64,000 bases of DNA from Candidatus Omnitrophota bacterium (GCA_029570205.1 JAKQSI010000045.1:31498-95497), one strand, 5' to 3'. Numbered from the stretch's first letter, positions 1 to 64,000 are shown. Translations and numbers: made by a program. The notes: generated from the sequence alone by a model not told the origin.

Positions 1-2
1 CG

Positions 3-320
3 TCGGGATTTGTCAAAAGTGCGGAAACGGACGGAGCGGCAAGCGCCTCCGTTGACAACTATGAACGGGACAGCCGGGAATACGAAAAACCCGCCTGGGC
101 GGCGAAAGCGGATGAATTCCCCCAATACTACCCGGAAACAATCGTCGACGACGATTTGCGGGAACCGGCTGTTGTCGGTTCGGCGATGGCGGAAAGCAGT
201 CCGTTCCGGGGTTCCTCTTCCGGTCGCCACCATCCGGATCATCTAACGGAACGAGAGCGGGATACAAATAAGAAGGACGTGAGCCGTGTGCTGCCTGTGC
301 TTTTCAGCAGTCGAAAATAG
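3..320 (+). CDS. C-terminal part of an unrecognised acidic protein (5' end outside window)
   Basis: An open frame runs from the window edge to a TAG at 318-320 (105 residues visible). I prefer it to the two other open readings of the same bases because its composition is protein-like: many Asp, Glu and Ala, short aromatic runs such as EFPQYYPETIVDDD, and a Ser/Gly/His-rich stretch before the end. The competing frames are Arg/Pro-rich in the way antisense or shifted readings of GC-rich genes are. No domain is recognisable and the tail looks disordered. A structured stretch and a strong terminator follow at 530-559, which would end this transcript. Function unknown. Confidence 0.45.
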   Translation, partial: SGFVKSAETDGAASASVDNYERDSREYEKPAWAAKADEFPQYYPETIVDDDLREPAVVGSAMAESSPFRGSSSGRHHPDHLTERERDTNKKDVSRVLPVLFSSRK

Positions 321-374
321 ACGTCCATAATCGAATTTCATTGTAGAGACGAAAGTGAAGGAACAGGCTCTTCT

Positions 375-560
375 TTTTCATGTGTGGAATCAACGACACG
401 CCGGAGGCCGATTGTACTCCGCCGGATCGCCTGGACGCGCGGGACGGGTACGGAATCAACCCTCTGGCACCAGCCTATCCCCAGGGTAGTCGTGCATTCG
501 TTATGCGCGGATCGCACGACGTGCGGTGAGGGAGGTCAAGGATGTTGACCTCCCTTTTTC
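375..560 (+). ncRNA. Candidate structured RNA (3'UTR-derived or independent small RNA), class unknown
   Basis: No convincing gene lies between 321 and 695, but the sequence is full of local stems. A perfect 7-bp stem pairs 489-495 with 514-520. An imperfect hairpin spans about 459-487 (ACCCT paired with AGGGT). GGAG at 403-406 can pair with CTCC at 417-420. All end in the terminator at 530-559. The word GGAATCAAC occurs twice (386-394 and 451-459). This is compatible with a 6S-like or other small RNA, or with the folded 3'UTR of the upstream gene. I see no tmRNA, SRP or RNase P signature. Boundaries are guesses apart from the 3' end. Confidence 0.3.
530..559 (+). terminator. Rho-independent terminator
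   Basis: A perfect 10-bp stem (530-539 with 545-554, GGGAGGTCAA against TTGACCTCCC) closes a 5-nt loop and is followed by five T at 555-559. It ends transcription coming from the left, before the isomerase-like gene at 696. Confidence 0.85.
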
Positions 561-695
561 TTTTGCCTTTTCTTAGCCGTTTCTCGAACTGGGGGACGGG
601 AAGCTTGCGCTTTCGTCCTGATTCGGACATCATGTTTATGAATTCTCGACGCGTATGAGACACATTCGACAACTGTCTTTTGAGGAGATACTTTG

Positions 696-1616
696 ATGAC
701 AAGGCCGACTCGTCCTCTTCTCACCCGACGTTCCTTTGCGCTCCTGACCGCCGTCGCTGCCGCCGATCTGGCCGTATCCCCTGTCCTTGGTGCAGAGATG
801 GCCTCCGATTCACCCCATCGCGATATCAAAAAATCCCTCAAGCTGGGGATGATCGAGGAGGGTAAGACCTTCGAGGATAAACTCACGGTGGCAAAGAACG
901 CAGGATTTCATTGCGTGGAGCCGGGGACGATCTACGACCGCAGCACTGTAGAGGAATTGCGCCGGGCATCCGAGAAAACCGGCATCCTTGTCGATGCTGT
1001 CGTCTGCGACAAGCACTGGAGTCATCCCCTTTCCGATCCTGATCCCGCCAAAGTAGACATCTGTGTCGAGTCGGTGCGCCTGAGCCTGGAAAACGCAAAG
1101 GACCTCGGTGGTGATATGGTCCTCCTCGTTCCCGCCGTGGTCAATGAACAGGTCCTGTACGAACAGGCTTATGAGCGCTCCATGCGGGTCATTCGTGAGG
1201 CGATCGTCCCGATGGCAACGGCCATGAACGTCGTTGTGGGAATCGAGAATGTGTGGAACAATTTCCTTCTCAGTCCGATCGAGTTTCGCAGATATGTAGA
1301 GGAAATCGACAGCCCGTATGTCCGCGCGTGGTTCGATATCGGAAATGTAGTCGCATTCGGATATCCCACCGGATGGATTCGGACTCTGGGACAACTGATA
1401 GCCCGCGTGGATGTAAAGGATTTCAAAGGCGGCCCGATGGTGGGGGGCGAGTTTGTTCCCCTGCGGCAGGGGTCAGTCCACTGGAATGACGTCATGAAGG
1501 CCTTTGATGAAATCGGCTACCAGGGAATCTTCGCCGCCGAGGTACAGGGCGGGAAACAGGATTACCTGATTGAAATGGTTTCGAAACCAATGGATATGAT
1601 AATTGCGGAGAAGTGA
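696..1616 (+). CDS. Exported sugar phosphate isomerase/epimerase-like TIM-barrel protein
   Basis: 306 residues. The fold and motifs are those of the xylose isomerase-like/AP endonuclease 2 family, whose members isomerise or epimerise sugars or inosose-type substrates with a divalent metal. Probable metal ligands are Glu184 (in GIENV), Asp214 (WFDIGN), Asp242 (VKDF) and Glu282 (AAEVQGG). The N-terminus is a Tat signal: twin arginines 11-12 in TRRSFAL, then a hydrophobic stretch and a cleavage-like VLGA near residue 32, so the enzyme should be exported folded, perhaps with its metal. Start: ATG at 696 with GAGGAG eight bases upstream; a TTG just before it is less likely. The next gene begins 7 bases after the stop, so the two are probably co-transcribed. 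Substrate not predictable. Confidence 0.85.
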   Translation: MTRPTRPLLTRRSFALLTAVAAADLAVSPVLGAEMASDSPHRDIKKSLKLGMIEEGKTFEDKLTVAKNAGFHCVEPGTIYDRSTVEELRRASEKTGILVDAVVCDKHWSHPLSDPDPAKVDICVESVRLSLENAKDLGGDMVLLVPAVVNEQVLYEQAYERSMRVIREAIVPMATAMNVVVGIENVWNNFLLSPIEFRRYVEEIDSPYVRAWFDIGNVVAFGYPTGWIRTLGQLIARVDVKDFKGGPMVGGEFVPLRQGSVHWNDVMKAFDEIGYQGIFAAEVQGGKQDYLIEMVSKPMDMIIAEK

Positions 1617-1623
1617 ACATACA

Positions 1624-4497
1624 ATGGACTCTCCACACATTCATGTTATCGCGTGCGCTGTGTTGGCGGCTGATTTGAAAGCAGCGGCCGGTGAATTGGG
1701 ATTAACTATTTCTACGCAATTTCTGCCCGGTGGACTCCATGAGACGCCCCAGGAACTGCGCAGGCGCCTCCAGGCGGCAATTGACGAGGTCTCGTCCGAC
1801 AAGGGTATACAGCGAATCGCAATCGGCTATGGAGTCTGCGGAATGGGAACTTGCGGGCTTCACGCGCGAGACATTCCCCTGGCCATTCCAAAGGTTCATG
1901 ACTGCATCGCGTTGTTTCTCGGCTCCGATCATGCTTATCGGGAACAGTTCCGAAAATGTCCGGGTACTTACTACATCTCCGCCGGGTGGGTGGACGAAAA
2001 GGTACTCCCCGACTCCATGAAACAGACGGATCCTCTCCAATGCGGACCTCGGATTCTCCATCTCGACGAGATCGTTGAGAAATACGGGGCGGAAAACGCT
2101 GACGCGATCCGTCATTTTCTGAATAGCTGGCAACGCAATTACCGGCGCGCCGCGTTCATCGAAACAGGCGTCGGAGGCCACAGGCGAAAATATGCGGAAA
2201 TCGCCCGGAACATGGCCCGCGAATTCGGCTGGACATACGAAGAGCTTGTCGGGACTCACCGTCTCCTGAACCGATTGCTTCTAGATGAGACTTCTAATGA
2301 TGAGGTGTTAATTGTTCCTCCCCATCACGAAACCGTCTATAACGGAGTAATGGAAACACTCCAGGCCGTCTCCCCGGTCGGGACCGGCCTGGCTCTTCCC
2401 GAATGCCTGCTCTCCCTTTCCGCCTCTGCCGAAAAAGAGCAAAGAGCCGAGGCGTCATCGGCAATCACTCTGGGGCTGGGGATTGACGCGGGCGGAACAT
2501 ACACGGACGCGGTGATCTACAGTTTTGAATCGAATCAAGTACTCGAGAAAGCGAAGGCACCGACCGCCAAATGGGACTTCACTGTCGGTATTCGGGAAGC
2601 GCTTTCCAAATTGAATGCGACGCGATTGCCTCAAGTCAATCTTGTCTCGCTTTCCACAACATTGGCAACAAACGCAATTGTAGAAGGCCGCGGACAAAAG
2701 GTTGGTTTGCTGATTATGCCGCCTTATGGTCTGTTCGATCCATCAGATATTCCCCATCGGCCGATCAGCATTATCGACGGCCGAATGGATTTTGACGGTA
2801 CAGAAATCTCGCCGGTTAATCCCGATCAAGTGCGCGAAGTTATCCGACGAATGATTGAGCAGGACCATGTCCGCGCGTTTGCTGTAGCCGGATTTGCCGC
2901 CGATTCCAACCCTGCACATGAGTTGCTAGTGAAAAGTATCATCCGAGAAGAAACCGGAATGAGCGTGACATGCGGCAATGACGTGTCCGATCTGATGAAC
3001 TATCGAGTTCGTGCGCAGACGGCTGCGTTAAACGCCCGAATTATTCCACTTTTGGAGGCTCTCATCGATCAGGTACAGATCGCATTACGATATTATTCCA
3101 TTTCTGCTCCCATGATGGTGGTGCGGAGTGACGGCTCGCTGATGAGCGCCCGAGCGGCCAGACAGCGGCCTATCGATACTGTTCTCTCCGGACCTGCCGC
3201 AAGCGTAGCGGGCGCCCGATTCCTGTCTCGACTCGATCGCGCAACTGTGGTAGACATCGGCGGAACAACCACCGACATAGCGATCATTCGGAACGGAATT
3301 GTTGAGACATCGAAGAAAGGCGCCACCATCGGAGGCTGGCGAACCCATGTCAAGGCACTTGATATGCGCACATTCGGACTGGGCGGTGACAGCCTCATCG
3401 GCTACCACAGACAACACATTCAAATCGGCCCGCGCCGCGTCACCCCCATTTGCCGGCTCGGCGAACAGGATACAAATAAAGCACTCGAATGGATCGAACA
3501 GCATCTTGACTCGTTTGACCGATCCACAGATCGCCTGGGTATCCTTGCCCTGAACGCTCACAAGCCCGATTTTCAATTAACCGAAGTGGAGATGCGGATA
3601 TTCGACATCCTCTCCGAACGTCCATACTCCATTCAGGAACTTTCTTCCCGCCTTACCGGAGACCTGTTCCGACCTGTTCCTCTCGAACGGCTGCAAGAAC
3701 GGTATGCAATTCAGCGATGCGGGCTTACTCCCACCGATCTCTTGCACATCGACGAGAAGATGCATCTGTGGAACCGCTCCGCGGCTGTTCGCTTTTGTGA
3801 AATACACTGCCGTCTGGCGCAAATCGATCTACGGGATTTTGTCCATTCGGTTCTCGAACAATTTATCAACAAACTGACAATGGAGATTCTTAAACGGGAG
3901 ATGGCCGGGACGTGCGATGCAGAAGATATGGACAAATCCCTGTCAGCCGCTGCCTTGTTGCAAAACATGATGCGTGGCGGAGATTCCGACTACCAAGTGC
4001 GTATACGGCTGAAACATCCGCTGATCGGTATCGGTGCACCGGTACACCATTTCCTCCCGCAAGTTGCGCGCCTCCTCGAAACCGAGGCCATTATTCCGCC
4101 CGACGCGGACGTAGCCAATGCAATCGGCGCCATCACTAGTTTCGTATTAGTCCAGAAACACGTACGTATTTCCCCGACGCCGAACGGGACATACAATCTT
4201 TATGGATTAGTCGATTCTCCCGTATTCAGTGATTTTGAAGAAGCACAAGCTTACGCCGTACGTTCTTTGAGGGATGTGATTCTCCGAAGCGCAGGCGAGG
4301 CAGGAACAAGTGAATCCCGAATCGAGGTCACCGCACAAGATCAGGTTGCCCCGCTTGCCGACGGAGGACAGCAATTCCTCGGTCGAACGATTACAGCACG
4401 CCTGACAGGCCGGCCGGATCTCGTGAGACTTCTCTCGGATACATGCGATGAATCACCGTTACTCCCAGCGGTTGCCGATGCTCCGCTGCGGCGCTGA
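1624..4497 (+). CDS. DUF1638 domain fused to hydantoinase/oxoprolinase (HyuA-type) ATPase domain
   Basis: 957 residues from ATG 1624 (GGAGAAG about 10 bases upstream; an in-frame TTG lies 7 codons earlier). Residues about 1-195 match DUF1638: the IGYGVCGMGTCGL segment and the later CPGTYYISAGW motif are typical. From about residue 283 to the end it is a hydantoinase/oxoprolinase subunit A with the acetate-kinase-like fold. It shows two phosphate-binding motifs, GIDAGGTYTD (about 285-294) and VVDIGGTTTD (about 542-551), and the C-terminal LIGIGAP segment. HyuA-type proteins hydrolyse ATP to open cyclic amides; DUF1638 has no settled function. No HyuB partner is present in the window. Its 3' end overlaps the convergent NUDIX gene by 39 bases. 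Joining both domains in one chain is unusual and suggests that they work on the same substrate. Confidence 0.85.
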   Translation: MDSPHIHVIACAVLAADLKAAAGELGLTISTQFLPGGLHETPQELRRRLQAAIDEVSSDKGIQRIAIGYGVCGMGTCGLHARDIPLAIPKVHDCIALFLGSDHAYREQFRKCPGTYYISAGWVDEKVLPDSMKQTDPLQCGPRILHLDEIVEKYGAENADAIRHFLNSWQRNYRRAAFIETGVGGHRRKYAEIARNMAREFGWTYEELVGTHRLLNRLLLDETSNDEVLIVPPHHETVYNGVMETLQAVSPVGTGLALPECLLSLSASAEKEQRAEASSAITLGLGIDAGGTYTDAVIYSFESNQVLEKAKAPTAKWDFTVGIREALSKLNATRLPQVNLVSLSTTLATNAIVEGRGQKVGLLIMPPYGLFDPSDIPHRPISIIDGRMDFDGTEISPVNPDQVREVIRRMIEQDHVRAFAVAGFAADSNPAHELLVKSIIREETGMSVTCGNDVSDLMNYRVRAQTAALNARIIPLLEALIDQVQIALRYYSISAPMMVVRSDGSLMSARAARQRPIDTVLSGPAASVAGARFLSRLDRATVVDIGGTTTDIAIIRNGIVETSKKGATIGGWRTHVKALDMRTFGLGGDSLIGYHRQHIQIGPRRVTPICRLGEQDTNKALEWIEQHLDSFDRSTDRLGILALNAHKPDFQLTEVEMRIFDILSERPYSIQELSSRLTGDLFRPVPLERLQERYAIQRCGLTPTDLLHIDEKMHLWNRSAAVRFCEIHCRLAQIDLRDFVHSVLEQFINKLTMEILKREMAGTCDAEDMDKSLSAAALLQNMMRGGDSDYQVRIRLKHPLIGIGAPVHHFLPQVARLLETEAIIPPDADVANAIGAITSFVLVQKHVRISPTPNGTYNLYGLVDSPVFSDFEEAQAYAVRSLRDVILRSAGEAGTSESRIEVTAQDQVAPLADGGQQFLGRTITARLTGRPDLVRLLSDTCDESPLLPAVADAPLRR

Positions 4498-4908
4498 ACC
4501 CGTTTCTATCGCGACTATCAGCTCGCGTGTGACCGCAGGATAGATTGTCAGGCGCGGCAAGTCTGCCGGGGCAATCCACTGAGCATCCCGCAGCACCCTG
4601 TCCTGTGTAACATGCAGACTGCCCGATACAATCCGCCCCCAGTAATACAGATTTATCACATGCCGATGCAAATCCGGAGGAATGGATTCCGAAACCATGA
4701 ACAAATCCTCAACGTCTACTTCGTATCCCGTTTCCTCCATTAACTCCCGGCTGGCTGCCGCTTTCAGAGTCTCCCCATATTTCACTCCACCTCCCGGCAA
4801 AAGCCAATACTTGCGCCCATACTTTTCATGCTGTACCAACAGTATTTTGCCTCCGTCGACAATCGCCACGGCAACACGAATTCTGATTCCCTGTTCTTCG
4901 TTTTCCAT
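4459..4908 (-). CDS. NUDIX hydrolase
   Basis: 149 residues, with a complete NUDIX box (G40 x5 E46 x7 R54 E55 xx E58 E59 x G61) in the usual place and the preceding WLLPGGGV strand. Such enzymes hydrolyse nucleoside diphosphates linked to another moiety, using Mg2+; the substrate cannot be read from sequence. Start ATG 4908 with GGAG eight bases upstream. It lies 78 bases downstream of the serine hydrolase gene on the same strand and is probably the last gene of that run. Its last 39 bases are antisense to the end of the DUF1638-hydantoinase gene. Confidence 0.9.
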   Translation of the reverse strand: MENEEQGIRIRVAVAIVDGGKILLVQHEKYGRKYWLLPGGGVKYGETLKAAASRELMEETGYEVDVEDLFMVSESIPPDLHRHVINLYYWGRIVSGSLHVTQDRVLRDAQWIAPADLPRLTIYPAVTRELIVAIETGSAPQRSIGNRWE

Positions 4909-4986
4909 CCTCTGAACTCCGTCTTGAACTGACCTTACGGTTTCTCTACTCCAACATCCGGATCCAATGCAGAATTGAATCTTAAT

Positions 4987-6294
4987 CTACTCCCCCTGCG
5001 CTTGTCTTCCCATCGCGTTCCATATTGACGAATAGAAGGCTTTCCGTATCCTTTCCCGGTTACACATATCTCGCCTCGGATGAATCGCATTCGTGAGGAG
5101 GATTGCAATAACATTATGTTCCGGATCAACCCAAATACTTGTTCCAGTAAATCCTGTATGTCCAAATGCGCGCTGTGACGGAAGCCCGCCATGAGCCGTT
5201 ACCGCAACCGTCGGCCCCATAGACCACCAACCGATCAACTGTCCTTTGCCCTGAAGGAATGCCGATCCCCTTTCAATGGCTTCGGTAGATATTTGTGATG
5301 TGAGCATTTCCCCGACCGTCTCCGTTTGAAGAATCCGCACATCTCCATATCCGCCCCCATTGAGCAACATTTGACAGAATATGGCAAGATCCTCCGCTGT
5401 AGAGAATAAACCGGCGTGTCCCGCAATTCCCCCGAGACAGTATGCGTTTTCATCATGTACTTCCCCCATCATCAATCGGCCCAACCGTTCGGAATATTCC
5501 GTCGCGGCACAACGACTTCGCAGTGTTCTCCCGGGACGAAAACATGTATCATTCATCCCCAGTGGCCTGAAGATCTTTTCCTCCGCAAACCGATCCAGTC
5601 TTGTTTTCGATACCTTCTCAACGATCTCTCCCAGGACAATAAAGCCGATATCGCTGTAGACACGCTGATAACCGGGAGGCGCATCCAACTCTTGCTCGCA
5701 GATCAGCCGAAGCACCTCATCCTTGTCTTCCGCCATCTCATAGTACGCGGAAGGTGACGCAAGTCCGGACGTATGTGTCAGCAAGTGCCTTACCGTCACG
5801 GTGTCCTTGCCCGCCTGACCGAACTCCGGCCAATACCTGCACGCGGGCGAATCCAGGTCGATCAATTCCCGTTCCTTCAGGATCAAGATACATGTAGTCG
5901 TCACAATCACTTTCGTGAGTGAAGCCAAATCGAATACGGTCGAGGTTCTCATTCGAATCTTCTTCTTTGAGAAGTCGTCTATTGTATGCCCTGGCCCTTT
6001 CGGGCGACTATACAGCTGCGCATACCCAAACGCCCTGCGCCGAATGATTTTCCCATCCTTCGCAATCAGGACAACTGCACCAGGCGCGGCCTTCTCTTCA
6101 ATAGCCTTCTGTATCTCTGCATAACCTTTATTCAACTCCTCGAAATCCATGCCTGCATCCCATGGATTTGCCCTTGAAAGAATCGGAAATCGATCCGGTC
6201 TCCGGGCCATTGACGGCAGGTTCAGCAACAAACATAGGCATAACAAGTTTACGGCGCGGAACACCGATACGTTTGCTGATGACAGGTTACTCAT
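4987..6294 (-). CDS. Serine hydrolase, beta-lactamase (class C)/penicillin-binding fold, exported
   Basis: 435 residues. The active-site motifs of the class C beta-lactamase/EstB/PBP4*-like family are all visible: SLTK (Ser125, Lys128, with the preceding FDLA), the tyrosine motif YSD replacing the usual YSN, and HTG replacing KTG near the C-terminus. Members are periplasmic D-Ala-D-Ala peptidases, esterases or amidases. A hydrophobic segment (about residues 11-28) should act as signal peptide or anchor. Start: ATG 6294, nine bases after GAGG; a GTG six bases upstream is the alternative. It follows the dikinase-like gene by less than 10 bases, so it is translationally linked to it. Likely a cell-wall or ester hydrolase; activity on beta-lactams is not implied. 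Confidence 0.88.
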   Translation of the reverse strand: MSNLSSANVSVFRAVNLLCLCLLLNLPSMARRPDRFPILSRANPWDAGMDFEELNKGYAEIQKAIEEKAAPGAVVLIAKDGKIIRRRAFGYAQLYSRPKGPGHTIDDFSKKKIRMRTSTVFDLASLTKVIVTTTCILILKERELIDLDSPACRYWPEFGQAGKDTVTVRHLLTHTSGLASPSAYYEMAEDKDEVLRLICEQELDAPPGYQRVYSDIGFIVLGEIVEKVSKTRLDRFAEEKIFRPLGMNDTCFRPGRTLRSRCAATEYSERLGRLMMGEVHDENAYCLGGIAGHAGLFSTAEDLAIFCQMLLNGGGYGDVRILQTETVGEMLTSQISTEAIERGSAFLQGKGQLIGWWSMGPTVAVTAHGGLPSQRAFGHTGFTGTSIWVDPEHNVIAILLTNAIHPRRDMCNRERIRKAFYSSIWNAMGRQAQGE

Positions 6295-6303
6295 TCTCAC
6301 GCC

Positions 6304-9240
6304 TCAGTACACGTACCATTCTCGAATATCGACAGGCGGCAGATGGTCCGTGATTTCTTTTTGGAATGCTTCAATTTTGATATAGCGGAGCGGTTGCAGG
6401 TTGCAATCCAACGTATACACTTCGCGATCATAATCCGTTTCTCCCGTCAATACCGCAAGCCCGTATGTTTCGCCGACGGGGGGATCGAACAACACCCAGA
6501 ATGTTTCGTTCCAATTGTGGTGATCCGCTGCGTAAACAAGATTCCAGTAATTGCCCTGTTCTACATAGCCTTCTTCGATGTCGACCTGCGCGTAGACTAG
6601 ATTGGCAGGTCCCGTGCCGGCCATAGCCGGTTGCCAGCGTTCGTACAGATGGACCGACTGGCCGTTCTCCAATGCAAGGTCTATCCGATGAAGAGGCAGG
6701 CCGGCATAAGTCTCCGATGCATATCGGAGGAAATCAATCCGTACGCCGACCTGAATCCGGGCAAGCATATAAAGGTCCCGTGAAAGAAACGGCTCATCAA
6801 AAATAATCATCGCAGGACTCGGCCCACCGTCCATGAGATTTGTAGAAAGATAGTCGATAAATAGAGAAAGAGTCTGCCCATTGAAATCGAATTCCTGATC
6901 GAAGCGAAACTCGACTCGATTTACCGGATTTCCGACTTCCTTGACAGTCAGTTTTCCGGGAGACAACGGCTGGAGAACGGTCCGCGCCGGACCGAACTCA
7001 AAACGGTCGATCAGATCAAATGAATAGATGCCGGACTCCAGCGCCATCGCGTGATCCCCGGGCACGAGGTCAATGGCCGATAGATATTCATACTCTTGCT
7101 CCAGGCTTCGGCCTTCTTGAAACACTCCCACTACTCGCGTATTCTGCGGAATTCGCAAAACACATCTTTCCTCTTGCGGCGGCACAGCAGAGGTCATCAG
7201 CGTCGGGCGAACCTGTTTGATTACCAGCTTCCCCATGTCGTATTTGAATTCAATATCCAGACAGACTTGATCCCGCCGATACTCGCCGAGTTCAACCGGC
7301 ATGTTCTGCTCGATGTCCCAGAGGACTCCTCCGATTTCGCGCAACTGATCCTCCGAAAGAACCCATTCTCCCTGCGGAAGCAAGGAGGAGGTGCGCACAC
7401 GGAGAATTTCCGAAACCTGGCCGTCTGTAAACGTAAGCAGATCCTTTTCCGGAACAATTCCCATCTCGGGCAAAACCACACTATAATCGCCCGCTTGCAC
7501 ATTGATGACGAAATAGTTTTTCTTTCCCGAGACTGGATCACCCGTAAACGCGACGCCATTACAGTCCTCCCGGGGAAATGCTTTCGTCACAAGGATTCCC
7601 ATCCGAACCTTGCGGTGATCAATCTGATAGTACTCCCTTTCTTCGAATGCCTTCGGATTCCACAGGCTTGCCCAGACAAGTTTCAGGCCGCGTTCAATCG
7701 TTCTCTCATCATCCTGGTCCGGTTGACAACGGCAAGGCCCTGTTTCATCCCCGTCCAGTGTGTCCTCGGCGCATACCGAGGTAGAGTCATACAGGCCCGC
7801 ACCGTTAAACTCAATATCGTCCTCGGAATTGGATGAGGATCGAAACCGGACCATTACATCCGTTGACCCGTATACCTCCTCTATTTTTGCAACGATTCCA
7901 GAGATAAGCACCGGGTCAATAACGCCCGTCAGGCGGATGACATCCTGGAAATGTTCCAGCTTCTGTCGCCGATATGCCGTATCGGTTTGAAAAGGAGAAT
8001 CCTCCAGAAGTAAATTCAAATAGTCCTGAAATGTGATCCGGCGGAACGGGTCTTCGGGGTCTCGTATGGTATTGGAATTCATGAATTCCATGTAGTAATG
8101 AAATGGAATCGCGAATCCGTCTACCTGGTATGCCTTGTCCAGGAAAGAATAGAGTCTCGCCAGTCCCGTCGCTTTTCCACCGAATCGTCGGATCAAAGGC
8201 TCCTCCTTCCAAACGCGGGCCAATTGCGGAAGACTTACCAGTTCCGAATATACATCATCGGGTTCCGGAAGCGGGGACAACACGGGCCGATGGGCGGTCC
8301 ACCATGCCTCCGCGTCCGCAAGTTCAACCGGTACGACCACTTCATACCTGTCGGTTTCCAGAATTAACTTAACGAGTTGACCGCTATAGGGTGCAAATAT
8401 CTCTGTCGCGTTTCTCACATAGCCGTTCGGGGTACCCCGACGCAGGGACCGGACATTAACATGCGACAGTTCGCCCTGTTGTGTTCCGGTAATAACACCC
8501 GCCACAACTGTCCCGATATCGGTCGGCGCAGTATCGACTACCACAATATCCTGCCAACCGATCAGACCGTGCTCTTCCGCCTCTTGGAGCTCGCTCAATG
8601 TGTATAGGCGGACGCGACCGTAATTGGTTGCAGGGGAATAGGCCTCATAGTCGGGTGTGACAATACCGTCGGGAAGATAAATTGGGAATCCGGGCTCTTC
8701 CCACTCCCGCGCCGTTTCTATGGCGACCGTTGTCTTCGGCGCGTAAGCAAAAGGGCGCAGGGTAATCGTCTGCGATAACAGTTGGTAGACATAAAGGACC
8801 TCCACAGGAAGAGGCGGTTCGGACAGAGCCGAGTAAATATCGAATCCATAGAGAATCCCGCCTTGAGAATCCTGGAAACGGGAAATAGATCCCGCATAGT
8901 ACCGACGAGAGGATCGCCGATAGACCAGGTCCAGGTATTCCGGTTCGGTCAATCCGGCGAAACGTTCCGGGAATTCTACTGCAAGAAACTCCTGGTGCAG
9001 CGGGTAGCGATTCACGTTCTGATAGACGGTGTGCAGTAACGCAGGATCGCTCGTCGCGGGGGCGGTAAACTTCCCTGTTCGAAGCAGGTCGGGGCGGCTG
9101 CGGTCCGTCACAGTTATCCTGTCGAAGTCCGTCTCGCTGTCGATCCTCGCCAGCCAGGCAGGTTCTTGTCCCCAGGCAAACAAAGCTATCCGGCACAGAA
9201 ACGTCGCGCAATAGACCACAACTTTAATTTTCCCATTCAC
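6304..9240 (-). CDS. Exported PEP synthase/pyruvate phosphate dikinase-like protein
   Basis: 978 residues. Residues about 355-710 resemble the PEP/pyruvate-binding ATP-grasp domain (PPDK N-terminal): RFGGKATGLA, VRFRSSSNSED and the later VIKQVRP end. Upstream of it, about 230-275, is a swivelling phosphohistidine-like domain in which GELSHVNV puts a His (260) where the phospho-carrier His normally stands; in PEP synthase this domain comes after the ATP-grasp, so the order is swapped. Residues 1-24 form a signal peptide. The last 250 residues look like a beta-rich domain. An ATP- or PEP-using enzyme outside the cytoplasm is unexpected, so the catalytic role is open. GTG start 9240; 45 bases after the symporter stop, and its own stop nearly touches the serine hydrolase start. 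A pilot homologue group exists in large-genome bacteria but without known function. Confidence 0.75.
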   Translation of the reverse strand: MNGKIKVVVYCATFLCRIALFAWGQEPAWLARIDSETDFDRITVTDRSRPDLLRTGKFTAPATSDPALLHTVYQNVNRYPLHQEFLAVEFPERFAGLTEPEYLDLVYRRSSRRYYAGSISRFQDSQGGILYGFDIYSALSEPPLPVEVLYVYQLLSQTITLRPFAYAPKTTVAIETAREWEEPGFPIYLPDGIVTPDYEAYSPATNYGRVRLYTLSELQEAEEHGLIGWQDIVVVDTAPTDIGTVVAGVITGTQQGELSHVNVRSLRRGTPNGYVRNATEIFAPYSGQLVKLILETDRYEVVVPVELADAEAWWTAHRPVLSPLPEPDDVYSELVSLPQLARVWKEEPLIRRFGGKATGLARLYSFLDKAYQVDGFAIPFHYYMEFMNSNTIRDPEDPFRRITFQDYLNLLLEDSPFQTDTAYRRQKLEHFQDVIRLTGVIDPVLISGIVAKIEEVYGSTDVMVRFRSSSNSEDDIEFNGAGLYDSTSVCAEDTLDGDETGPCRCQPDQDDERTIERGLKLVWASLWNPKAFEEREYYQIDHRKVRMGILVTKAFPREDCNGVAFTGDPVSGKKNYFVINVQAGDYSVVLPEMGIVPEKDLLTFTDGQVSEILRVRTSSLLPQGEWVLSEDQLREIGGVLWDIEQNMPVELGEYRRDQVCLDIEFKYDMGKLVIKQVRPTLMTSAVPPQEERCVLRIPQNTRVVGVFQEGRSLEQEYEYLSAIDLVPGDHAMALESGIYSFDLIDRFEFGPARTVLQPLSPGKLTVKEVGNPVNRVEFRFDQEFDFNGQTLSLFIDYLSTNLMDGGPSPAMIIFDEPFLSRDLYMLARIQVGVRIDFLRYASETYAGLPLHRIDLALENGQSVHLYERWQPAMAGTGPANLVYAQVDIEEGYVEQGNYWNLVYAADHHNWNETFWVLFDPPVGETYGLAVLTGETDYDREVYTLDCNLQPLRYIKIEAFQKEITDHLPPVDIREWYVY

Positions 9241-9285
9241 CTTGTCGAGAACCTCAATGCTCCACAGATTATTCTCTACGTTACT

Positions 9286-10755
9286 CTATCCTGATTCGGA
9301 CGGCGGGTCGGATACATGCCGGTCACGCCGATCCCGGCGATCTGTCATACTCAGAAGCCCTGTCAGGACACAGGTTACCAGGACAGCCAGGGGGATATAC
9401 CAAACCCAGAAAATGTACGAATGAAAAAGCCTGTAGACCACGAGAACGGCTATTACACCGGCACACATCCCAATTGTGACGGCTCTCTGCGAACGGACGG
9501 AGGTGAAAATGGCCAGCAGAAACGATCCTAACAGGCTTCCATACGTAAATGTCGTCACTTTCAGGCCGGTTTCCAGGATGTTTGTGGACCCCTGTGCGCC
9601 GTACGCAATAGCCATCAAGAGAACGCACCAGGCGACGGTTACCCACCTGGACCAGCGGATTTCACGGCTCGGATCGAGAGTGTCGCCGAAGAAAGGTCGT
9701 ATGAAATCCGTCACGGTTGTGGCGGATAGAGAGTTCAGGGCGGAGGCGGTACTGGACATGGCTGCAGCGAAAATGGCCGCAATGACCAGCCCGCCGACCA
9801 GCGGGTTGAATTGCGTTCTAATAAAATAAGGAAAAATCTGGTCGGATTTCTCCAAGCCGGCAGGCGGTTCGGGATAGAAAACATAAAGCATAGCCCCGAT
9901 CAGGAGGAAAAGTGTGAATTGGGCAAACACGAGAAGTCCGCTTCCGATGATCGCGCATTTCGCGCCACGGAGACTCTTGCAGGACAGAAGGCGTTGGACA
10001 AGATCCTGGTCCGCTCCATGCGAGGCAAGAGTGAGAAATGTCCCACCGATTAACCCTGACCAAAACGTGTAAGAAAGACGAAAGGGAGAACTGAGGTCGA
10101 ATACCTGGAACTTCCCGGCTTCGGAGGCGATGTCAACAAATCGTTCCCAGCCTCCCGGTAGAAGGTGGAGAATCTGAAAGAAAGCGATCCCCGCCCCTGC
10201 CAGCATCACAAGCATTTGAAAGACTTCAGTCCATATTACGGCGGAGAGGCCCCCCAGCACTGTGTATACAAGTGAAACAAGTCCCATGAGAAGAATGGAA
10301 ATTGTCATGGACCAATCGGTTACAGTGAACAGAACGAGCGCGGCGCAGTAATGGCGGACACCGGCCGCCAGGGCGCGAGTCACAAAAAAGAACAGACCGG
10401 CAACCCGTTGAACCTCCACACCAAAACGCTTTCCAAGGTGAGCATAAATAGTGTAGATTTCCTCCCGGAAAAATGCCGGTAGAAAATAGACAGCCAGAAT
10501 TACTCTGGCCGCTACAAATCCCAACACCAATTGGAGAAAGGTCATCGAGCCGGTATACGCGATACTCGGAGTGCCGACATAAGTAACCGAGCTCGTTTCA
10601 GTGGCCACAACAGCCAGCAGAACCGCCCATGACGGGATGCTTCGTCCGCCCAGGAAATAATCCCGCAAGTTCTTCTGACGACGTGCAATCCAGGCTCCCA
10701 CACAGAGGAGAGCCCCCATGTAGACAGCAATAATAACGATCTGTATCTGCGCCAT
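9286..10755 (-). CDS. Sodium:solute symporter (SSS family)
   Basis: 489 residues from ATG 10755 (further in-frame starts at 10779 and 10821 would add a hydrophilic N-terminus unlike the family). About 13 hydrophobic segments cover the protein. The conserved early motif DYFLGGRSIPSWAV and the later segment with AAAMSSTASALNSLS identify the SSS family, which uses a sodium gradient to import sugars, amino acids, vitamins, sialic acids or similar solutes. Substrate not predictable. The gene sits at the head of a minus-strand run with an exported dikinase-like protein and a periplasmic serine hydrolase, which suggests uptake of a product made outside the inner membrane. The C-terminus ends in an Arg/Asp-rich cytoplasmic tail. 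Confidence 0.9.
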   Translation of the reverse strand: MAQIQIVIIAVYMGALLCVGAWIARRQKNLRDYFLGGRSIPSWAVLLAVVATETSSVTYVGTPSIAYTGSMTFLQLVLGFVAARVILAVYFLPAFFREEIYTIYAHLGKRFGVEVQRVAGLFFFVTRALAAGVRHYCAALVLFTVTDWSMTISILLMGLVSLVYTVLGGLSAVIWTEVFQMLVMLAGAGIAFFQILHLLPGGWERFVDIASEAGKFQVFDLSSPFRLSYTFWSGLIGGTFLTLASHGADQDLVQRLLSCKSLRGAKCAIIGSGLLVFAQFTLFLLIGAMLYVFYPEPPAGLEKSDQIFPYFIRTQFNPLVGGLVIAAIFAAAMSSTASALNSLSATTVTDFIRPFFGDTLDPSREIRWSRWVTVAWCVLLMAIAYGAQGSTNILETGLKVTTFTYGSLLGSFLLAIFTSVRSQRAVTIGMCAGVIAVLVVYRLFHSYIFWVWYIPLAVLVTCVLTGLLSMTDRRDRRDRHVSDPPSESG

Positions 10756-10772
10756 AGAGTTTTTAGAAAGCC

Positions 10773-11207
10773 TCAGCATATTGTACACATAAAGATGTGC
10801 GCCCCGCATGGATATACCCATCGGTGCCCGGTCATACCGAACATCTGCACGGTATTTACTTTCTCAACATAAACCGGACGATTGCGGGTGACCGCCGCGA
10901 TGTGGAGCGCGCTCAGGCAATCCGCGTTCAAGACAGGTTGTTGTCCCTTCCTGACGCGGAAAGTATGTTCGACCGGCAGGATTTGATCTTGCTTGGGACT
11001 TGAGCGAAGATCGGGCCGGCCGACCTTGTCGGCAACCGCTCGAATCCCCTCATCCGCAATTCGGAAAGCGTCCGGAGGCCCTTGGGCAATTTCCCAGCCG
11101 CTGGAGTCTTGACCATCGAAAGCAAGAGGCCACATATCGTCGGATTGGACGGACACCATCCCGGACAGGACAAGAATTCCCGTCAGAAAACCAAGGCATC
11201 TCCGCAT
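10773..11207 (-). CDS. Small secreted protein, possibly a truncated DUF1080-like (3-keto-disaccharide hydrolase) domain
   Basis: 144 residues from ATG 11207 (a longer reading from 11243 is open). Residues 1-22 form a signal peptide (MRRCLGFLTGILVLSG...). The segment just after it, WPLAFDGQDSSGWEIA, resembles the beginning of DUF1080/LamG-like sugar-binding or 3-keto-glycoside hydrolase domains (FDGKSLDGW). The family is usually about 200-250 residues, and the second half here does not look like it, so this may be a decayed or frameshifted remnant. It ends 17 bases before the symporter start, which keeps open that it is a real small leader gene of that operon. Function unknown. Confidence 0.4.
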   Translation of the reverse strand: MRRCLGFLTGILVLSGMVSVQSDDMWPLAFDGQDSSGWEIAQGPPDAFRIADEGIRAVADKVGRPDLRSSPKQDQILPVEHTFRVRKGQQPVLNADCLSALHIAAVTRNRPVYVEKVNTVQMFGMTGHRWVYPCGAHIFMCTIC

Positions 11208-11451
11208 TCGAACCTCCTGGGAAAGGGCATGATGATCCGGCATTTATGCGCCGATTTTTATGATAACGCAAAATTGTTGCGGGTGGGACCGTACCGCTTC
11301 AGTGGCAGCATAATCCCCGGGACAAGAAATCAGGGAATTCGAAATGGGGTGCTTGCCGAGAGGGTCGGCATTGAGATATACTGACATGGGATTTCGGCAA
11401 GACACTCGGTTGCACCTGGCATATCCCAGAGTTCTCGTTGAGCAGATTTCT

Positions 11452-13686
11452 ATGTTTCGGCGTGTTCGATCAAAATTGATTTTCTGGTTGCTCGTGGTGA
11501 CGCTGGGGACGATGGTCCCCGTCGCGGTTGTTCCATATTATTCGTTGCGAAAACAGGTTTTGGAAAGAGGGAAAGCGAGTCTGGACCTGGTATGGCAGGA
11601 GTTCCGAAATATGGGGGCTACGATCAACGAGATGTTGGAGCCTGCCGCCTACATGGTTCGGAGTGAATTGCAAGCCGAATTCAACAAGGATACATCGCTT
11701 GCCCGGGCGTTCCGGGAAGGGGATGTAGCCCGCCTGGAAGAATTAGAGGCGCGATTGACGGAAAAACTCCGCCGGTTCAGGGGGTGTCGGTTGATGCAGG
11801 TGCATCTCCTCAGCCTCAAGGACTACGAGGATTTGGATTCCCTGCAACAAAAAGATCTGCCGAATATGGGCCTGTATGAATCGAAAGATGGCACATTTCT
11901 GTTATGGATGTATTCGGAACTCGCAGAGGAAGATGTGGTGGTCGGCGGGCTTGTGGTAGGTCAGCCGATCATGCACCGTCAGGAGGTTTTGCCGGATACG
12001 TCTTCTTCTATCGGCGGCGGTTTACAGAAACCACGGAGTCCTTTCGTGCTGGACTGGAAACCAAGGAAACTTCGGGGCGTGCAAATCGACGTAATTGACC
12101 CTGCCGACCCGACGATTCTGGACCCCGGATTTGTGAAAAGTGAGAAATTCCAGAATCTCTTGAGTGGGGAATACAGTTACGCGGACAACTATATGGACAG
12201 CATTCGGATCGATGGCGACCTTTCCCAAGCCCTGCTGTTTCCGTTCAATAATCACAAAGGCGAGTTGACCGGTGTGATCATCCTGTCGGTGGCTCGTCTG
12301 GAGCCGTTGTCGGGATTCATATTGAAACATGCATTAAGTGGAATTGTATTCAGTACACTGTTCGCGATTGTCGTGGGCGTGGTACTGGCGCGTTCCATCG
12401 CGCACCCTCTGAATCGAATATCTCGAACAGCCAAACAGATGGCAAGGGGAGATTTAACCGTGCGTTCGGAGATCGTCGGAGAGGACGAGATCGGACAGTT
12501 GGCTGCGTCATTTAACGAAATGGCGTCCGAGGTGGAACGGAGCCACACCGAGCTGGCGGCGCGTGCCCGGGAGTTGGAGGATAGTGTGCGCCTGGTGAAC
12601 GCGGCCAACCGGGAGCTCACGCGCATTCAGAATCGCCTGGAGAATATCCTGGCGAACATCCGAAGCGGAGTTCTCGTGATCGATAATGTGGGTCGAGTGA
12701 TTCGAGCCAATCGAGCGGCTCTGGAGATCCTCGGTCTGGAAAAAACGCCTAATGCCGATTACCGGGAAGTCTTGGGATATGAAGACTTCGGTGAACTGGT
12801 GGAATCCTCATTGCACAGGGGAATCTCCATATTTCAGCGCGAGATCAAATGGAGTCGGGACGGGCACACGCCGGTTCCCATGCAGGTGAGTACCGTGCCG
12901 CTGCTGGATGGAGGACGAATTGCGGGCTTGGTCGTGACTTTCCATGATCTGTCAAGCATCCGAAAATTGGAGCGTCAGCTGGTTCTGCAAGACCGCCTCG
13001 CGGCCTTGGGACGCTTGTCGGCGGGTGTAGCACATGAGATTCGCAATCCACTCGGAGTGATTAAAGGTTCCGCAGAATTGCTGCGAAAGCGATTCGGCGG
13101 GATGCCGGGCGAAGAAGGATTATTCGACTTTATCCTGGAAGAGGTGGCGCGGCTCTCGCGGGTTGTCAGCGATTTTCTCAATTTTGCGCGCCCGCAGACA
13201 CCGGAGCTCGAAAAAGTGGATGTCAATACGGTCATTCAGCGTTCCGTCCAGTACCTGGAACACCAGGCCAACTCCCTGGAGATTCGCCGGGAATTCGAGC
13301 TCGCCGGCAATTTACCCTCTCTTCAGCTCGATCCCAATCTTTTCCAGCAAGTCTTGCTGAATATCCTTCTGAACGCCCAGGAAGCAATGCCGCAGGGAGG
13401 AACCATCCGAATCCGAACCCGTCGGTTTTCTGCGCGGGAGATTGCCGTCGAAATCCAGGACACGGGAGTGGGAATCCCTCCGGACAATCTTCAACATATT
13501 TTCGATCCGTTTTTTACTTCCAAAGACTCCGGAAGCGGCTTGGGACTTTCTGTCGTACATCAGATCGTCTCCAGCCATTCGGGCAGGATCGAAGTTGAAA
13601 GTTCTGTCGGCGTGGGAACGACATTCCGCTTGATCTTCCCGATTCAACGCGAGGGAACCGAATTGCCGACATCCATGATGGCCTGA
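11452..13686 (+). CDS. Membrane sensor histidine kinase (HAMP-PAS-HisKA-HATPase)
   Basis: 744 residues from ATG 11452. Order: first membrane helix (about 10-30), a periplasmic sensor region of about 250 residues (dCache-like in size), second helix (about 290-312), HAMP, a PAS domain starting near residue 400 (GVLVIDNVGRVIRANRAAL), HisKA with the phospho-accepting His528 in GVAHEIRNPLG, and a complete HATPase_c domain (N box, DTGVGIP, GSGLGLS). The kinase core is of the NtrB/AtoS kind, which usually pairs with sigma-54-dependent response regulators; no regulator gene is nearby. Two in-frame upstream ATGs (11344 and 11386) would add residues before the first helix and are less likely. Faces the YfhO gene tail to tail with a 25-base gap and no clear terminator. 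Confidence 0.9.
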   Translation: MFRRVRSKLIFWLLVVTLGTMVPVAVVPYYSLRKQVLERGKASLDLVWQEFRNMGATINEMLEPAAYMVRSELQAEFNKDTSLARAFREGDVARLEELEARLTEKLRRFRGCRLMQVHLLSLKDYEDLDSLQQKDLPNMGLYESKDGTFLLWMYSELAEEDVVVGGLVVGQPIMHRQEVLPDTSSSIGGGLQKPRSPFVLDWKPRKLRGVQIDVIDPADPTILDPGFVKSEKFQNLLSGEYSYADNYMDSIRIDGDLSQALLFPFNNHKGELTGVIILSVARLEPLSGFILKHALSGIVFSTLFAIVVGVVLARSIAHPLNRISRTAKQMARGDLTVRSEIVGEDEIGQLAASFNEMASEVERSHTELAARARELEDSVRLVNAANRELTRIQNRLENILANIRSGVLVIDNVGRVIRANRAALEILGLEKTPNADYREVLGYEDFGELVESSLHRGISIFQREIKWSRDGHTPVPMQVSTVPLLDGGRIAGLVVTFHDLSSIRKLERQLVLQDRLAALGRLSAGVAHEIRNPLGVIKGSAELLRKRFGGMPGEEGLFDFILEEVARLSRVVSDFLNFARPQTPELEKVDVNTVIQRSVQYLEHQANSLEIRREFELAGNLPSLQLDPNLFQQVLLNILLNAQEAMPQGGTIRIRTRRFSAREIAVEIQDTGVGIPPDNLQHIFDPFFTSKDSGSGLGLSVVHQIVSSHSGRIEVESSVGVGTTFRLIFPIQREGTELPTSMMA

Positions 13687-13711
13687 TTGGGATACACAGA
13701 ACCCGTGGTGG

Positions 13712-16700
13712 TCATTGTACGGTTTTGCGGACAGATCGATTGAGAAGCAGCCAGACTCCCCACCCCAGCCAGATCACCAATCCCAGACAAGACAACGAGA
13801 ATCCCTGCGCAAACGAAGGCGGATCATAAACCATCCGCAGAGTATGACCACCCGCCGGAACGGCGATACCACGAAAGAATCGGAAAATCGGGAAGATATC
13901 CACTTCCTCCTCGTCCAGCCAGGCTTTCCAATCCGGAAAGAACGGTTCGCTGATACACAGCAGTCCATCCTTCGGAGCAAATCCGGCTATTTCGATTTCC
14001 TCAGGAGAGGACTGTGTTACAAGCCATTGGGATTCGGAGGATTCCTTTCGGAGGTCCGATTCCAGGGCGATCGGATAGGCGGATGTCTCCGGCTGGGTCG
14101 CTGTCGGAGCAGGTTGGGGGAACGGAACAAAAGGCTTGCGAGCCAATTGTTCCTTGGCCCCACGGGACATCAGGACGGGGATCTGCAAAGCAGTCAACTG
14201 TGCGCTCCGTGCGGCGTCTAACTCTGCCGCTGCGAGATCCGGCGGAGGGGTGTTCAGTTCCGGCATGGGAAATCCTTCGACCGAAGTTCTGATAATGACA
14301 TGTGTGCTGGAGGCAATCTCCACAGCGGACCCGGCAGTTGCGCCTTTCACACCAACAAAGGCATGTGCCCAGCGAAATCTCTTCCTGAGATCCAGCTCGC
14401 ATCCCACCGCCCGGAGCGCCTGGATGGTCTCCGATTGAAGGATATTGCAGCCCTCATCGCGTACCGCACCGATCACAATCGCACCGTTGGGGAGATTTTC
14501 CAGGAAACGAATCATCCGGGAATTCTCCGGAGTCCCGGAAACAACCTGGCCGGTGGCAACATCCCAGTCCATGCCGATATCGAAGGAGTCTGTGGCAACA
14601 ACGTTGTTGTTGATCGGGTCAAGCCATGCCAGGTTGTAGCCACGACGATTGGGCGCATAGTCCTTTCCGGAAACGATCAACGCGGCTCGGTCACTTTCAA
14701 CATCCCGGGGAACGGAATCGTCTTTGGGAGAGCTGAACAGGACAAGCGGAACTCGAAGCATAGCGGTCCCATCGCCGATGCGGCAAGAAGAAGCGGGCGG
14801 CATGGAAATCGGGAACCGGCTGTGAGCCTCGTATAACTGTCGGGCATTGAAATGTCGAGTATCCAGAAAGATCTCCGGGGACGGTAGAGACGGTGGTGAC
14901 AGAAACCAGGCCCCATCTACCTCGCTCATAATGAGGGCTTCTGTGGCGCTGACCACCTCCATTGCGGTTCCCGGCGGCATTCCCTTCACCCCGATCATGG
15001 AATGCGCCAGCCAAAGGCGCTTGCGCAAATCCACACCGGACCCGCAGGACCACAACGCCCGGACCGCATTCTCCTGCAAGATGTTCGTGCCCTCTTCTCG
15101 AATCGAGGCAAGAACGATATGACCGTTCGGAACGCTGTCCAGAAACCGAGCCATACGAGTGTTTTCCTGCTTTTCGGGAGGGGCAAATCCGGTGGAAGGA
15201 TCAAAGTCCGCCATGGTGTTAAAACAATCCCGCTTGGTGACTTTCCCTGTTTGAGGATCCAAAACGGCAATGTTGTACCCGGTTCGGTTCAGGGAGTAGT
15301 TTTCTCCAGCGACCAGGATTACAGATTGATGCCGGACGGAGTTCTTGGAAATGCTCAGGCAGACAATCGGGGAAGGCAATACGGCTGAGACTCCGGGGAT
15401 TCGCGCGGAGGCAACGCTCGACGGTTTGAATCGATCCAGGCCGACCAGTGCAACACGATCATAAGGGACACTCTGACTCGCCAGCAAAGCCGGAATCGAG
15501 GTCGGTTCGACAGCCCACCAGGAACCGTACCACCGAACCGGAGCAGAGACATCGGGATTTCGCCATAGATGCTCCTGAATTGGTTTCCATGGCCCCCCGG
15601 GACCGGGAATATCCGAAAGGATGTATTCCGTATTCAGCAGGTCCAGAAACCGATGGTTGATACGCGTCGGATCTTCCAGACTGTGCAGGCCATTATTGCG
15701 CTGCACGTTGTAATAGGAGGGTCTCAGGGGACTCTCACCGTCCAACTCACGAAATCCGAACACCTGACCGTGATATTGGCGGCGGTCTTCACCTTCGGGA
15801 CCGAACCGGATCTTGACTCGGCCCCGTGCAGGATTATCGAGAATCGTCTGTACGCATTCATCCCAAACATACTCCCCGGTTCTCGGTTCAATCTCGCGGG
15901 TTCCGTGAACAGTAGCCAAATCCCAGAAAACCAACAGAACAACAAAAGCGGAAAAAACCGTATGCGTGATTTTCCCTTGCGCATAGAGGACGGCCACCGC
16001 CACAACAAGAAGGAGGCAAAGCAAAATCCAGCCGATCTGCCGGATCAACAGCGGCAACGAATCGGATATCTGTCCCTGAACAATGAAGAGACGAAGAACG
16101 ATCAGAAGAAGAAAGGCAAAGAACATACAAAGGAACAACACTCCGAACGTGCCGAGATAAATCCGTGCAACATGATTCCGGGAGAAAACGCGGTCCCGCG
16201 TGAGAGCATCCAGTCCTCGTCCGGCCGCAAGCGCAACAGCCAGAGTTACCACAAAGACCCACCGACTTGACGCACGAAGCCAGGCTATTCCGGGGATAAA
16301 CTCATACGCCCACCGATGTGCCGCCGTGACATCCCCCAAAGCCAGGATGCCTGCCACTACGGCAATCAGGAGATAAAAGCCGGCCGGCCCTTTCCAGCGA
16401 AACACCGGTATACAAAACAACGCAATCAATGTTGTGGTAATCCCCCAGTAAAACACTTCGGCTCCGACATCCAGACCGGGGAGACGGACCGTTTCCGGCA
16501 ATACCGTATCGACAACCAGTTCCTCAATGGGAAGCGACAACTCCGAACTCGATTCATAGGTCGGACGGGCACGTTCTCCCTCGGTCACCAGCCCCCGCAG
16601 AGGAAGCCACTGCACCATGGTGGCAAGTCCGGCCACACCGACGAGCACGAGAACTGTCAGCCCGCGATGAAACGCCTTCGCCCGCTCCTTTGTTTCGGCT

Positions 16701-17368
16701 ACGCAAACCGCCCACACCAGTCTGGCAAGCACAACAAAGGTGAGATAAATAGCCATTTGCGGATGGCCGCCAAAGTAGGTGCAGATCAGACAGCCTCCAC
16801 AGAGCCACCCCGCCATTCGCCGTCCTTCAACCAGAAATTCCTCCAGGCAGAGGAGAATCCAGGGCAGCCAAACCGCCGTTTGGATGATATTGGAATGTAT
16901 CTTGTGGGCTACCAGGAACCCGGAAAAGGTAAGAATGATACCGGCAAGCAGCGCAGCGGTATTCGTAAGCCCGTGTCTCCGACCCAGCATGGCCGTGCCC
17001 AATCCGGCGAAAAACAAATGCAACAGAATCCATCTTTCAAAAATCGAATAGGAGAATCCATGCTCGCTCCAAAATGGAAGAAGCAGAAGGTTCGGCGGGT
17101 AGAAGAACGCCAACTCGGAGTTCGCGATCCCCGGCCAGCCCCCAAACAAATGTTCATCCCAGAGAGGAATATGCCCGTTCAGGAGCTCTCGAACGGCGAA
17201 AAGCCGGAACGGGTAATCTTTGAATTGAAGGTCTGCCCCGACATGTGAACGTTCATTGCGGTTCGGGGTCAGGATGGGCCAGAAGAACACGATCAGGAAT
17301 ACAAACAGCACCATCCCGATCGGCCAGACCGCAGATGGGAATCCTTTGCGAATCATCGGAAACCCCAT
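13712..17368 (-). CDS. YfhO-family membrane protein with two ILEI-like repeats
   Basis: 1218 residues. The N-terminal half has about a dozen membrane helices and the features of YfhO/GT-C-like proteins (Asp in an early loop, PLWDEHLFGG, ANSELAFFYPPN), which modify envelope polymers with sugars using lipid-linked donors. The C-terminal part is extracytoplasmic and ends with the typical FFPDWKAWLD segment and a last helix. Inserted in it are two repeats (about residues 674-800 and 890-1020) that share GYN(I/L)AxLDP, a Phe-Asp strand, RFL(D/E)xxPNG and (V/A)xREEG/RDEGxNIL, as in ILEI/FAM3-type carbohydrate-binding domains. Start ATG 17368 with a strong AAGGA upstream. It is the last gene of a four-gene run, 48 bases after the Wzz-like gene. 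Role inferred: glycosylation or export of a surface polysaccharide. Confidence 0.82.
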   Translation of the reverse strand: MGFPMIRKGFPSAVWPIGMVLFVFLIVFFWPILTPNRNERSHVGADLQFKDYPFRLFAVRELLNGHIPLWDEHLFGGWPGIANSELAFFYPPNLLLLPFWSEHGFSYSIFERWILLHLFFAGLGTAMLGRRHGLTNTAALLAGIILTFSGFLVAHKIHSNIIQTAVWLPWILLCLEEFLVEGRRMAGWLCGGCLICTYFGGHPQMAIYLTFVVLARLVWAVCVAETKERAKAFHRGLTVLVLVGVAGLATMVQWLPLRGLVTEGERARPTYESSSELSLPIEELVVDTVLPETVRLPGLDVGAEVFYWGITTTLIALFCIPVFRWKGPAGFYLLIAVVAGILALGDVTAAHRWAYEFIPGIAWLRASSRWVFVVTLAVALAAGRGLDALTRDRVFSRNHVARIYLGTFGVLFLCMFFAFLLLIVLRLFIVQGQISDSLPLLIRQIGWILLCLLLVVAVAVLYAQGKITHTVFSAFVVLLVFWDLATVHGTREIEPRTGEYVWDECVQTILDNPARGRVKIRFGPEGEDRRQYHGQVFGFRELDGESPLRPSYYNVQRNNGLHSLEDPTRINHRFLDLLNTEYILSDIPGPGGPWKPIQEHLWRNPDVSAPVRWYGSWWAVEPTSIPALLASQSVPYDRVALVGLDRFKPSSVASARIPGVSAVLPSPIVCLSISKNSVRHQSVILVAGENYSLNRTGYNIAVLDPQTGKVTKRDCFNTMADFDPSTGFAPPEKQENTRMARFLDSVPNGHIVLASIREEGTNILQENAVRALWSCGSGVDLRKRLWLAHSMIGVKGMPPGTAMEVVSATEALIMSEVDGAWFLSPPSLPSPEIFLDTRHFNARQLYEAHSRFPISMPPASSCRIGDGTAMLRVPLVLFSSPKDDSVPRDVESDRAALIVSGKDYAPNRRGYNLAWLDPINNNVVATDSFDIGMDWDVATGQVVSGTPENSRMIRFLENLPNGAIVIGAVRDEGCNILQSETIQALRAVGCELDLRKRFRWAHAFVGVKGATAGSAVEIASSTHVIIRTSVEGFPMPELNTPPPDLAAAELDAARSAQLTALQIPVLMSRGAKEQLARKPFVPFPQPAPTATQPETSAYPIALESDLRKESSESQWLVTQSSPEEIEIAGFAPKDGLLCISEPFFPDWKAWLDEEEVDIFPIFRFFRGIAVPAGGHTLRMVYDPPSFAQGFSLSCLGLVIWLGWGVWLLLNRSVRKTVQ

Positions 17369-17416
17369 GTTCCTTCCTATCCCCGCTGTTTTTGTAAAGA
17401 GAGCGGAGCGCCGGAA

Positions 17417-18676
17417 TTATACCGATGCGCTCTCCTTCTTCTGGGCGATGCCGTAGAGATCTTTCAGCAGGAAATAGGCGAGCGCCGCAAGAAAGGCCAT
17501 CGAGCCGGACAGGACAACGACAGCAGGACGGTTGGGCCTGGCAACCGTATCCTTGGCCAGTGCTTTGGTAATCGGGATCATCTCATATCGCTCGGAGAAA
17601 ATGGTTGTGAACGCCCATCCCAGCTCCTTGTCGATGCCGCCGAAAATCTCGTAAGACCGGTCGTACTCGGCTTTCAGGCGCGCCACCTCAATCTGTCTGT
17701 CATAGATCTGGTTCTGGGCCTCACGGACTTTTTGCTCGAGGTCCGGCAGCATTTTTTCGATCTGCGCGAGTTTCGCCTGATCGGCAATAAGCTGCGCATT
17801 CAAACGGTCCTTCTCAGCAAGAAGAGTATAATGCTCCTGGTTGGGAGATTCGATGGTCAGAGAAAGATTTGGGAGCTGGGAGCCTTTGAGTTCCGGTGTT
17901 GCGCTGCGAACCATTTCGAACAGCACTGCGTCCTCCGAAAGTGTCCGTGCCAAAACAAGCTTCTCCGGCTGATTCTGAACGGCCTTTTCCAAGCCGGCCA
18001 CTCGTACGGCGAGTTCCTGGGTCGAGACGATCAGATTCTCCCGTTCGCTCAATCTTAACTGCCATTGGCTGTACAGATTGTCCAGATACTTCTGAAGAAC
18101 TTCCACTTCATATTCTTTTTGGGTGCGCAGATAAAGTTGCTCGCGACTGTTGTTGGCAGCCATTCGATCAGCCAGTGTTTCATCGAGCAGCTGTGCAGTC
18201 CGGCTCGCCTCCTCGATAAGGAACGCGATATTCTTCTCAATCCCCTTTCGGACCAATGAATTCGCGACTTTCGCGGCCATTTCGGGAGTTTCCATTTCGG
18301 CGTACACCCGGATGACACTGGTCTCCTTATACTTGGAAACACTGATACGGGAAGCGAGCTGATCGACTTGACTGATCTCGTAAGGCTTCTCAGATAATCC
18401 CAATTCCGGATCATCAATAATGGCTTTCAGTGTATCGTCCCCTTCGATATAACGTGCATAGACTTCAACCGGCGTGATCCAATTTTGCATGGCCCGTTCG
18501 CCTACCCGCGAAGGTCTCACTTCGACCTCCGCCATCGCCCCATACCGTTTAGTCATAAACAGCGTGGCGATAAAAAAAACCATCATTACAACGAACGTGA
18601 CCGTCAGAATCCGTTTCCCCCGTTCCCAGACGACCCGATATACAGAAGAGAGATCGATTTCCCGTTCAATGCTCAT
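17417..18676 (-). CDS. Wzz/chain-length-determinant-like polysaccharide co-polymerase
   Basis: 419 residues. One membrane helix near the N-terminus (about 25-48), a large, mostly helical periplasmic part with coiled-coil character (about 150-340), and a second helix near the C-terminus (about 383-405) after a Pro-containing segment (ARPNRPAVV). This is the Wzz architecture without a BY-kinase domain. Such proteins set chain length of O-antigen or exopolysaccharide in the inner membrane. Start: ATG 18676, which overlaps the end of the lipoprotein gene by 11 bases (ATGAGCATTGA), so translation is coupled; a longer reading from 18739 would lie inside the upstream gene and is unlikely. Confidence 0.82.
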   Translation of the reverse strand: MSIEREIDLSSVYRVVWERGKRILTVTFVVMMVFFIATLFMTKRYGAMAEVEVRPSRVGERAMQNWITPVEVYARYIEGDDTLKAIIDDPELGLSEKPYEISQVDQLASRISVSKYKETSVIRVYAEMETPEMAAKVANSLVRKGIEKNIAFLIEEASRTAQLLDETLADRMAANNSREQLYLRTQKEYEVEVLQKYLDNLYSQWQLRLSERENLIVSTQELAVRVAGLEKAVQNQPEKLVLARTLSEDAVLFEMVRSATPELKGSQLPNLSLTIESPNQEHYTLLAEKDRLNAQLIADQAKLAQIEKMLPDLEQKVREAQNQIYDRQIEVARLKAEYDRSYEIFGGIDKELGWAFTTIFSERYEMIPITKALAKDTVARPNRPAVVVLSGSMAFLAALAYFLLKDLYGIAQKKESASV

Positions 18677-19925
18677 CCGCTGCAAACCCCTTTCCGGATA
18701 ATGGTGTGGCCGGTTGCGGAATCGCAGAAGGACTCTCATCCCCGGACCGGTCTGCGGTCGATTCTGCCTCTTTGGCTGTTTCTAAGTCCTTTTTTACACA
18801 TTCTGCCAGGCGATCCCGGAAAAACTGCACGTGGTGTTCGGCGCACTTGGCTTCTTCCCATGCCTGAGTTTTCTCCTGCAAGATGAATTTCGGCAAAAGC
18901 CCCTGGACAGTGGGATTGTCGAAATCCTGAACCGTGCCCGCAACTTTGCGCGTCACATAGACAAATGTGTACCCGGAAGGGATGGGTAAGATATCCGACA
19001 GTTCGTGAAGCGGAACCTTGAGCAGTCCATCGCAGTATTCCTTCCCCAGCGCAGGCCATGCTTTGGGAACATGATAAACATTATTCAGGCCGGAACTAAA
19101 TCGGGCATCCTCCGTCTCAGAGTACTTGATGGCCATTTCTTTCATGATTTCGATTCGGCCCGTCACATCTTGTACGGTCTCGAACTTTTTCTGCACTTCC
19201 GTCAGGAGCGCCCGTAATTCCTGACTGGCTTCCTCCGGAGTTCTTTTATCGCCATAGAGCAGGCAGACCCGCCGGACATCCGTTACCGCCGGGGGAGAGA
19301 AGTGCGTATCCACATGCGCGTCATACCATTTTCTTTTCTCTTCAGGTGTAGTTTCCTCGATGAATTTCTGATTTCGGATTCTCTCCATTTTCGTCATCAG
19401 GATTTGGTTGGCAATCAGTTGCTCCAGGTTGGTTCCCTGCCGACGAAATGAATCGAGATAAGCGTTATATTGTTCTTCGTCCTTGAAGTAAGCCTTTGCG
19501 CGGCCCAGAAAGGCTTCAATCTCCTGGGGACTCGCCTCCAGTTTGTTCTGCTGGGCCTCTTTCAACAAAAGCCATTGAGAAATAACCTCACCCACTCTCT
19601 TTTCCAGCTGCTGCGTCAGGTACGGTTCGAGGTCTGGGTTGCCCGACATTTGAGACATCAGAACCGCTTTCCGAGGATCCATATATCCTCGAATACGATC
19701 ATACGTCACAGTTTCCTCGCCCAGCTGAAGTATGACCGTTTTGTCCCATGCGAAGACCTGGGCATCTGAAGTCGGTGTTGCTTCCATGATCGTCGGAGAA
19801 GCCGCGGAAGGAGTCGGAGTACTTTCCGGGGAGACAGCAGGCGGAGACGGGTTTCCACAATGGGTGAAACACAAAGGCACAAGGCAAATCGTGGTCGTCA
19901 ATATTACGCGAAGCCGGCGGAACAT
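18666..19925 (-). CDS. SurA/EpsD-like periplasmic chaperone or peptidyl-prolyl isomerase, probable lipoprotein
   Basis: 419 residues from ATG 19925, preceded by GGAG at 8 bases. A hydrophobic signal ends in FTHC-GN, an imperfect lipobox, followed by a Pro/Ser/Thr-rich linker (to about residue 55). Then comes a SurA N-terminal-like helical region (residues about 70-190: REVISQWLLLKEAQ-type helices), and a parvulin-like or degenerate rotamase region. EpsD-type proteins with this layout sit beside Wzz genes in exopolysaccharide operons, as here. An alternative start at 19982 overlaps the upstream stop as ATGA but would place 19 hydrophilic residues before the signal. The C-terminal 40 residues are charged and low-complexity. 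Catalytic rotamase residues are not certain. Confidence 0.72.
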   Translation of the reverse strand: MFRRLRVILTTTICLVPLCFTHCGNPSPPAVSPESTPTPSAASPTIMEATPTSDAQVFAWDKTVILQLGEETVTYDRIRGYMDPRKAVLMSQMSGNPDLEPYLTQQLEKRVGEVISQWLLLKEAQQNKLEASPQEIEAFLGRAKAYFKDEEQYNAYLDSFRRQGTNLEQLIANQILMTKMERIRNQKFIEETTPEEKRKWYDAHVDTHFSPPAVTDVRRVCLLYGDKRTPEEASQELRALLTEVQKKFETVQDVTGRIEIMKEMAIKYSETEDARFSSGLNNVYHVPKAWPALGKEYCDGLLKVPLHELSDILPIPSGYTFVYVTRKVAGTVQDFDNPTVQGLLPKFILQEKTQAWEEAKCAEHHVQFFRDRLAECVKKDLETAKEAESTADRSGDESPSAIPQPATPLSGKGFAADEH

Positions 19926-19978
19926 CGGTTGTCTCCGGGACGAAATCACCAAGTTTATCAACATAGCAGATTGATCTT

Positions 19979-20914
19979 TCATTGGGCAGATTGCACAGGC
20001 GTTCCAACCGGTGAATATCCGGTAAACGGCAGTGATTCCAGGGGTTGAGGAACAAATATGGGCATGGGCTTATCGGGATGATAGGTTCTCCAATACCGCT
20101 CGAAGTTCTGGCGTTGTGTTTCGGCGGAATCCAGATTCTGCTGCCCTGTCAATGCCTGTTCCTGCTGGAACTGCCTGCCATAAACTTCCATGTATCGTCG
20201 CTTGCTCTCCTCAATTTGCTGTTTGCTCGGAGGCTTGGGAAGATTGACACCGGGGAGGGGACGATAATCCCTGGAGAGCTCCTTCATCTTGTTGCCGTAA
20301 ACTTGCATATAGTAATCCAGCCCTTGCTGTTGCTCTTCGGGGGTGAGCGGTCCCTTTCGGTTCTTGAGATTCTCAAGGAATGCGGGGACCTTGATCAGTG
20401 GAAGAGCGTAAGTGGCAGAACCAAGTTGCATTATCGCCGCCTCCGGCGAGAGCGACGCCACTACAATATCGTGCTCAAACGGCATTCCTTCTGTGACCTC
20501 GCGTTGCTCTTTGGTTCCGAAATGTTCAAGACGCCCGCGTTTTGTGGAGGCGATCTGGGTAAAGTCAACATAGTTCCAGTTCAACAGGAGGTTGATCAGG
20601 GCATTCCGTCCCGGTTCAATCGGGGGAACCTCTGCCTCGGGTGTCTGCTCCGGCTGTGGGATGGGGGGTTCCGGGGGGACTGATGGTTCCTCCGTCACAG
20701 GTACGCGAGTGGGAATGACGATCGTGGGGAATAATTCCACAAAGGTTTCCGCCGATGGGGTCGGAGTGGAAATTGGCGGAATGAGATCTGGAGTCGGCAG
20801 CACGGCAAGCTGATACGGGCCGGACTCCATTCGCGAGCCGGAGAAAAGAACAATTCCGACCAGCAGAATCGCGACGATCAGAATCAGCAACGGGATCAGG
20901 ATAGTCAGGCGCAT
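19979..20914 (-). CDS. Single-pass membrane protein with Pro-rich linker, function unknown
   Basis: 311 residues. One N-terminal helix (about 4-26), then about 75 residues rich in Pro, Thr and Glu that probably span the periplasm or peptidoglycan, then a folded part (about 100-311) with several Tyr/Gln/Lys-rich helices, including QYYMQVYGNKM-like and RRYMEVYGRQFQ segments that look like two related helical units. No known domain recognised. It is the first gene of the operon that continues with the EpsD-like lipoprotein, Wzz-like and YfhO genes, and its stop overlaps an ATG of the next frame (ATGA), so it likely belongs to the same envelope polysaccharide machinery. Confidence 0.65.
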   Translation of the reverse strand: MRLTILIPLLILIVAILLVGIVLFSGSRMESGPYQLAVLPTPDLIPPISTPTPSAETFVELFPTIVIPTRVPVTEEPSVPPEPPIPQPEQTPEAEVPPIEPGRNALINLLLNWNYVDFTQIASTKRGRLEHFGTKEQREVTEGMPFEHDIVVASLSPEAAIMQLGSATYALPLIKVPAFLENLKNRKGPLTPEEQQQGLDYYMQVYGNKMKELSRDYRPLPGVNLPKPPSKQQIEESKRRYMEVYGRQFQQEQALTGQQNLDSAETQRQNFERYWRTYHPDKPMPIFVPQPLESLPFTGYSPVGTPVQSAQ

Positions 20915-20940
20915 AAACTCGATACTCGTATCGGATTTGT

Positions 20941-20975
20941 CCCCTCACCCGGTCCCTCTCCCAAAGGGCGAGGAA
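20941..20975. repeat. GC-rich palindromic filler repeat
   Basis: Just upstream of the 311-residue protein gene, the segment reading CCCTCACCCGGTCCCTCTCCC then AAAGGGCGAGG forms a stem (CCCTCxCCC against the following GGGxGAGG). It resembles the other palindromic filler at 33738-33759 in wording and in its position between genes, so the two are probably members of one dispersed family. Confidence 0.4.
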
Positions 20976-21011
20976 GACGTATACAGGCACGGTAATTTTA
21001 CGCCTTGAAAT

Positions 21012-21054
21012 CAAAAAAGTAACGGCATTCGCCGGTGAAGACGAATGCCGTTAC
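21012..21054 (-). terminator. Rho-independent terminator of the giant secreted protein gene
   Basis: A perfect 13-bp stem (21019-21031 with 21042-21054, GTAACGGCATTCG against its complement) with a 10-base loop. On the minus strand it is followed by a run of six T (21013-21018 read in reverse), 25 bases after the stop codon of the 2138-residue protein. Confidence 0.9.
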
Positions 21055-21078
21055 CGGAATAGCAATCGCTCGGCACAA

Positions 21079-24000
21079 TCAAAAGTTCTTCGGCAGGACG
21101 AAATCGCTCCGACATACCCACACGAAGTAGATTTCCTCCGGCGTTTCGCCCTGCGGCAAATCCATCCGCTGAAGAATCCGCATCAAGGCAAAATGAACCC
21201 CATCCCGCAAAATAACAAAGTAGGAATTGCCCGGAACCACATTGGTGGAGAACACGGTATCTGCCTCCGTATCCAAGCTGTCGGCCAAGACACTGAATCG
21301 GCTGACATTGTTTAGAATTTCCTGGGCGCTGATAGCAAAAATGTCCGTGCTGCCGCCCAGGTTCATGATCCCCTGGTTCTTGCTTGTAACCGCCAGCCTG
21401 TCCGCAGACTCCAGTACGATATCGGCATCCCCGGGCTGAAGAGTAACGACCATCGCGCCATCCGAGAAGGAGAATCCATCCGGAATTTCCACCTCCAACT
21501 CCTCCTCCAAAGGACCCGGTTCTGTGTCGGAATTGGCGGAAATCTCCGTACCGTTGCTGTTTACACGCATTCGCTGCGGCATCCGAATACCGGTGATCTG
21601 AAACTTTCCGTTGATGTTTTCCATCTGGAACTGAAATGCGCTGCTCCGCCAGGAGGCAATGTCTCCCGGATACCAGACCATCTCCATAACCGGGGGACCA
21701 TAGTAAATGTTGTAAACCATCTGCTGGAACCAGAACATGAAGGTGTTGAGTCTTCCGGGGCCGTGATAACTGAACTTAACCCGCCTCTGTCGTTCGGCAC
21801 CCTTGCTCTGGAATCCGAAATACTCCACACGACGATTTCCCGGAGCGGCAATAAGGGCTTTCAGTTTGGTGGTATTCTCCGCACCCTCAAATTCATCCCA
21901 GCTGAAATCAGTGAGGCTTTGATTCAATATGTTGTCAATATCGTAGACACTCAGATTCCACCCGCGTCCGTCGCCGACCTCCCGGATCGTAACAGTCTGG
22001 CTGAACGGGAATCCCGGTTCCGAACCGCTTGTGTTTGGAAAGCCCTGGATATCCGCATAGACCGTCTGTCCCTCTTCTATCTCCGCGACAAGCCGGTTGA
22101 CCTGCGGCAGGAAATAGGTGGTTTCGACCTGGGCCGTCACAATTACCTTGTTGCCCTGGAACGTCACCATCAAGGCATCCTGGGCTGTTCCGACACGCAT
22201 GGATTTCATGTGGTAGAAATCGAAGAAACCTCCAAGGGAGCTCGAAAGTTTCGCGCGGTTCATTCCCTGGTCGTCGCTGTAACTGGATGCCGTCAGAGCC
22301 ACAATCGATTTCATATCTTCGCTTGAGTATGCAAGCAGTAAGTCGTTAATCAGGCCGGGGATATCGCGGAGATTATATGAGGCGGATTCGATATCAACCA
22401 CGCGGTCATCCTGTATTCCCGGTTCGTCGCCGAACACAGCGGCGTCCCTCGGCATGATGACCGCCTCATGCGTCGCGGCATAAATGTGCCCACCACCATC
22501 CGCCAGAAGGTACGCGCGTTCTTTCCCGGCCATCTTTGCCAAACTTCGAAACACAGGCTCATCGGAAATCGGCGGACAATACGGCGGAAGATCGGCTCCC
22601 AGCCCGTACATGCGACCGTACGCATCCAGGACGATAACCCCGGAGACACCGCGGCCCGCGATGACCAGCTCCATATCTCGCGCCAAATCCTCTCCGAAAC
22701 CGAGACTCCGGTTATATCCGCTCGCCGTTCCGCTCCCGTAGATGTCGCCGGCGAAGGTCAGGAAATACATTCCCTCTCCATCCGGTGTCAATTCCATATC
22801 GCGGTAGATACTTACACCGGGAAGTCGGATTGTCGGAGCAAGATTCCTCGCAGGCTCTGTGCCCAGCGCAACAAAATCTCCATCCATGTCCAGGATGAAA
22901 ATCGTTCCCCGTTCGAAATCCACCTCCAGGTCACAGGCGGAATTGATGGTCACTCCCGAACTTGGATTGTCAATGGGATTGGACGGGAACACAATCTCCC
23001 CATCCGCCGCGACTTTGTCGCTGAAGAGGCCGACATTGCCGACCGCGAACACTCGGCCATCGGCTGCCAGAACAACCGCACCCGAATAATCGGCGGTGAG
23101 TTCCATATCGATGGCGAGTGTTGTGCCGCCCAGAGCGGTAACATCGCTCAATCCGGCCGCTTCACCCAAGTTGAAGATTCGGCCGTCGCTGACCAGCTTG
23201 TAATAATCCACCAGGTCGCCGGTCGGACTAACAGGAATCCCGCCCGTTCCGGGAGACCCCGTGCTAGCCAGCGCAATCGGGCCATCTGCGTAAATCAACT
23301 GCGGATCGCTGATTCCATCGGTGATACTGGCGTAGATATAGTAATCCAGCGCCGGATCGAATCCCGGAATGTCCTCGGTCAGGTTTATCTTATAGCGGGT
23401 ATCAACGCCCTCGGTCAGGCCGGCAACCAGCAGGTATCCGTCGAATCCCTTGTTGTCGGTATCCACATAGAGAGTAATCGTGGCGTCATTATCCGGGTCG
23501 ACAGCCTCCCAGGATATCTCATACTGTTGGTACTCGTCCGCGTAATTCCGTCCGGCTTTCGGGGACAGGAACTTGAATGTCGGCGGGACATTCGCGCTGC
23601 GCACAACGAGAGCGGATGTAACCACCGATCCGGTGCTCTTCCCCGGGAATCGGTCGGAATAGACCTGGTTGCAGTCCGTGAACGAGAGATACGTAATTGC
23701 GCCGGCGCCCATACGAACCTGAAACCGGTCGCCGACCTGTGCCGTCTGCGCAGCCCGAAGAACCACATAGTAATCATTTCCCCGCAGGACCCCGTATTCT
23801 TCGTCCGGAATCTGGATCTGGTATTCGTAAGAAATGTCCTCGTCGTTAGGAATACTTCTCAGCTGAAGGGTCTCCTCCGGGTCGGTAATGGTCACCTCCG
23901 TCGGTTCCGGAAGGGAATCCGGATCAAATTCCGGCGGCTCGACACTGCTCGGATCCTCCGCTTCCGCTCTCTCTTCGTTGTAGGCTTCCACTTCCTCATT

Positions 24001-27000
24001 CCAGGCATCGATGGCATCCTGAAGGGCTTGCATGTATGCATCATGCGCGTCCGAAATTGACGTAACAATCTGTTCGAAATAATCGTACAGCTGTTCAGGC
24101 GCTATGCCGGTAGTCACGTACCAACCTTTTTGGCTTAAATCGGCTGTGGCATTCCCACCTTCCGGATTGCTCTCGCTGATTCCCTGATCGTTGGCAAGCA
24201 TGGGAACCAGGCCCATTCGGTTAAAGACCGTGTACGGGTCTGCAAATCGAAGCGCTCGCAAACTGACCGAGTCCTCCGACGGGACAATCCCAATCGGTGT
24301 TCCATTCTTGCTGAAGATTGTAGCGAGGTTAATCGGTTTCGGGTTTCCTGCGGCGCCGGCAGCGCTGATGATCGCGTCTCGGATCTTTCCGTCAAAACTA
24401 ACAATCAGTTTCCAGTCGGGAAGGTAGAACTTTCCGTCGTCCTCCGCTTGGCTGGGCTGCCACAGATATGGTAACACAGCGGCGAGAGGCAAAGTCAAAT
24501 CAATGACCGGTGTGTCCTTATCCCCGGTAAGACGGAATTGCCAATTGGGCTGCCGAGTCTCTCCCAGGTTGAGCCAGGACATGCAGTCACGAGCCGCCCA
24601 CGGAAGACTACCGATTTTCAACACCCGCAGATCGAACACAGCGCGGTACGCCCCGTTGCTGATCGGCACAAGAGGCGAAAACGCCAAGTCTTCCGTGATT
24701 TCCATCCCCGCCTCCGTCGGATTGAGGGGATCGGGAACAAACAGACCATGATTGACCGCCCGCTTATACATGCTTGCCCACGTATTCGGGCCGCTGACCG
24801 GAATCCTTACAGATCCGTAGTGATCGTCAATCGGCAGGATGAAGTTATCGTAGGCATCGAAAACACCATTGATTCCTCTCGGATCCCCATCGCCGCAATC
24901 TTCATCAATTAAGCCGTCACCTTCGTCATCGATCATGTTGACAACTTCTTCATCGATCATCCCGTCCCCATCATTGTCGAATCCGTCTCCGACCGGCGTG
25001 TCATCATCTTCGTAAAGAATAACCTGATGCTCGGACACCATATTGTTAAGAGAAGAGTCGATCCCCTGGGCGTTTGTGGCTCCATTGATAATGCGTGGGT
25101 TAAAAACCGACTCCCCGGGGGCGGGCAGGAAGTCGACCGTGAGAGTGTCCAGAACGGTACCTTCCGTAAAGAAGACAGCTTCCTCATCGGTTCCGACGGT
25201 ATTATTGAACATCAGGTTGGTGTTCTGTCCGTAGTCCACCGCGTTGATACCGATGACCGCTTTCGGAGGCGACCCCAGCTGCGGGCCTGACAGGATATTA
25301 TTGTTGGTTGCGTTATCCCCCGGTCCCGGTATGGTGAGATCCTGAAACGTGAATGTCGGACGCGGACGCCCGATCAGGGGATTTGTGTGGGTGAGTGTTT
25401 CGCCGGGACGTTCCGGCAGAAGACGGTCGTACCCCAGTCTCGGCTGACCCACCCTGGAGTACGATGGCAGCGTCTCAATATCCGTGGCTCCCCGCACAAA
25501 ACGCTCCAACTGTTTGCCGATGGTTATGTCGCCGGGAAGAATAAATGGAAGAACACTGTACAGATTGCGGATCTTGTCGCTCGTCTTCACAGCGATATAC
25601 AGTTCCGGGCGATCTGTATCCAACGCCACACTGTCTGAAGAGGGAACCCGGAGAAGTTCTTTCGGGTTGTTGTGAGAAAGCGGGAGAACCATGGTGAACC
25701 CGGTGATAAGTTGCCGACCGAACAATTCCGTGCTGTTATCGATTCCATCGCCGTCATACATCCCGTCCTCGTTCGCATCGGCAGATTCGAGGGCGGCATC
25801 CGCCAGGAGAGCATCAATCATTTCACGAGACAGACCCAGAACATACTTGCCGGTATCCCAGCTGAAATCCCTTGGGGCAACCCGATACGCATCGACCACT
25901 CCCGAAGCAATTTTGTATCCTTGAGGCGGTGCGTATTGGCCGTATCTCTGCATAAGCTCCGCCAAACCGGGTGTCAACAGAAAATCCAGCGGAACATCAT
26001 CCAGCAAGAAAGACAACTGGACCTCGCCAGTGATCGGGCTGCGCGGCAACGCACTCCGCCTGGACTTGAGAAGCGTTGCGGGGAGCAAACGATTGATGAT
26101 CTCGCGGGGAAGTGTCGTCACATCCAGAGTCTCGAATCGAACGCCATCCCCCAAGGTCAGCCGCCGGTCAAGGTTGCTTTCGTAAAGGCCTTGTACTCCA
26201 CCGCTGCCCTCGGTGAATAGAAAAATCCCACCCTCGCCATCCTGAAGAAGGTCAAGAAAGATTTCAGGTGAAACCAGGGTAGGCACATCCATCCCACGGT
26301 CCGCCAGGTATTTAGCTCGATTGGGATTGGCTCGATTGAAAATACTCAAACCCCGTTCGTCCGGCTTAGCGAGCGGAGGCGTAAACACTTCATACCACGA
26401 TGGATTCTGCAGGAACTTCGGAACATGTATGTAGTAGTTCGGGAAGGTGTCATACGGATTCGCATTGCCAATGAACCTGGACGGTCCGTTGACGTATCCC
26501 AGAAAAATGTCATCTATGCCTGCCCAGCCCAAAGCGGTGCTGCCAGGCAAGAATTGCGGCCCATACAGCCAGCTGATGGGATACAAGTCGATCCCGATAA
26601 AGTTGACCCGGACTTCCTTGACGAAATACTCCTCGGTGGGCGCTCCGACCAAATCCATCGCCAGAATGGTTGTCGGCTCAGAACGGTTGATGATCCGCTG
26701 GCCGACCGTGGTTCGGTTGTAAATCTGGACAATATCGCCCTGGAAAATCGCGCGATTCCGAAACTCCGGAAGTATGGCCAGCCCACCCAGCTGAGTGGAG
26801 AAATTCGTGGCAAAATCCTCTGAAGGGAAATGATAGTCGAATCGTCGAAAGACACCGACACTGGGATCGCGATCCTCAATCCGAATCATGCCCGGAGTCA
26901 TGTATGCCTCAAACGCATCGCCCTGTCGCAGTTCAATGCTGGTCTTGGCAACAATATAAAACTCCGGAAACCCGTCGCTGTTGATCGGAAGCTGTGTAGA

Positions 27001-27495
27001 GCCTGCAATCTGAACAGGTTCTAAGGTGATCTGGTATCCGGTGGCAAGAGGAACCACGGCCGGGGCCGACTTCAGAATCATGGGGATATCGCTGGTGGCA
27101 TCGCCCTCGGCATAATTGAAAAACTCAGGAACATCGCCGGATTCGGCATAGAGAGCAATCCCGCTCGTGCCGTCCTTGGTGAGAGGCAAAAAATCTGTGA
27201 GATCCAGTCCGCCGAGATTCTCAAGAATAAAGGTGATGGATTTCAGGTTCTGCTGACGGATCTGCGGCTTGGCGGTCCAGTCGTTGACCGACAGGGGAAT
27301 GCTCAACAACGCTACCGGACCGGAGTTCGGTGAAACAACCTTCGTGGCAAGGTGGACTCGCGCATTGCTTGCGGCAAAATCCGGAAGTGGGATCTGGCCC
27401 CACATCGTCGGGGTAATTGCAGCCGAACAAAAGAGAAACACCAGGAAGAAAACAGTTGGCCGGGCGATTCGGCCACGCGATCTTGAGATGTTCAT
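21079..27495 (-). CDS. Giant secreted multidomain protein (2138 residues), function unknown
   Basis: Signal peptide at residues about 10-33 (VFFLVFLFCSAA). The first 800 residues are beta-rich without a recognised family. About 827-880 holds a run of DNDGDG/DDEGDG motifs like calcium-binding thrombospondin type 3 or EF-like repeats. About 1145-1200 is a charged helical linker rich in Glu and Ala. About 1298-1408 looks like a cadherin/FN3-type sandwich (SWEAVDPDNDATI). About 1428-1705 carries seven-fold-like repeats of DGRVFAVG and DMELTPDG type, that is, a beta-propeller similar to RCC1/NHL units. The last 400 residues are another beta-rich part with no sorting motif I recognise. Start ATG 27495 with GAGG eight bases upstream; own terminator downstream. 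Probably a surface or secreted adhesin-like or matrix protein. Confidence 0.8.
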   Translation of the reverse strand: MNISRSRGRIARPTVFFLVFLFCSAAITPTMWGQIPLPDFAASNARVHLATKVVSPNSGPVALLSIPLSVNDWTAKPQIRQQNLKSITFILENLGGLDLTDFLPLTKDGTSGIALYAESGDVPEFFNYAEGDATSDIPMILKSAPAVVPLATGYQITLEPVQIAGSTQLPINSDGFPEFYIVAKTSIELRQGDAFEAYMTPGMIRIEDRDPSVGVFRRFDYHFPSEDFATNFSTQLGGLAILPEFRNRAIFQGDIVQIYNRTTVGQRIINRSEPTTILAMDLVGAPTEEYFVKEVRVNFIGIDLYPISWLYGPQFLPGSTALGWAGIDDIFLGYVNGPSRFIGNANPYDTFPNYYIHVPKFLQNPSWYEVFTPPLAKPDERGLSIFNRANPNRAKYLADRGMDVPTLVSPEIFLDLLQDGEGGIFLFTEGSGGVQGLYESNLDRRLTLGDGVRFETLDVTTLPREIINRLLPATLLKSRRSALPRSPITGEVQLSFLLDDVPLDFLLTPGLAELMQRYGQYAPPQGYKIASGVVDAYRVAPRDFSWDTGKYVLGLSREMIDALLADAALESADANEDGMYDGDGIDNSTELFGRQLITGFTMVLPLSHNNPKELLRVPSSDSVALDTDRPELYIAVKTSDKIRNLYSVLPFILPGDITIGKQLERFVRGATDIETLPSYSRVGQPRLGYDRLLPERPGETLTHTNPLIGRPRPTFTFQDLTIPGPGDNATNNNILSGPQLGSPPKAVIGINAVDYGQNTNLMFNNTVGTDEEAVFFTEGTVLDTLTVDFLPAPGESVFNPRIINGATNAQGIDSSLNNMVSEHQVILYEDDDTPVGDGFDNDGDGMIDEEVVNMIDDEGDGLIDEDCGDGDPRGINGVFDAYDNFILPIDDHYGSVRIPVSGPNTWASMYKRAVNHGLFVPDPLNPTEAGMEITEDLAFSPLVPISNGAYRAVFDLRVLKIGSLPWAARDCMSWLNLGETRQPNWQFRLTGDKDTPVIDLTLPLAAVLPYLWQPSQAEDDGKFYLPDWKLIVSFDGKIRDAIISAAGAAGNPKPINLATIFSKNGTPIGIVPSEDSVSLRALRFADPYTVFNRMGLVPMLANDQGISESNPEGGNATADLSQKGWYVTTGIAPEQLYDYFEQIVTSISDAHDAYMQALQDAIDAWNEEVEAYNEERAEAEDPSSVEPPEFDPDSLPEPTEVTITDPEETLQLRSIPNDEDISYEYQIQIPDEEYGVLRGNDYYVVLRAAQTAQVGDRFQVRMGAGAITYLSFTDCNQVYSDRFPGKSTGSVVTSALVVRSANVPPTFKFLSPKAGRNYADEYQQYEISWEAVDPDNDATITLYVDTDNKGFDGYLLVAGLTEGVDTRYKINLTEDIPGFDPALDYYIYASITDGISDPQLIYADGPIALASTGSPGTGGIPVSPTGDLVDYYKLVSDGRIFNLGEAAGLSDVTALGGTTLAIDMELTADYSGAVVLAADGRVFAVGNVGLFSDKVAADGEIVFPSNPIDNPSSGVTINSACDLEVDFERGTIFILDMDGDFVALGTEPARNLAPTIRLPGVSIYRDMELTPDGEGMYFLTFAGDIYGSGTASGYNRSLGFGEDLARDMELVIAGRGVSGVIVLDAYGRMYGLGADLPPYCPPISDEPVFRSLAKMAGKERAYLLADGGGHIYAATHEAVIMPRDAAVFGDEPGIQDDRVVDIESASYNLRDIPGLINDLLLAYSSEDMKSIVALTASSYSDDQGMNRAKLSSSLGGFFDFYHMKSMRVGTAQDALMVTFQGNKVIVTAQVETTYFLPQVNRLVAEIEEGQTVYADIQGFPNTSGSEPGFPFSQTVTIREVGDGRGWNLSVYDIDNILNQSLTDFSWDEFEGAENTTKLKALIAAPGNRRVEYFGFQSKGAERQRRVKFSYHGPGRLNTFMFWFQQMVYNIYYGPPVMEMVWYPGDIASWRSSAFQFQMENINGKFQITGIRMPQRMRVNSNGTEISANSDTEPGPLEEELEVEIPDGFSFSDGAMVVTLQPGDADIVLESADRLAVTSKNQGIMNLGGSTDIFAISAQEILNNVSRFSVLADSLDTEADTVFSTNVVPGNSYFVILRDGVHFALMRILQRMDLPQGETPEEIYFVWVCRSDFVLPKNF

Positions 27496-28003
27496 ATTAA
27501 CCTCACAGGTTTATTGGATCCTCTCCGCAAAATCGAAAACGAGATGTAACATATCCTGACGCTACGGCAAACCGAATCATCAGCGGGTTGGAGACTTCTC
27601 CAGCCCGCTGCCCTCTCGTGTCAAGCCGGCACGGAATGTAATTGCTATCTCAAGGTTTTTCAGGCAACTACACAACCGGTATTACGCCCAGGGCCGACCC
27701 GAAAATCGGCGGCCGATTCTGCTTTCAATATAGTTCAGAAGCCCTTCTTGCGTCAAGTTTTTCCACTCGGCGACAAGACCTCACCTGCGATCCTGAACCG
27801 AAGCAAGGGACCACTATAGCAAAGGTGCAGGAGTCAGGACAGATTGAGTCCCTGACGCGAATTCTGAATTGCGGACTGGAGATTCGCAGGGGCAATCCCC
27901 CGTGGTTGCCACATAGGTCGCCACCGGCAAGGATGCCGGCGCCACCCGGAATTTTCCTATCCACAGGTTCTTCAATCTCCAATCCCCCATCCGCAATCCC
28001 CAA
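27496..28003. other. 508-bp intergenic region with a hairpin and repeat-like text
   Basis: Between the giant protein gene and the LptA-like gene I see no credible gene; an open plus-strand frame of 154 codons reads as Pro/Ser/Arg-rich noise and is antisense to the end of lptA. A 13-bp stem with one G-T pair (27581-27593 with 27598-27610) lies 86 bases upstream of the giant gene and lacks a T run. The segment around 27893-27950 (GGCAATCCCCCGTGGTTGCC, then CCGGCAAGGATGCCGGCGCC) is made of short inverted repeats and resembles dispersed filler sequence. Confidence 0.5.
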
Positions 28004-28687
28004 TCAATTGGGTGACACTTTTTTGGAGGGACCTGCGGAATCCGACTTCGGGGGACTTCCCGCCGGAACAAGGTGGCCCACCCCACCTTTCATCTCCGGC
28101 ATATAGAAGTTCAACCGTTTCGGCTTCGGCACACGGGACCCTTTCAAAACAGGTTCGCCATTCTCATCCAGCCTGAACGTCGCATGAAACTCCTGTCCCT
28201 GCCAGTCGATCCGCTGGTTCCCAAATGTGTAATCTAACTCTCCATCCTTCCCCTCCAAACCGAAAATATCCAGTTTCAAGTCCCTGTATTCAATGGATTT
28301 CGGCCCAACCATTCTGTCTTTGCCGCGCACGACACGCGCATCTCCCTCGATCAGAAAGTCCGCCCGTTGCTTCCCGGTCTTCTCATCCATGGTCCGCCAA
28401 ACGGTGATTTTCTTTCCGGTTGCCGTGGTTTTGACTTCCGTTGGCCCGTTCTTCCCCTTTTCCACAGTGACCATGGTAAGAGTAGCAATACCCTGAGAAT
28501 CCGAAGGAGTAAGGGTGTATTTTTCCACATTGTCATCCCCGACCTGCATGTCAAAATCCGTGTTTTCTCCGATACTGAGGGTCGTGCCGTCGCCCATGGT
28601 AATCTGCACACCCTCCTGGGCATAAGCGAAAACACAAAACCATAGGGCCGAACACAGAATTGCGGATCGTTGAAACATCACACCCAT
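28004..28687 (-). CDS. lptA: LptA-like periplasmic LPS transport protein
   Basis: 227 residues. Signal peptide at 1-23 (AILCSALWFCVFAYAQ). The mature protein is made of repeated beta strands (VEKYTLTPSDSQGIATLTM, ARVVRGKDRMVGPKSIEYRDLKLDIFG) in the manner of OstA/LptA domains, though the match is weak and I rely partly on the context. LptA bridges lipopolysaccharide from LptC to the outer-membrane LptD across the periplasm. Start ATG 28687 overlaps the stop of the lptC-like gene as TAATG, with AGGAG nine bases upstream. Order lpxL-lptC-lptA is common in Gram-negatives; lptB is not in the window. The C-terminal tail is Pro/Ser/Lys-rich. Confidence 0.6.
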   Translation of the reverse strand: MGVMFQRSAILCSALWFCVFAYAQEGVQITMGDGTTLSIGENTDFDMQVGDDNVEKYTLTPSDSQGIATLTMVTVEKGKNGPTEVKTTATGKKITVWRTMDEKTGKQRADFLIEGDARVVRGKDRMVGPKSIEYRDLKLDIFGLEGKDGELDYTFGNQRIDWQGQEFHATFRLDENGEPVLKGSRVPKPKRLNFYMPEMKGGVGHLVPAGSPPKSDSAGPSKKVSPN

Positions 28688-29418
28688 TATTCCCTGCTCC
28701 TTTTCTTCTGTTTTGCATCCTTATCGGACTGAATGTCCTGTAATCGTTCTTCAACGGATTTGCCGGTCGTAAGATGGCGGCCCGCCTGGGTCAATTCAAG
28801 CAGAAATCCTTCTTTGAAAGAGGCCGATGATCCTCCCGGAGATTCAACCCGCGTCCGATCCCGGCAGATCAAGGCACGGTAATCGGGAAAGAAAGAGACC
28901 TCACCGGAAGTACTCAGGATCCGTGGTTGCCCCGATTCCTCGAAGTGAATCCGCACATCCGTGGCAAGCCGGATATCGCCGAGTGTACTCGGAAAAAGTT
29001 CCGTCACATCGGGAACATCCGCCAGCCCCGAACCGGCGATCGCCCGACAGATTTCCTCCCCCTCCGTGCCATTGATGATTACTACGGGAGCCACCATTCG
29101 AACTTGAGCTTTTACGGGATCATATTCTGCTTCCCGCGCGTTGACAAAGGTCACGGCATCCCGGCTCCGGTCCTCAAGACGCATATCCCGAAAAACAAAA
29201 TAATACCCAAGAGGCCCCTGTGACTGCGGAAACGGCAATTCTTCTTCACGAACACAAAGGATATAAACAGCCATCAGGAAAAGGCCGCCCCAGAAGCCCA
29301 AGGAGCTCCTAACCCCCCTCTCGCGCCACCAGGGAATCGCTTCGGCAGGTGTTATTTCAACCGGTTTTGTCTCCGGTCGGGTCTGACTGGGTCGTGACGG
29401 CGGTGCATCCACATCCAT
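28687..29418 (-). CDS. lptC: LptC-like inner-membrane LPS transport protein
   Basis: 243 residues from ATG 29418 (an earlier open reading to 29565 lies inside the acyltransferase gene). A single membrane helix (about residues 37-54, LGFWGGLFLMAVYILC) is followed by a beta-rich periplasmic domain (FRDMRLEDRS, AREAEYDPVKAQVRM, ILSTSGEVSFFPDYRAL), the LptC/OstA-like layout. LptC takes LPS from LptB2FG and passes it to LptA. The gene overlaps the end of lpxL by 67 bases and the next gene by 1 base, so all three are one transcript. The start is uncertain, and the family match rests on architecture and neighbours rather than on strong motifs. Confidence 0.6.
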   Translation of the reverse strand: MDVDAPPSRPSQTRPETKPVEITPAEAIPWWRERGVRSSLGFWGGLFLMAVYILCVREEELPFPQSQGPLGYYFVFRDMRLEDRSRDAVTFVNAREAEYDPVKAQVRMVAPVVIINGTEGEEICRAIAGSGLADVPDVTELFPSTLGDIRLATDVRIHFEESGQPRILSTSGEVSFFPDYRALICRDRTRVESPGGSSASFKEGFLLELTQAGRHLTTGKSVEERLQDIQSDKDAKQKKRSRE

Positions 29419-30287
29419 TGCTCCGGGTATTGTTCGATCACCGCAGAAAGGCGCGCGTTGAGAGAGCCAAGAATCCGTTCCATGTAGTTCTCCCATTCGG
29501 GTCCGGACCGGACGGCAAGAGGATCGACCCGCAAAGCCGGGTGAAAAACGAACCGATACGCCCACGGGCGGGTCCGAACGGAATAGGCAAAAACAACGCC
29601 TGCGCCTGTATGGGCCGCCAGAACCGCCGGTCCGATCAGAGTATAAGCAGGTCTACCCAGGAATTCCACCCAGCGGCCCTCACCCTCCGTACGGACATCG
29701 ATCAGCAAGGCAAGCACATCCCCGCGACGCAACGCCCGCACCATGGACATACCCCCCTCCCCCTTTGTGTAGTGAACATGCAGTCCACACGCATCTCGAT
29801 GACCATCCACAATCTTCCGGTAAATCGGGTCACGAATCGGACGGGCTACAACATGGACGGAATACCCATGGCGTGCGAAATAAGCCGCCATCAACTCCCA
29901 GTTCCCGATATGACCTGTCAAAAGCAGGCATCCCCGGCCCTGCTCCAATACTTTCCGTACGGAATCAAGTCCCTCAATGGAAACGGACAAGCGATTCAGG
30001 AATTTCTCCGGGGACCGCAGAGCCAGGAGTTCCATCACCGAACAAGCGAAATGCTGAAAAACGCCTTTCGCAATTTGCCGAACTTCCCGGCGACTCAGAC
30101 GCTCTCCATAAAACTCTTCAAGATGCTGGATAGCTCGCGCGCGTTCGCGCCGGGAGACGGCATAGGCCAGATATCCCAGCAACCTGCCGAGACAATAGGT
30201 ACAGCGTATGGGAATTGCCCGGAGGCAGTAAGTCAAGACGAGAACGGAATACGCGACCAGCGGTCGCCGGATCTCTTTCCAACGCAC
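29352..30287 (-). CDS. lpxL: Lipid A biosynthesis acyltransferase (LpxL/HtrB family)
   Basis: 311 residues, near the family's usual 300. The catalytic HX4E motif is His126 to Glu131 in TGHIGNWE. Later conserved parts are also present: ARPIRDP, the GDVLALLID segment and the C-terminal YPEQWMWMHRR typical of lauroyl/myristoyl transferases. An N-terminal hydrophobic segment (about 12-45) binds the inner membrane. The enzyme adds a secondary acyl chain to Kdo2-lipid IVA or an equivalent. Its neighbours (CTP synthase upstream, lptC-like and lptA-like downstream) support a role in lipid A and LPS, although the exact position of acylation is not predictable. Confidence 0.9.
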   Translation of the reverse strand: MRWKEIRRPLVAYSVLVLTYCLRAIPIRCTYCLGRLLGYLAYAVSRRERARAIQHLEEFYGERLSRREVRQIAKGVFQHFACSVMELLALRSPEKFLNRLSVSIEGLDSVRKVLEQGRGCLLLTGHIGNWELMAAYFARHGYSVHVVARPIRDPIYRKIVDGHRDACGLHVHYTKGEGGMSMVRALRRGDVLALLIDVRTEGEGRWVEFLGRPAYTLIGPAVLAAHTGAGVVFAYSVRTRPWAYRFVFHPALRVDPLAVRSGPEWENYMERILGSLNARLSAVIEQYPEQWMWMHRRHDPVRPDRRQNRLK

Positions 30288-30295
30288 GGTTCACC

Positions 30296-30363
30296 TTGGA
30301 GTGCGGGAGCGCCAGCTCCCGCCTTTTCTTTGGAGTGCGGGAGCGCCAGCTCCCGCCTTTCTC
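30296..30363. repeat. Two tandem copies of a 34-bp palindrome-bearing repeat
   Basis: Units at 30296-30329 and 30330-30363 are identical apart from the last few bases. Each holds the 20-bp inverted repeat GCGGGAGC-GCCA-GCTCCCGC followed by CTTTT. It lies in the 85-base gap between the pyrG stop and the lpxL start. The stem-plus-T layout would terminate plus-strand transcripts; on the minus strand, the direction of both genes, it would mainly be an RNA stem that could protect or separate messages. Confidence 0.9.
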
Positions 30364-30372
30364 GCTCCCGAA

Positions 30373-31992
30373 TTACCCCCTCATTTTCAGCGCCGCACCA
30401 ACCAGCCCGGCAAAAAGCGGATGCGGACGCCATGGTCTCGATTTCAGCTCCGGATGGAATTGACACGCCACAAACCAGGGATGATCTTTCAGCTCAATAA
30501 TCTCGACGAGCGTGTTGTCGGGAGAAGTTCCCGAAATAATCATACCCAGGGATTCAAACTGTTCACGATAATCCGCATTAAATTCCCAGCGATGACGGTG
30601 GCGCTCGCTGATATTCCACGACTTGTAAGCAGAATACGCGAGGGTTTTCGGCTTCAAAACGCAAGGATACGCCCCCAACCGCATCGTGCCGCCCTTATCG
30701 ACCACGGAACGTTGCTCATTCAGCAGACTGATTACCGGATAAGGCGTTCTCGGATCAAATTCCGTGCTGGAGGCTCCTTCCAGACCGGCGACATTCCGGG
30801 CGAACTCGATCACACTGCACTGCATCCCCAGGCAGATTCCGAGAAACGGTATTTTGTTCTCGCGAGCGTACCGGATTGTGTCGATTTTGCCCTCAATGCC
30901 CCGCTTGCCGAACCCCCACGGGACCAGAATGCCGTGAACCCCTTGCAACAGCGCGGCCGGTCCCTGTTTTTCCACGGCTTCGGCGTGAACTTTGATGATA
31001 TTCACGCGACAGTTGTGCCGGATGCCACCATGGGCCAGCGCATCGTAAATAGACCGGTAGGCATCCTGAAGGTTGATATATTTCCCGACAACGGCGATAT
31101 TCACTTCCCCACGCCGGGGATTCTTAATTATGTTGACCATGCGCCGCCAGCTCTGCAAGTTCGGGCGATCTTTCCCCCGCAGCCCGAAATGATCCACAAC
31201 CAGCGCATCCAAACCTTCTTCATGATACATGAGCGGGATTTCATAAATGGTGCTTTCGATATCCCGCGCACAGATCACGGAATCGGGGGAGAGGTTGCAG
31301 TACAGGCCGATTTTCTCCTTCATTTCCCTGGAAAGCGGCCCGGAGGACCGACACAGGAGAATGTCCGGCTGAATACCGATTTCGCGGAGTTTTCCGACAC
31401 TGTGCTGAGTCGGCTTGGTCTTATACTCGCCGGCCACCACGATATGCGGTACCAGGGTGAGATGAATATACATGGTGAAACGTTTGCCGCGCTCCCATGC
31501 AATCTGCCGGATCGCCTCCAGGAACGGATACCCCTCGATATCGCCGACCGTGCCGCCGATCTCCACAATCTGGACATCGGCCCCCACGGAATCAGCCAGC
31601 CCCTGAATCCGACTTTTAATCTCATCGGTAATATGCGGAATCATCTGGACCGTTTTCCCCAGGTATCCGCCGCGACGTTCCCGCGCAATAACGGCCTCGT
31701 AAATCTGGCCGGTGGACACACTGCTGGCGCGACCGACGTAGCTATTGGTGAAACGCTCGTAATGCCCCAGATCAAGGTCGGTCTCTGCCCCGTCATCGGT
31801 AACATAGACCTCCCCGTGCTGATACGGACTCATGGTGCCGGGGTCTACGTTGATATAGGGGTCCAGTTTCTGAAGAACGACCTTGATGTCCCGGGCTTCG
31901 AGAAGACAGCCGAGAGAGGCACACGCGACTCCTTTTCCGAGAGATGAACAAACCCCACCCGTAACGAAGATGAATTTTGTGTCGATGGCCAT
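30373..31992 (-). CDS. pyrG: CTP synthase
   Basis: 539 residues, the normal length. Converts UTP to CTP with ATP and glutamine. The N-terminal synthetase domain begins [15 protein letters not shown] and keeps the substrate segments ([38 protein letters not shown] region, described here only by position 33-75). The C-terminal class I glutaminase has GICLGMQC with the nucleophile Cys and the His-Pro-Glu of CQFHPELKS. Start ATG 31992, preceded by GAGGGAA; an open extension to 32139 lacks family similarity. CTP is needed for CMP-Kdo and for the CMP-nonulosonate made by the cluster downstream, and pyrG next to lipid A genes is a frequent arrangement. Confidence 0.97.
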
Positions 31993-32239
31993 TTCCCTCA
32001 ACCTTTGAGCGCTCTTATGGCGCAGATCTTCGCCTGCCCGTAAATCCATTCCTCGAGGAATGTCCGATTGAAACCGAGAACCGTGGAAGAAAACTTCAGG
32101 TCGGGATTCTACAGTACGAGATACCGGAACGTATGTCAAGAAAAAAGAGATTCCCTTTTCCCAAAAATTGTGGATCGACGATCTGGAGAACCGGGATCAT
32201 TTCGGTATCATACCTGGAGCCAATGGGATGGGAGTCATC

Positions 32240-32683
32240 ATGGAGACTTACCGATTCACCTGCCCTCGGTGCAGGACTGCTTTCCGAAAGGAAGGCTCAC
32301 TACCGCATGAGCGCTGGAACCTGCTTGCGGTCGTTGTGACCCTGGGCCTTTGGCTTCCGATCTGGGCAGTCGCGCAATGGTGGCGAATTTTCAATTTGTC
32401 TCGATGCCCGGAATGTAACCGCAGATCCTGGAAGGTATTAGTGCCGTTTCTGGTGGTTCTGCTGGTGACCATAGACGTTCTGGGGTCCTATTTCTATCTT
32501 TCGATGATCGTGCCGGACCGGATCGCAGAACGGACCGCCGATCCCAATCCGCTCAATCGGCGCGAAAATGCTCTTCTCTATTTAAGCGTTCTGACGCCCC
32601 AATATGGGCCGTTTGTGCTGATCGGCTGGTTCCTGATTTTTTCGGTCGTCCTGCTCATGCTCCCGAACCGGTATCGGGTATAG
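32240..32683 (+). CDS. Small zinc-ribbon membrane protein
   Basis: 147 residues from ATG 32240, with GGGAG eight bases upstream. It begins with a CPRC motif (residues about 8-11), then a membrane helix (about 27-47), a second CPEC motif between helices (about 56-59) that probably completes a zinc ribbon, a further helix (about 69-90) and a last one (about 117-140). No family recognised; similar small proteins are often annotated as zinc-ribbon domain proteins. It is divergent from pyrG, with about 250 bases between the starts, and 90 bases upstream of the epimerase gene. Function unknown. Confidence 0.65.
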   Translation: METYRFTCPRCRTAFRKEGSLPHERWNLLAVVVTLGLWLPIWAVAQWWRIFNLSRCPECNRRSWKVLVPFLVVLLVTIDVLGSYFYLSMIVPDRIAERTADPNPLNRRENALLYLSVLTPQYGPFVLIGWFLIFSVVLLMLPNRYRV

Positions 32684-32775
32684 CGACGGCGAAATCGTAA
32701 GCGCAATCCATGAATTGCTCTTGCCCGGCAAGATGCTCAGGGTGAAGGCAGCAAAAAAAGGAATCGAGGTAACGG

Positions 32776-33726
32776 ATGGCAAGGATCATGATAACGGGTG
32801 GGGCGGGATTTATCGGATCAAATCTCGCCACAAGACTGCTGGAACTGGGGCACGGGGTGACGATAGTAGACAATTTCGCCACAGGCCGACGGGAAAACCT
32901 TGACCCAATTCGGGACCGCGTGGACCTGCATGAGGTCGATATTCGAAACTATGAAGAGATGTGTTGTGCCATGGAGGATGTGGAATACGTGTTCCATGAG
33001 GGGGCATTGCCTTCTGTGCCCCGTTCCGTGGAGAAGCCGTTGGAAAGCCATGATGTGAACGCCACCGGGACTCTGACAGTGCTTCTGGCCGCGAAAAACG
33101 CGGGTGTGCGCCGGTTAATTTATGCCGCATCTTCCTCAGCTTATGGGGATGTTGAGGTCTCTAAAAAACATGAAGCGCTTGCTCCCAGGCCGGTTTCGCC
33201 TTACGGAGCGGCGAAACTGATGGGGGAGTATTATTGCCAGGTGTTCCACAGGGTGTATGGCCTGGAAACGGTCTGCCTGCGGTATTTCAACGTGTTCGGT
33301 CCGCGTCAGAATCCCAATTCACCTTACACAGGGGTGATGGCAATTTTCATTCCCCTGATGCTGCGCGGGGAACGTCCCCGGATTTTCGGCGACGGGTCTG
33401 CCACACGGGACTACACGTATATCGATAACGTGGTGGAGGCCAACATTCTGGCGATGACTGCTCCGGAGGCGCCGGGAGAAGTCCTCAATGCTTCGTGTGG
33501 CGGAAGCGTGTCGGTGTTGGAGGTAGTCCGGCTGCTGAATAGAATCCTTGGAACCTCCATTGAACCGGAGTTTCTTCCGCCGCGAAAAGGAGACATCCTG
33601 CATTCCTGCGCCGATATCTCCAAGGCAGGAAAAATCCTGGGATTCGAGCCGAAGGTTTCGGTTGAAGAGGGATTACGCCGGACCGTGGAATGGTACCGAC
33701 AGGAATTGGGGATACAGAGTTTTTAA
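32776..33726 (+). CDS. NAD-dependent sugar nucleotide epimerase (extended SDR, WbpP/GalE-like)
   Basis: 316 residues. The N-terminal Rossmann motif is GGAGFIG (8-14); the catalytic residues are in SSSAYGD and YGAAK. The segment RYFNVFGPRQNPNSPY is typical of UDP-N-acetylglucosamine/UDP-glucose 4-epimerases of the WbpP/Gne group. It interconverts UDP-sugars, probably UDP-GlcNAc and UDP-GalNAc (or the uronic acid forms), for surface polysaccharides. GAGG upstream supports ATG 32776. It lies 3.5 kb before the nonulosonic acid genes and could feed them or the LPS genes. Exact substrate is not certain. Confidence 0.88.
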   Translation: MARIMITGGAGFIGSNLATRLLELGHGVTIVDNFATGRRENLDPIRDRVDLHEVDIRNYEEMCCAMEDVEYVFHEGALPSVPRSVEKPLESHDVNATGTLTVLLAAKNAGVRRLIYAASSSAYGDVEVSKKHEALAPRPVSPYGAAKLMGEYYCQVFHRVYGLETVCLRYFNVFGPRQNPNSPYTGVMAIFIPLMLRGERPRIFGDGSATRDYTYIDNVVEANILAMTAPEAPGEVLNASCGGSVSVLEVVRLLNRILGTSIEPEFLPPRKGDILHSCADISKAGKILGFEPKVSVEEGLRRTVEWYRQELGIQSF

Positions 33727-33737
33727 CCCCACCCCAA

Positions 33738-33759
33738 CCCTCCCCGTCAACGGGGAGGG
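33738..33759. repeat. GC-rich perfect hairpin repeat
   Basis: A 10-bp perfect stem, CCCTCCCCGT (33738-33747) and ACGGGGAGGG (33750-33759), with a CA loop, lies 11 bases after the epimerase stop. It is followed by a second G-rich run at 33790-33799. There is no T tract directly after it, so it is a weak terminator at best; its text resembles the filler at 20941-20975. Confidence 0.6.
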
Positions 33760-33809
33760 AGAATCTTCCCCCGTTTACGGAGGAATTTGAGGGGGGGTAG
33801 AAAACAATT

Positions 33810-34193
33810 TTACTTCCTGTAAAACAACGTCCTCGGATCAAGGTACATGAGAATCCGAGTCAGCGTAGATCGGTTCAACAGAGATTTCTTTCGCTCTTCC
33901 TGCATCTGTGAAAACCATTCTTCAAGATCGCGCTCCGCAACAGGGATTAATAATACGGGATCTGCGCAGAGTTCCGAGATTGTTCGGCGCAGTTCATCTT
34001 GCGGCAGGCTGCAAATCCGAGTCAGTGCCTCATCAACACGGGATCGCTCCTGATCCGTAAACGTGGAAAAAACCTTCTGCCTGGTATCGGCATCCAACAG
34101 CAAAACCAACGCGGCGGCTTTCTCTTCGGGAGACAGAGACATGGATCGGGGTCCTTCGTGTTCAATGATAAGGCCGTTTGACAGTGAGGACAT
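33810..34193 (-). CDS. Small helical protein, weakly FliG/MgtE N-terminal-like
   Basis: 127 residues from ATG 34193 (a TTG three codons upstream is possible). All-helical by eye. The part from about residue 20 (SPEEKAAALVLLLDADTRQKVFSTF, given as positions 20-44) has the pattern of FliG or MgtE N-terminal superhelical repeats: KAA-LLL followed by a helix ending in F-x-D/E-x-E. No signal peptide or membrane helix. Not recognised with confidence. It is divergent from the DUF362 gene, with 111 bases between the starts. If the FliG resemblance is real it would fit a flagellated cell (see the Maf gene at 52.7 kb). Confidence 0.4.
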   Translation of the reverse strand: MSSLSNGLIIEHEGPRSMSLSPEEKAAALVLLLDADTRQKVFSTFTDQERSRVDEALTRICSLPQDELRRTISELCADPVLLIPVAERDLEEWFSQMQEERKKSLLNRSTLTRILMYLDPRTLFYRK

Positions 34194-34304
34194 AGTGGAC
34201 AAGAACCCCCTTTATCCGGCTCCATTGCATCAAGATCGATGGTCGATATACTTAAAAAAAACCTCTCTTCATTCAGCAGAAAACAATCCCCCGGAGGATA
34301 TTCG

Positions 34305-35276
34305 ATGTCTGTTGCCATAAATCGTCGGCTATTTCTTGAAACCGCCGCATTGGGCCTGTTGGCGGCATGTGGGGATAACAAAGGTGCTTCCGTTGCGCAA
34401 ACCGAGCCAAGCGCTACTGCCTCTGTCGATCCGTCCACTTTGCCCAAACTCTCTATCGTCACTTGGCAAACTCCCCAGGAAGATAAAGAGGCCATCCGCG
34501 AGGAGGCACGTCGTCTGACCACCGAGGCAGTCAACGCACTGGGGGGCATGAGCCGATTCATTTCCAAAGGAGATGTGGTATTCATCAAACCAAATATCGG
34601 CTGGGATCGCCGCCCGGAGCAGGCAGCGAACACGAACCCGGATGTTGTCGCAACCCTCGTGAAACTCTGTTATGAGGCCGGCGCACGCAAGGTTCGTATA
34701 TCCGATCTCACCTGCATGGACGAACAACGAACCTTCGCGCGAAGCGGTATTCAGGAAGCGGCCAAGGCGGAAGGCGCAGAGGTGTTTTTCCTGGACAGGC
34801 GCAAGTTTAAAGAAATGAACCTCGGCGGCAAGACTCTGCCCACCTGGCCCATCTATACGGAATTTGTGGAGTGTGACAAGCGGATCAATGTCCCCATTGC
34901 GAAAACTCACAACCATGCTCTTCTGACCCTGTCTATCAAGAACCTGATGGGAATGATGGGCGATCCGCGGAATCAGCTTCATCAGAATCTGGGTCCCGCA
35001 TTGGCAGATGTCGCGGCGTTCCTGAAAACCGACCTGATCGTCCTGGATGCCATTCGGATTCTGAAACGCAATGGCCCGACCGGTGGCGATCCAAAGGACG
35101 TAGAGCGAAAAGATACCATCGTGGCCGGTATGGACCCCGTCGCAATAGACGCTTTCGGGGCAACCCTGTTTGACCTGAAACCGGAAGATCTCTCTACTGT
35201 AACGGAATCGGAAAAACGGGGAGTCGGCACGAAGGATTATGAGAGTCTGAAACCCATCAGGCTGAGCATTTCCTGA
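34305..35276 (+). CDS. DUF362 protein with Tat/lipoprotein-type signal
   Basis: 323 residues from ATG 34305, with GGAGG eight bases upstream. The N-terminus NRRLFLETAALGLLAACG has an RR pair, a hydrophobic stretch and an LAAC lipobox, so it is probably a Tat-exported lipoprotein. The rest is DUF362: VFIKPNIGWD, VRISDLTCMDEQRTF, INVPIAKTHNHALLTLSIKNLMG, VLDAIRIL and GMDPVAIDAFG. DUF362 proteins often carry or sit beside iron-sulfur clusters; this one has no ferredoxin CxxCxxC set of its own, but the two following genes supply them. Probably a member of a membrane electron-transfer or maturation unit. Precise activity unknown. Confidence 0.85.
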   Translation: MSVAINRRLFLETAALGLLAACGDNKGASVAQTEPSATASVDPSTLPKLSIVTWQTPQEDKEAIREEARRLTTEAVNALGGMSRFISKGDVVFIKPNIGWDRRPEQAANTNPDVVATLVKLCYEAGARKVRISDLTCMDEQRTFARSGIQEAAKAEGAEVFFLDRRKFKEMNLGGKTLPTWPIYTEFVECDKRINVPIAKTHNHALLTLSIKNLMGMMGDPRNQLHQNLGPALADVAAFLKTDLIVLDAIRILKRNGPTGGDPKDVERKDTIVAGMDPVAIDAFGATLFDLKPEDLSTVTESEKRGVGTKDYESLKPIRLSIS

Positions 35277-35337
35277 TATCCGGTTTATCTGTTATCATCA
35301 TCATTTATTAACTTTTGAATTCCTTTGAAGATACGCC

Positions 35338-36333
35338 ATGGTTTTGATCTATTTTCGCCGCCTGGTCCAGTTTTTGTTTTTCGCTCTCTTTGTGCTGATC
35401 TTTCTTCGGACGACATTGCACGGTGAAAACGATACGGAGCCGTGGGCGACATTTTTCTTCGATATCGACCCGTTGGTGTTGCTGTCAACCTGGCTGGCAT
35501 CGGCGTCCGTTCTCCCAAAAATGTTCCTGGCTTTGATTGTGGTTGGGGTTACCCTGTTATTCGGTCGGGTATTTTGCGGGTGGGTGTGCCCACTCGGGAC
35601 TCTGTTCAACTTCATCAGCGTGTGCCGGAAAGCCCGCCCGGCACACTGGATTCAAACAGGGACCTGGAATCGCGGACAGAAAGCAAAATACCTGCTCCTG
35701 ATCGGGTTGCTGGTATGCTCCTTGTGCGGGTTGCATCTCGTCGGGATTTTTGATCCTCTTCCATTCTTATATCGGACTTTCGCGACAAGCATCTATCCGG
35801 CATTCAACTGGGGAGCGGATGCGCTGTTTACCTGGTTGTATGAGACCGATTTCGGAATCGGGCCGGCGCGAGTGACCGTGGTTTCGGAGCCGATCTATTC
35901 ATTTCTTCGCGCTTATGTGTTGCCGCCAAACCCGAAACCATACAGCGGCGGTGTGCTGATCGGACTTCTATTTATCCTCGTCGCGATTCTCGCGCTGATG
36001 CGTTTCCGGTTCTGGTGCCGGTATATCTGCCCGCTGGGGGCGCTGCTGGGCCTTTGCTCGAAGACTTCCCGGCTGGATCTGCACAACAATGTTGAGAAAT
36101 GCGATCACTGCAAATTGTGTGTCGCATATTGCCACGGGGCCTGCGATCCTCATCTTGCAGACGAGTGGAAAAAGGATGAATGCCTGCTCTGTTTCAACTG
36201 CCGAAAGCAATGTCCGAACGGGGCGATCAGTTTTCGGTGGTCATGGTTCGGGCGGTCCATGGAAATCATTCACCCTTTGCCGTCCAAAAAATCGAAACGA
36301 ATCAACGAAAATGAACAAGAATCCGAAGAATAA
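35338..36333 (+). CDS. NapH-like membrane ferredoxin
   Basis: 331 residues. About five membrane helices hold the two paired cysteine motifs of the NapH/polyferredoxin family, CGWVCPLG (about residue 80) and CRYICPLG (about 227). After them comes a cytoplasmic pair of 4Fe-4S motifs (CDHCKLCVAYC and CLLCFNCRKQCPNG). Such proteins accept electrons from quinol and pass them to a soluble or periplasmic ferredoxin-type partner, here the next gene. Start ATG 35338; 61 bases after DUF362. Its last 23 bases overlap the next gene, so translation is coupled. No nitrate reductase genes are near, so it is not a nap operon. Confidence 0.88.
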   Translation: MVLIYFRRLVQFLFFALFVLIFLRTTLHGENDTEPWATFFFDIDPLVLLSTWLASASVLPKMFLALIVVGVTLLFGRVFCGWVCPLGTLFNFISVCRKARPAHWIQTGTWNRGQKAKYLLLIGLLVCSLCGLHLVGIFDPLPFLYRTFATSIYPAFNWGADALFTWLYETDFGIGPARVTVVSEPIYSFLRAYVLPPNPKPYSGGVLIGLLFILVAILALMRFRFWCRYICPLGALLGLCSKTSRLDLHNNVEKCDHCKLCVAYCHGACDPHLADEWKKDECLLCFNCRKQCPNGAISFRWSWFGRSMEIIHPLPSKKSKRINENEQESEE

Positions 36334-37051
36334 ATCCAAGACAGCGCTCGGAAGGCGTGCCGTGCTGACCGCGATGGGAACCGGTGTGGCGGCAACCGCG
36401 CTGCTCAAAGTCTCCCCCGTTGCGCAGGGCAAGACTTACAATCCCGCTCTGATCCGTCCCCCCGGATCGCTGCCGGAAAACGAGTTCTTAACCAAGTGCA
36501 TCCGGTGCGGCGAATGTATGAAAGTTTGCCCGACCAATGCGATTCACCCCGCCACATTGCAGGGCAGCCTCGCAGGTCTTTGGACACCGGTCGTCATACC
36601 GGAAATCGGCTATTGCGAATACAATTGCACTTTGTGTGGACAGGTGTGTCCCACAGGTGCGATTCGGAACCTCACGGTTGAGGAACGGCATCCGATCAAG
36701 ATCGGCATTGCCCATGTAGATCGCTCGCGCTGCCTGCCCTGGGCATCCAATAATGAATGTATTGTCTGTGAGGAACACTGCCCCACTCCCACGAAGGCCA
36801 TCTGGCTTCAGGAAGTCACCATTCCAGACCGGTACGGGGAACCGAAAGTTCTTAAACAACCCATCGTTGACCCGGAATTATGTGTGGGATGTGGAATCTG
36901 CGAAAACAAATGCCCAGTGAATGATCCGTCCGCAATCGTCGTGACCAGCGGCGGCGAAACCCGGAACCCGGGGAATCAGTATATACTTAGTCTTTCAGAA
37001 ACAAGGGGAAGGCGGGAACGCAGGCAGCAACGAAGGCGCGGGCAGGCGTAG
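36311..37051 (+). CDS. NapG/MauM-like Tat-exported ferredoxin
   Basis: 246 residues from ATG 36311, which lies inside the end of the NapH-like gene. The Tat signal is GRRAVLTAMGTGVA (residues about 14-27). Four cysteine clusters follow: CIRCGECMKVCP, a CEYNCTLCGQVCP cluster, CIVCEEHCP (with an earlier Cys) and CVGCGICENKCP, so up to four 4Fe-4S centres. It would work in the periplasm with NapH as an electron-transfer pair. The C-terminus ends in an Arg/Gln-rich tail (RRERRQQRRRGQ), which is odd for the family. With the DUF362 gene this makes a three-gene unit known from many anaerobes and environmental bacteria; the terminal acceptor is not known. Confidence 0.88.
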   Translation: MNKNPKNKSKTALGRRAVLTAMGTGVAATALLKVSPVAQGKTYNPALIRPPGSLPENEFLTKCIRCGECMKVCPTNAIHPATLQGSLAGLWTPVVIPEIGYCEYNCTLCGQVCPTGAIRNLTVEERHPIKIGIAHVDRSRCLPWASNNECIVCEEHCPTPTKAIWLQEVTIPDRYGEPKVLKQPIVDPELCVGCGICENKCPVNDPSAIVVTSGGETRNPGNQYILSLSETRGRRERRQQRRRGQA

Positions 37052-37106
37052 AATCATGGACAGGCCACCGTGTCTGCCCGACGGATTTCTGCTTGCGCCG
37101 GAAGAA

Positions 37107-37217
37107 GTCCGAACCATGATCCGCATGATTATGGGATGGACAGGATGAGAAAAATCAAAATAATCCGTGAATCGGGTAAATCATGATTCAGACAGTCAAG
37201 TGAATCATAGTTCAGAC
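37107..37217. repeat. Dispersed palindromic repeat, copy 1
   Basis: An 87-bp core (37107-37193) begins GTCCGAACC and ends GATTCAGAC, which are imperfect inverted repeats of each other. It contains GAAAAATCAA, TGAATC and AAATC blocks that line up one by one with the 88-bp copy at 51680-51767. A further module ending TTCAGAC follows to 37217. It fills the gap between the NapG-like and oxidoreductase genes. Confidence 0.75.
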
Positions 37218-37258
37218 TTCCCCCATGCGTCATTCCGGAGAACAGGAACCCCTCAATC

Positions 37259-38269
37259 ATGAAACTTCTGGTCATCGGAGCGGGGTCTATCGGACAGCGG
37301 CATCTGAGGAACGCCCTGCAACTGGGCGGTGTGGAATGCTCTGTTGTGGAGCCTGATCCGCAACGGCGCGAGGCAGTTGCTGCCGCCTGTTCCATCCCTG
37401 TGTTTGGGGACCTGGAGGAGGGTATTGCCTGGCGACCGCAGGCGGCGATGGTCTGCACCCCCAGCCATGCTCATTTGGAACTGTCTCTCCGATGCGCAAC
37501 CGAAGGAATTCATCTGTTTATCGAAAAGCCAATTTCGCACAGTATGGATGGGTTGGATGAACTCAAGCGACTTGTTGAGAAGAATGATTTAATTTGCCTG
37601 GTGGGGTACAACCTGCGGTTTCACCCCGGTTTACAAGCGGTGAAGCAGGTTCTGGATGAGGGACGACTGGGTTCGCTCTGGTTTGCCGAGATCGAATATG
37701 GGCATTATCTTCCGTTCTGGCGGCCCGACCAGGATTATCGCAAGACTTACTCTGCGCATCGCGACATGGGCGGCGGCGCGATTCTGGACCTGATCCATGA
37801 GTTCGATTATGCGCAGTGGTTTTTCGGCAAGGGAACGCCGATCACCGCAGTGGGCGGCAAGCGATCCGGTTTGGAACTCGACTGTGAAGATTTGTGCGTG
37901 GCGATGGTAGAATACGAGCGGCCGTCGGGGATGCCGGTCCGGTTTCATCTGGATTACCTTCAGCGCAGGTATGTCCGGTATTGTCAGGTTATCGGGGAGC
38001 ACGGTGTGGCGCTGTGGGATATGCCCGCCGGGTTTACCCGGCTTTACCTGCCGACCGCAAAAAACACCCCTGAAGCTCATGATGGAACCGTTCTGTGCGA
38101 TTTCACCGATTTTGACTTCAACATTTGCTATATCCACGAGCTTGAGTCTTATCTTCAAGCTGTCGAAAATGGAGAGAGGCTGCCTTTGTCTCTTGATGAG
38201 GCCATCGAGACCCTTTCCGTGGCCCTCGCCGTTCGAGAGAAAATGCATCCCCTTCAATCCTCAGTCTGA
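37259..38269 (+). CDS. Gfo/Idh/MocA-family sugar oxidoreductase
   Basis: 336 residues. The N-terminal Rossmann motif is VIGAGSIGQRHLRN; the catalytic EKP motif is in HLFIEKPISH (near residue 94), and the GGGAILDLIHEFDYAQ segment with the His is typical of the family. NAD(P)-dependent oxidation or reduction of a sugar or sugar nucleotide in the cytosol. The best guide is context: it is the first gene of the plus-strand arm that continues with a CMP-sugar synthetase and a NeuB-like synthase, as PtmF does in the legionaminic acid genes of Campylobacter. Substrate inferred, not shown. 26 bases before the next gene. Confidence 0.88.
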   Translation: MKLLVIGAGSIGQRHLRNALQLGGVECSVVEPDPQRREAVAAACSIPVFGDLEEGIAWRPQAAMVCTPSHAHLELSLRCATEGIHLFIEKPISHSMDGLDELKRLVEKNDLICLVGYNLRFHPGLQAVKQVLDEGRLGSLWFAEIEYGHYLPFWRPDQDYRKTYSAHRDMGGGAILDLIHEFDYAQWFFGKGTPITAVGGKRSGLELDCEDLCVAMVEYERPSGMPVRFHLDYLQRRYVRYCQVIGEHGVALWDMPAGFTRLYLPTAKNTPEAHDGTVLCDFTDFDFNICYIHELESYLQAVENGERLPLSLDEAIETLSVALAVREKMHPLQSSV

Positions 38270-38295
38270 ACAGACTATTCCGGCGGGGAAAACCA

Positions 38296-39018
38296 TTGGA
38301 AAACAACGGCATCGAGGCAATCTGTCCCTGTGTGGCGATCATTCCAGCGCGAGGCGGCTCAAAACGGCTTCCACGCAAGAACATTTTGGAGATCGCGGGC
38401 GAACCGCTGATCGCCTACACCATCGAGGCGGCGCTGGAAGCCGAGATTTTTGAGGAAGTTATCGTCAGCACCGAAGACCAGGAAGTCGCGGAAATCGCCG
38501 AGTTCTGGGGAGCCAGGATCATGGAGCGACCGGCTCACCTTGCCGCCGACACCGCGACGGTAAAAGAGGTCTGCAAAAATGTCTTGCAGCATCTCCAGGA
38601 AGAGAGGGACGGCATTCAATCGTTCTGCTGTCTCTATGCGACCGCACCGCTACGTACCGGCCGGGACATTCTGGGCGCGGCACGGCTTCTCTGCGAACCG
38701 GATACGAATTTTGTGATGGCCGTCACAGGATATTCGCTGCCTCCCTGGCAGGCTTTGAAAGAAAGTCCGAGCGGACACCTGGAACCGATCTGGCCCGATC
38801 TGATTCAGAAAAAGACCCAGGAAGTGCCGTTCATGGTGGCCGATAACGGCAGCACATACTGGGCGAAAGTGGACGCCTTTCTGAAATACGGATCCTTCTA
38901 CGGTCCGGGATTGAAAGGATATGTCATGCCGAAAAATCGCTCCATCGACCTGGACGGGCCGGAGGATTTTGAGATTGTGCGGCTCCTGGTCGAACATCGG
39001 ATGCAGATGGGGGACTAA
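38296..39018 (+). CDS. CMP-nonulosonic acid cytidylyltransferase (NeuA/PseF/PtmB family)
   Basis: 240 residues. The nucleotide-binding motif IIPARGGSKRLPRKN (about 15-29) and later the R-T-G-D segment and the acidic C-terminal DLDGPEDF are those of acylneuraminate cytidylyltransferases. It activates a nine-carbon sugar with CTP before transfer. The start is TTG 38296 after GGCGGGG; no in-frame ATG precedes the catalytic motif. It sits between the oxidoreductase and a NeuB-like synthase. Whether the substrate is pseudaminic, legionaminic or a modified acid cannot be told from sequence. It is the only such transferase in the window, although there are two synthases. Confidence 0.87.
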   Translation: MENNGIEAICPCVAIIPARGGSKRLPRKNILEIAGEPLIAYTIEAALEAEIFEEVIVSTEDQEVAEIAEFWGARIMERPAHLAADTATVKEVCKNVLQHLQEERDGIQSFCCLYATAPLRTGRDILGAARLLCEPDTNFVMAVTGYSLPPWQALKESPSGHLEPIWPDLIQKKTQEVPFMVADNGSTYWAKVDAFLKYGSFYGPGLKGYVMPKNRSIDLDGPEDFEIVRLLVEHRMQMGD

Positions 39019-39050
39019 ATCCTGTCGATATCAACATACCGGTGGCCGTC

Positions 39051-40085
39051 ATGGTAGAGATTCGAATCGGCGAGAAGAAGTTGGGGGACGGGCATCCGTG
39101 CCTGATCTCCATGGAAATCGGCGCTACTCACACCGGCGTGGAAAGCGCCAGGAAACTGCTGGATGCGGTGGCACAAGGCGGAGCGGATGCAGCCAAGTTT
39201 CAGACATTGAATGCCGATCGTCTTATGGGGGACCGGTCTTTGCAGATCGAGTACCATACGCCGGACGGCAAGCATTCGGAATCCGTTTACCGGGCGCTCA
39301 AACGTCGCGAGCTATCGCCCGATGGGTGGCGGGAAGTGCGCTCGTATTGCCGAGCCCTGGGGCTGTTGTTTATTTCGACTCCCAGCGATCCGGAGACGAT
39401 TGACCTGCTGGTGGACCTCGGAGCCGATGCGATCAAGATCGCCAAGAGCGATATCAATTGTTTCCCCCTGGTGGAATATGCCGCAAAAACCGGGTTGCCG
39501 ATTATTCTCGACAGCCGGGAACGGTTTGAAGATGTCTGCCGCAGTTATGAGATTTGCCGACAACAGGGAAATGCGAATGTGATGATTATGCACTGCCCGT
39601 CGGGATATCCGGCGGAGTCGGCGGGGATTCATCTTTCGGTGATTCCACACATCCGGTCGATTTTCAATTGCCCGGTGGGGTACGCGGATCATTCGCTGGG
39701 GACAAAGATGAATTTCGCTGCCCTGGGACTGAGGGTCGATATGATCGAAAAGACCGTATCACCGGACCGAACAACGGATGCGGTGGAGCATTACATGTCC
39801 CTGGAACCCGGCGAGATCGGCGCGTTCGTTCGCGACATTCGGGAAATTGAGGACGCAATGGGGAATTCGCGAATCATGTTTACCTCGCGGGTCAATCCGA
39901 ATGTTCGCCGCAGCGTAGTCGCCGGGCGCGGTATAATGAAAGGTGAGACGGTTCAGTTGAAGGACCTGGATTTCAGACGACCGGGAACGCACCTTCCGGT
40001 AGATCAGTATGAGCGAATCGTTGGACGCAAGGCGTTGCGCGATATTCCGGAAGGGACGTTCCTGTCCCTGGAGGATTTCGGATGA
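39051..40085 (+). CDS. NeuB-family nonulosonic acid synthase, divergent
   Basis: 344 residues from ATG 39051 (GTG 39042 is the alternative). TIM barrel plus C-terminal SAF domain (VVAGRGIMKGETVQLKDLDFRRPG). NeuB-type enzymes condense PEP with a six-carbon N-acylated sugar. It keeps GADAAKFQT, AIKIAKSDIN and GYADHSLG, but the normally conserved IGxNHNG is IGATHTG (residues 23-29): Asn26 and Asn28 are Thr. It also has only about 25 % identity by eye with the PseI copy at 42460, so the two synthases probably make different acids. Its stop overlaps the start of the kinase gene (ATGA). Confidence 0.87.
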   Translation: MVEIRIGEKKLGDGHPCLISMEIGATHTGVESARKLLDAVAQGGADAAKFQTLNADRLMGDRSLQIEYHTPDGKHSESVYRALKRRELSPDGWREVRSYCRALGLLFISTPSDPETIDLLVDLGADAIKIAKSDINCFPLVEYAAKTGLPIILDSRERFEDVCRSYEICRQQGNANVMIMHCPSGYPAESAGIHLSVIPHIRSIFNCPVGYADHSLGTKMNFAALGLRVDMIEKTVSPDRTTDAVEHYMSLEPGEIGAFVRDIREIEDAMGNSRIMFTSRVNPNVRRSVVAGRGIMKGETVQLKDLDFRRPGTHLPVDQYERIVGRKALRDIPEGTFLSLEDFG

Positions 40086-41032
40086 GCGATGCGGTTTTCC
40101 GGCAGGTTTTCGAGGAGCGATATCACCACTTGGGGACGTTGGACATGATTCGTCCCCTGGCCGGACATGATATTAACTCCCGGAACCGGCTGTTGCGTGT
40201 CACCGACAGTTCCTCTACCTCTTATTTTGTACTCAAGGAAGTGATATCCGATTCGTTACTCGATTACCTGTGCCGACTGGTAGAGGCCTGTGCCCAGGAG
40301 GGGTTACCCGTTCCAAAAGTTTACCGCGATATAGAGAACCGACTCTTTTCACCCGGCGAGTCAACCAGCTATGTCCTTTTTTCGTATTCGCAAGGGAATC
40401 CGTTTCCAGGAACCGAGGCTGCGCTGTACTCGTTGGGGGAGTCGGTCGGGCGGCTGTTTGTTTTCTTACAGACGTGGTTTCCATCGGAGCGGGATTTTTC
40501 CCAATATGAGCCGCTGTGCCAGGACGAAATTTCGAAAGTCGCACAGATTTTGCCGAATTTGCGACTAAAACCCGAAACGCTTCTGACGATGAAACGGCTG
40601 CTCCGGTTTATGCCCCGACTGCTCTGGGAGGCGAAACAGCTGTGTGCCGCATCTCTACCTCGCCAGCTGATCCATCTCGATCTTCATCCCGACAATGTAA
40701 TTTTCTCCGGCGATCAAGTGGCCGCCATATTGGATTTTGCGCACATTCTTTATGAAATGCGCGGACTGGCGCTCGGCTACACATTGGACCGGTTTGTTCC
40801 TGATGCCAACTACGATTCCGCCAGGGTGTTTTTTCGGGGCGTCTGCAAACATCTCGATCTTCTTCCCTCCGAGATCACGCAAGTAGCTCGGTTTACTCGT
40901 CTGGAAGCGCTACGACGTGTCAGTTATATTCTTCGAGATTTGCTGCAGGGGGATAAAATCTGGGAGGATATGCTTTCGGTACATCTGCGGACGATCCAGC
41001 GTTCCTATCGGTGGGACCGATTTACCTGCTGA
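40082..41032 (+). CDS. Small-molecule phosphotransferase (APH/choline kinase-like)
   Basis: 316 residues. The protein-kinase-like fold of aminoglycoside and homoserine/choline kinases: an N-terminal lobe with FVLKEV (ATP-binding Lys), the catalytic loop HLDLHPDNVIF and the metal-binding ILDFAHI. ATP-dependent phosphorylation of a small hydroxylated substrate, perhaps a sugar or amino sugar. Four-base overlap with the NeuB-like gene makes it part of the same arm and hints that its substrate is an intermediate or a salvaged sugar of the pathway. It ends 10 bases from the convergent hisF-like gene. No resistance role is implied. Confidence 0.8.
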   Translation: MSDAVFRQVFEERYHHLGTLDMIRPLAGHDINSRNRLLRVTDSSSTSYFVLKEVISDSLLDYLCRLVEACAQEGLPVPKVYRDIENRLFSPGESTSYVLFSYSQGNPFPGTEAALYSLGESVGRLFVFLQTWFPSERDFSQYEPLCQDEISKVAQILPNLRLKPETLLTMKRLLRFMPRLLWEAKQLCAASLPRQLIHLDLHPDNVIFSGDQVAAILDFAHILYEMRGLALGYTLDRFVPDANYDSARVFFRGVCKHLDLLPSEITQVARFTRLEALRRVSYILRDLLQGDKIWEDMLSVHLRTIQRSYRWDRFTC

Positions 41033-41042
41033 ACCCCACTTT

Positions 41043-41801
41043 TTACCGCACGTCAATACCCGCCTGACGCATATACGCTTTCGCCTTTTTTGTGCTGTGT
41101 TCCGTATAATGGAATATATTCGCGGCAGCGACTGCATCCGCGCCACCTTTGATAATTCCCTCTACCAGATGCTCCCAGGTCTGGACTCCGCCCATGGCGA
41201 TCACCGGGATATCCACTGCTTCGACTACTTTTCGGATCAGATCAAGATTGTAGCCTTTCCGACATCCGTCATGGTCGATGGAATTGAGGAATATCTCGCC
41301 TGCGCCCCTTTCCTGTGCCTCGCGTGCCCACTTTGCTGTCTCCAGGCCTGTCGGCTCTCGGCCACGGTCGATACATACCTCCTCAACTCCCTGCTCGTTT
41401 CGCTTGGAGTCGATAGAGACGACGACACATTGATTCCCGAATATCGTGGCGCATTCGGTGATGAACTCAGGACGTCGCACGGCCTCCGTATTGATTGCAA
41501 CCTTGTCCGCGCCCAGACGCAGGAGTTTTCGCATTTCGTCTGTCGAGGTTACCCAACCGCCCACCGTGAGCGGGACAAAACATTTTCTTGAAAATCCATC
41601 CACTACAGTGTAGAATTTATCGCGCTGATCCTGATTTCGCGCAACATCCACAACGATAATCTCGTCAACAGCCCATTTGTTGAAAAAATCAACTGCCGTC
41701 ACGGGTTTCCAATGAATCACATTCGTGTGCTGGAATCCGATGCTTTGAACGACTGCACCGTCTCGAATCACCAGAACGGGAATCAATCGCTTTTTCAGCA
41801 T
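41043..41801 (-). CDS. HisF-like subunit of a sugar amidotransferase, catalytic Asp lost
   Basis: 252 residues, HisF (beta/alpha)8 fold: LTVGGWVTS, LGADKVAIN, HDGCRKGYNLDLIRKV and a final GGADAVAAANIFH. Of the two catalytic aspartates of true HisF, the second is kept (Asp131 in SIDSKR) but the first is Val11 (PVLVIRDG instead of PCLDVKDG). The IGP cyclase reaction should therefore be gone, while the ammonia channel through the barrel can remain. Together with the HisH gene 6 bases upstream and the WbpG/PseA-like gene it would make a three-part amidotransferase turning an N-acetyl sugar into an acetamidino sugar, as in the PseA/WbpG-HisH2-HisF2 systems. The histidine genes proper are not here. 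Confidence 0.85.
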   Translation of the reverse strand: MLKKRLIPVLVIRDGAVVQSIGFQHTNVIHWKPVTAVDFFNKWAVDEIIVVDVARNQDQRDKFYTVVDGFSRKCFVPLTVGGWVTSTDEMRKLLRLGADKVAINTEAVRRPEFITECATIFGNQCVVVSIDSKRNEQGVEEVCIDRGREPTGLETAKWAREAQERGAGEIFLNSIDHDGCRKGYNLDLIRKVVEAVDIPVIAMGGVQTWEHLVEGIIKGGADAVAAANIFHYTEHSTKKAKAYMRQAGIDVR

Positions 41802-41807
41802 GATCGA

Positions 41808-42437
41808 CTAATCCTTCAGGGCTTGATCCACGAAATTGCGCAACAGACATAAACCGGAACGCTGGCTCTTCTCGGGATGAAACTGCACACCGTAAATGTT
41901 CCCCCGTTGGACTGCCGCAACGATCTTCTGTCCGTGCCAACAGGTTGCCGCGATGACGGACGAATCTTCCGGTGAGACATCCATATAATAACTATGCACA
42001 AAATAGAAAATGGGACCGTCTTCCAGGTTCTTGAATATGGGTTCCTCGATTTCAATCCGGAGATCGTTCCAGCCGATATGGGGAACGCGGTATTGCGCGC
42101 TCTCCGGGTCAATCCGCCGGACTGTGCCTGTAATCCACCCAAGGCCGTCATGCTCCCCTTGCTCCAGGCTCTTCTCCGCAAGAAATTGAAGGCCGAGACA
42201 AATTCCCAGGTAAGGCTTTTCTTTCTCTAATACTTCCTCATTCAGGATTTCTACAAATCCGCTCTCACGAAGATTTCTCATTCCATCGCCGAAGGCTCCC
42301 ACACCGGGCAAGATGATTGCTTGAACCTCTGCGAGTTCTCTGGGATCACGAATGACGGTTGTTTTCTGATCGATAGCCTCGAATGCGCTCTCTACAGAAC
42401 GCAGGTTCCCCATTCCATAGTCGACAATACCGATCAT
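41808..42437 (-). CDS. HisH-like glutaminase subunit
   Basis: 209 residues. Class I glutamine amidotransferase of the HisH type: oxyanion PGVGAFGDG, nucleophile Cys80 in YLGICLGLQ, and His187/Glu189 in QFHPEKS. It releases ammonia from glutamine and passes it to the HisF-like partner encoded 6 bases downstream. Start ATG 42437 after GAGGTGG. The genes lie in the nonulosonate arm rather than with histidine biosynthesis, so I read this as the sugar-amidation paralogue. Confidence 0.9.
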   Translation of the reverse strand: MIGIVDYGMGNLRSVESAFEAIDQKTTVIRDPRELAEVQAIILPGVGAFGDGMRNLRESGFVEILNEEVLEKEKPYLGICLGLQFLAEKSLEQGEHDGLGWITGTVRRIDPESAQYRVPHIGWNDLRIEIEEPIFKNLEDGPIFYFVHSYYMDVSPEDSSVIAATCWHGQKIVAAVQRGNIYGVQFHPEKSQRSGLCLLRNFVDQALKD

Positions 42438-42459
42438 TCGAGTCCACCTCGATCCAGTT

Positions 42460-43521
42460 CTACTCTGATCCGCAGATCAGGTCCCACGCCAGCGGTGTTC
42501 CCTTTGAAATGTCGCAACTCGCCCGTCGCCCGAGTACCTCATGGTAGTAACGGGTATGCAGACCATGACCGGGGCGAATTACACGAATATTTTCTTTAGT
42601 AAAGGGATCTCCGGCCTTTACGTCCTGAACGACGAAGATGGATCGCCGCAAGAGGCGATGGGCGGATTCCTTGTCAGTTACATCATAATTCACCCGTCCC
42701 AGGGCCTTCTCCGCGGTACGGATTGCCTCGATTGTCTGCTGTAACTCCGGAGGCTCTAATGAGAAGGAAGCATCGGGTGAAGGATCGGAGCGCGATAACG
42801 CGAAATGTTTCTCGACGATACAGGCTCCCAGTGCAACGGCGGTAACCGGTACGGCAGAATACAGGGAGTGATCCGACAAGCCGACAGGAAGGTCGAATGC
42901 ATCCGCCAAATGGGGGATCGTGCGAAGATTCATTTCATCCGGGGACGCAGGATAGGCGCTGGTGCATTTCAACAGCGCCAGCTGAGTGCCGCCCGCCTTG
43001 CGAAACGTACGAACCGCCTCATCAATTTCCGCGAGAGTAGCGATGCCGGTAGACATAATAGTCGGCTTGCCCGTCTGAGCGATCCGTTCGATCATCGGCA
43101 GATGCACAACTTCGAAAGACGCGATTTTATATGCCGGAACGTCCATGGCTTCCAGAAAATCGACCGCCGTTTCGTCAAACGGGGTTGAAAACAGGTCAAG
43201 CCCCATATCCTCTGCGATTGCTTTCAGTTTCGGCTGCCAATCCCACGGGGTACAGGCTTTATCGTACAGGTCGTGAAGCACTTCCCCTTTCCAGAGAGAA
43301 TTCCCGCCGACACAGAAGTATTCTCGATCGCAGTTAATGGTCAGCGTGTCCGCGGTGTAGGTCTGCAATTTGATTGCATCCGCACCGGCTGCTTTCGCGG
43401 CTTTCATGATTTCCACAGCACGGTCGAAATCTTTACAATGATTCGATGACATTTCCGCGATAAAATACGCAGGGTACCCCGGCCCGATTTTCCGTCCACG
43501 AATTTCAATCCACCGACTCAT
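42460..43521 (-). CDS. pseI: Pseudaminic acid synthase
   Basis: 353 residues. NeuB-type TIM barrel with the metal and PEP-binding segments IAEMSSNHCKDFDRA (21-35, with N27-H28), GADAIKLQTYTADT and CDREYFCVGG of PseI, followed by a C-terminal SAF domain (RRSIFVVQDVKAGDPFT and IRPGHGLHTRYYHEVLG). It condenses 2,4-diacetamido-2,4,6-trideoxy-altrose with PEP to give pseudaminic acid. Its ATG (AAAGGAAA upstream) overlaps the end of the pseG gene by 17 bases. The SSNH wording and the company of PseG and PseH make it the better pseudaminic candidate of the two synthases. Confidence 0.9.
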   Translation of the reverse strand: MSRWIEIRGRKIGPGYPAYFIAEMSSNHCKDFDRAVEIMKAAKAAGADAIKLQTYTADTLTINCDREYFCVGGNSLWKGEVLHDLYDKACTPWDWQPKLKAIAEDMGLDLFSTPFDETAVDFLEAMDVPAYKIASFEVVHLPMIERIAQTGKPTIMSTGIATLAEIDEAVRTFRKAGGTQLALLKCTSAYPASPDEMNLRTIPHLADAFDLPVGLSDHSLYSAVPVTAVALGACIVEKHFALSRSDPSPDASFSLEPPELQQTIEAIRTAEKALGRVNYDVTDKESAHRLLRRSIFVVQDVKAGDPFTKENIRVIRPGHGLHTRYYHEVLGRRASCDISKGTPLAWDLICGSE

Positions 43522-45031
43522 TGGATATTTTCCTTTCCTTTATAAAATGATTTGCCTGAAACCCGCGAATCGTCTCCTGGCGATAATACTCGTAACCCGA
43601 TTTGGCGAATACACGGTTCGATGCTTCGTTATCTGTCTTTATGTATGCGTGAATTCGTTCCACATTGCGCTCCCGAAAGATACGCGCTGCCGACAATTCC
43701 AGCATATCGCGCCCGTACCCCTTGCCCCGATATTGGCCGTCAATGCTGATCGACACCACTGCGTCTTTTTCTTCCAAATCATAGCGAATCTGGCCGACAG
43801 CGGCGTCTTCGGGATTTACCGCGATGTAAATAATGCAGCTCGGATCCTGCATTTTCAAGTCGAACCAACGAACATGATCCTCCCATGGAATCGGGTCAGA
43901 TGTAAAGGATACCGAGCGAACTTCGGGGTCGTTCGCCCACTCCCAGAGCAGCCTTTCGTCATCTTTACAGGCTTTTCGGAGGCGAATCCGATTCCCGGAT
44001 AAATACATGGCAATGCGATCCGCGCCATAACCGTCGACCGGCATCCGGCCATTGTGTGCCATGCTCTCCCGCAAAGCGGGCTGCGCCAACAACCGTTGCA
44101 GGGCATAAGCAATCTCCTCCGGTGCAACCTCATCATGTCTACCCAGATTGATTGCGATTCCTCTGTTCGCAAGATAGTCGGCAATCTGCAACTGGTTGTC
44201 TGCCATGACAACTAAAATAGAGGGGATGCCCGTGTAGAGCAGCTCCCAGACCGTGGAACCCGCCGCAGATACAGCCACGCCCGCCCACGCCATAAGATCC
44301 GACATATTCGAGACATTCGATTCGACTGTTACCGGGAAGGAGATACCGGATGCCATGGCTCGAATCCGTTCGTACTGTGGATGATCGCCTGCCAGCACAA
44401 TGACACATTCCAGCTCCATGTCCCGGAGACTCTGTAAAGCGGTAACAACCTTCGCGGTCATGTTCCATGGGTCGGTTCCTCCCATGGTAACGAGTATATG
44501 CGCAGCACTGCCCGCCATCTTCGAGCGGTAATCAGCACAGTTCAGGAATTCTTCGCGAAGCAAGACATACCGGGTTCCCAGGAAGAGCTGAGCGTTGGAA
44601 CCGCGTGATCTGTATACCTGTTCGGACGCATAAGGGTTCTGATTGAGAATTGCGTCGACGTCGTAGCGGTCTGTGTGACAGACATCATCCATAACCAATA
44701 CACGAGAACCACAGCTTTTTAGCAGTTGATAATACCTCGATGTGAATTGGTAGCCATCAATTACACACCAGTCCGCATGTTCAACCGAAGCGGTAGCGGA
44801 TGTGACCGCAGAATCGGTTTCGCTACCATACTCTACGGATATGCCCTTGAGGGCTACGCCGGAGTTCCGAAGCCTGTCCGCAAGCACATCCGGTACAGCA
44901 GCGGATACGAAGAGGGGTTCTCCGCCGATTCGCTTCCAGGCCTGCGCCAGGGCCAGGCAGCGCATTATATGCCCGCTGCCCATTTCAGGCGTGGCGTCCG
45001 CGCGGATCAACAGAGTCTTCTTCTCTACCAT
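43505..45031 (-). CDS. pseG: PseG-PseH fusion: UDP-sugar hydrolase and GNAT N-acetyltransferase
   Basis: 508 residues. Residues 1 to about 345 are PseG (UDP-2,4-diacetamido-2,4,6-trideoxy-altrose hydrolase), with GSGHIMRCLALA holding the catalytic-type His21 and GSTVWELLYTGIPS near 265 as in GT-B-like nucleotide sugar hydrolases. From about 352 to the end is a GNAT acetyltransferase (IRLRKACKDDERLLWEWANDP, then GQYRGKGYGRDMLEL and NEASNRVFAKSGYE), as PseH. Fusing the two consecutive steps of pseudaminic acid formation occurs in several bacteria. PseB and PseC (dehydratase and aminotransferase) are not in the window. Overlaps pseI by 17 bases. Confidence 0.9.
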   Translation of the reverse strand: MVEKKTLLIRADATPEMGSGHIMRCLALAQAWKRIGGEPLFVSAAVPDVLADRLRNSGVALKGISVEYGSETDSAVTSATASVEHADWCVIDGYQFTSRYYQLLKSCGSRVLVMDDVCHTDRYDVDAILNQNPYASEQVYRSRGSNAQLFLGTRYVLLREEFLNCADYRSKMAGSAAHILVTMGGTDPWNMTAKVVTALQSLRDMELECVIVLAGDHPQYERIRAMASGISFPVTVESNVSNMSDLMAWAGVAVSAAGSTVWELLYTGIPSILVVMADNQLQIADYLANRGIAINLGRHDEVAPEEIAYALQRLLAQPALRESMAHNGRMPVDGYGADRIAMYLSGNRIRLRKACKDDERLLWEWANDPEVRSVSFTSDPIPWEDHVRWFDLKMQDPSCIIYIAVNPEDAAVGQIRYDLEEKDAVVSISIDGQYRGKGYGRDMLELSAARIFRERNVERIHAYIKTDNEASNRVFAKSGYEYYRQETIRGFQANHFIKERKISNESVD

Positions 45032-45055
45032 GATTGTTCCATGAACTCCGGGAGA

Positions 45056-46357
45056 TCAGAGGATAATACACTCCTCTTCCGAGTCGCGGGAAACACCCCG
45101 TCGCTTCGACGGCGCCAGCGGTTGGAACTTGTCGGAATAATATAAGTGACGGTTATTTCTTCCGAATGTCCGGTCATCTTCGGGAACCAGCGTGAGGCGA
45201 GCCGCCTCGACCAGCGGATCGGCTACGTGGTTTACGATAGAATCTGTAAGTGTCCATTTTCCATTGGAGTTTCTCTGCCATATAGCGGGATCGCGGTCTT
45301 TCTCAATCGCCGACTCCAATTCGGCTTCCGTCATTCCCAGGAAGTCAAGATAAACATCAAGGGACGACGGCCGTACGTGATCGTATTGTCGCACCATTTC
45401 GATGCCTTCCTCACGGGTCATGCGTCCGGCGCGGATTTCAAGGCTGGCGTGATCCGTCCCGCGTCCGTAGCCGAATTTCAGGTAGCGGAGGTAGTCATGC
45501 ACGTCATTTGCGTGGTCGTCGATCTTATGGTACAGGCTGAAAGTGCGATCGCGTTTCCCGCGTGCGATCTCGAAACCGTGCTCGCGCACCAGCATGTCCG
45601 CCAGCCGTCGGCTGTCCCACTCGATGTAGTTGCCGATGAATATCCCCCGGACTCCGACTTCCTCGATTTCCTCATCCGTAGGAAAAATATAGGGAGCAAG
45701 GTCCCGGCGCGTCAGTCCGCTCTCCGCGTTGATCAGGTCCTCTACCTCATAGCCGCGCATCTCATGTTCCTGGCGACACCATTTCGTAAATTCGGGGATG
45801 TCCTCCAGGCGGAACATGCCGGTCATTTCACTGTATCCGTGCTCACCCCAGATCAGCAGGGGGATACGATATTTCACGGCTATTTGAAAGGGGAACGTGA
45901 ATATCCCGGCGTGGTAATGCCAGGTGATATCTCCGACCTTCGTGACCATATAACGGGCAATCTTACGAACGGAGTCCGGATTGGCGGTAAAGCGGATCAG
46001 GTCACAGCCGAATTCTTTGACCAGATTGATCAGGTTGCGGATGCCGACTTTCGTGTTGAAAGTGTGGTTATAGGTCACCAAGAGGGGGTTGAGGCCATAC
46101 ACTTCTTTAACCAGGTATACCTGGTAATGACTGTCTTTCCCGCCGGAAACGGGGATAATGCAGTCATAGAGATTTCCTGTTCTGTGTGCTTCCTCTTTAT
46201 AGTGGGCGAGGATCTCGCAAAGCATCTGTTCGCGCCCCTGCCAGTCGATTTGTTTTTTCGATTCGTGTACCCGGCATCCGCTACAGATTCCCTGCTCGTC
46301 GAAAATGATTGTCGGGCGGGAATTTTCCGGGTAAAGACAACGCGCACAGTATCTCAT
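45056..46357 (-). CDS. N-acetyl sugar amidotransferase (WbpG/PseA/LPS O-antigen type)
   Basis: 433 residues. It starts with a zinc ribbon (Cys4, Cys7, Cys25, Cys28), then the PP-loop ATPase motif SGGKDS (71-76), and a C-terminal part with GYGRGTDHASLEIRAG typical of the WbpG/PseA group. These enzymes activate an N-acetyl group with ATP and, with ammonia from HisH through HisF, make an acetamidino group on a surface sugar. Start ATG 46357 with AGAGG seven bases upstream. The HisH-like and HisF-like genes are in the same operon three and four genes further on. Substrate is probably the nonulosonic acid or its precursor. Confidence 0.9.
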   Translation of the reverse strand: MRYCARCLYPENSRPTIIFDEQGICSGCRVHESKKQIDWQGREQMLCEILAHYKEEAHRTGNLYDCIIPVSGGKDSHYQVYLVKEVYGLNPLLVTYNHTFNTKVGIRNLINLVKEFGCDLIRFTANPDSVRKIARYMVTKVGDITWHYHAGIFTFPFQIAVKYRIPLLIWGEHGYSEMTGMFRLEDIPEFTKWCRQEHEMRGYEVEDLINAESGLTRRDLAPYIFPTDEEIEEVGVRGIFIGNYIEWDSRRLADMLVREHGFEIARGKRDRTFSLYHKIDDHANDVHDYLRYLKFGYGRGTDHASLEIRAGRMTREEGIEMVRQYDHVRPSSLDVYLDFLGMTEAELESAIEKDRDPAIWQRNSNGKWTLTDSIVNHVADPLVEAARLTLVPEDDRTFGRNNRHLYYSDKFQPLAPSKRRGVSRDSEEECIIL

Positions 46358-46408
46358 TGTGTGACCTCTCTTTGCAGCGGATCGTGTTTGTTCCTGCGAT
46401 GCGGGACC

Positions 46409-47161
46409 CTATCGTGACGCGAACAAGAAATACCAGGACATCAGTAACGGTCCTGAGATCTGAATCCGCTTGCCGTTCCGCAGTGTCTCGGTGTAGGTCC
46501 CCATTCCGCCGCCGTTCGGTTTCGGCAAATCCATATCGATCTCGAATGGAAGCGACTGAAATTCAGTATAGCCTTTGGCTGCAAACCGTTCGTGAATGCG
46601 GGGAATGGACCAGATATTGTAGGGTCGGATGGTGTATCCACCGCCTTTCAGGGGATCTGTGTAGTCGTTGATTTCCACTTTGGCGTCGACATTTCCGTCG
46701 AAAAATAGAGAGTTGGCGGCAAACCATTTGGGACGGAGATTCGTCACAGCGTCAATCAGGGCCTGGATATCGTTCAGTACCATGATGGTCTGCACACTGA
46801 AAATTCCGTCCACATTGCCGAGAAGATCCGGGTTGGGATTGTAGCAGTCTCCCTGAATCAATCGGCAGCGGTCTTCCAGATGATCGTCATGGAAACGCCG
46901 GTTGCCATATTCGACGAGTTCAGGATTCAGTTCTACGCCGGTAAATCGGATGTCGGGGTGTTTTCCGGCCATGTAATGGATCACCGCGCCGGCCCCCGCG
47001 CCAAAATCGACCAGGTGATGTCCCGGCTTCATCAGTTGTTTTTTATCAAGAAAATCGCAGAAAAAGACGGTGCTTCGTTTGGGGATGTCGAATTGACGTT
47101 TTGCATAATTCCAATTGTTCTCTCCCAATTGTTCAAATGTCGCACGAGGCTGATTGGGCAT
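46409..47161 (-). CDS. SAM-dependent methyltransferase
   Basis: 250 residues, class I Rossmann fold: VDFGAGAGAVIHYM is the SAM-binding glycine motif, GVELNPELVEYG the acidic motif after strand 2 and IQGDCYNP the following one. There is no clue to its acceptor, but the operon place (after the peptidase-like and before the amidotransferase gene) suggests N- or O-methylation of the glycan, as PtmH is thought to do in Campylobacter. AAGGA nine bases before ATG 47161. Confidence 0.82.
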   Translation of the reverse strand: MPNQPRATFEQLGENNWNYAKRQFDIPKRSTVFFCDFLDKKQLMKPGHHLVDFGAGAGAVIHYMAGKHPDIRFTGVELNPELVEYGNRRFHDDHLEDRCRLIQGDCYNPNPDLLGNVDGIFSVQTIMVLNDIQALIDAVTNLRPKWFAANSLFFDGNVDAKVEINDYTDPLKGGGYTIRPYNIWSIPRIHERFAAKGYTEFQSLPFEIDMDLPKPNGGGMGTYTETLRNGKRIQISGPLLMSWYFLFASR

Positions 47162-47190
47162 GGAACGGCATCCTTTCCGATTGAGCGGAC

Positions 47191-48573
47191 CTACTTGGAG
47201 AAACGCAGAATCCCCCGATCTTTCTCGCGTGGCGGACGGGGTTGTTTCTCCAACAAATCGAGTTCCGCAAGTTTGTTTAAAAAGTCCCGGACGAAAAAGA
47301 AATCCAGGTCCAGTTCATCCGAGATGTCCATTACCGACCGCTCGCCGTCGATGAGTGTCTGGATCTTCTCCAGCTGTCGAGCCTCCTTGCGGTATTTTGC
47401 AGGGTCGACATAGAGGTTGTACTGGTAAAGGTAAAGAGGTCCCTGATAACGGCGGATTGGAACATAGTCGGTTTCAAACACCTCGGTGACACGCATGAGT
47501 ATCCAGGCGCTTTCGACCATGTGATAGACATCCATATTTTCCAGGTTGTCGCTGTCGTAGTGATATTCCCTGTGCATGCCCCGGCTCAATCCGGCGGTGG
47601 GGATAGTAAATCCGGGGCCATTATAGAACATTTCGTCATTACCCCACAGTTGACGGTAGGGGCATTCGATAGAGGTAATCGTGTGCGAGCGAAAGACATT
47701 GCGAAGGATCTTATCCAGGCGGGAGTCGCCTTGCATGGTTTCCTGGAATCCGAGGGCCTCATGGCTGCTCAGCATGTCCAGGTAAATGCCGAAACGGAGT
47801 CGCTCGATATTTTCCTTCGGTGCGCGGGCGAGGTATGCAGCGGCGGCAAAGTATTCGGGTCCGAACAGGAAGCGGTAGGAGAAGGCGCGATTCTCAAGGG
47901 AGTTCAAGTAGTAGTACAGTTCCGAGGCAACCGCGACATTGGCAATCCCATCGCTGACCAGGCCGCGATGGCAAGTATGTGCCATAAGGAAAATCGTGTC
48001 TTCATACCGGCCCGGCAAAAATGCGTCTACGACCTTGAGTGTTCCGTCATTATCAAGTTCCGTCTCGATATCCACCACGTAGTATGGATCGGTGAGATGT
48101 TCCACAAGACGATAGGGAAGGCTGAATCCCCATTCCTCGACATTGTAGCGATAGCCGTTTCGGTAATGATATGGGCTTTCTTCGGGGCGGCTGGGATCGC
48201 TGCAAATATGTTTATCAAGTAGTTCCTCCCGGCTGATTCGTCCTATGCAGGAGACGGAGTGGGTCCACAGTGCAAGCGGCTGGGAATCGAAATCGACGAT
48301 CAAGCGACCTTGTGTATCCATCAGGCGCGCATGTCGGACACGCCAGCATTTCGGAATGCGCCATGTCAGACACACCTCGCCGCTTTTCGCCTCGACGGTC
48401 GAGGCATTCAGCGATTTCTGCAAGTGAGAAACAAACCGATCTGTATCGGGATTCACGGCGGTTCGGTTAAGATACCAGTAATCTTTCACCAGCGCCGTCA
48501 TTCGGGCGCGGTCGACCGGGATTGACGGGGGAAAAGGGTACTTAAAAGTTGAACGCGAGCCGGAATCCTGCAT
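47191..48573 (-). CDS. DUF4910-type aminopeptidase-like protein
   Basis: 460 residues from ATG 48573. Layout as in DUF2172/DUF4910 proteins: an early beta domain (WRIPKCWRVRHARLMDTQG region, 70-95), the M28-like metal site segment LMAHTCHRGLVSDG and later CPYRQLWGNDEMFYNG and REYHYDSDN, then a C-terminal winged-helix part (DISDELDLDFFFVRDFLNKLAELDLL region). These proteins are frequent in surface polysaccharide clusters, including nonulosonate ones, and are presumed zinc peptidases or amidases; activity is not proven. It starts 7 bases after the sulfotransferase stop and 29 bases separate it from the methyltransferase. Confidence 0.82.
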   Translation of the reverse strand: MQDSGSRSTFKYPFPPSIPVDRARMTALVKDYWYLNRTAVNPDTDRFVSHLQKSLNASTVEAKSGEVCLTWRIPKCWRVRHARLMDTQGRLIVDFDSQPLALWTHSVSCIGRISREELLDKHICSDPSRPEESPYHYRNGYRYNVEEWGFSLPYRLVEHLTDPYYVVDIETELDNDGTLKVVDAFLPGRYEDTIFLMAHTCHRGLVSDGIANVAVASELYYYLNSLENRAFSYRFLFGPEYFAAAAYLARAPKENIERLRFGIYLDMLSSHEALGFQETMQGDSRLDKILRNVFRSHTITSIECPYRQLWGNDEMFYNGPGFTIPTAGLSRGMHREYHYDSDNLENMDVYHMVESAWILMRVTEVFETDYVPIRRYQGPLYLYQYNLYVDPAKYRKEARQLEKIQTLIDGERSVMDISDELDLDFFFVRDFLNKLAELDLLEKQPRPPREKDRGILRFSK

Positions 48574-48580
48574 GATATGA

Positions 48581-49873
48581 TTATCCTGATGTTTTTTGCG
48601 ATATCCCTTGTCGCAGTTTATCGAACAGATCGGGGAAGAGAAAACTTCCCTCGATGATTTCGGAAAACACGTTCTCCAATTCATCTTTCCGAGCGTTCAG
48701 CAATTGCTCGCGAATTGTTTCTTTAGACATCTCCACTGTTGTGTGAAGGGGATTGTTCGGGAGAATGTCCAGGGTCCACGCGGCAAGGTCGCTCTCGGCC
48801 ACACGTGGCGGTGAAAGCAACAGGGACCGTGTAAAGCACCGTTCGGCGATATCGGGGGAATAATCAAGAAGCGACATTTCGGGTCCGCAAATCGTCTCAA
48901 TCAAAGCAATTTCCTGTGGGGACAAAACCCTCCTCCATTTATCGACCGAACTGGGATCAAACTGTTGTTTTCCTTCGCCGCAGGAGGTATTTTGTTTCCA
49001 GGGTTGTCCCTTTCCGTCGACATATAAAGCGGGGTCGACCATTGTGGGAGCGAAGTCAATTCCGAGAAACTTGCAAATTGCTGTTGCTGTCCGGTTCGGC
49101 TCGGTTACGAGATCCTCATAACGGATACAGAACACGCGGTTATCGAGGAGAGCGTTCGGCTGCCGGTATTTCCAGGCCAAGGCGGTGAGTTTCCGCCATT
49201 GCCGGGCCAGAAACAGCCAGGGATACCGGGGCGGGCAGACATTTTTCGAGCCGCAGACCGCTCGCGGGTCGCGGATAATCTGAATAAACTTTGCAGTCGG
49301 CACGCCTCGGGCTATGCCCGGAATAAACTCATCTGCCCAAACCTCTTTGAAACCGATGATTGATCCCCTGCCCTTCGCCTGATATCGGCGGATCAATTCC
49401 AGCATGGAGCCGAATATCTCGGTGTATGTTGCTCCAGCGATTTCATGCAGGTGGGGCATCAGTTTCGGCGAGTACGGTTCTCCATAAGTGCGAATTCTCT
49501 TCCGCAGGGCATCCAGCCCGCTCTCATCGAACGGGAGGTCCAGAGAAGAGTCCTGAATCCGTCGAAACAGGGCGATTCCGGACGGTGAGAAATAGTAGTC
49601 CGACAGGGGATAGTCCGGATTGGAGTCGGGCATGGACAGAGCCGCGAGTTGACTCCGAAAGGTCTTGAAAAACGGGAGATAGGGATCGGATGCAAGGACA
49701 ATCTGCGGGTGCGCATTCAGCATACGTCCCAACAGGGTAGTCCCGGAACGAAACATTCCGCTGATGAAAAGAGGAGTTGTGGACAAGTCGGTCGTTCCTC
49801 TGGCGCCGGATATCAGGGAGCTGTGTGTGGTGACCTCGCTTTTCGCTTTGAGTTGCTTCCCGGACCGGAACAA
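48581..49873 (-). CDS. Sulfotransferase
   Basis: 430 residues. The PAPS 5'-phosphosulfate loop is FISGMFRSGTTLLGRML (36-52) and the 3'-phosphate motif is IIRDPRAVCGSK; the segment IRYEDLVTEP is also typical. It should move sulfate from PAPS to a hydroxyl or amine on the glycan or a protein. It is the first gene of the minus-strand arm. Start uncertain: the best is TTG 49873, as no in-frame ATG lies upstream of the PAPS loop. PAPS synthesis genes are not in the window. Confidence 0.82.
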   Translation of the reverse strand: MFRSGKQLKAKSEVTTHSSLISGARGTTDLSTTPLFISGMFRSGTTLLGRMLNAHPQIVLASDPYLPFFKTFRSQLAALSMPDSNPDYPLSDYYFSPSGIALFRRIQDSSLDLPFDESGLDALRKRIRTYGEPYSPKLMPHLHEIAGATYTEIFGSMLELIRRYQAKGRGSIIGFKEVWADEFIPGIARGVPTAKFIQIIRDPRAVCGSKNVCPPRYPWLFLARQWRKLTALAWKYRQPNALLDNRVFCIRYEDLVTEPNRTATAICKFLGIDFAPTMVDPALYVDGKGQPWKQNTSCGEGKQQFDPSSVDKWRRVLSPQEIALIETICGPEMSLLDYSPDIAERCFTRSLLLSPPRVAESDLAAWTLDILPNNPLHTTVEMSKETIREQLLNARKDELENVFSEIIEGSFLFPDLFDKLRQGISQKTSG

Positions 49874-50099
49874 CGCATCTGCAAAAGAAAAAACATATCA
49901 AACTCAGTTTAACGAGGGTATTCTATCCCCGACATCCGGTCCGGTCAAATGGTTTATGCTCTATGGTTTATGGGTTGCCGGTGTCAGGCGGTGGATTTGC
50001 CGTTCTTTTCCGTACGACCCGGATTGGACGGCATTCTATTCAAGCCCAGGAGATGCACCTTCCTTCATTCCTTCCAAACTTTTACGGTTCCGCAAAAAG

Positions 50100-50129
50100 T
50101 TGACAAGTTGAACAGGAGAGTTGTAGACA
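50100..50129 (+). promoter_or_regulatory. Possible sigma-70-type promoter of the permease gene
   Basis: A perfect TTGACA at 50100-50105, 18 bases, and TAGACA at 50124-50129, which matches the -10 consensus at only three places. It would start transcription near 50137, ahead of the palindrome. Confidence 0.25.
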
Positions 50130-50190
50130 GAATTGAGAAAAAATGAGGTGGAAACGGGTTGGAACGGGTTGATTGTCGAAAAGGCGCATG

Positions 50191-50210
50191 TTATATTAAG
50201 TGTAATATAA
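50191..50210. promoter_or_regulatory. Operator-like palindrome upstream of the permease
   Basis: TTATATTA (50191-50198) and TAATATAA (50203-50210) form a perfect inverted repeat with a 4-base centre AGTG. In a GC-rich surrounding such an AT-rich 8+8 palindrome is typical of a dimeric regulator's binding site (LacI, GntR or MarR type). Flanking TTGATT (50169-50174) and AATCAA (50209-50214) can extend it. Cognate regulator not in the window. Confidence 0.45.
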
Positions 50211-50417
50211 TCAACAAGTTGAGAGTCGAGCGGCGCAACGGATCAGAGATCGCAGAACGGTGTATTTGCTCGATGAATGGTCGCTTTTGGGCAGGAGCGA
50301 GGAGAGATGTTGGGGAAGGACTCGCCGGGTGTATTCCGACCGGAGTTGCCGGAGCGACTGCCGATCGAGAGAATCCGGTGGTATTTTGATCGGAAAAATA
50401 GAGGAGAGCAATCGGGA

Positions 50418-51437
50418 ATGCAACGGATTTGGAATCGCTTGGGGCCGCTTATCGGCCTGATACTGATCCTGATCATTTTCGGCGCCCTGGAGCCGGGCAA
50501 ATTTCTCAGCGCGCGGAATATCGGCAATGTGATTGCGCAGACTGTAGTAGTCGCCACGGCGGCAGTGGGAATGACCTTTATCATCATCAGCGGCGGGATT
50601 GACCTTTCGGTCGGCTCGCTGATCGCGCTGACCGGGGTTTCCGGCGCGATGATGATGGTCTCGGCGCTCGGAGACGGCTCGATTTTCCTTGGCGTATTGA
50701 TCGCGATGCTGGTGGGATTGCTGGGCGGACTATTTAACGGGGGCGTTATCACACTTGCGGGCTTGCCGCCGTTCATTGTGACGCTGGGGACTTTGGAAAT
50801 TTTTCGAGGGACTGCGCTGCAACTGACCAATGGCCTGCCGGTCACCAACCTTCCCCGTGGCTTTGCGGTTCTTGCGAACGCCACGCAGGAAATCGACTTG
50901 GGATTCACCGTGATTGTTCTGCCGTATTCATTCTATTTTCTGGTAGCTTTGGGCGGGATTGCCTGGTTTGTGTTGCGGTACACGGTGTTCGGAGTGGCGG
51001 TGTACGCGGTCGGAAGCAACGAGCGGACCGCGCGTCTCTGTGGGATTCGTGTCAACCGCGTGAAATGCGCGGTGTACATGATCGGCGGTCTGACAGCGGG
51101 GCTTGCAGGGATTCTTCAATCCTCTCGCCTCATTACGGGCCAGTCCACCACCGCACAGGGCCTGGAGCTGGATGTGATCGCGGCGGTGGTGATCGGCGGC
51201 GGCAGCCTGTTGGGAGGAGAAGGGTCCATTCTCGGATCCATTGTCGGAGCTTGGATCATGGGATTCCTGCGGAATGGCTGCAATGTGGTCGGTATTTCGG
51301 CGTTTGTCCAGAGGATCATTATCGGGGCCATTATCATTCTGGCGGTGTTTGTCGATCAGCTTCGCCACCGAACCGATCTGTTCGAGCGATTCCGGCGTCG
51401 CCCGGCAAAGCAAGAGTCCGTTACAGAGCAAAAGTGA
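50418..51437 (+). CDS. RbsC-like sugar ABC transporter permease (orphan)
   Basis: 339 residues from ATG 50418 (GGAGAG about 10 bases upstream; an ATG at 50307 with AGGAG close by is the alternative). Eight to ten membrane helices and the branched-chain/ribose permease signature: GMTFIIISGGIDLSVGSLIALTG (described at residues 45-67), LPPFIVTLGTLEIFRG, ERTARLCGIRVNRVK and VIGGGSLLGGEGSI. RbsC-type subunits move ribose, galactose, xylose or similar sugars together with an ATPase (RbsA) and a binding protein (RbsB). Neither partner is next to it, so it stands alone or the rest lies elsewhere. Confidence 0.9.
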   Translation: MQRIWNRLGPLIGLILILIIFGALEPGKFLSARNIGNVIAQTVVVATAAVGMTFIIISGGIDLSVGSLIALTGVSGAMMMVSALGDGSIFLGVLIAMLVGLLGGLFNGGVITLAGLPPFIVTLGTLEIFRGTALQLTNGLPVTNLPRGFAVLANATQEIDLGFTVIVLPYSFYFLVALGGIAWFVLRYTVFGVAVYAVGSNERTARLCGIRVNRVKCAVYMIGGLTAGLAGILQSSRLITGQSTTAQGLELDVIAAVVIGGGSLLGGEGSILGSIVGAWIMGFLRNGCNVVGISAFVQRIIIGAIIILAVFVDQLRHRTDLFERFRRRPAKQESVTEQK

Positions 51438-51501
51438 GACACTCTTGCCTGGATGCGGGAGATTGGGTAAATTGAAAAATCTTCAAGGAGGTGACAGTAC
51501 T

Positions 51502-51591
51502 GTGGCCAAAGGAAAAAACAAACGAGCGCATCAACTCAGTTGGCGGTCCAAGAAAGCCAATCATAAAAGCCGCCCCTGCAAGGGCAAATAA
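51502..51591 (+). CDS. 29-residue basic protein, candidate bL37-like ribosomal protein
   Basis: A GTG-started gene of 29 codons, read directly. It starts 7 bases after AAGGAGGTGA (51485-51494), an ideal Shine-Dalgarno site, and is followed by a good terminator at 51624-51648, which strongly supports real expression. The peptide (begins MAKGKNKRA, contains WRSKKANH and RPCKGK) has more than ten Lys/Arg and one Cys. The KANH-x-x-RP pattern recalls the short ribosomal protein bL37 described from mycobacteria (KANHGKRP); other tiny ribosomal proteins such as bTHX also start M-x-KG. Family assignment is a guess from pattern memory. It sits 64 bases after the permease stop. Confidence 0.6.
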   Translation: MAKGKNKRAHQLSWRSKKANHKSRPCKGK

Positions 51592-51623
51592 TCCCGCCGA
51601 TTTTATGGGCACTCTCCTCAAGT

Positions 51624-51648
51624 CCGGGCAATTCTGTTCGGTTTTTTT
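51624..51648 (+). terminator. Rho-independent terminator
   Basis: CCGGGCA (51624-51630) pairs with TGTTCGG (51635-51641) through seven pairs, two of them G-T, with a 4-base loop and seven T directly after (51642-51648). It ends the transcript of the 29-residue protein. Confidence 0.75.
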
Positions 51649-51679
51649 ATTTCCATTCCTCTTGTCCGGCGCTGGAAAG

Positions 51680-51792
51680 GTCTGAACCTTGATTCACTTG
51701 ATGAAAGGATGACCCTGATGAAGAAAAATCAAGGCAATCGTTGAATCAAGGAAATCCTGGTTCAGACATTCCGGCAAATTGGGATTCAGATA
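51680..51792. repeat. Dispersed palindromic repeat, copy 2
   Basis: An 88-bp core bounded by GTCTGAACC (51680-51688) and GGTTCAGAC (51759-51767), perfect 9-bp terminal inverted repeats, with an internal block order (GAAAAATCAA, TGAATC, AAATC) shared with the copy at 37107-37193. A further module ending ATTCAGAT follows. It lies between the terminator and the DUF5615 gene. Confidence 0.8.
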
Positions 51793-51846
51793 TTGCTTCA
51801 AGGGCGAGACGCCCGTGCCACGATCTCACGCGGGGCCGGATCGCAA

Positions 51847-52233
51847 CTATACTTCGGGATTCCATATTTTCCCTGACTCGTCTGGTGTTCGGCTGATGCG
51901 AATCCTGCCAACTCGAACTGTCACAAAACAACCGGAGAGACTCTCACCCCGTTGTCTGACCAGTTCAACGACATCTTTGGAAATCTCGTACCGGGCAAGC
52001 GTGGGATATCGGAGAAAGACAACACCCAACGTTCTCCGTCCGTGAGCGTAAACCAGCTGGCCGAAGTCCTTGTCTTCCGTCAGAAGAATTCTCTGTTCTC
52101 GGAGAGCCATTTCCACGACATCGGTATCCTCGGCTCCCCGAACTTGCTCTCCCACGGCCAGCACATCGTGACCCGCTTCACGGAGCGCCATCACAACAGT
52201 GGAATCGCAACATTCATCAGCGAGAAAACGCAT
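51847..52233 (-). CDS. DUF5615 PIN-like protein (toxin-like)
   Basis: 128 residues. PIN-like nuclease fold of the DUF5615/Mut7-C relatives: MRFLADECCD at the start (Asp acidic residue), the DTDVVEMA helix and ILLTEDKDFG (second acidic set). These proteins commonly follow a DUF433 gene and the pair is presumed to be a toxin-antitoxin or RNA-processing module. The start overlaps nothing and lies 12 bases after the DUF433 stop. Activity not proven. Confidence 0.85.
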   Translation of the reverse strand: MRFLADECCDSTVVMALREAGHDVLAVGEQVRGAEDTDVVEMALREQRILLTEDKDFGQLVYAHGRRTLGVVFLRYPTLARYEISKDVVELVRQRGESLSGCFVTVRVGRIRISRTPDESGKIWNPEV

Positions 52234-52245
52234 GAATCATGCCCC

Positions 52246-52488
52246 TTATGGCGTGTTCCCGTGGGCTGTAACAAGAATTTCTTCGTGGGCGAGTGTATCG
52301 GCGGCATAACGGATGGCAGATTGAATGTCCTCCGGCGTGAGCCTCGGATAGGCGTCCAGAAGATCGGCCTGTGTCGCACCTTCGCCGAGCTTGCGCAAGA
52401 TCAGTTCCACCGGGATTCGAGTCCCGCGAATCACCGGTTTCCCCATCATCACCTTCGGATTGATCTCGATGCGGTCGGTGACAATCAT
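52246..52488 (-). CDS. DUF433 protein (antitoxin-like)
   Basis: 80 residues from ATG 52488, GGAG nine bases upstream. Conserved DUF433 parts: RIEINPKVMMGKPVIRGTRIPV followed by the helix LGEGATQADLLDAYPRLTPEDIQ (residues about 4-55), a winged/HTH-like fold. In many genomes it precedes a PIN-like DUF5615 gene and probably neutralises it or regulates the pair. Promoter at 52540-52545 (minus). Confidence 0.88.
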   Translation of the reverse strand: MIVTDRIEINPKVMMGKPVIRGTRIPVELILRKLGEGATQADLLDAYPRLTPEDIQSAIRYAADTLAHEEILVTAHGNTP

Positions 52489-52539
52489 TATAAGTCTCCT
52501 ATTTCGCATTTTCAGAAGGAGTGTCCGATTACCAGGATA

Positions 52540-52545
52540 ATTATA
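52540..52545 (-). promoter_or_regulatory. -10 element of the DUF433/DUF5615 pair
   Basis: On the minus strand, TATAAT (52545-52540) lies 52 bases before the DUF433 start. The -35 region is weak (TGTCGG at 52568-52563, 17 bases away). The -10 overlaps the self-complementary stretch GGATAATTATACC, which could serve as an autoregulation site. Confidence 0.4.
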
Positions 52546-52696
52546 CCATCACGTTCACGCCGCCGACAGTATGGCTTCTGCCAGGCGATGGGCGGCCGCT
52601 GCGCTGACGCACTCCAAGGCACCGAATCGTCTCGACGTTGAAACCGTGCTGCGGTAGCATGGCAGGGCATCTTGGATCTGAGAAAAGGGCGATTCC

Positions 52697-54571
52697 GTGG
52701 GTGAAAAGAACTCGCAGATGTTCGAGGACAATTTCGCCGCTCTCCGGGCGCGGTTCCCCTCGCTTGCCGGGCGGATTGTGTCACCGGCAGAACCCGGCAA
52801 GTGCGTTGTGATTGGAACGCCGTCCGGATTCCCGACTCTGATGGTTCGAACGTCAAGAGGAGAGGATGTGCTCTATCACAGCCGACATGATCCGAGGCGG
52901 GAAGCGATCCGGTGGGCGGAATCGCCCGATATCCGCGAATCCTCCCGGATGATCCTGTTCGGGCTGGGATTCGGATATCATGCCCTGGCTCTCTTGATGG
53001 CAAGGCCGAGGGATTATCTCTGTATTGTCGAACCACGTATGGACGTCCTTCGCGCGGCCATGGAGTGGGTCGATCTGCGACCGATTCTGAACCAACCGAG
53101 TGTTTTACTTTTATGCGGCGAGCCGCCGGAGAACCTGTACCGGGCAATCCTGTCGCGAATGGGGGAGTTTCTTTCGACGGGATTCGATTTCTTCATCCTG
53201 CCGCCCGCCGCCCGCGCCTGTCCCGATGAATTGCTGCAGGTTCAAAGGGAGATGGACCGTGTCAAGGAAGCTTACGATGGAATGCTGCGTCATATAGAAA
53301 CCACGGGGTTACGGACGCAAGAGCATCTTTTCCGCAATATCCCCGCGATGTACCGTGCGTATCCTCCGTCGGTTTTGAAGAATAGGGCTATGGGATGCCC
53401 GGCTCTCATTGTGGCCGCCGGGCCGTCGCTCAACAAGAACATCGACCAGATCGTGTCCGCTGCAGGACACGCGGCGATTTTCTCCGTGGATACCTCCCTG
53501 CGGCTTCTTCGGGCGCGCGGGATCGAGCCGCATTTTGTTGTGACCAAGGATGCATCGGATCTGAATGAACGTCATTTTGAGGGGATTGAGTATCTCGGAA
53601 AGACACTGTTTGTGTTTGACCCGCAAGTGTCGCCGCGCCTCACAGGGAAGTATCAGGGGCCTTCGATTTTCCTACCGCACCGATGCCGTTGTTTGCACCG
53701 GTATCTTCAGGGACGGCATCTGACTGATGATGACATGTTGCCGTTCAGTCAGACGGTGGCATTGGCGGCATTTCACTTAGCCCACCTGATGGGTTGCTCT
53801 CCGATTATCTTTGTCGGATTGGATCTCGCATTTCCACGGGGGGCCGGAAGCAGCCATGCTGCCGGGACGGCCCTGGAGGCGGAGGTTTCGTATACGGCCT
53901 CCGGGGAGATGGTTTACCGAAGACCTGAAGGAGGCGATGCGTACCGGGAACAGGTCGAGATGGTCCGGACCCCCGGAGTGGACGGGGGCATGGTTCCCAC
54001 CAGCCCGATTTTCTACGAGTGCATTCGGTACCTGGAGGGGCTGATTGCCGAAACCGGCGTGCATTGTGTGGATGCCACCGAGGGCGGTGCGCGAATCGAG
54101 GGCACGGAAATCATCCCGTTTTCTGAGGCGCTGGAACGATATCTGCGAGATGAGTGGAATGTGTGGAGTATGCTGGATAGGATTCGCCAAATCTCGCTGC
54201 CGAAGGTCCCCGGTTCGTTGTTCACGGACTTGGCGGGCGTTGTTGAGGACGGAGTGGAGAAATCGCGTCGGGGACTGGAGGCGATCTCCAATGTCTCTGT
54301 CCGGGCTGACTGGGAGGAGGTGGCCTTCCTATTGGGGCGTTTGCAGGCGATTCGGGAGGAAATCGAACAGGGATTCCGATTATATGAGATCCTGGAGCCG
54401 GCCCTGGAACGCCTGTTTGTTACGATCCGAGCGCCGGGATATTTCGCGCTCAAGAGCGATCTTCCATCGCGATTGCGCCTGTTGGATCGTTATGTCCATT
54501 ATTTCAGCGAGATTCACCGAGTGGCGTCGGTGTTCGGTCCGCTGTTGCGGGAGATGGGAGGAAAAGAATAG
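52697..54571 (+). CDS. Maf/DUF115 motility accessory factor, nonulosonate transferase to flagellin
   Basis: 624 residues, GTG start 52697 with AGGG eight bases upstream. The central domain (about 225-400) is DUF115/MAF: CPALIVAAGPSLNKNI, AIFSVDTSLRLLRARGIEPHFVVTKD and, near 370, VGLDLAFP. The N-terminal part (about 40-200) and the C-terminal helices are the usual extra domains of Maf proteins. Maf proteins transfer activated pseudaminic or legionaminic acid to Ser/Thr of flagellin in the cytosol. With the nonulosonate locus 3-15 kb away this fits well; no flagellin gene is in the window, so the acceptor is inferred. Confidence 0.85.
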   Translation: MGEKNSQMFEDNFAALRARFPSLAGRIVSPAEPGKCVVIGTPSGFPTLMVRTSRGEDVLYHSRHDPRREAIRWAESPDIRESSRMILFGLGFGYHALALLMARPRDYLCIVEPRMDVLRAAMEWVDLRPILNQPSVLLLCGEPPENLYRAILSRMGEFLSTGFDFFILPPAARACPDELLQVQREMDRVKEAYDGMLRHIETTGLRTQEHLFRNIPAMYRAYPPSVLKNRAMGCPALIVAAGPSLNKNIDQIVSAAGHAAIFSVDTSLRLLRARGIEPHFVVTKDASDLNERHFEGIEYLGKTLFVFDPQVSPRLTGKYQGPSIFLPHRCRCLHRYLQGRHLTDDDMLPFSQTVALAAFHLAHLMGCSPIIFVGLDLAFPRGAGSSHAAGTALEAEVSYTASGEMVYRRPEGGDAYREQVEMVRTPGVDGGMVPTSPIFYECIRYLEGLIAETGVHCVDATEGGARIEGTEIIPFSEALERYLRDEWNVWSMLDRIRQISLPKVPGSLFTDLAGVVEDGVEKSRRGLEAISNVSVRADWEEVAFLLGRLQAIREEIEQGFRLYEILEPALERLFVTIRAPGYFALKSDLPSRLRLLDRYVHYFSEIHRVASVFGPLLREMGGKE

Positions 54572-54637
54572 TCCGGCTTGACGCTTGCCCTCTTCCGAAG
54601 CAGGATAGTGGCGTGTTTGATTTGGAGTAATAGATCA

Positions 54638-55135
54638 ATGGAAAGTGATATCAAGTTTTTCGCGGACGATATGGTAGGGCGACTTTGCTGGTGGCTCCGA
54701 ATGATCGGGTACGACACAGCCTATGAGCGGGATATTGAGGACGACGATCTTGCCCGCCGCGCGCAAGAGGAAGACCGTATTGTTCTGACACGCGATACCA
54801 CCTTCGCCGAGCGTTATCCCGACCTGACCGTCCTGTCGCTACCCACAGACCGCCCGGAAGTGCAGCTGTGGCTGGTTCTAAAAACATACCAGCTGGATTA
54901 CGACCATGCCTGGTTCTCGCGGTGTCTTGTCTGCAACGATGAGCTGTTGCCCGTACACAAGGAAAAATACGCCGAACGAATCCCTCCGCACGTACTGGAA
55001 ACCCTCGACGAGTTCTGGTACTGCCGGACCTGCGATCAGCTGTTCTGGAAGGGAACTCACCACAAGAACATGATGATGAAGCTGGAGCGTTTGAAAGAAC
55101 GCTTGCAGAAAATGGAAGAACAGCGCGGCCGATGA
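54638..55135 (+). CDS. Mut7-C RNase-like protein with zinc ribbon
   Basis: 165 residues from ATG 54638, GGAG about 11 bases upstream. The N-terminal PIN-like part has FADDMVGRLCWWLRMIGYDT and IVLTRDTTFAERYP, the Mut7-C pattern with its acidic residues. The C-terminal part has CLVCNDEL and CRTCDQLFWKGTHH, the usual zinc ribbon. Probably an RNA-cleaving or RNA-binding protein; biological role not known. It follows Maf by 66 bases and ends 12 bases from the convergent OppC gene. Confidence 0.88.
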   Translation: MESDIKFFADDMVGRLCWWLRMIGYDTAYERDIEDDDLARRAQEEDRIVLTRDTTFAERYPDLTVLSLPTDRPEVQLWLVLKTYQLDYDHAWFSRCLVCNDELLPVHKEKYAERIPPHVLETLDEFWYCRTCDQLFWKGTHHKNMMMKLERLKERLQKMEEQRGR

Positions 55136-55147
55136 GGCTTTGTTCGT

Positions 55148-56215
55148 CTACATGCGCAGTTTTGGGTCGAGCGCATCTCGAAGGCTGTCTCCGACAATCG
55201 AAAACGCCAGTGAGAGAACGAACAGGAACACCGTGGCCCCGGCCAGAGGCCACCAGACACTGGGCTGACGGGCCAGTTCATCCTTCGCTGCCGAAATCAC
55301 TTGCCCCCAGGTCGCCAGGGACGGGTCTACCCCTATCCCCACATAACTCAGGAAAACCTCCAGCGAAACCGCCTGCACAAAACGAATAGTGAACGTGATA
55401 ATGATGATATGGCCGACGTTCGGAAGAATGTGACGGAAAATGATCCGGGTATGAGTTTGGCCCAGGGACCGAGCGGCAAGCACATATTCCCGCTCCTTGT
55501 GTTTGAAAAACTCTGCCCGGACCAGGCGGCACAAATCCACCCAGGTTGTCACACCGATCACGAGCAGAACATTCATCATGTTTTTGTCCATGAAAGTCAG
55601 CAATGCGGTCAACAGAAGCAACTGGGGTACCGATGCAAATGTGGAATAGACCCACACTACTATGTCATCTACAATCCCCCCGAAATACCCGCCCAGCGCC
55701 CCGACTACAACAGCAATCGGGATGGCGATCAAGGACGTTACCACGCCGATGATGAATGCCCAGCGAAGACCATGCAGGAGAATCGACAACACATTTTGCC
55801 CGTCGAGATTCGTTCCGAGCGGATACGCCCATGCCTCGCGTCGCAGAAGGCCCGAAATCCCGTGTTCTTGCAACTGAATCAATACGGTCGGCGGATGGTA
55901 TGACCAGTCTCGTCCGCGCCGCAACCCGATCATGCCATGCATTTCCGCAGACTCCAGAGCCAGGCTGTTGGATAGAAGCCATATCCACGAGTCAAGCGCG
56001 AACGGGCACACAAGTCTCTCTTCCTGCATGATAAGCAGAAAGACAGAGGGTTCTCCGATTTCAATCCGCCGAAGACGGTGGGTCTCTGAGACATCCCGTG
56101 CGAGAATACCGAAATGAACCAGCACCGCCAACACAACGCACATAACAATCACCGTCAGCGAGATCATCGCCGGCGTATCTTTTCGAAGGATTCTCCAGAC
56201 TTCTCGCCAGGGCAT
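55148..56215 (-). CDS. OppC-like peptide/nickel ABC transporter permease
   Basis: 355 residues. First helix at about 16-38, then an extra periplasmic region of about 110 residues before the main transporter domain (five helices, 145-345), which carries the coupling motif EYVLAARSLGQTHTRIIFRHILPN. Together with OppB it would form the inner-membrane channel for an oligopeptide or similar importer. The large insert after helix 1 is typical of YejE-type and some other OppC proteins. It is the last gene of the three-gene run; ATPase genes are absent. Confidence 0.9.
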   Translation of the reverse strand: MPWREVWRILRKDTPAMISLTVIVMCVVLAVLVHFGILARDVSETHRLRRIEIGEPSVFLLIMQEERLVCPFALDSWIWLLSNSLALESAEMHGMIGLRRGRDWSYHPPTVLIQLQEHGISGLLRREAWAYPLGTNLDGQNVLSILLHGLRWAFIIGVVTSLIAIPIAVVVGALGGYFGGIVDDIVVWVYSTFASVPQLLLLTALLTFMDKNMMNVLLVIGVTTWVDLCRLVRAEFFKHKEREYVLAARSLGQTHTRIIFRHILPNVGHIIIITFTIRFVQAVSLEVFLSYVGIGVDPSLATWGQVISAAKDELARQPSVWWPLAGATVFLFVLSLAFSIVGDSLRDALDPKLRM

Positions 56216-56222
56216 TGCTAAC

Positions 56223-57251
56223 CTAACCTACCTGTACACGGGGATCGACAATTCCATACAGAATATCCGCCGCCACATTCGCTAATATAAACAGCAAGGC
56301 TCCCAGAAACACAACCGCACGCATCGTGCTCAGATCCGCATTCTGAATAGCCTCGACTGTGATTCCACCCAGCCCCGGAATACCGAAAAATGTTTCCAGC
56401 AGCAAAGACCCCAGGTAGAGGAAGGGAATCGACACGGCCCAGCGTGTGATCAGAGGAATCAGCGCATTCCGCAAGACATGTCGAAACAGAACCGTGTTCT
56501 CCCCCAGGCCCTTTGCTCGCGCCGTACGGACATAGTCCTGGTTAATTTCATCGAGCATGAGAATGCGATTGAATCGAATCCCCGCGCCCATGGACAACGC
56601 CGTGTAAATCAGAATCGGAAGGGCCAGGTAGACATATCCCGAAAGGCCGCTCTCATAGCCGGAAATGGGGAAATACCGCCAATCCGCCGCCAGGAATTTC
56701 TGAAAGAACAGGATTAACGCGACGGAATTGAAACTCATCAGGAACACGGCTAATACAACAAACGCCCGGTCGATAACAGTTCCCCGATAAAGCGCGCAAA
56801 ACAAAGCAAGAACAATCGAAATCATCTCACTCAGGCAAAACGCGGGGACCATCATCTTCAGAGAAGGACCCATCCCATCAAGCAGAACCGCAGACACCGG
56901 GCGATCATCTCGGTCACGCCCGAAATTGAATGTCAACAGATCGACACTGTAATGCAGGAACAGAATCGGTTTTGATACGGGACGGATGTCCTCCTCCGTA
57001 ATCTCCGTCCCCGGTGCGGCCCGGCCGGCTTCGATTTCCATCTTCTTGCGAAAGCCCTCATCGGTATATACACAAAAACCTTTCTGTATTTTCCACTGCC
57101 GAATCGTTTCCGGATTTGCGGCCTTCTGAAGTTCTTTCACGGCTAACGTGTCCGGCGTATTGATAACATAAAATAAGGTGAATGTAAGGAGAATGACCCC
57201 GAAAAGAATCGGGATCGCATAAAGAATTCGTCGAACGGCATAGAACAGCAT
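56223..57251 (-). CDS. OppB-like peptide ABC transporter permease
   Basis: 342 residues. N-terminal helix (about 8-28) followed by a periplasmic insert of about 80 residues, then five helices with the coupling loop DYVRTARAKGLGENTVLFRHVLRNALIPLIT and the LETFFGIPGLG segment of OppB/DppB. It pairs with the OppC gene 7 bases downstream and receives substrate from the lipoprotein encoded 5 bases upstream. Confidence 0.92.
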   Translation of the reverse strand: MLFYAVRRILYAIPILFGVILLTFTLFYVINTPDTLAVKELQKAANPETIRQWKIQKGFCVYTDEGFRKKMEIEAGRAAPGTEITEEDIRPVSKPILFLHYSVDLLTFNFGRDRDDRPVSAVLLDGMGPSLKMMVPAFCLSEMISIVLALFCALYRGTVIDRAFVVLAVFLMSFNSVALILFFQKFLAADWRYFPISGYESGLSGYVYLALPILIYTALSMGAGIRFNRILMLDEINQDYVRTARAKGLGENTVLFRHVLRNALIPLITRWAVSIPFLYLGSLLLETFFGIPGLGGITVEAIQNADLSTMRAVVFLGALLFILANVAADILYGIVDPRVQVG

Positions 57252-57256
57252 AGAGG

Positions 57257-59320
57257 CTACCCCCGTTGTTGCTCCACAATTTTATATACGAATGCCGCAA
57301 CGATACCGACAAATAGAAGCGCAAACAGCACGGCGGGCAACCGGAACATTGTATTTGTATGACGCACCCATTCCAGTCGCGTGGCGGGGTCGGAAACGGC
57401 GTACCGGTAAGATCTGGTGGACATTGGAAGGGGCTTTGTCGGAGAAAACCAGTCATGATATAGCACGAATAGTCGATTGTAGTACAGATAAATCCATGGC
57501 ACGTCTTCGTCAACAATTGCCGACATTTCCCGAATAATCTCGGACTTCCGCTGCCGTTCCCCCGGGATGGAGTCGGAGAGAACCTGTAGTTCCTCATAAA
57601 GCCGGTCGTAGCGGTCGTTTCGATATGCGGCGTAGTTGACTCCTGGACGACGGTTGGGTCCGTACAGGAGCTGCAATACGTTCTGTGCATCCGGGTAGTC
57701 CATGGTCCAATTTGCATCGTACAGTTGCCCCTTGCCTTCGGCGGCGCGTCGGAGGAATTCGGGAAATGTCTGCAAGTTGCATTGAAGTCGGATACCGATC
57801 TCCTGCGCGCAGATTGTATAGAATCGTGCGATGTCTCGCGTTCCCTGGATCGCGGAACGAAATTCGACCGACAGTTCCAGCGGCGATCCATTGGGGGATT
57901 CGCATGTAACCCACTCTCCCGATGAATTCTGGCTGACAGAGTACCCGGCTTCCCTCAGAAGAGCGCGAGCCTGCTGCGGATCATAGCCCCCCCACGGTGT
58001 CCGGTAGTCCGGGTTGTATCCCCTTACGTCCGGCGGAATCAGCATGTTCGCAGGTCTTCCTCTTCCGTTCAAATAAGCCGAGATAAGATAAGCGCGGTCC
58101 ATACACAAACTGATCGCTCTGCGTAACTGTTTATGTCGTTCATCATAGCCCCCGACCCGTTCATCCTCCATATTGAACACGAGATAATTAATGCTTGGAT
58201 CGTCACAGATCTGTAAGTGGATTCCCTGCTCTCGAATCTCCCGTTCGAGTAGTGTGTCCGGCGATACCGCGCTATTCTTTGAATTAGCCGTTCCTGCAAA
58301 TGCGCGGTCGAATTGTTCCTTATTGAGCCGTTCATAGCAGTCGATGGTTCCCGCAAGAAACTCCATCCACATGGCGCTTGCTTCCGGGATAATAAGGAAC
58401 TGGAGTTCATCCGCCAAGGGAATGTGTTTACCGATATGAGGCGCCATGTAACGGTCCCAATCGCCCGGGTCCAGCGCGCCCTCCTGTTCCCATTTGCGGC
58501 GAAATATGTTTTTGTAGTTGTTCTGCCTGATGTCGGTTGAATCCAGTTGAGGGAAATAAATCTCGCGGTATTTCGGATTTCGGGTCCAGACCAAATGCTG
58601 CTTCTTGACATATTCTTTCAACATGAACGGCCCGGTGCCGACCGGGTGGCGGCTGAAATCAAGACCGTACCGCTCCACCGCCTCGCGCGGGACAATCGCG
58701 CCGTACGGCAGGCTCAAGGCCCACAGGAGTTGCGGGTAGGGAGACCGGAGTCGTATCTGAAATGTGTAGTCGTCCAAAATCGTCAATCCCTCTACCGGTT
58801 CATCGAATAGCCGATCGCGTGCTTGCGGATGGCCGGTAGCCAAAAATCGTCTGCGCCAGTCATCCAATCCAGGGACTTTATTCTCCAATACCCAGAATCC
58901 TCCTTCCGCGAGTGACATGAGACGTTTGAGCGAATAGACCGCATCCTGTGCGGTGACCCTGCGTCCCACTCCGTTCGGAAAACACGGGTCATCTTGGAAG
59001 GAAATGTCGTCGCGAAGTGTGAATGTATAGGTTCTTCCTTCATCGGTGATTTCCGGTATATGTCGGACGAGGCACGGTACAAGTTGCGGTTCCGGCGGGG
59101 AGGGGTATTGATAATCCACAAGCGATTCATACGCCAGGCCGCACTGCCGGGCGGAATAGACATCCCCGGCGCGATGCGGATCGAGAAAGCGGGGATCAAC
59201 GGATAGCGCAAGACGGACAACATGCCGATCCCCATCCTGCCTGGCCAACACAACGGCCCGCGAGCCGCAGGAGAGGAAGAAAAGGCATGCCATTGCGATC
59301 AGCGCATTATTCCTTGACAT
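57257..59320 (-). CDS. OppA-like substrate-binding lipoprotein with C-terminal membrane helix
   Basis: 687 residues from ATG 59320 (an ATG 12 codons upstream is less likely). Lipobox LSCG at residues 16-19. The body is the extracellular solute-binding family 5 (SBP_bac_5): RVTAQDAVYSLKRL, PVGTGPFMLKEYV and the C-terminal DIARFYTICAQEIGI and MDYPDAQN parts. Binds peptides or related compounds and delivers them to OppBC. Unusual: a predicted membrane helix near the C-terminus (about 657-678, VLFALLFVGIVAAFVY) so it would be held at both ends. Often family members lack this. Overlaps nothing; it is the first gene of the run. Confidence 0.88.
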   Translation of the reverse strand: MSRNNALIAMACLFFLSCGSRAVVLARQDGDRHVVRLALSVDPRFLDPHRAGDVYSARQCGLAYESLVDYQYPSPPEPQLVPCLVRHIPEITDEGRTYTFTLRDDISFQDDPCFPNGVGRRVTAQDAVYSLKRLMSLAEGGFWVLENKVPGLDDWRRRFLATGHPQARDRLFDEPVEGLTILDDYTFQIRLRSPYPQLLWALSLPYGAIVPREAVERYGLDFSRHPVGTGPFMLKEYVKKQHLVWTRNPKYREIYFPQLDSTDIRQNNYKNIFRRKWEQEGALDPGDWDRYMAPHIGKHIPLADELQFLIIPEASAMWMEFLAGTIDCYERLNKEQFDRAFAGTANSKNSAVSPDTLLEREIREQGIHLQICDDPSINYLVFNMEDERVGGYDERHKQLRRAISLCMDRAYLISAYLNGRGRPANMLIPPDVRGYNPDYRTPWGGYDPQQARALLREAGYSVSQNSSGEWVTCESPNGSPLELSVEFRSAIQGTRDIARFYTICAQEIGIRLQCNLQTFPEFLRRAAEGKGQLYDANWTMDYPDAQNVLQLLYGPNRRPGVNYAAYRNDRYDRLYEELQVLSDSIPGERQRKSEIIREMSAIVDEDVPWIYLYYNRLFVLYHDWFSPTKPLPMSTRSYRYAVSDPATRLEWVRHTNTMFRLPAVLFALLFVGIVAAFVYKIVEQQRG

Positions 59321-59568
59321 GGTTCGTATGCCGCTTGGATTGTAGATTGGCAGCATGATAATAGGGCAGAGGGAGCAAGGTGGAGAGGGAAGATTGTCCG
59401 AAATTCGTCGGGACAGATCGGAATATATTTATAGTTGACAAACCGGGTCTTCGGAAACCGAACATGGTTGTCCAGACGTTATGAAAATGCCGTTTGATGC
59501 GACCAATCTGTTGAAGAAGGCGAGGACGCGATAGACTTTATGTGTTGAACTGCATTTCACTTACTGAA

Positions 59569-59641
59569 GCGCCGGTGGCTCAATGGATAGAGCACCTGAC
59601 TTCGGATCAGGCGGTTGGGGGTTCGATTCCCTCTCGGCGCG
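59569..59641 (+). tRNA. tRNA-Arg (anticodon TCG)
   Basis: 73 bases with a complete cloverleaf: acceptor GCGCCGG with a G-T last pair to TCGGCGC, D arm with GGCTCAATGGATAGAGC, anticodon stem CCTGA/TCAGG with loop CTTCGGA (anticodon TCG, reading CGA) and the T arm with GGTTCGATTCC. No CCA is encoded. Its 3' end is the likely attachment site of the integrated element that starts here. Confidence 0.95.
59620..59641 (+). other. Probable attL in the 3' end of tRNA-Arg
   Basis: A tyrosine recombinase gene starts 18 bases after the tRNA and points toward it, the usual arrangement when an element has inserted into the tRNA 3' end. The T-arm and acceptor part would be the shared core; I looked for a second copy up to 64000 and did not find it, so the right junction lies outside. 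Confidence 0.5.
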
Positions 59642-59658
59642 GGTTGATTTTACTGGAC

Positions 59659-60918
59659 TTACGTACTTCCCACCTTCTCTTGTTTTTCCCTCATCGTGCA
59701 ATGATCGTGCAATTCTGCTTGATTCTCCCAAGAATGAGATGGCCAGATTGGTGAATCGGATGGAGCATTCCATTTGGCAATCTCGGCTTCGATTTGGGAA
59801 ACCACCTTTTCACGGAACAAGGGAATCAGGCGCTTCCCCTGGTCTCCGTGGTAATGCCTCTCTCCGATTGTCGTCGGCGCATGACCGACGTACCGCTGGA
59901 CATAGTACCCATACCAACCCCCATCAATCGCCGCCGTTTGAAGCGTATTGCGCAGGTCTTTGGACTTGATCGAGACTTCCGGGTTCCACCTTCGCAGTTC
60001 ACGCTGAACGGCATGGGAATACCCATTATAGTCCACGAAATCCACAGGTCTTCTACCAGACCGCCTCTCCTTGAGAATCCAGACAACAATTCGAGGAATA
60101 GGGATTCTGCGAATCCGATATCGGTTCTTTACCGTCCCGTCAATTGTGATCGTTCCATCTTCCAGATCCACTTTTTCCCAGGTCAGCCGGAGAGCCTCTT
60201 GCAGTTGAAGACCAACAAGCCCCTGAAGGGCCACCCCAGCAGTCAATCGGTCACGCTCCGGATCTCTGGCTAGGTGATCCAGGAAATCCAACACCCCATG
60301 AATGGGAAGGTAGGGATTCCCCAGATCTTCCTGATAAATAGGAGAAACGGATTCACGCCGGGAAAGCCTCAGATTCCGGCAGAAATCGACATAAACCCTC
60401 GGCCAGTTGGCCGCCATCCAGGCCGATGTCCGGCGAACCGGAATCAGATACAATCGGATTGTGTCCGGAGCCAGATTCCGCTCCATCAGATATTTCTGAT
60501 AGTGGAGAGCATGTTCAAACCGAAGTTCGTGCCAAAAAGTTAGCCCTTGCTTATCCACCCAGGACAGAAAACACTCGCAATTCTGCCGGTCACCCTTACG
60601 GGTCGCAACGGACCAGTTGCGCGTTTCAGCAGCCTTAATCAGGGCATCACTGATGTGCATCTGCGGAAAAGCCTCGCCCGTATCCGGTTCTTTCTCCAGG
60701 CGATCCCCGGGCATAGAAAGAAGCCTCTCGGCCTCCTGAATGGCCTCACTCAGATCCTGAGCATCAAAGCGAATTCTCCTATACTTGCCGCCGGAATCTC
60801 TCCCGCTGACTTTCCATCGTCCTGGACTTTCCTGGTGCAGGGTGAATCGGTCGGTCTTGAACCGGTCTTTCTTTTTGGTTGTCAAAGAGCGAATGGTGCG
60901 TTGTTTTGGATGAGTCAA
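59659..60918 (-). CDS. Tyrosine recombinase/integrase
   Basis: 419 residues from TTG 60918, seven bases after a perfect AAAGGAG (60926-60932); an open extension to 61059 has no better start. N-terminal SAM-like DNA-binding region (about 90-190) and the catalytic domain (about 220-395). The active-site pieces seen are KDLRN (Arg323), VGH (His346) and Tyr356 in ERHYHG. In place of the first arginine (GLR in most) stands GLQ (Gln238), and the His of HxxR is Lys320, so the site is atypical. Directly downstream of tRNA-Arg, it should integrate and excise the element. Confidence 0.85.
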   Translation of the reverse strand: MTHPKQRTIRSLTTKKKDRFKTDRFTLHQESPGRWKVSGRDSGGKYRRIRFDAQDLSEAIQEAERLLSMPGDRLEKEPDTGEAFPQMHISDALIKAAETRNWSVATRKGDRQNCECFLSWVDKQGLTFWHELRFEHALHYQKYLMERNLAPDTIRLYLIPVRRTSAWMAANWPRVYVDFCRNLRLSRRESVSPIYQEDLGNPYLPIHGVLDFLDHLARDPERDRLTAGVALQGLVGLQLQEALRLTWEKVDLEDGTITIDGTVKNRYRIRRIPIPRIVVWILKERRSGRRPVDFVDYNGYSHAVQRELRRWNPEVSIKSKDLRNTLQTAAIDGGWYGYYVQRYVGHAPTTIGERHYHGDQGKRLIPLFREKVVSQIEAEIAKWNAPSDSPIWPSHSWENQAELHDHCTMREKQEKVGST

Positions 60919-61132
60919 GGTGATTCTCCTTTCCCACCTTGTCCCCATCACGTTGACGGACAAGATGATCCCAGTATCGGTTGAGAGAGTCAACCACATT
61001 CCCTCCCCAGTATCCTTTGCCCGGGGACCCCACCAAGCCGAATTGCCGCAGCGTTTCAATCTTGACGAAGCCGCGAAGGAGGTCCTTCAGTTCCTCACCG
61101 GTGTATATGGTGGTCGGATCCACGCGCCTCAT
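60779..61132 (-). CDS. Excisionase-like DNA-binding protein
   Basis: 117 residues from ATG 61132 (TTG 61159 is open too). The first 55 residues (TIYTGEELKDLLRGFVKIETLRQFGLVG) resemble small winged-helix excisionase/MerR-type HTH proteins: helix, turn, then the Gly-rich wing with GKGYWGG. The last 40 residues are hydrophilic. It overlaps the start of the integrase by 140 bases in another frame. Its position next to the integrase supports a recombination directionality role. Confidence 0.6.
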   Translation of the reverse strand: MRRVDPTTIYTGEELKDLLRGFVKIETLRQFGLVGSPGKGYWGGNVVDSLNRYWDHLVRQRDGDKVGKENHLDSSKTTHHSLFDNQKERPVQDRPIHPAPGKSRTMESQRERFRRQV

Positions 61133-61456
61133 TGGTGTGACTTGCCTCTGATTTCTCAATGCACCCGCATTGGTGCGTTGGATACTTCTGAGGACAGTTT
61201 AAGAATGGAAGAGAGGCATTCCGTTGGCTTTGTGTGGGCAACTGTGGCAAAAGCAAAAAAGAATCGATTTTCGTGAGGAAATTACGTCATCCAATCAACC
61301 GGATTGCAAAAACGACCCGCTTGCTTCGAAACAATTTCATCCCAAATCCCTGCATATCCAGATCACTCTCCACCTATCTACCCGGAGCCATGCACCACAA
61401 GATACCGGATCAAAACGCGGTTCTCCGGACGCTTATACACAAACGACAGATTGGAG
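61133..61456. other. 324-bp intergenic region inside the element
   Basis: No credible gene. Plus-strand open frames here read as noise. A near-perfect stem AATGCACC/GGTGCGTT (61158-61165 with 61172-61179) lies just upstream of the excisionase-like gene and may be a site for Xis or the regulator. Confidence 0.35.
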
Positions 61457-63079
61457 TCAGGCTTTCAAGCGAATTGTGCCTTTACGTTCACCTGGCTCAA
61501 TCAATTCCTTGTAACCGCGGAGTCGCTTGAAGATGTCTGTGTATCTGCTTGACTGGATGTCGGTGTTTTCGAGTATATATTCCCATGGCATATCCGGTCT
61601 TTTGTTCTGGTGTGCATCGTACAATATTCCGACAACTTTTGCTTGTTTTGGGGTAAGAGTGTAGAGTATGCACTTCCAAACGATTGTTCGAGATTCTGAA
61701 TCAAAATAATTGTTCTCATCCCTCTCAGTTCTATCCTTCTTCAGAGCACATCGTATTTTTTCCGACTTCGTTTCCAGTTTCTCCACCTTTTTCAGGTAGT
61801 CCGCGATAGCCGGAGCATATTGAAGATCCATGACAGACTTCCATTGACACACCTCCGGGATTTCAACACTGAAAAGTGCTTTCAATTTCATGTAGAACTG
61901 GTTCCACGACTCTTTTTCCTCTACATACAAATTAACAGCTTTATCCAGAACGTCGTCCAAATAAATTATCCGCTTCGCGGCATTCGATGGAATCCCGGAT
62001 ACAAAATGACATTCCTGTTTGATCGTGTTGAGAATCCCTTTGTCAATCTCTTTTTGAATAAGCCAGGCGAACATAAGTAGACTATACAACCCACCAAAAT
62101 CCCACGTTTTGTTATTTTTAACAAAAATGAACTCTATAGCAAAAAGCCGGTCGATTTGATTTTTTGCCAACTGTTCGTTAATCAATTTTACCGTGGAATT
62201 CCATACGTTATCGGAGTTTCTTAATGACAATACTTCTACACTTTTTTGGAGAATATTCATCTTCAATTTAAAAAAAGATTCTCTGATCTCGTTACAAAAT
62301 GTTACATCTTCTTTTGTCAAAAAAGAAAACCCATTTGAATCCTTGTATGTGACCAGGCTCTCCTCTGTATAATAATCTTCCGAATCCTCTGTGTGGTCGC
62401 AGTAGGTTGTTCTTCCCCAGCAATAGAAAATCAGCCGATATCCATCTTTCGAGACATTTGTATATTCACGCAATGGATCGAGGATTGTTACATCCTCGTC
62501 CATCTTTCTGACTAAAGAATGAACGTTGAGGGAAAAGAGATCAGAACAGTTGTACTGTGGAACGTCGTCGGGTCTCAGAAATATCGGCTGAAATCCTTCT
62601 GGCTCCTTCACAACCAATGTTCGGGTGAGATATTGAAAAAACCAGGTAGAATAATGAAAAATCCGGTCAGGATAACCGGTTTCAACGACAGCATCCTTCT
62701 GCTTCTCCAGATAAGGAATGAATTTCTCCAGATTGTTTTTCAATTCCTCTTTCATTATATAGGGCAAATAAGGATTCCAACGGGTCGGGTCAGTCAAATT
62801 CAATAAAAAAACCAAGGTTTCAAACAGGTCCGGCCCAAGAATTTTTAAAGTATTCAGGTCCAAGAACGGACCCTTTTTCTTGGGACAAATGACATTCCAA
62901 AGCCAAGACCATCGCTTTATTCCGAGATAAAGGACGTCCTGAAAATTGTTACTTCTTAGCCCGACATCCTTGCCTGAGTCTTCCAGCCAACTCCGTACGA
63001 TTTTGCCGAGCCGTTCTAAGTCCAAATTCGGTTGGAGATTTTCCCATAACGATGTCGAAAATTCAGTTTCTGAAACCAT
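61457..63079 (-). CDS. 540-residue protein of unknown function, element cargo
   Basis: Start ATG 63079 with GGAGGT five bases upstream. No known domain over residues 1-460, which are mostly helical and rich in Trp, Tyr and charged residues. The last 70 residues (LTPKQAKVVGILYDAHQN, then DIQSSRYTDIFKRLRG and the basic KGTIRLKA end) look like a winged helix-turn-helix domain, so it might bind DNA. Base composition is clearly more AT-rich than the chromosome left of the tRNA, which fits horizontal transfer. No transmembrane helix. Cargo of integrated elements is often defensive or regulatory, but nothing here shows it. Confidence 0.75.
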   Translation of the reverse strand: MVSETEFSTSLWENLQPNLDLERLGKIVRSWLEDSGKDVGLRSNNFQDVLYLGIKRWSWLWNVICPKKKGPFLDLNTLKILGPDLFETLVFLLNLTDPTRWNPYLPYIMKEELKNNLEKFIPYLEKQKDAVVETGYPDRIFHYSTWFFQYLTRTLVVKEPEGFQPIFLRPDDVPQYNCSDLFSLNVHSLVRKMDEDVTILDPLREYTNVSKDGYRLIFYCWGRTTYCDHTEDSEDYYTEESLVTYKDSNGFSFLTKEDVTFCNEIRESFFKLKMNILQKSVEVLSLRNSDNVWNSTVKLINEQLAKNQIDRLFAIEFIFVKNNKTWDFGGLYSLLMFAWLIQKEIDKGILNTIKQECHFVSGIPSNAAKRIIYLDDVLDKAVNLYVEEKESWNQFYMKLKALFSVEIPEVCQWKSVMDLQYAPAIADYLKKVEKLETKSEKIRCALKKDRTERDENNYFDSESRTIVWKCILYTLTPKQAKVVGILYDAHQNKRPDMPWEYILENTDIQSSRYTDIFKRLRGYKELIEPGERKGTIRLKA

Positions 63080-63344
63080 CAGGACCTCCGTCCAAGAATC
63101 CCTCAGCGTGTAATTTGCTTTTGCAGGAGTTTATGATTGTCCAAATATCTTTCCTGTTCAAGGTCACAGAATCAGCCTCGCCGGTCCAGCCGCGTTGTTT
63201 TCTTCACGCACCTCACTGAGATAAGCAAGATCAAATGGAGCGCCATCTGCAAAAAAAAGGAACCTGCATCCGATCTGTTGAATTCGCAGGTTCATTCTCA
63301 ATGCCCGTGTTATTTTTTATGTTCCTGGTGATATCGCGGGCATT

Positions 63345-63557
63345 TCACAGCCCATTATCCTTAAAACCCGGCTTACCGTTGACCCGTTTTCTGAACAGGG
63401 ATTTCCAGAAACTTTCTCTTCTGCCAATTACGATGACATAAGGGCCAAACTTCTTCAGAATGTCTCTCATTTTCAATGGAGGGAGTATCTGCCTCTCTCT
63501 TCGAAACCATTTCAACACCTTGTCCAGAAAGGTTTCTCTCGACGGACGAATCGTCAT
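63345..63557 (-). CDS. Small basic protein, unknown
   Basis: 70 residues from ATG 63557, with AAAAGGAGG nine bases upstream, a very strong ribosome-binding site. The peptide has many Arg and Lys (LKWFRRERQILPPLKMRD) and no cysteine. A competing open frame covers the same bases but lacks such a start. It lies upstream of the 540-residue gene on the same strand, 265 bases away, and is part of the element. No family recognised. Confidence 0.5.
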   Translation of the reverse strand: MTIRPSRETFLDKVLKWFRRERQILPPLKMRDILKKFGPYVIVIGRRESFWKSLFRKRVNGKPGFKDNGL

Positions 63558-64000
63558 GATGGAAAGCCTCCTTTTGTTCTATGACAACGTGGATTCCCTC
63601 TTCAAGGGGATTTGAACAACCTTTTTCCTGCCTGATGACCCCATAATAGCACAGGAGGTATGGCCCTGGCATCGAACCGAGAACCATGCCTCCTTTTTTC
63701 CGACACCCATGGGGGGAGATACCCAGTTTTTTCACAGGTTTGGAATCACCGTGAGGACCGTGTGTCGTGAGGCCCTTGAGAGAACACAAGTGGGGAAAAC
63801 AGAATACGTTCTATTCGCTTTTCCAACGTGATCCATTCCATTGTTGTCGGAACGGACGCACTGTGAACCGGAAAATCACCGGACCATGGCAAGGATTGAC
63901 CCCGCGGTCCGCTGGAGATGGTAGGACTCACCCGCATTTAAGGTGGGATATTGAGCCGAACGGGTGTACGTGTTCACGATATGGAACATCTTGTCGCCGG
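63558..64000. other. 443-bp region at the window end without a supported gene
   Basis: Two open frames on the minus strand (63373-63789 and 63746-63937) are possible, but the first overlaps the better-supported small gene and both show no family features. Several AGGAGG-like sites are scattered (for example near 63567 and 63692), so a small gene may be missed. Element DNA continues past the end. Confidence 0.3.

Follow-up and report, generated by a model that had tools for sequence, protein, structure and literature searches.

Twelve genes in the genome of a Candidatus Omnitrophota bacterium probably direct the formation and tailoring of a CMP-activated pseudaminic acid, for which flagellins would be the likely acceptors, with a divergent NeuB-fold protein (here syn2) and its coupled kinase contributing an accessory step. 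We regard the pseudaminic acid tailoring locus as an ordinary and nameable gene set in an unusual host, and syn2 as a conserved, re-tooled protein of the NeuB fold. The locus brings a near-complete flagellin sugar pathway, similar to that of Campylobacter, to an uncultured lineage and ties the poorly understood DUF4910 proteins once more to amidinated pseudaminic acid. The chemistry of syn2, a conserved protein with a rebuilt active site, is open to direct test and, should the reaction prove new, would widen the range of the NeuB synthase fold.

A convergent locus of twelve genes

The window, the whole stretch of 64,000 nucleotides that was analyzed, spans bases 31498-95497 of contig C114 in a draft genome of 4.39 Mb that is 93% complete. 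Gene families were called with the curated cut-offs of Pfam and NCBIfam, and 14 genomes represented the phylum in the comparison. All twelve genes proved to be real open reading frames, with Pfam and NCBIfam families and positions as the sequence-only reading had given them for a convergent locus with a 10-base gap. The two arms meet tail to tail, the kinase stop at 41032 and the HisF stop at 41043 being separated by 10 bases, and as convergent arms they form separate transcription units.

The plus arm begins with a Gfo/Idh/MocA oxidoreductase (37259..38269, plus strand; PF01408, 72.6 bits), whose relatives at 34-38% identity adjoin PseI-type or PseB/PseC genes in two of the compared genomes (G004 and G006). 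It continues with a PseF-like CMP-sugar synthetase, a CTP transferase (38296..39018, plus strand; TIGR03584 PseF, 201.5 bits against a cut-off of 205.7), then with syn2, a divergent NeuB-fold protein with a SAF domain (39042..40085, plus strand; PF03102, 195.9 bits), and ends with a small-molecule kinase of the APH superfamily (40082..41032, plus strand; PF01636, 51.2 bits) that overlaps the syn2 stop by 4 bases. Beyond the genus, relatives of the kinase among 386 genomes amount to two weak matches of 32-33 bits, and its structure model has a pLDDT of 39.5.

A Campylobacter-like minus arm

The minus arm can be read as a route that synthesizes pseudaminic acid, amidinates it and alters an acyl group in the manner of Cj1295. 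Its PseI pseudaminic acid synthase (42460..43521, minus strand) scores 473.8 bits on TIGR03586 against a cut-off of 340.25; the catalytic motifs are intact, the active site is canonical, and the best PDB match is Campylobacter jejuni PseI (8h2c). The adjacent gene (43505..45031, minus strand) encodes a fusion of a UDP-sugar hydrolase, PseG (residues 6-287; 212.1 bits, cut-off 153.55), to an N-acetyltransferase, PseH (residues 354-486; 48.1 bits, cut-off 93.1). An N-acetyl sugar amidotransferase of the WbuX/WbpG/PseA type (45056..46357, minus strand; TIGR03573, 363.7 bits, cut-off 203.2) aligns with the N-acetyl sugar amidotransferase of PDB entry 8wex (E 5e-47). It is accompanied by a HisH-like glutaminase (41808..42437, minus strand; TIGR01855, 239.2 bits, cut-off 105.4) and a HisF-like protein (41043..41801, minus strand), the putative ammonia-channel partner of the amidotransferase, which the WbuZ model outscores HisF in describing (265.9 against 250.3 bits) though the WbuZ cut-off is 299.7. 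Curated cut-offs are thus passed by PseI, PseG, WbuX and HisH, and the PseF, PseH, PseC and WbuZ assignments lie below their equivalog cut-offs.

Since two full HisF copies above the equivalog cut-off lie elsewhere in the genome (C104:13256-13999 and C119:13046-13813), the HisH/HisF pair of the locus is not needed for histidine, and we discounted these two genes as histidine genes.

The remaining minus-arm genes are candidates for further decoration. A DUF4910/DUF2172 protein (PF16254, 146.3 bits) aligns with 3k9t, the structure of CA_C2195 (E 7e-36), and retains all three zinc ligands. The listed frame (47191-48684, minus strand) opens within the sulfotransferase gene; inspection by eye favors as start an internal ATG near 48573, just past the sulfotransferase stop, giving 47191..48573. 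The family is defined by the Clostridium acetobutylicum protein CA_C2195 (PMC4000134), and the di-O-methylglyceroyl form of pseudaminic acid requires Cj1295 (PMC3068675); our label of Cj1295/CA_C2195 type follows this described family and not a direct alignment to Cj1295. A SAM-dependent methyltransferase (46409..47161, minus strand; PF13649, 37.6 bits) may modify the acyl group or, by analogy with PtmH of Campylobacter coli (cited in PMC13317340), the amidino nitrogen. The outermost gene encodes a sulfotransferase (48581..49873, minus strand; PF13469, 86.3 bits), and sulfation and methylation might fall on one and the same acid.

On a plasmid of the haloarchaeon Halorussus aquaticus (L058, 11986-15449), a DUF4910 gene lies one gene from a NeuB-family synthase and a DegT aminotransferase, with a Gfo/Idh enzyme nearby.

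The sequence-only reading had called the mixture a set that it could not name. The minus arm closely matches the pseudaminic acid set of C. jejuni flagellin, and is therefore nameable.

Missing steps, flagellins and Maf proteins

PseB and PseC had been predicted to lie elsewhere, and candidates for both are present. PseB is encoded on contig C52 (456 bits, cut-off 407.75), and the best PseC candidates are DegT aminotransferases on C20 and C128, for each of which PseC is the best model at scores below its cut-off of 423.5 (371 and 353 bits). The legionaminic alternative raised in the same reading is disfavored: among the candidates scanned, LegB reached 65.6 of the 475 bits and the LegC family 240 of the 420 bits of their cut-offs, and genome-wide no protein passes NeuC/LegG, the best NeuC score being 82.9 against 235.9. 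Since every legionaminic marker tested stayed below its cut-off, the product is likely to be pseudaminic acid. The genome has two true NeuB-family genes, both in this locus; a third PF03102 match, on C42, was set aside as a synthase since its sequence reads, by eye, as a DAHP synthase.

The absence of flagella and of any nonulosonate had been named as an observation that would count against this reading, and the genome holds seven flagellin genes, none of them inside the locus. It also encodes eleven MptE/Maf-like proteins, each some 600-700 residues long. One Maf/PseD-like glycosyltransferase gene (52697..54571, plus strand) sits 2.8 kb past the sulfotransferase; it exceeds the cut-offs of PF01973 (129.9 bits) and PF20157 (37.2 bits), scores 71.4 bits on the PseD domain model (cut-off 670), and is the probable transferase of the acid.

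This Maf gene is flanked by a DUF5615 gene (51847-52233) and a gene with a Mut7-C RNase domain (54578-55135). The seven flagellin-like frames are large, about 810-920 residues, and MptE/Maf-like and flagellin-like frames occur on contigs C1, C8, C59, C84, C100, C109, C114 and C128.

Conservation of the convergent order

Two further species of the genus share the convergent arrangement, making three with this one, so that the arms are linked in relatives as well. In one of them (G009) the order syn2, kinase, HisF, HisH, PseI, PseG-PseH, WbuX, methyltransferase, DUF4910 and sulfotransferase is identical, including the adjacency of sulfotransferase (83% identity) and DUF4910. In the other (G008), a contig of 3.6 kb retains PseG-PseH, PseI, kinase and syn2. 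Both contigs end inside syn2, and linkage of the Gfo/Idh and CTP transferase genes is for that reason not checkable in these two species.

Purifying selection acts on all of the genes compared. Against G009, dN/dS lies between 0.03 and 0.16 for all ten genes (kinase 0.05, methyltransferase 0.09), and the range across all comparisons is 0.03-0.30. Between intact PseI and kinase genes in G008 (contig C142, L062:2194-2406), about 18 codons of HisH and 44 residues of HisF lie in different frames; unless the assembly is at fault, this species has apparently lost HisH and HisF and, with them, the ammonia supply for amidination.

These observations bear on whether the arms merely happen to be neighbors. 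Unrelated surface-sugar genes brought together by chance, with no common role for the two arms, would be compatible with arms that face each other as separate transcription units. We consider such an origin very improbable: the convergent order persists in three species whose synonymous divergence runs from about 0.15 to above 1, and the minus arm has no CTP transferase of its own. Families, linkage and conservation support a single locus whose linked genes, those for amidination included, serve a pseudaminic-type acid, as had been proposed.

syn2, a divergent NeuB-fold protein

Two dissimilar synthases had been read from the locus. Their dissimilarity holds; an ordinary synthase is doubtful for the second, which lacks key catalytic residues, and syn2 is probably a re-tooled enzyme instead of a second canonical synthase. 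It falls below both equivalog cut-offs (232.8 against 399.65 for NeuB and 187.9 against 340.25 for PseI). Aligned with Neisseria meningitidis NeuB, it carries S132K, S154D, N184S, S213A, H236T and D247E, and it retains E25, K53, Q55, T110, K129, H215, E234 and the SAF arginine R313/R314. H236 of NeuB is presumably the second metal ligand, and S132 and S154 are presumably phosphate contacts. In syn2 the metal histidine H215 is kept, H236 has become threonine, and most of the residues for the PEP phosphate are gone. The residues around the ligand in NeuB include T110, K129, N184, S213, H215, E234 and R314 (PMC6795526). The G009 copy of syn2 still has serine at position 213, and S213A is therefore not fixed in the genus.

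A structure model of syn2 (31 sequences) has a pLDDT of 93 and a TM score of 0.83-0.87 to NeuB/PseI (1xuu, 8h2c), which points to a NeuB barrel with a SAF fold; as a prediction, it is silent on metal or PEP binding. Its dN/dS against G009 is about 0.05 over 174 codons, and on this value, with the absence of stops, we rejected a decaying pseudogene. Plasmid searches returned canonical synthases only, where the motif was read; a phage search gave three weak matches, and a scan of genome contigs found only two contigs, both of the same genus.

The nearest parallel lies in G006, a genome from another family of the same order, where the gene for a histidine-less NeuB-fold protein precedes those for a PseF-like CTP transferase and a member of the APH family. 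The two NeuB-fold proteins share S154D, S213A, the proline and glycine of the HCxxxYP motif and the loss of H236, and they group at 95/90 in the tree, both on long branches. The H236 equivalent is absent only from syn2 of the genus, the G006 protein (EKP) and one very divergent protein among about 95 NeuB-family proteins, a domain-wide sample that was ordered by similarity to syn2 or to the G006 protein and is not random. The kinases of the two loci are alike at the superfamily level only. The parallel is suggestive, and not proof, that syn2 and the G006 protein may be one family.

A second locus in this order, on contig C3 of G006 (L075:4973-10231 and 14695-16203), contains a PseG-PseH fusion, PseB and PseC, along with two Gfo/Idh enzymes similar in type to that of the plus arm and a protein that joins a nucleotidyltransferase to a class III aminotransferase.

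What syn2 does may be read in several ways. An ordinary NeuB-type synthase that tolerates its changes, so that the locus makes two nonulosonic acids, would fit its family, its fold and the strong purifying selection upon it. We think this quite improbable, as almost all of the roughly 95 family members compared have the metal histidine and S154D would place an acid where we take a serine to lie near the PEP phosphate.

In the domain-swapped dimers that NeuB enzymes form, each chain contributes its SAF arginine to the active site of the other. Such an arrangement would allow syn2 to act as a non-catalytic or half-catalytic partner that tunes PseI as a heterodimer, an explanation consistent with a protein that keeps this arginine (R313) and the fold but neither the metal histidine nor most PEP-phosphate residues, and that is linked to PseI in three species. 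Equivalents of E25, K53, T110, K129 and H215 are, however, more than a pseudoenzyme needs, and syn2 lies in the opposite arm with a kinase of its own; we judge a regulatory partner unlikely, somewhat less so than an ordinary synthase.

The locus could also make two acids, with pseudaminic acid coming from the minus arm and a second CMP-activated acid from a self-contained plus-arm route in which the kinase phosphorylates the sugar substrate. In G006 the histidine-less protein does adjoin its own CTP transferase and APH-type kinase and groups with syn2, and a second PseF-like gene, on C113 (146.9 bits, with no synthase in the stretch examined), could serve PseI. Yet the plus-arm CTP transferase fits PseF better, and is indeed the best PseF match of the genome; the tree grouping joins two long branches; the two kinases differ beyond the superfamily; and a substrate supplier of the NeuC/LegG type above the cut-off was not found. 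We hold this possible but rather doubtful. To a similarly tentative degree, syn2 may represent a new class of NeuB-fold enzyme that dispenses with PEP and the usual metal site and that acts together with a CTP transferase and an APH-type kinase dedicated to it, either to make an undescribed CMP-activated acid or to tailor pseudaminic acid in a new way.

Proposed pathway

In the single-acid reading that we favor, UDP-GlcNAc would be converted by PseB (C52) and a PseC (C20 or C128). The PseH domain of the fusion would acetylate the sugar, its PseG domain would release the sugar from UDP, and PseI would condense it with phosphoenolpyruvate, after which the PseF-like enzyme of the plus arm would charge the acid with CMP. 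WbuX/PseA, acting with HisH and HisF, is predicted to convert an acetamido to an acetamidino group, and the DUF4910 protein of Cj1295 type, probably together with the methyltransferase, would exchange or decorate an N-acyl group. A Maf protein would finally transfer the acid to protein. syn2 and the coupled kinase may supply an accessory step maintained by selection.

Comparison with known systems

The flagellin locus of C. jejuni (Cj1293-Cj1295 and Cj1311-Cj1318) is the closest counterpart. In C. jejuni and C. coli, Cj1313 is PseH, Cj1314c HisF, Cj1315c HisH, Cj1316c PseA and Cj1318 Maf1 (PMC12102941). Common to the two systems are PseG, a PseH (here a candidate domain), PseI, a PseA-type amidotransferase with HisH and HisF paralogues, a DUF4910 protein of Cj1295 type, PseB, Maf proteins and flagellins. 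The Omnitrophota locus differs in its PseG-PseH fusion, in the placement of PseB and PseC outside it, and in the addition of genes for a sulfotransferase, a methyltransferase, a Gfo/Idh oxidoreductase, an APH kinase and an altered second NeuB-fold protein.

In C. acetobutylicum, the CA_C2187-CA_C2199 cluster (PMC4000134) likewise sets DUF4910 amid a NeuB-type synthase, a Maf-type transferase, N-acetyltransferases and a methyltransferase domain; among the genes compared there is no WbuX/HisH/HisF set, sulfotransferase or APH kinase. With N. meningitidis NeuB and C. jejuni PseI (1xuu, 8h2c), syn2 shares the fold and the SAF domain, but it lacks equivalents of H236, S132, S154, N184 and S213.

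Flagellin modification by the sfmABCDE genes of Shewanella oneidensis (PMC3765264) also involves a NeuB-domain protein together with a methyltransferase. These genes differ in having other partner enzymes, no noted SAF domain and no PseI, PseG, PseH or PseF orthologues and, operating without a full pseudaminic acid gene set, they offer a precedent for NeuB-like proteins in other roles.
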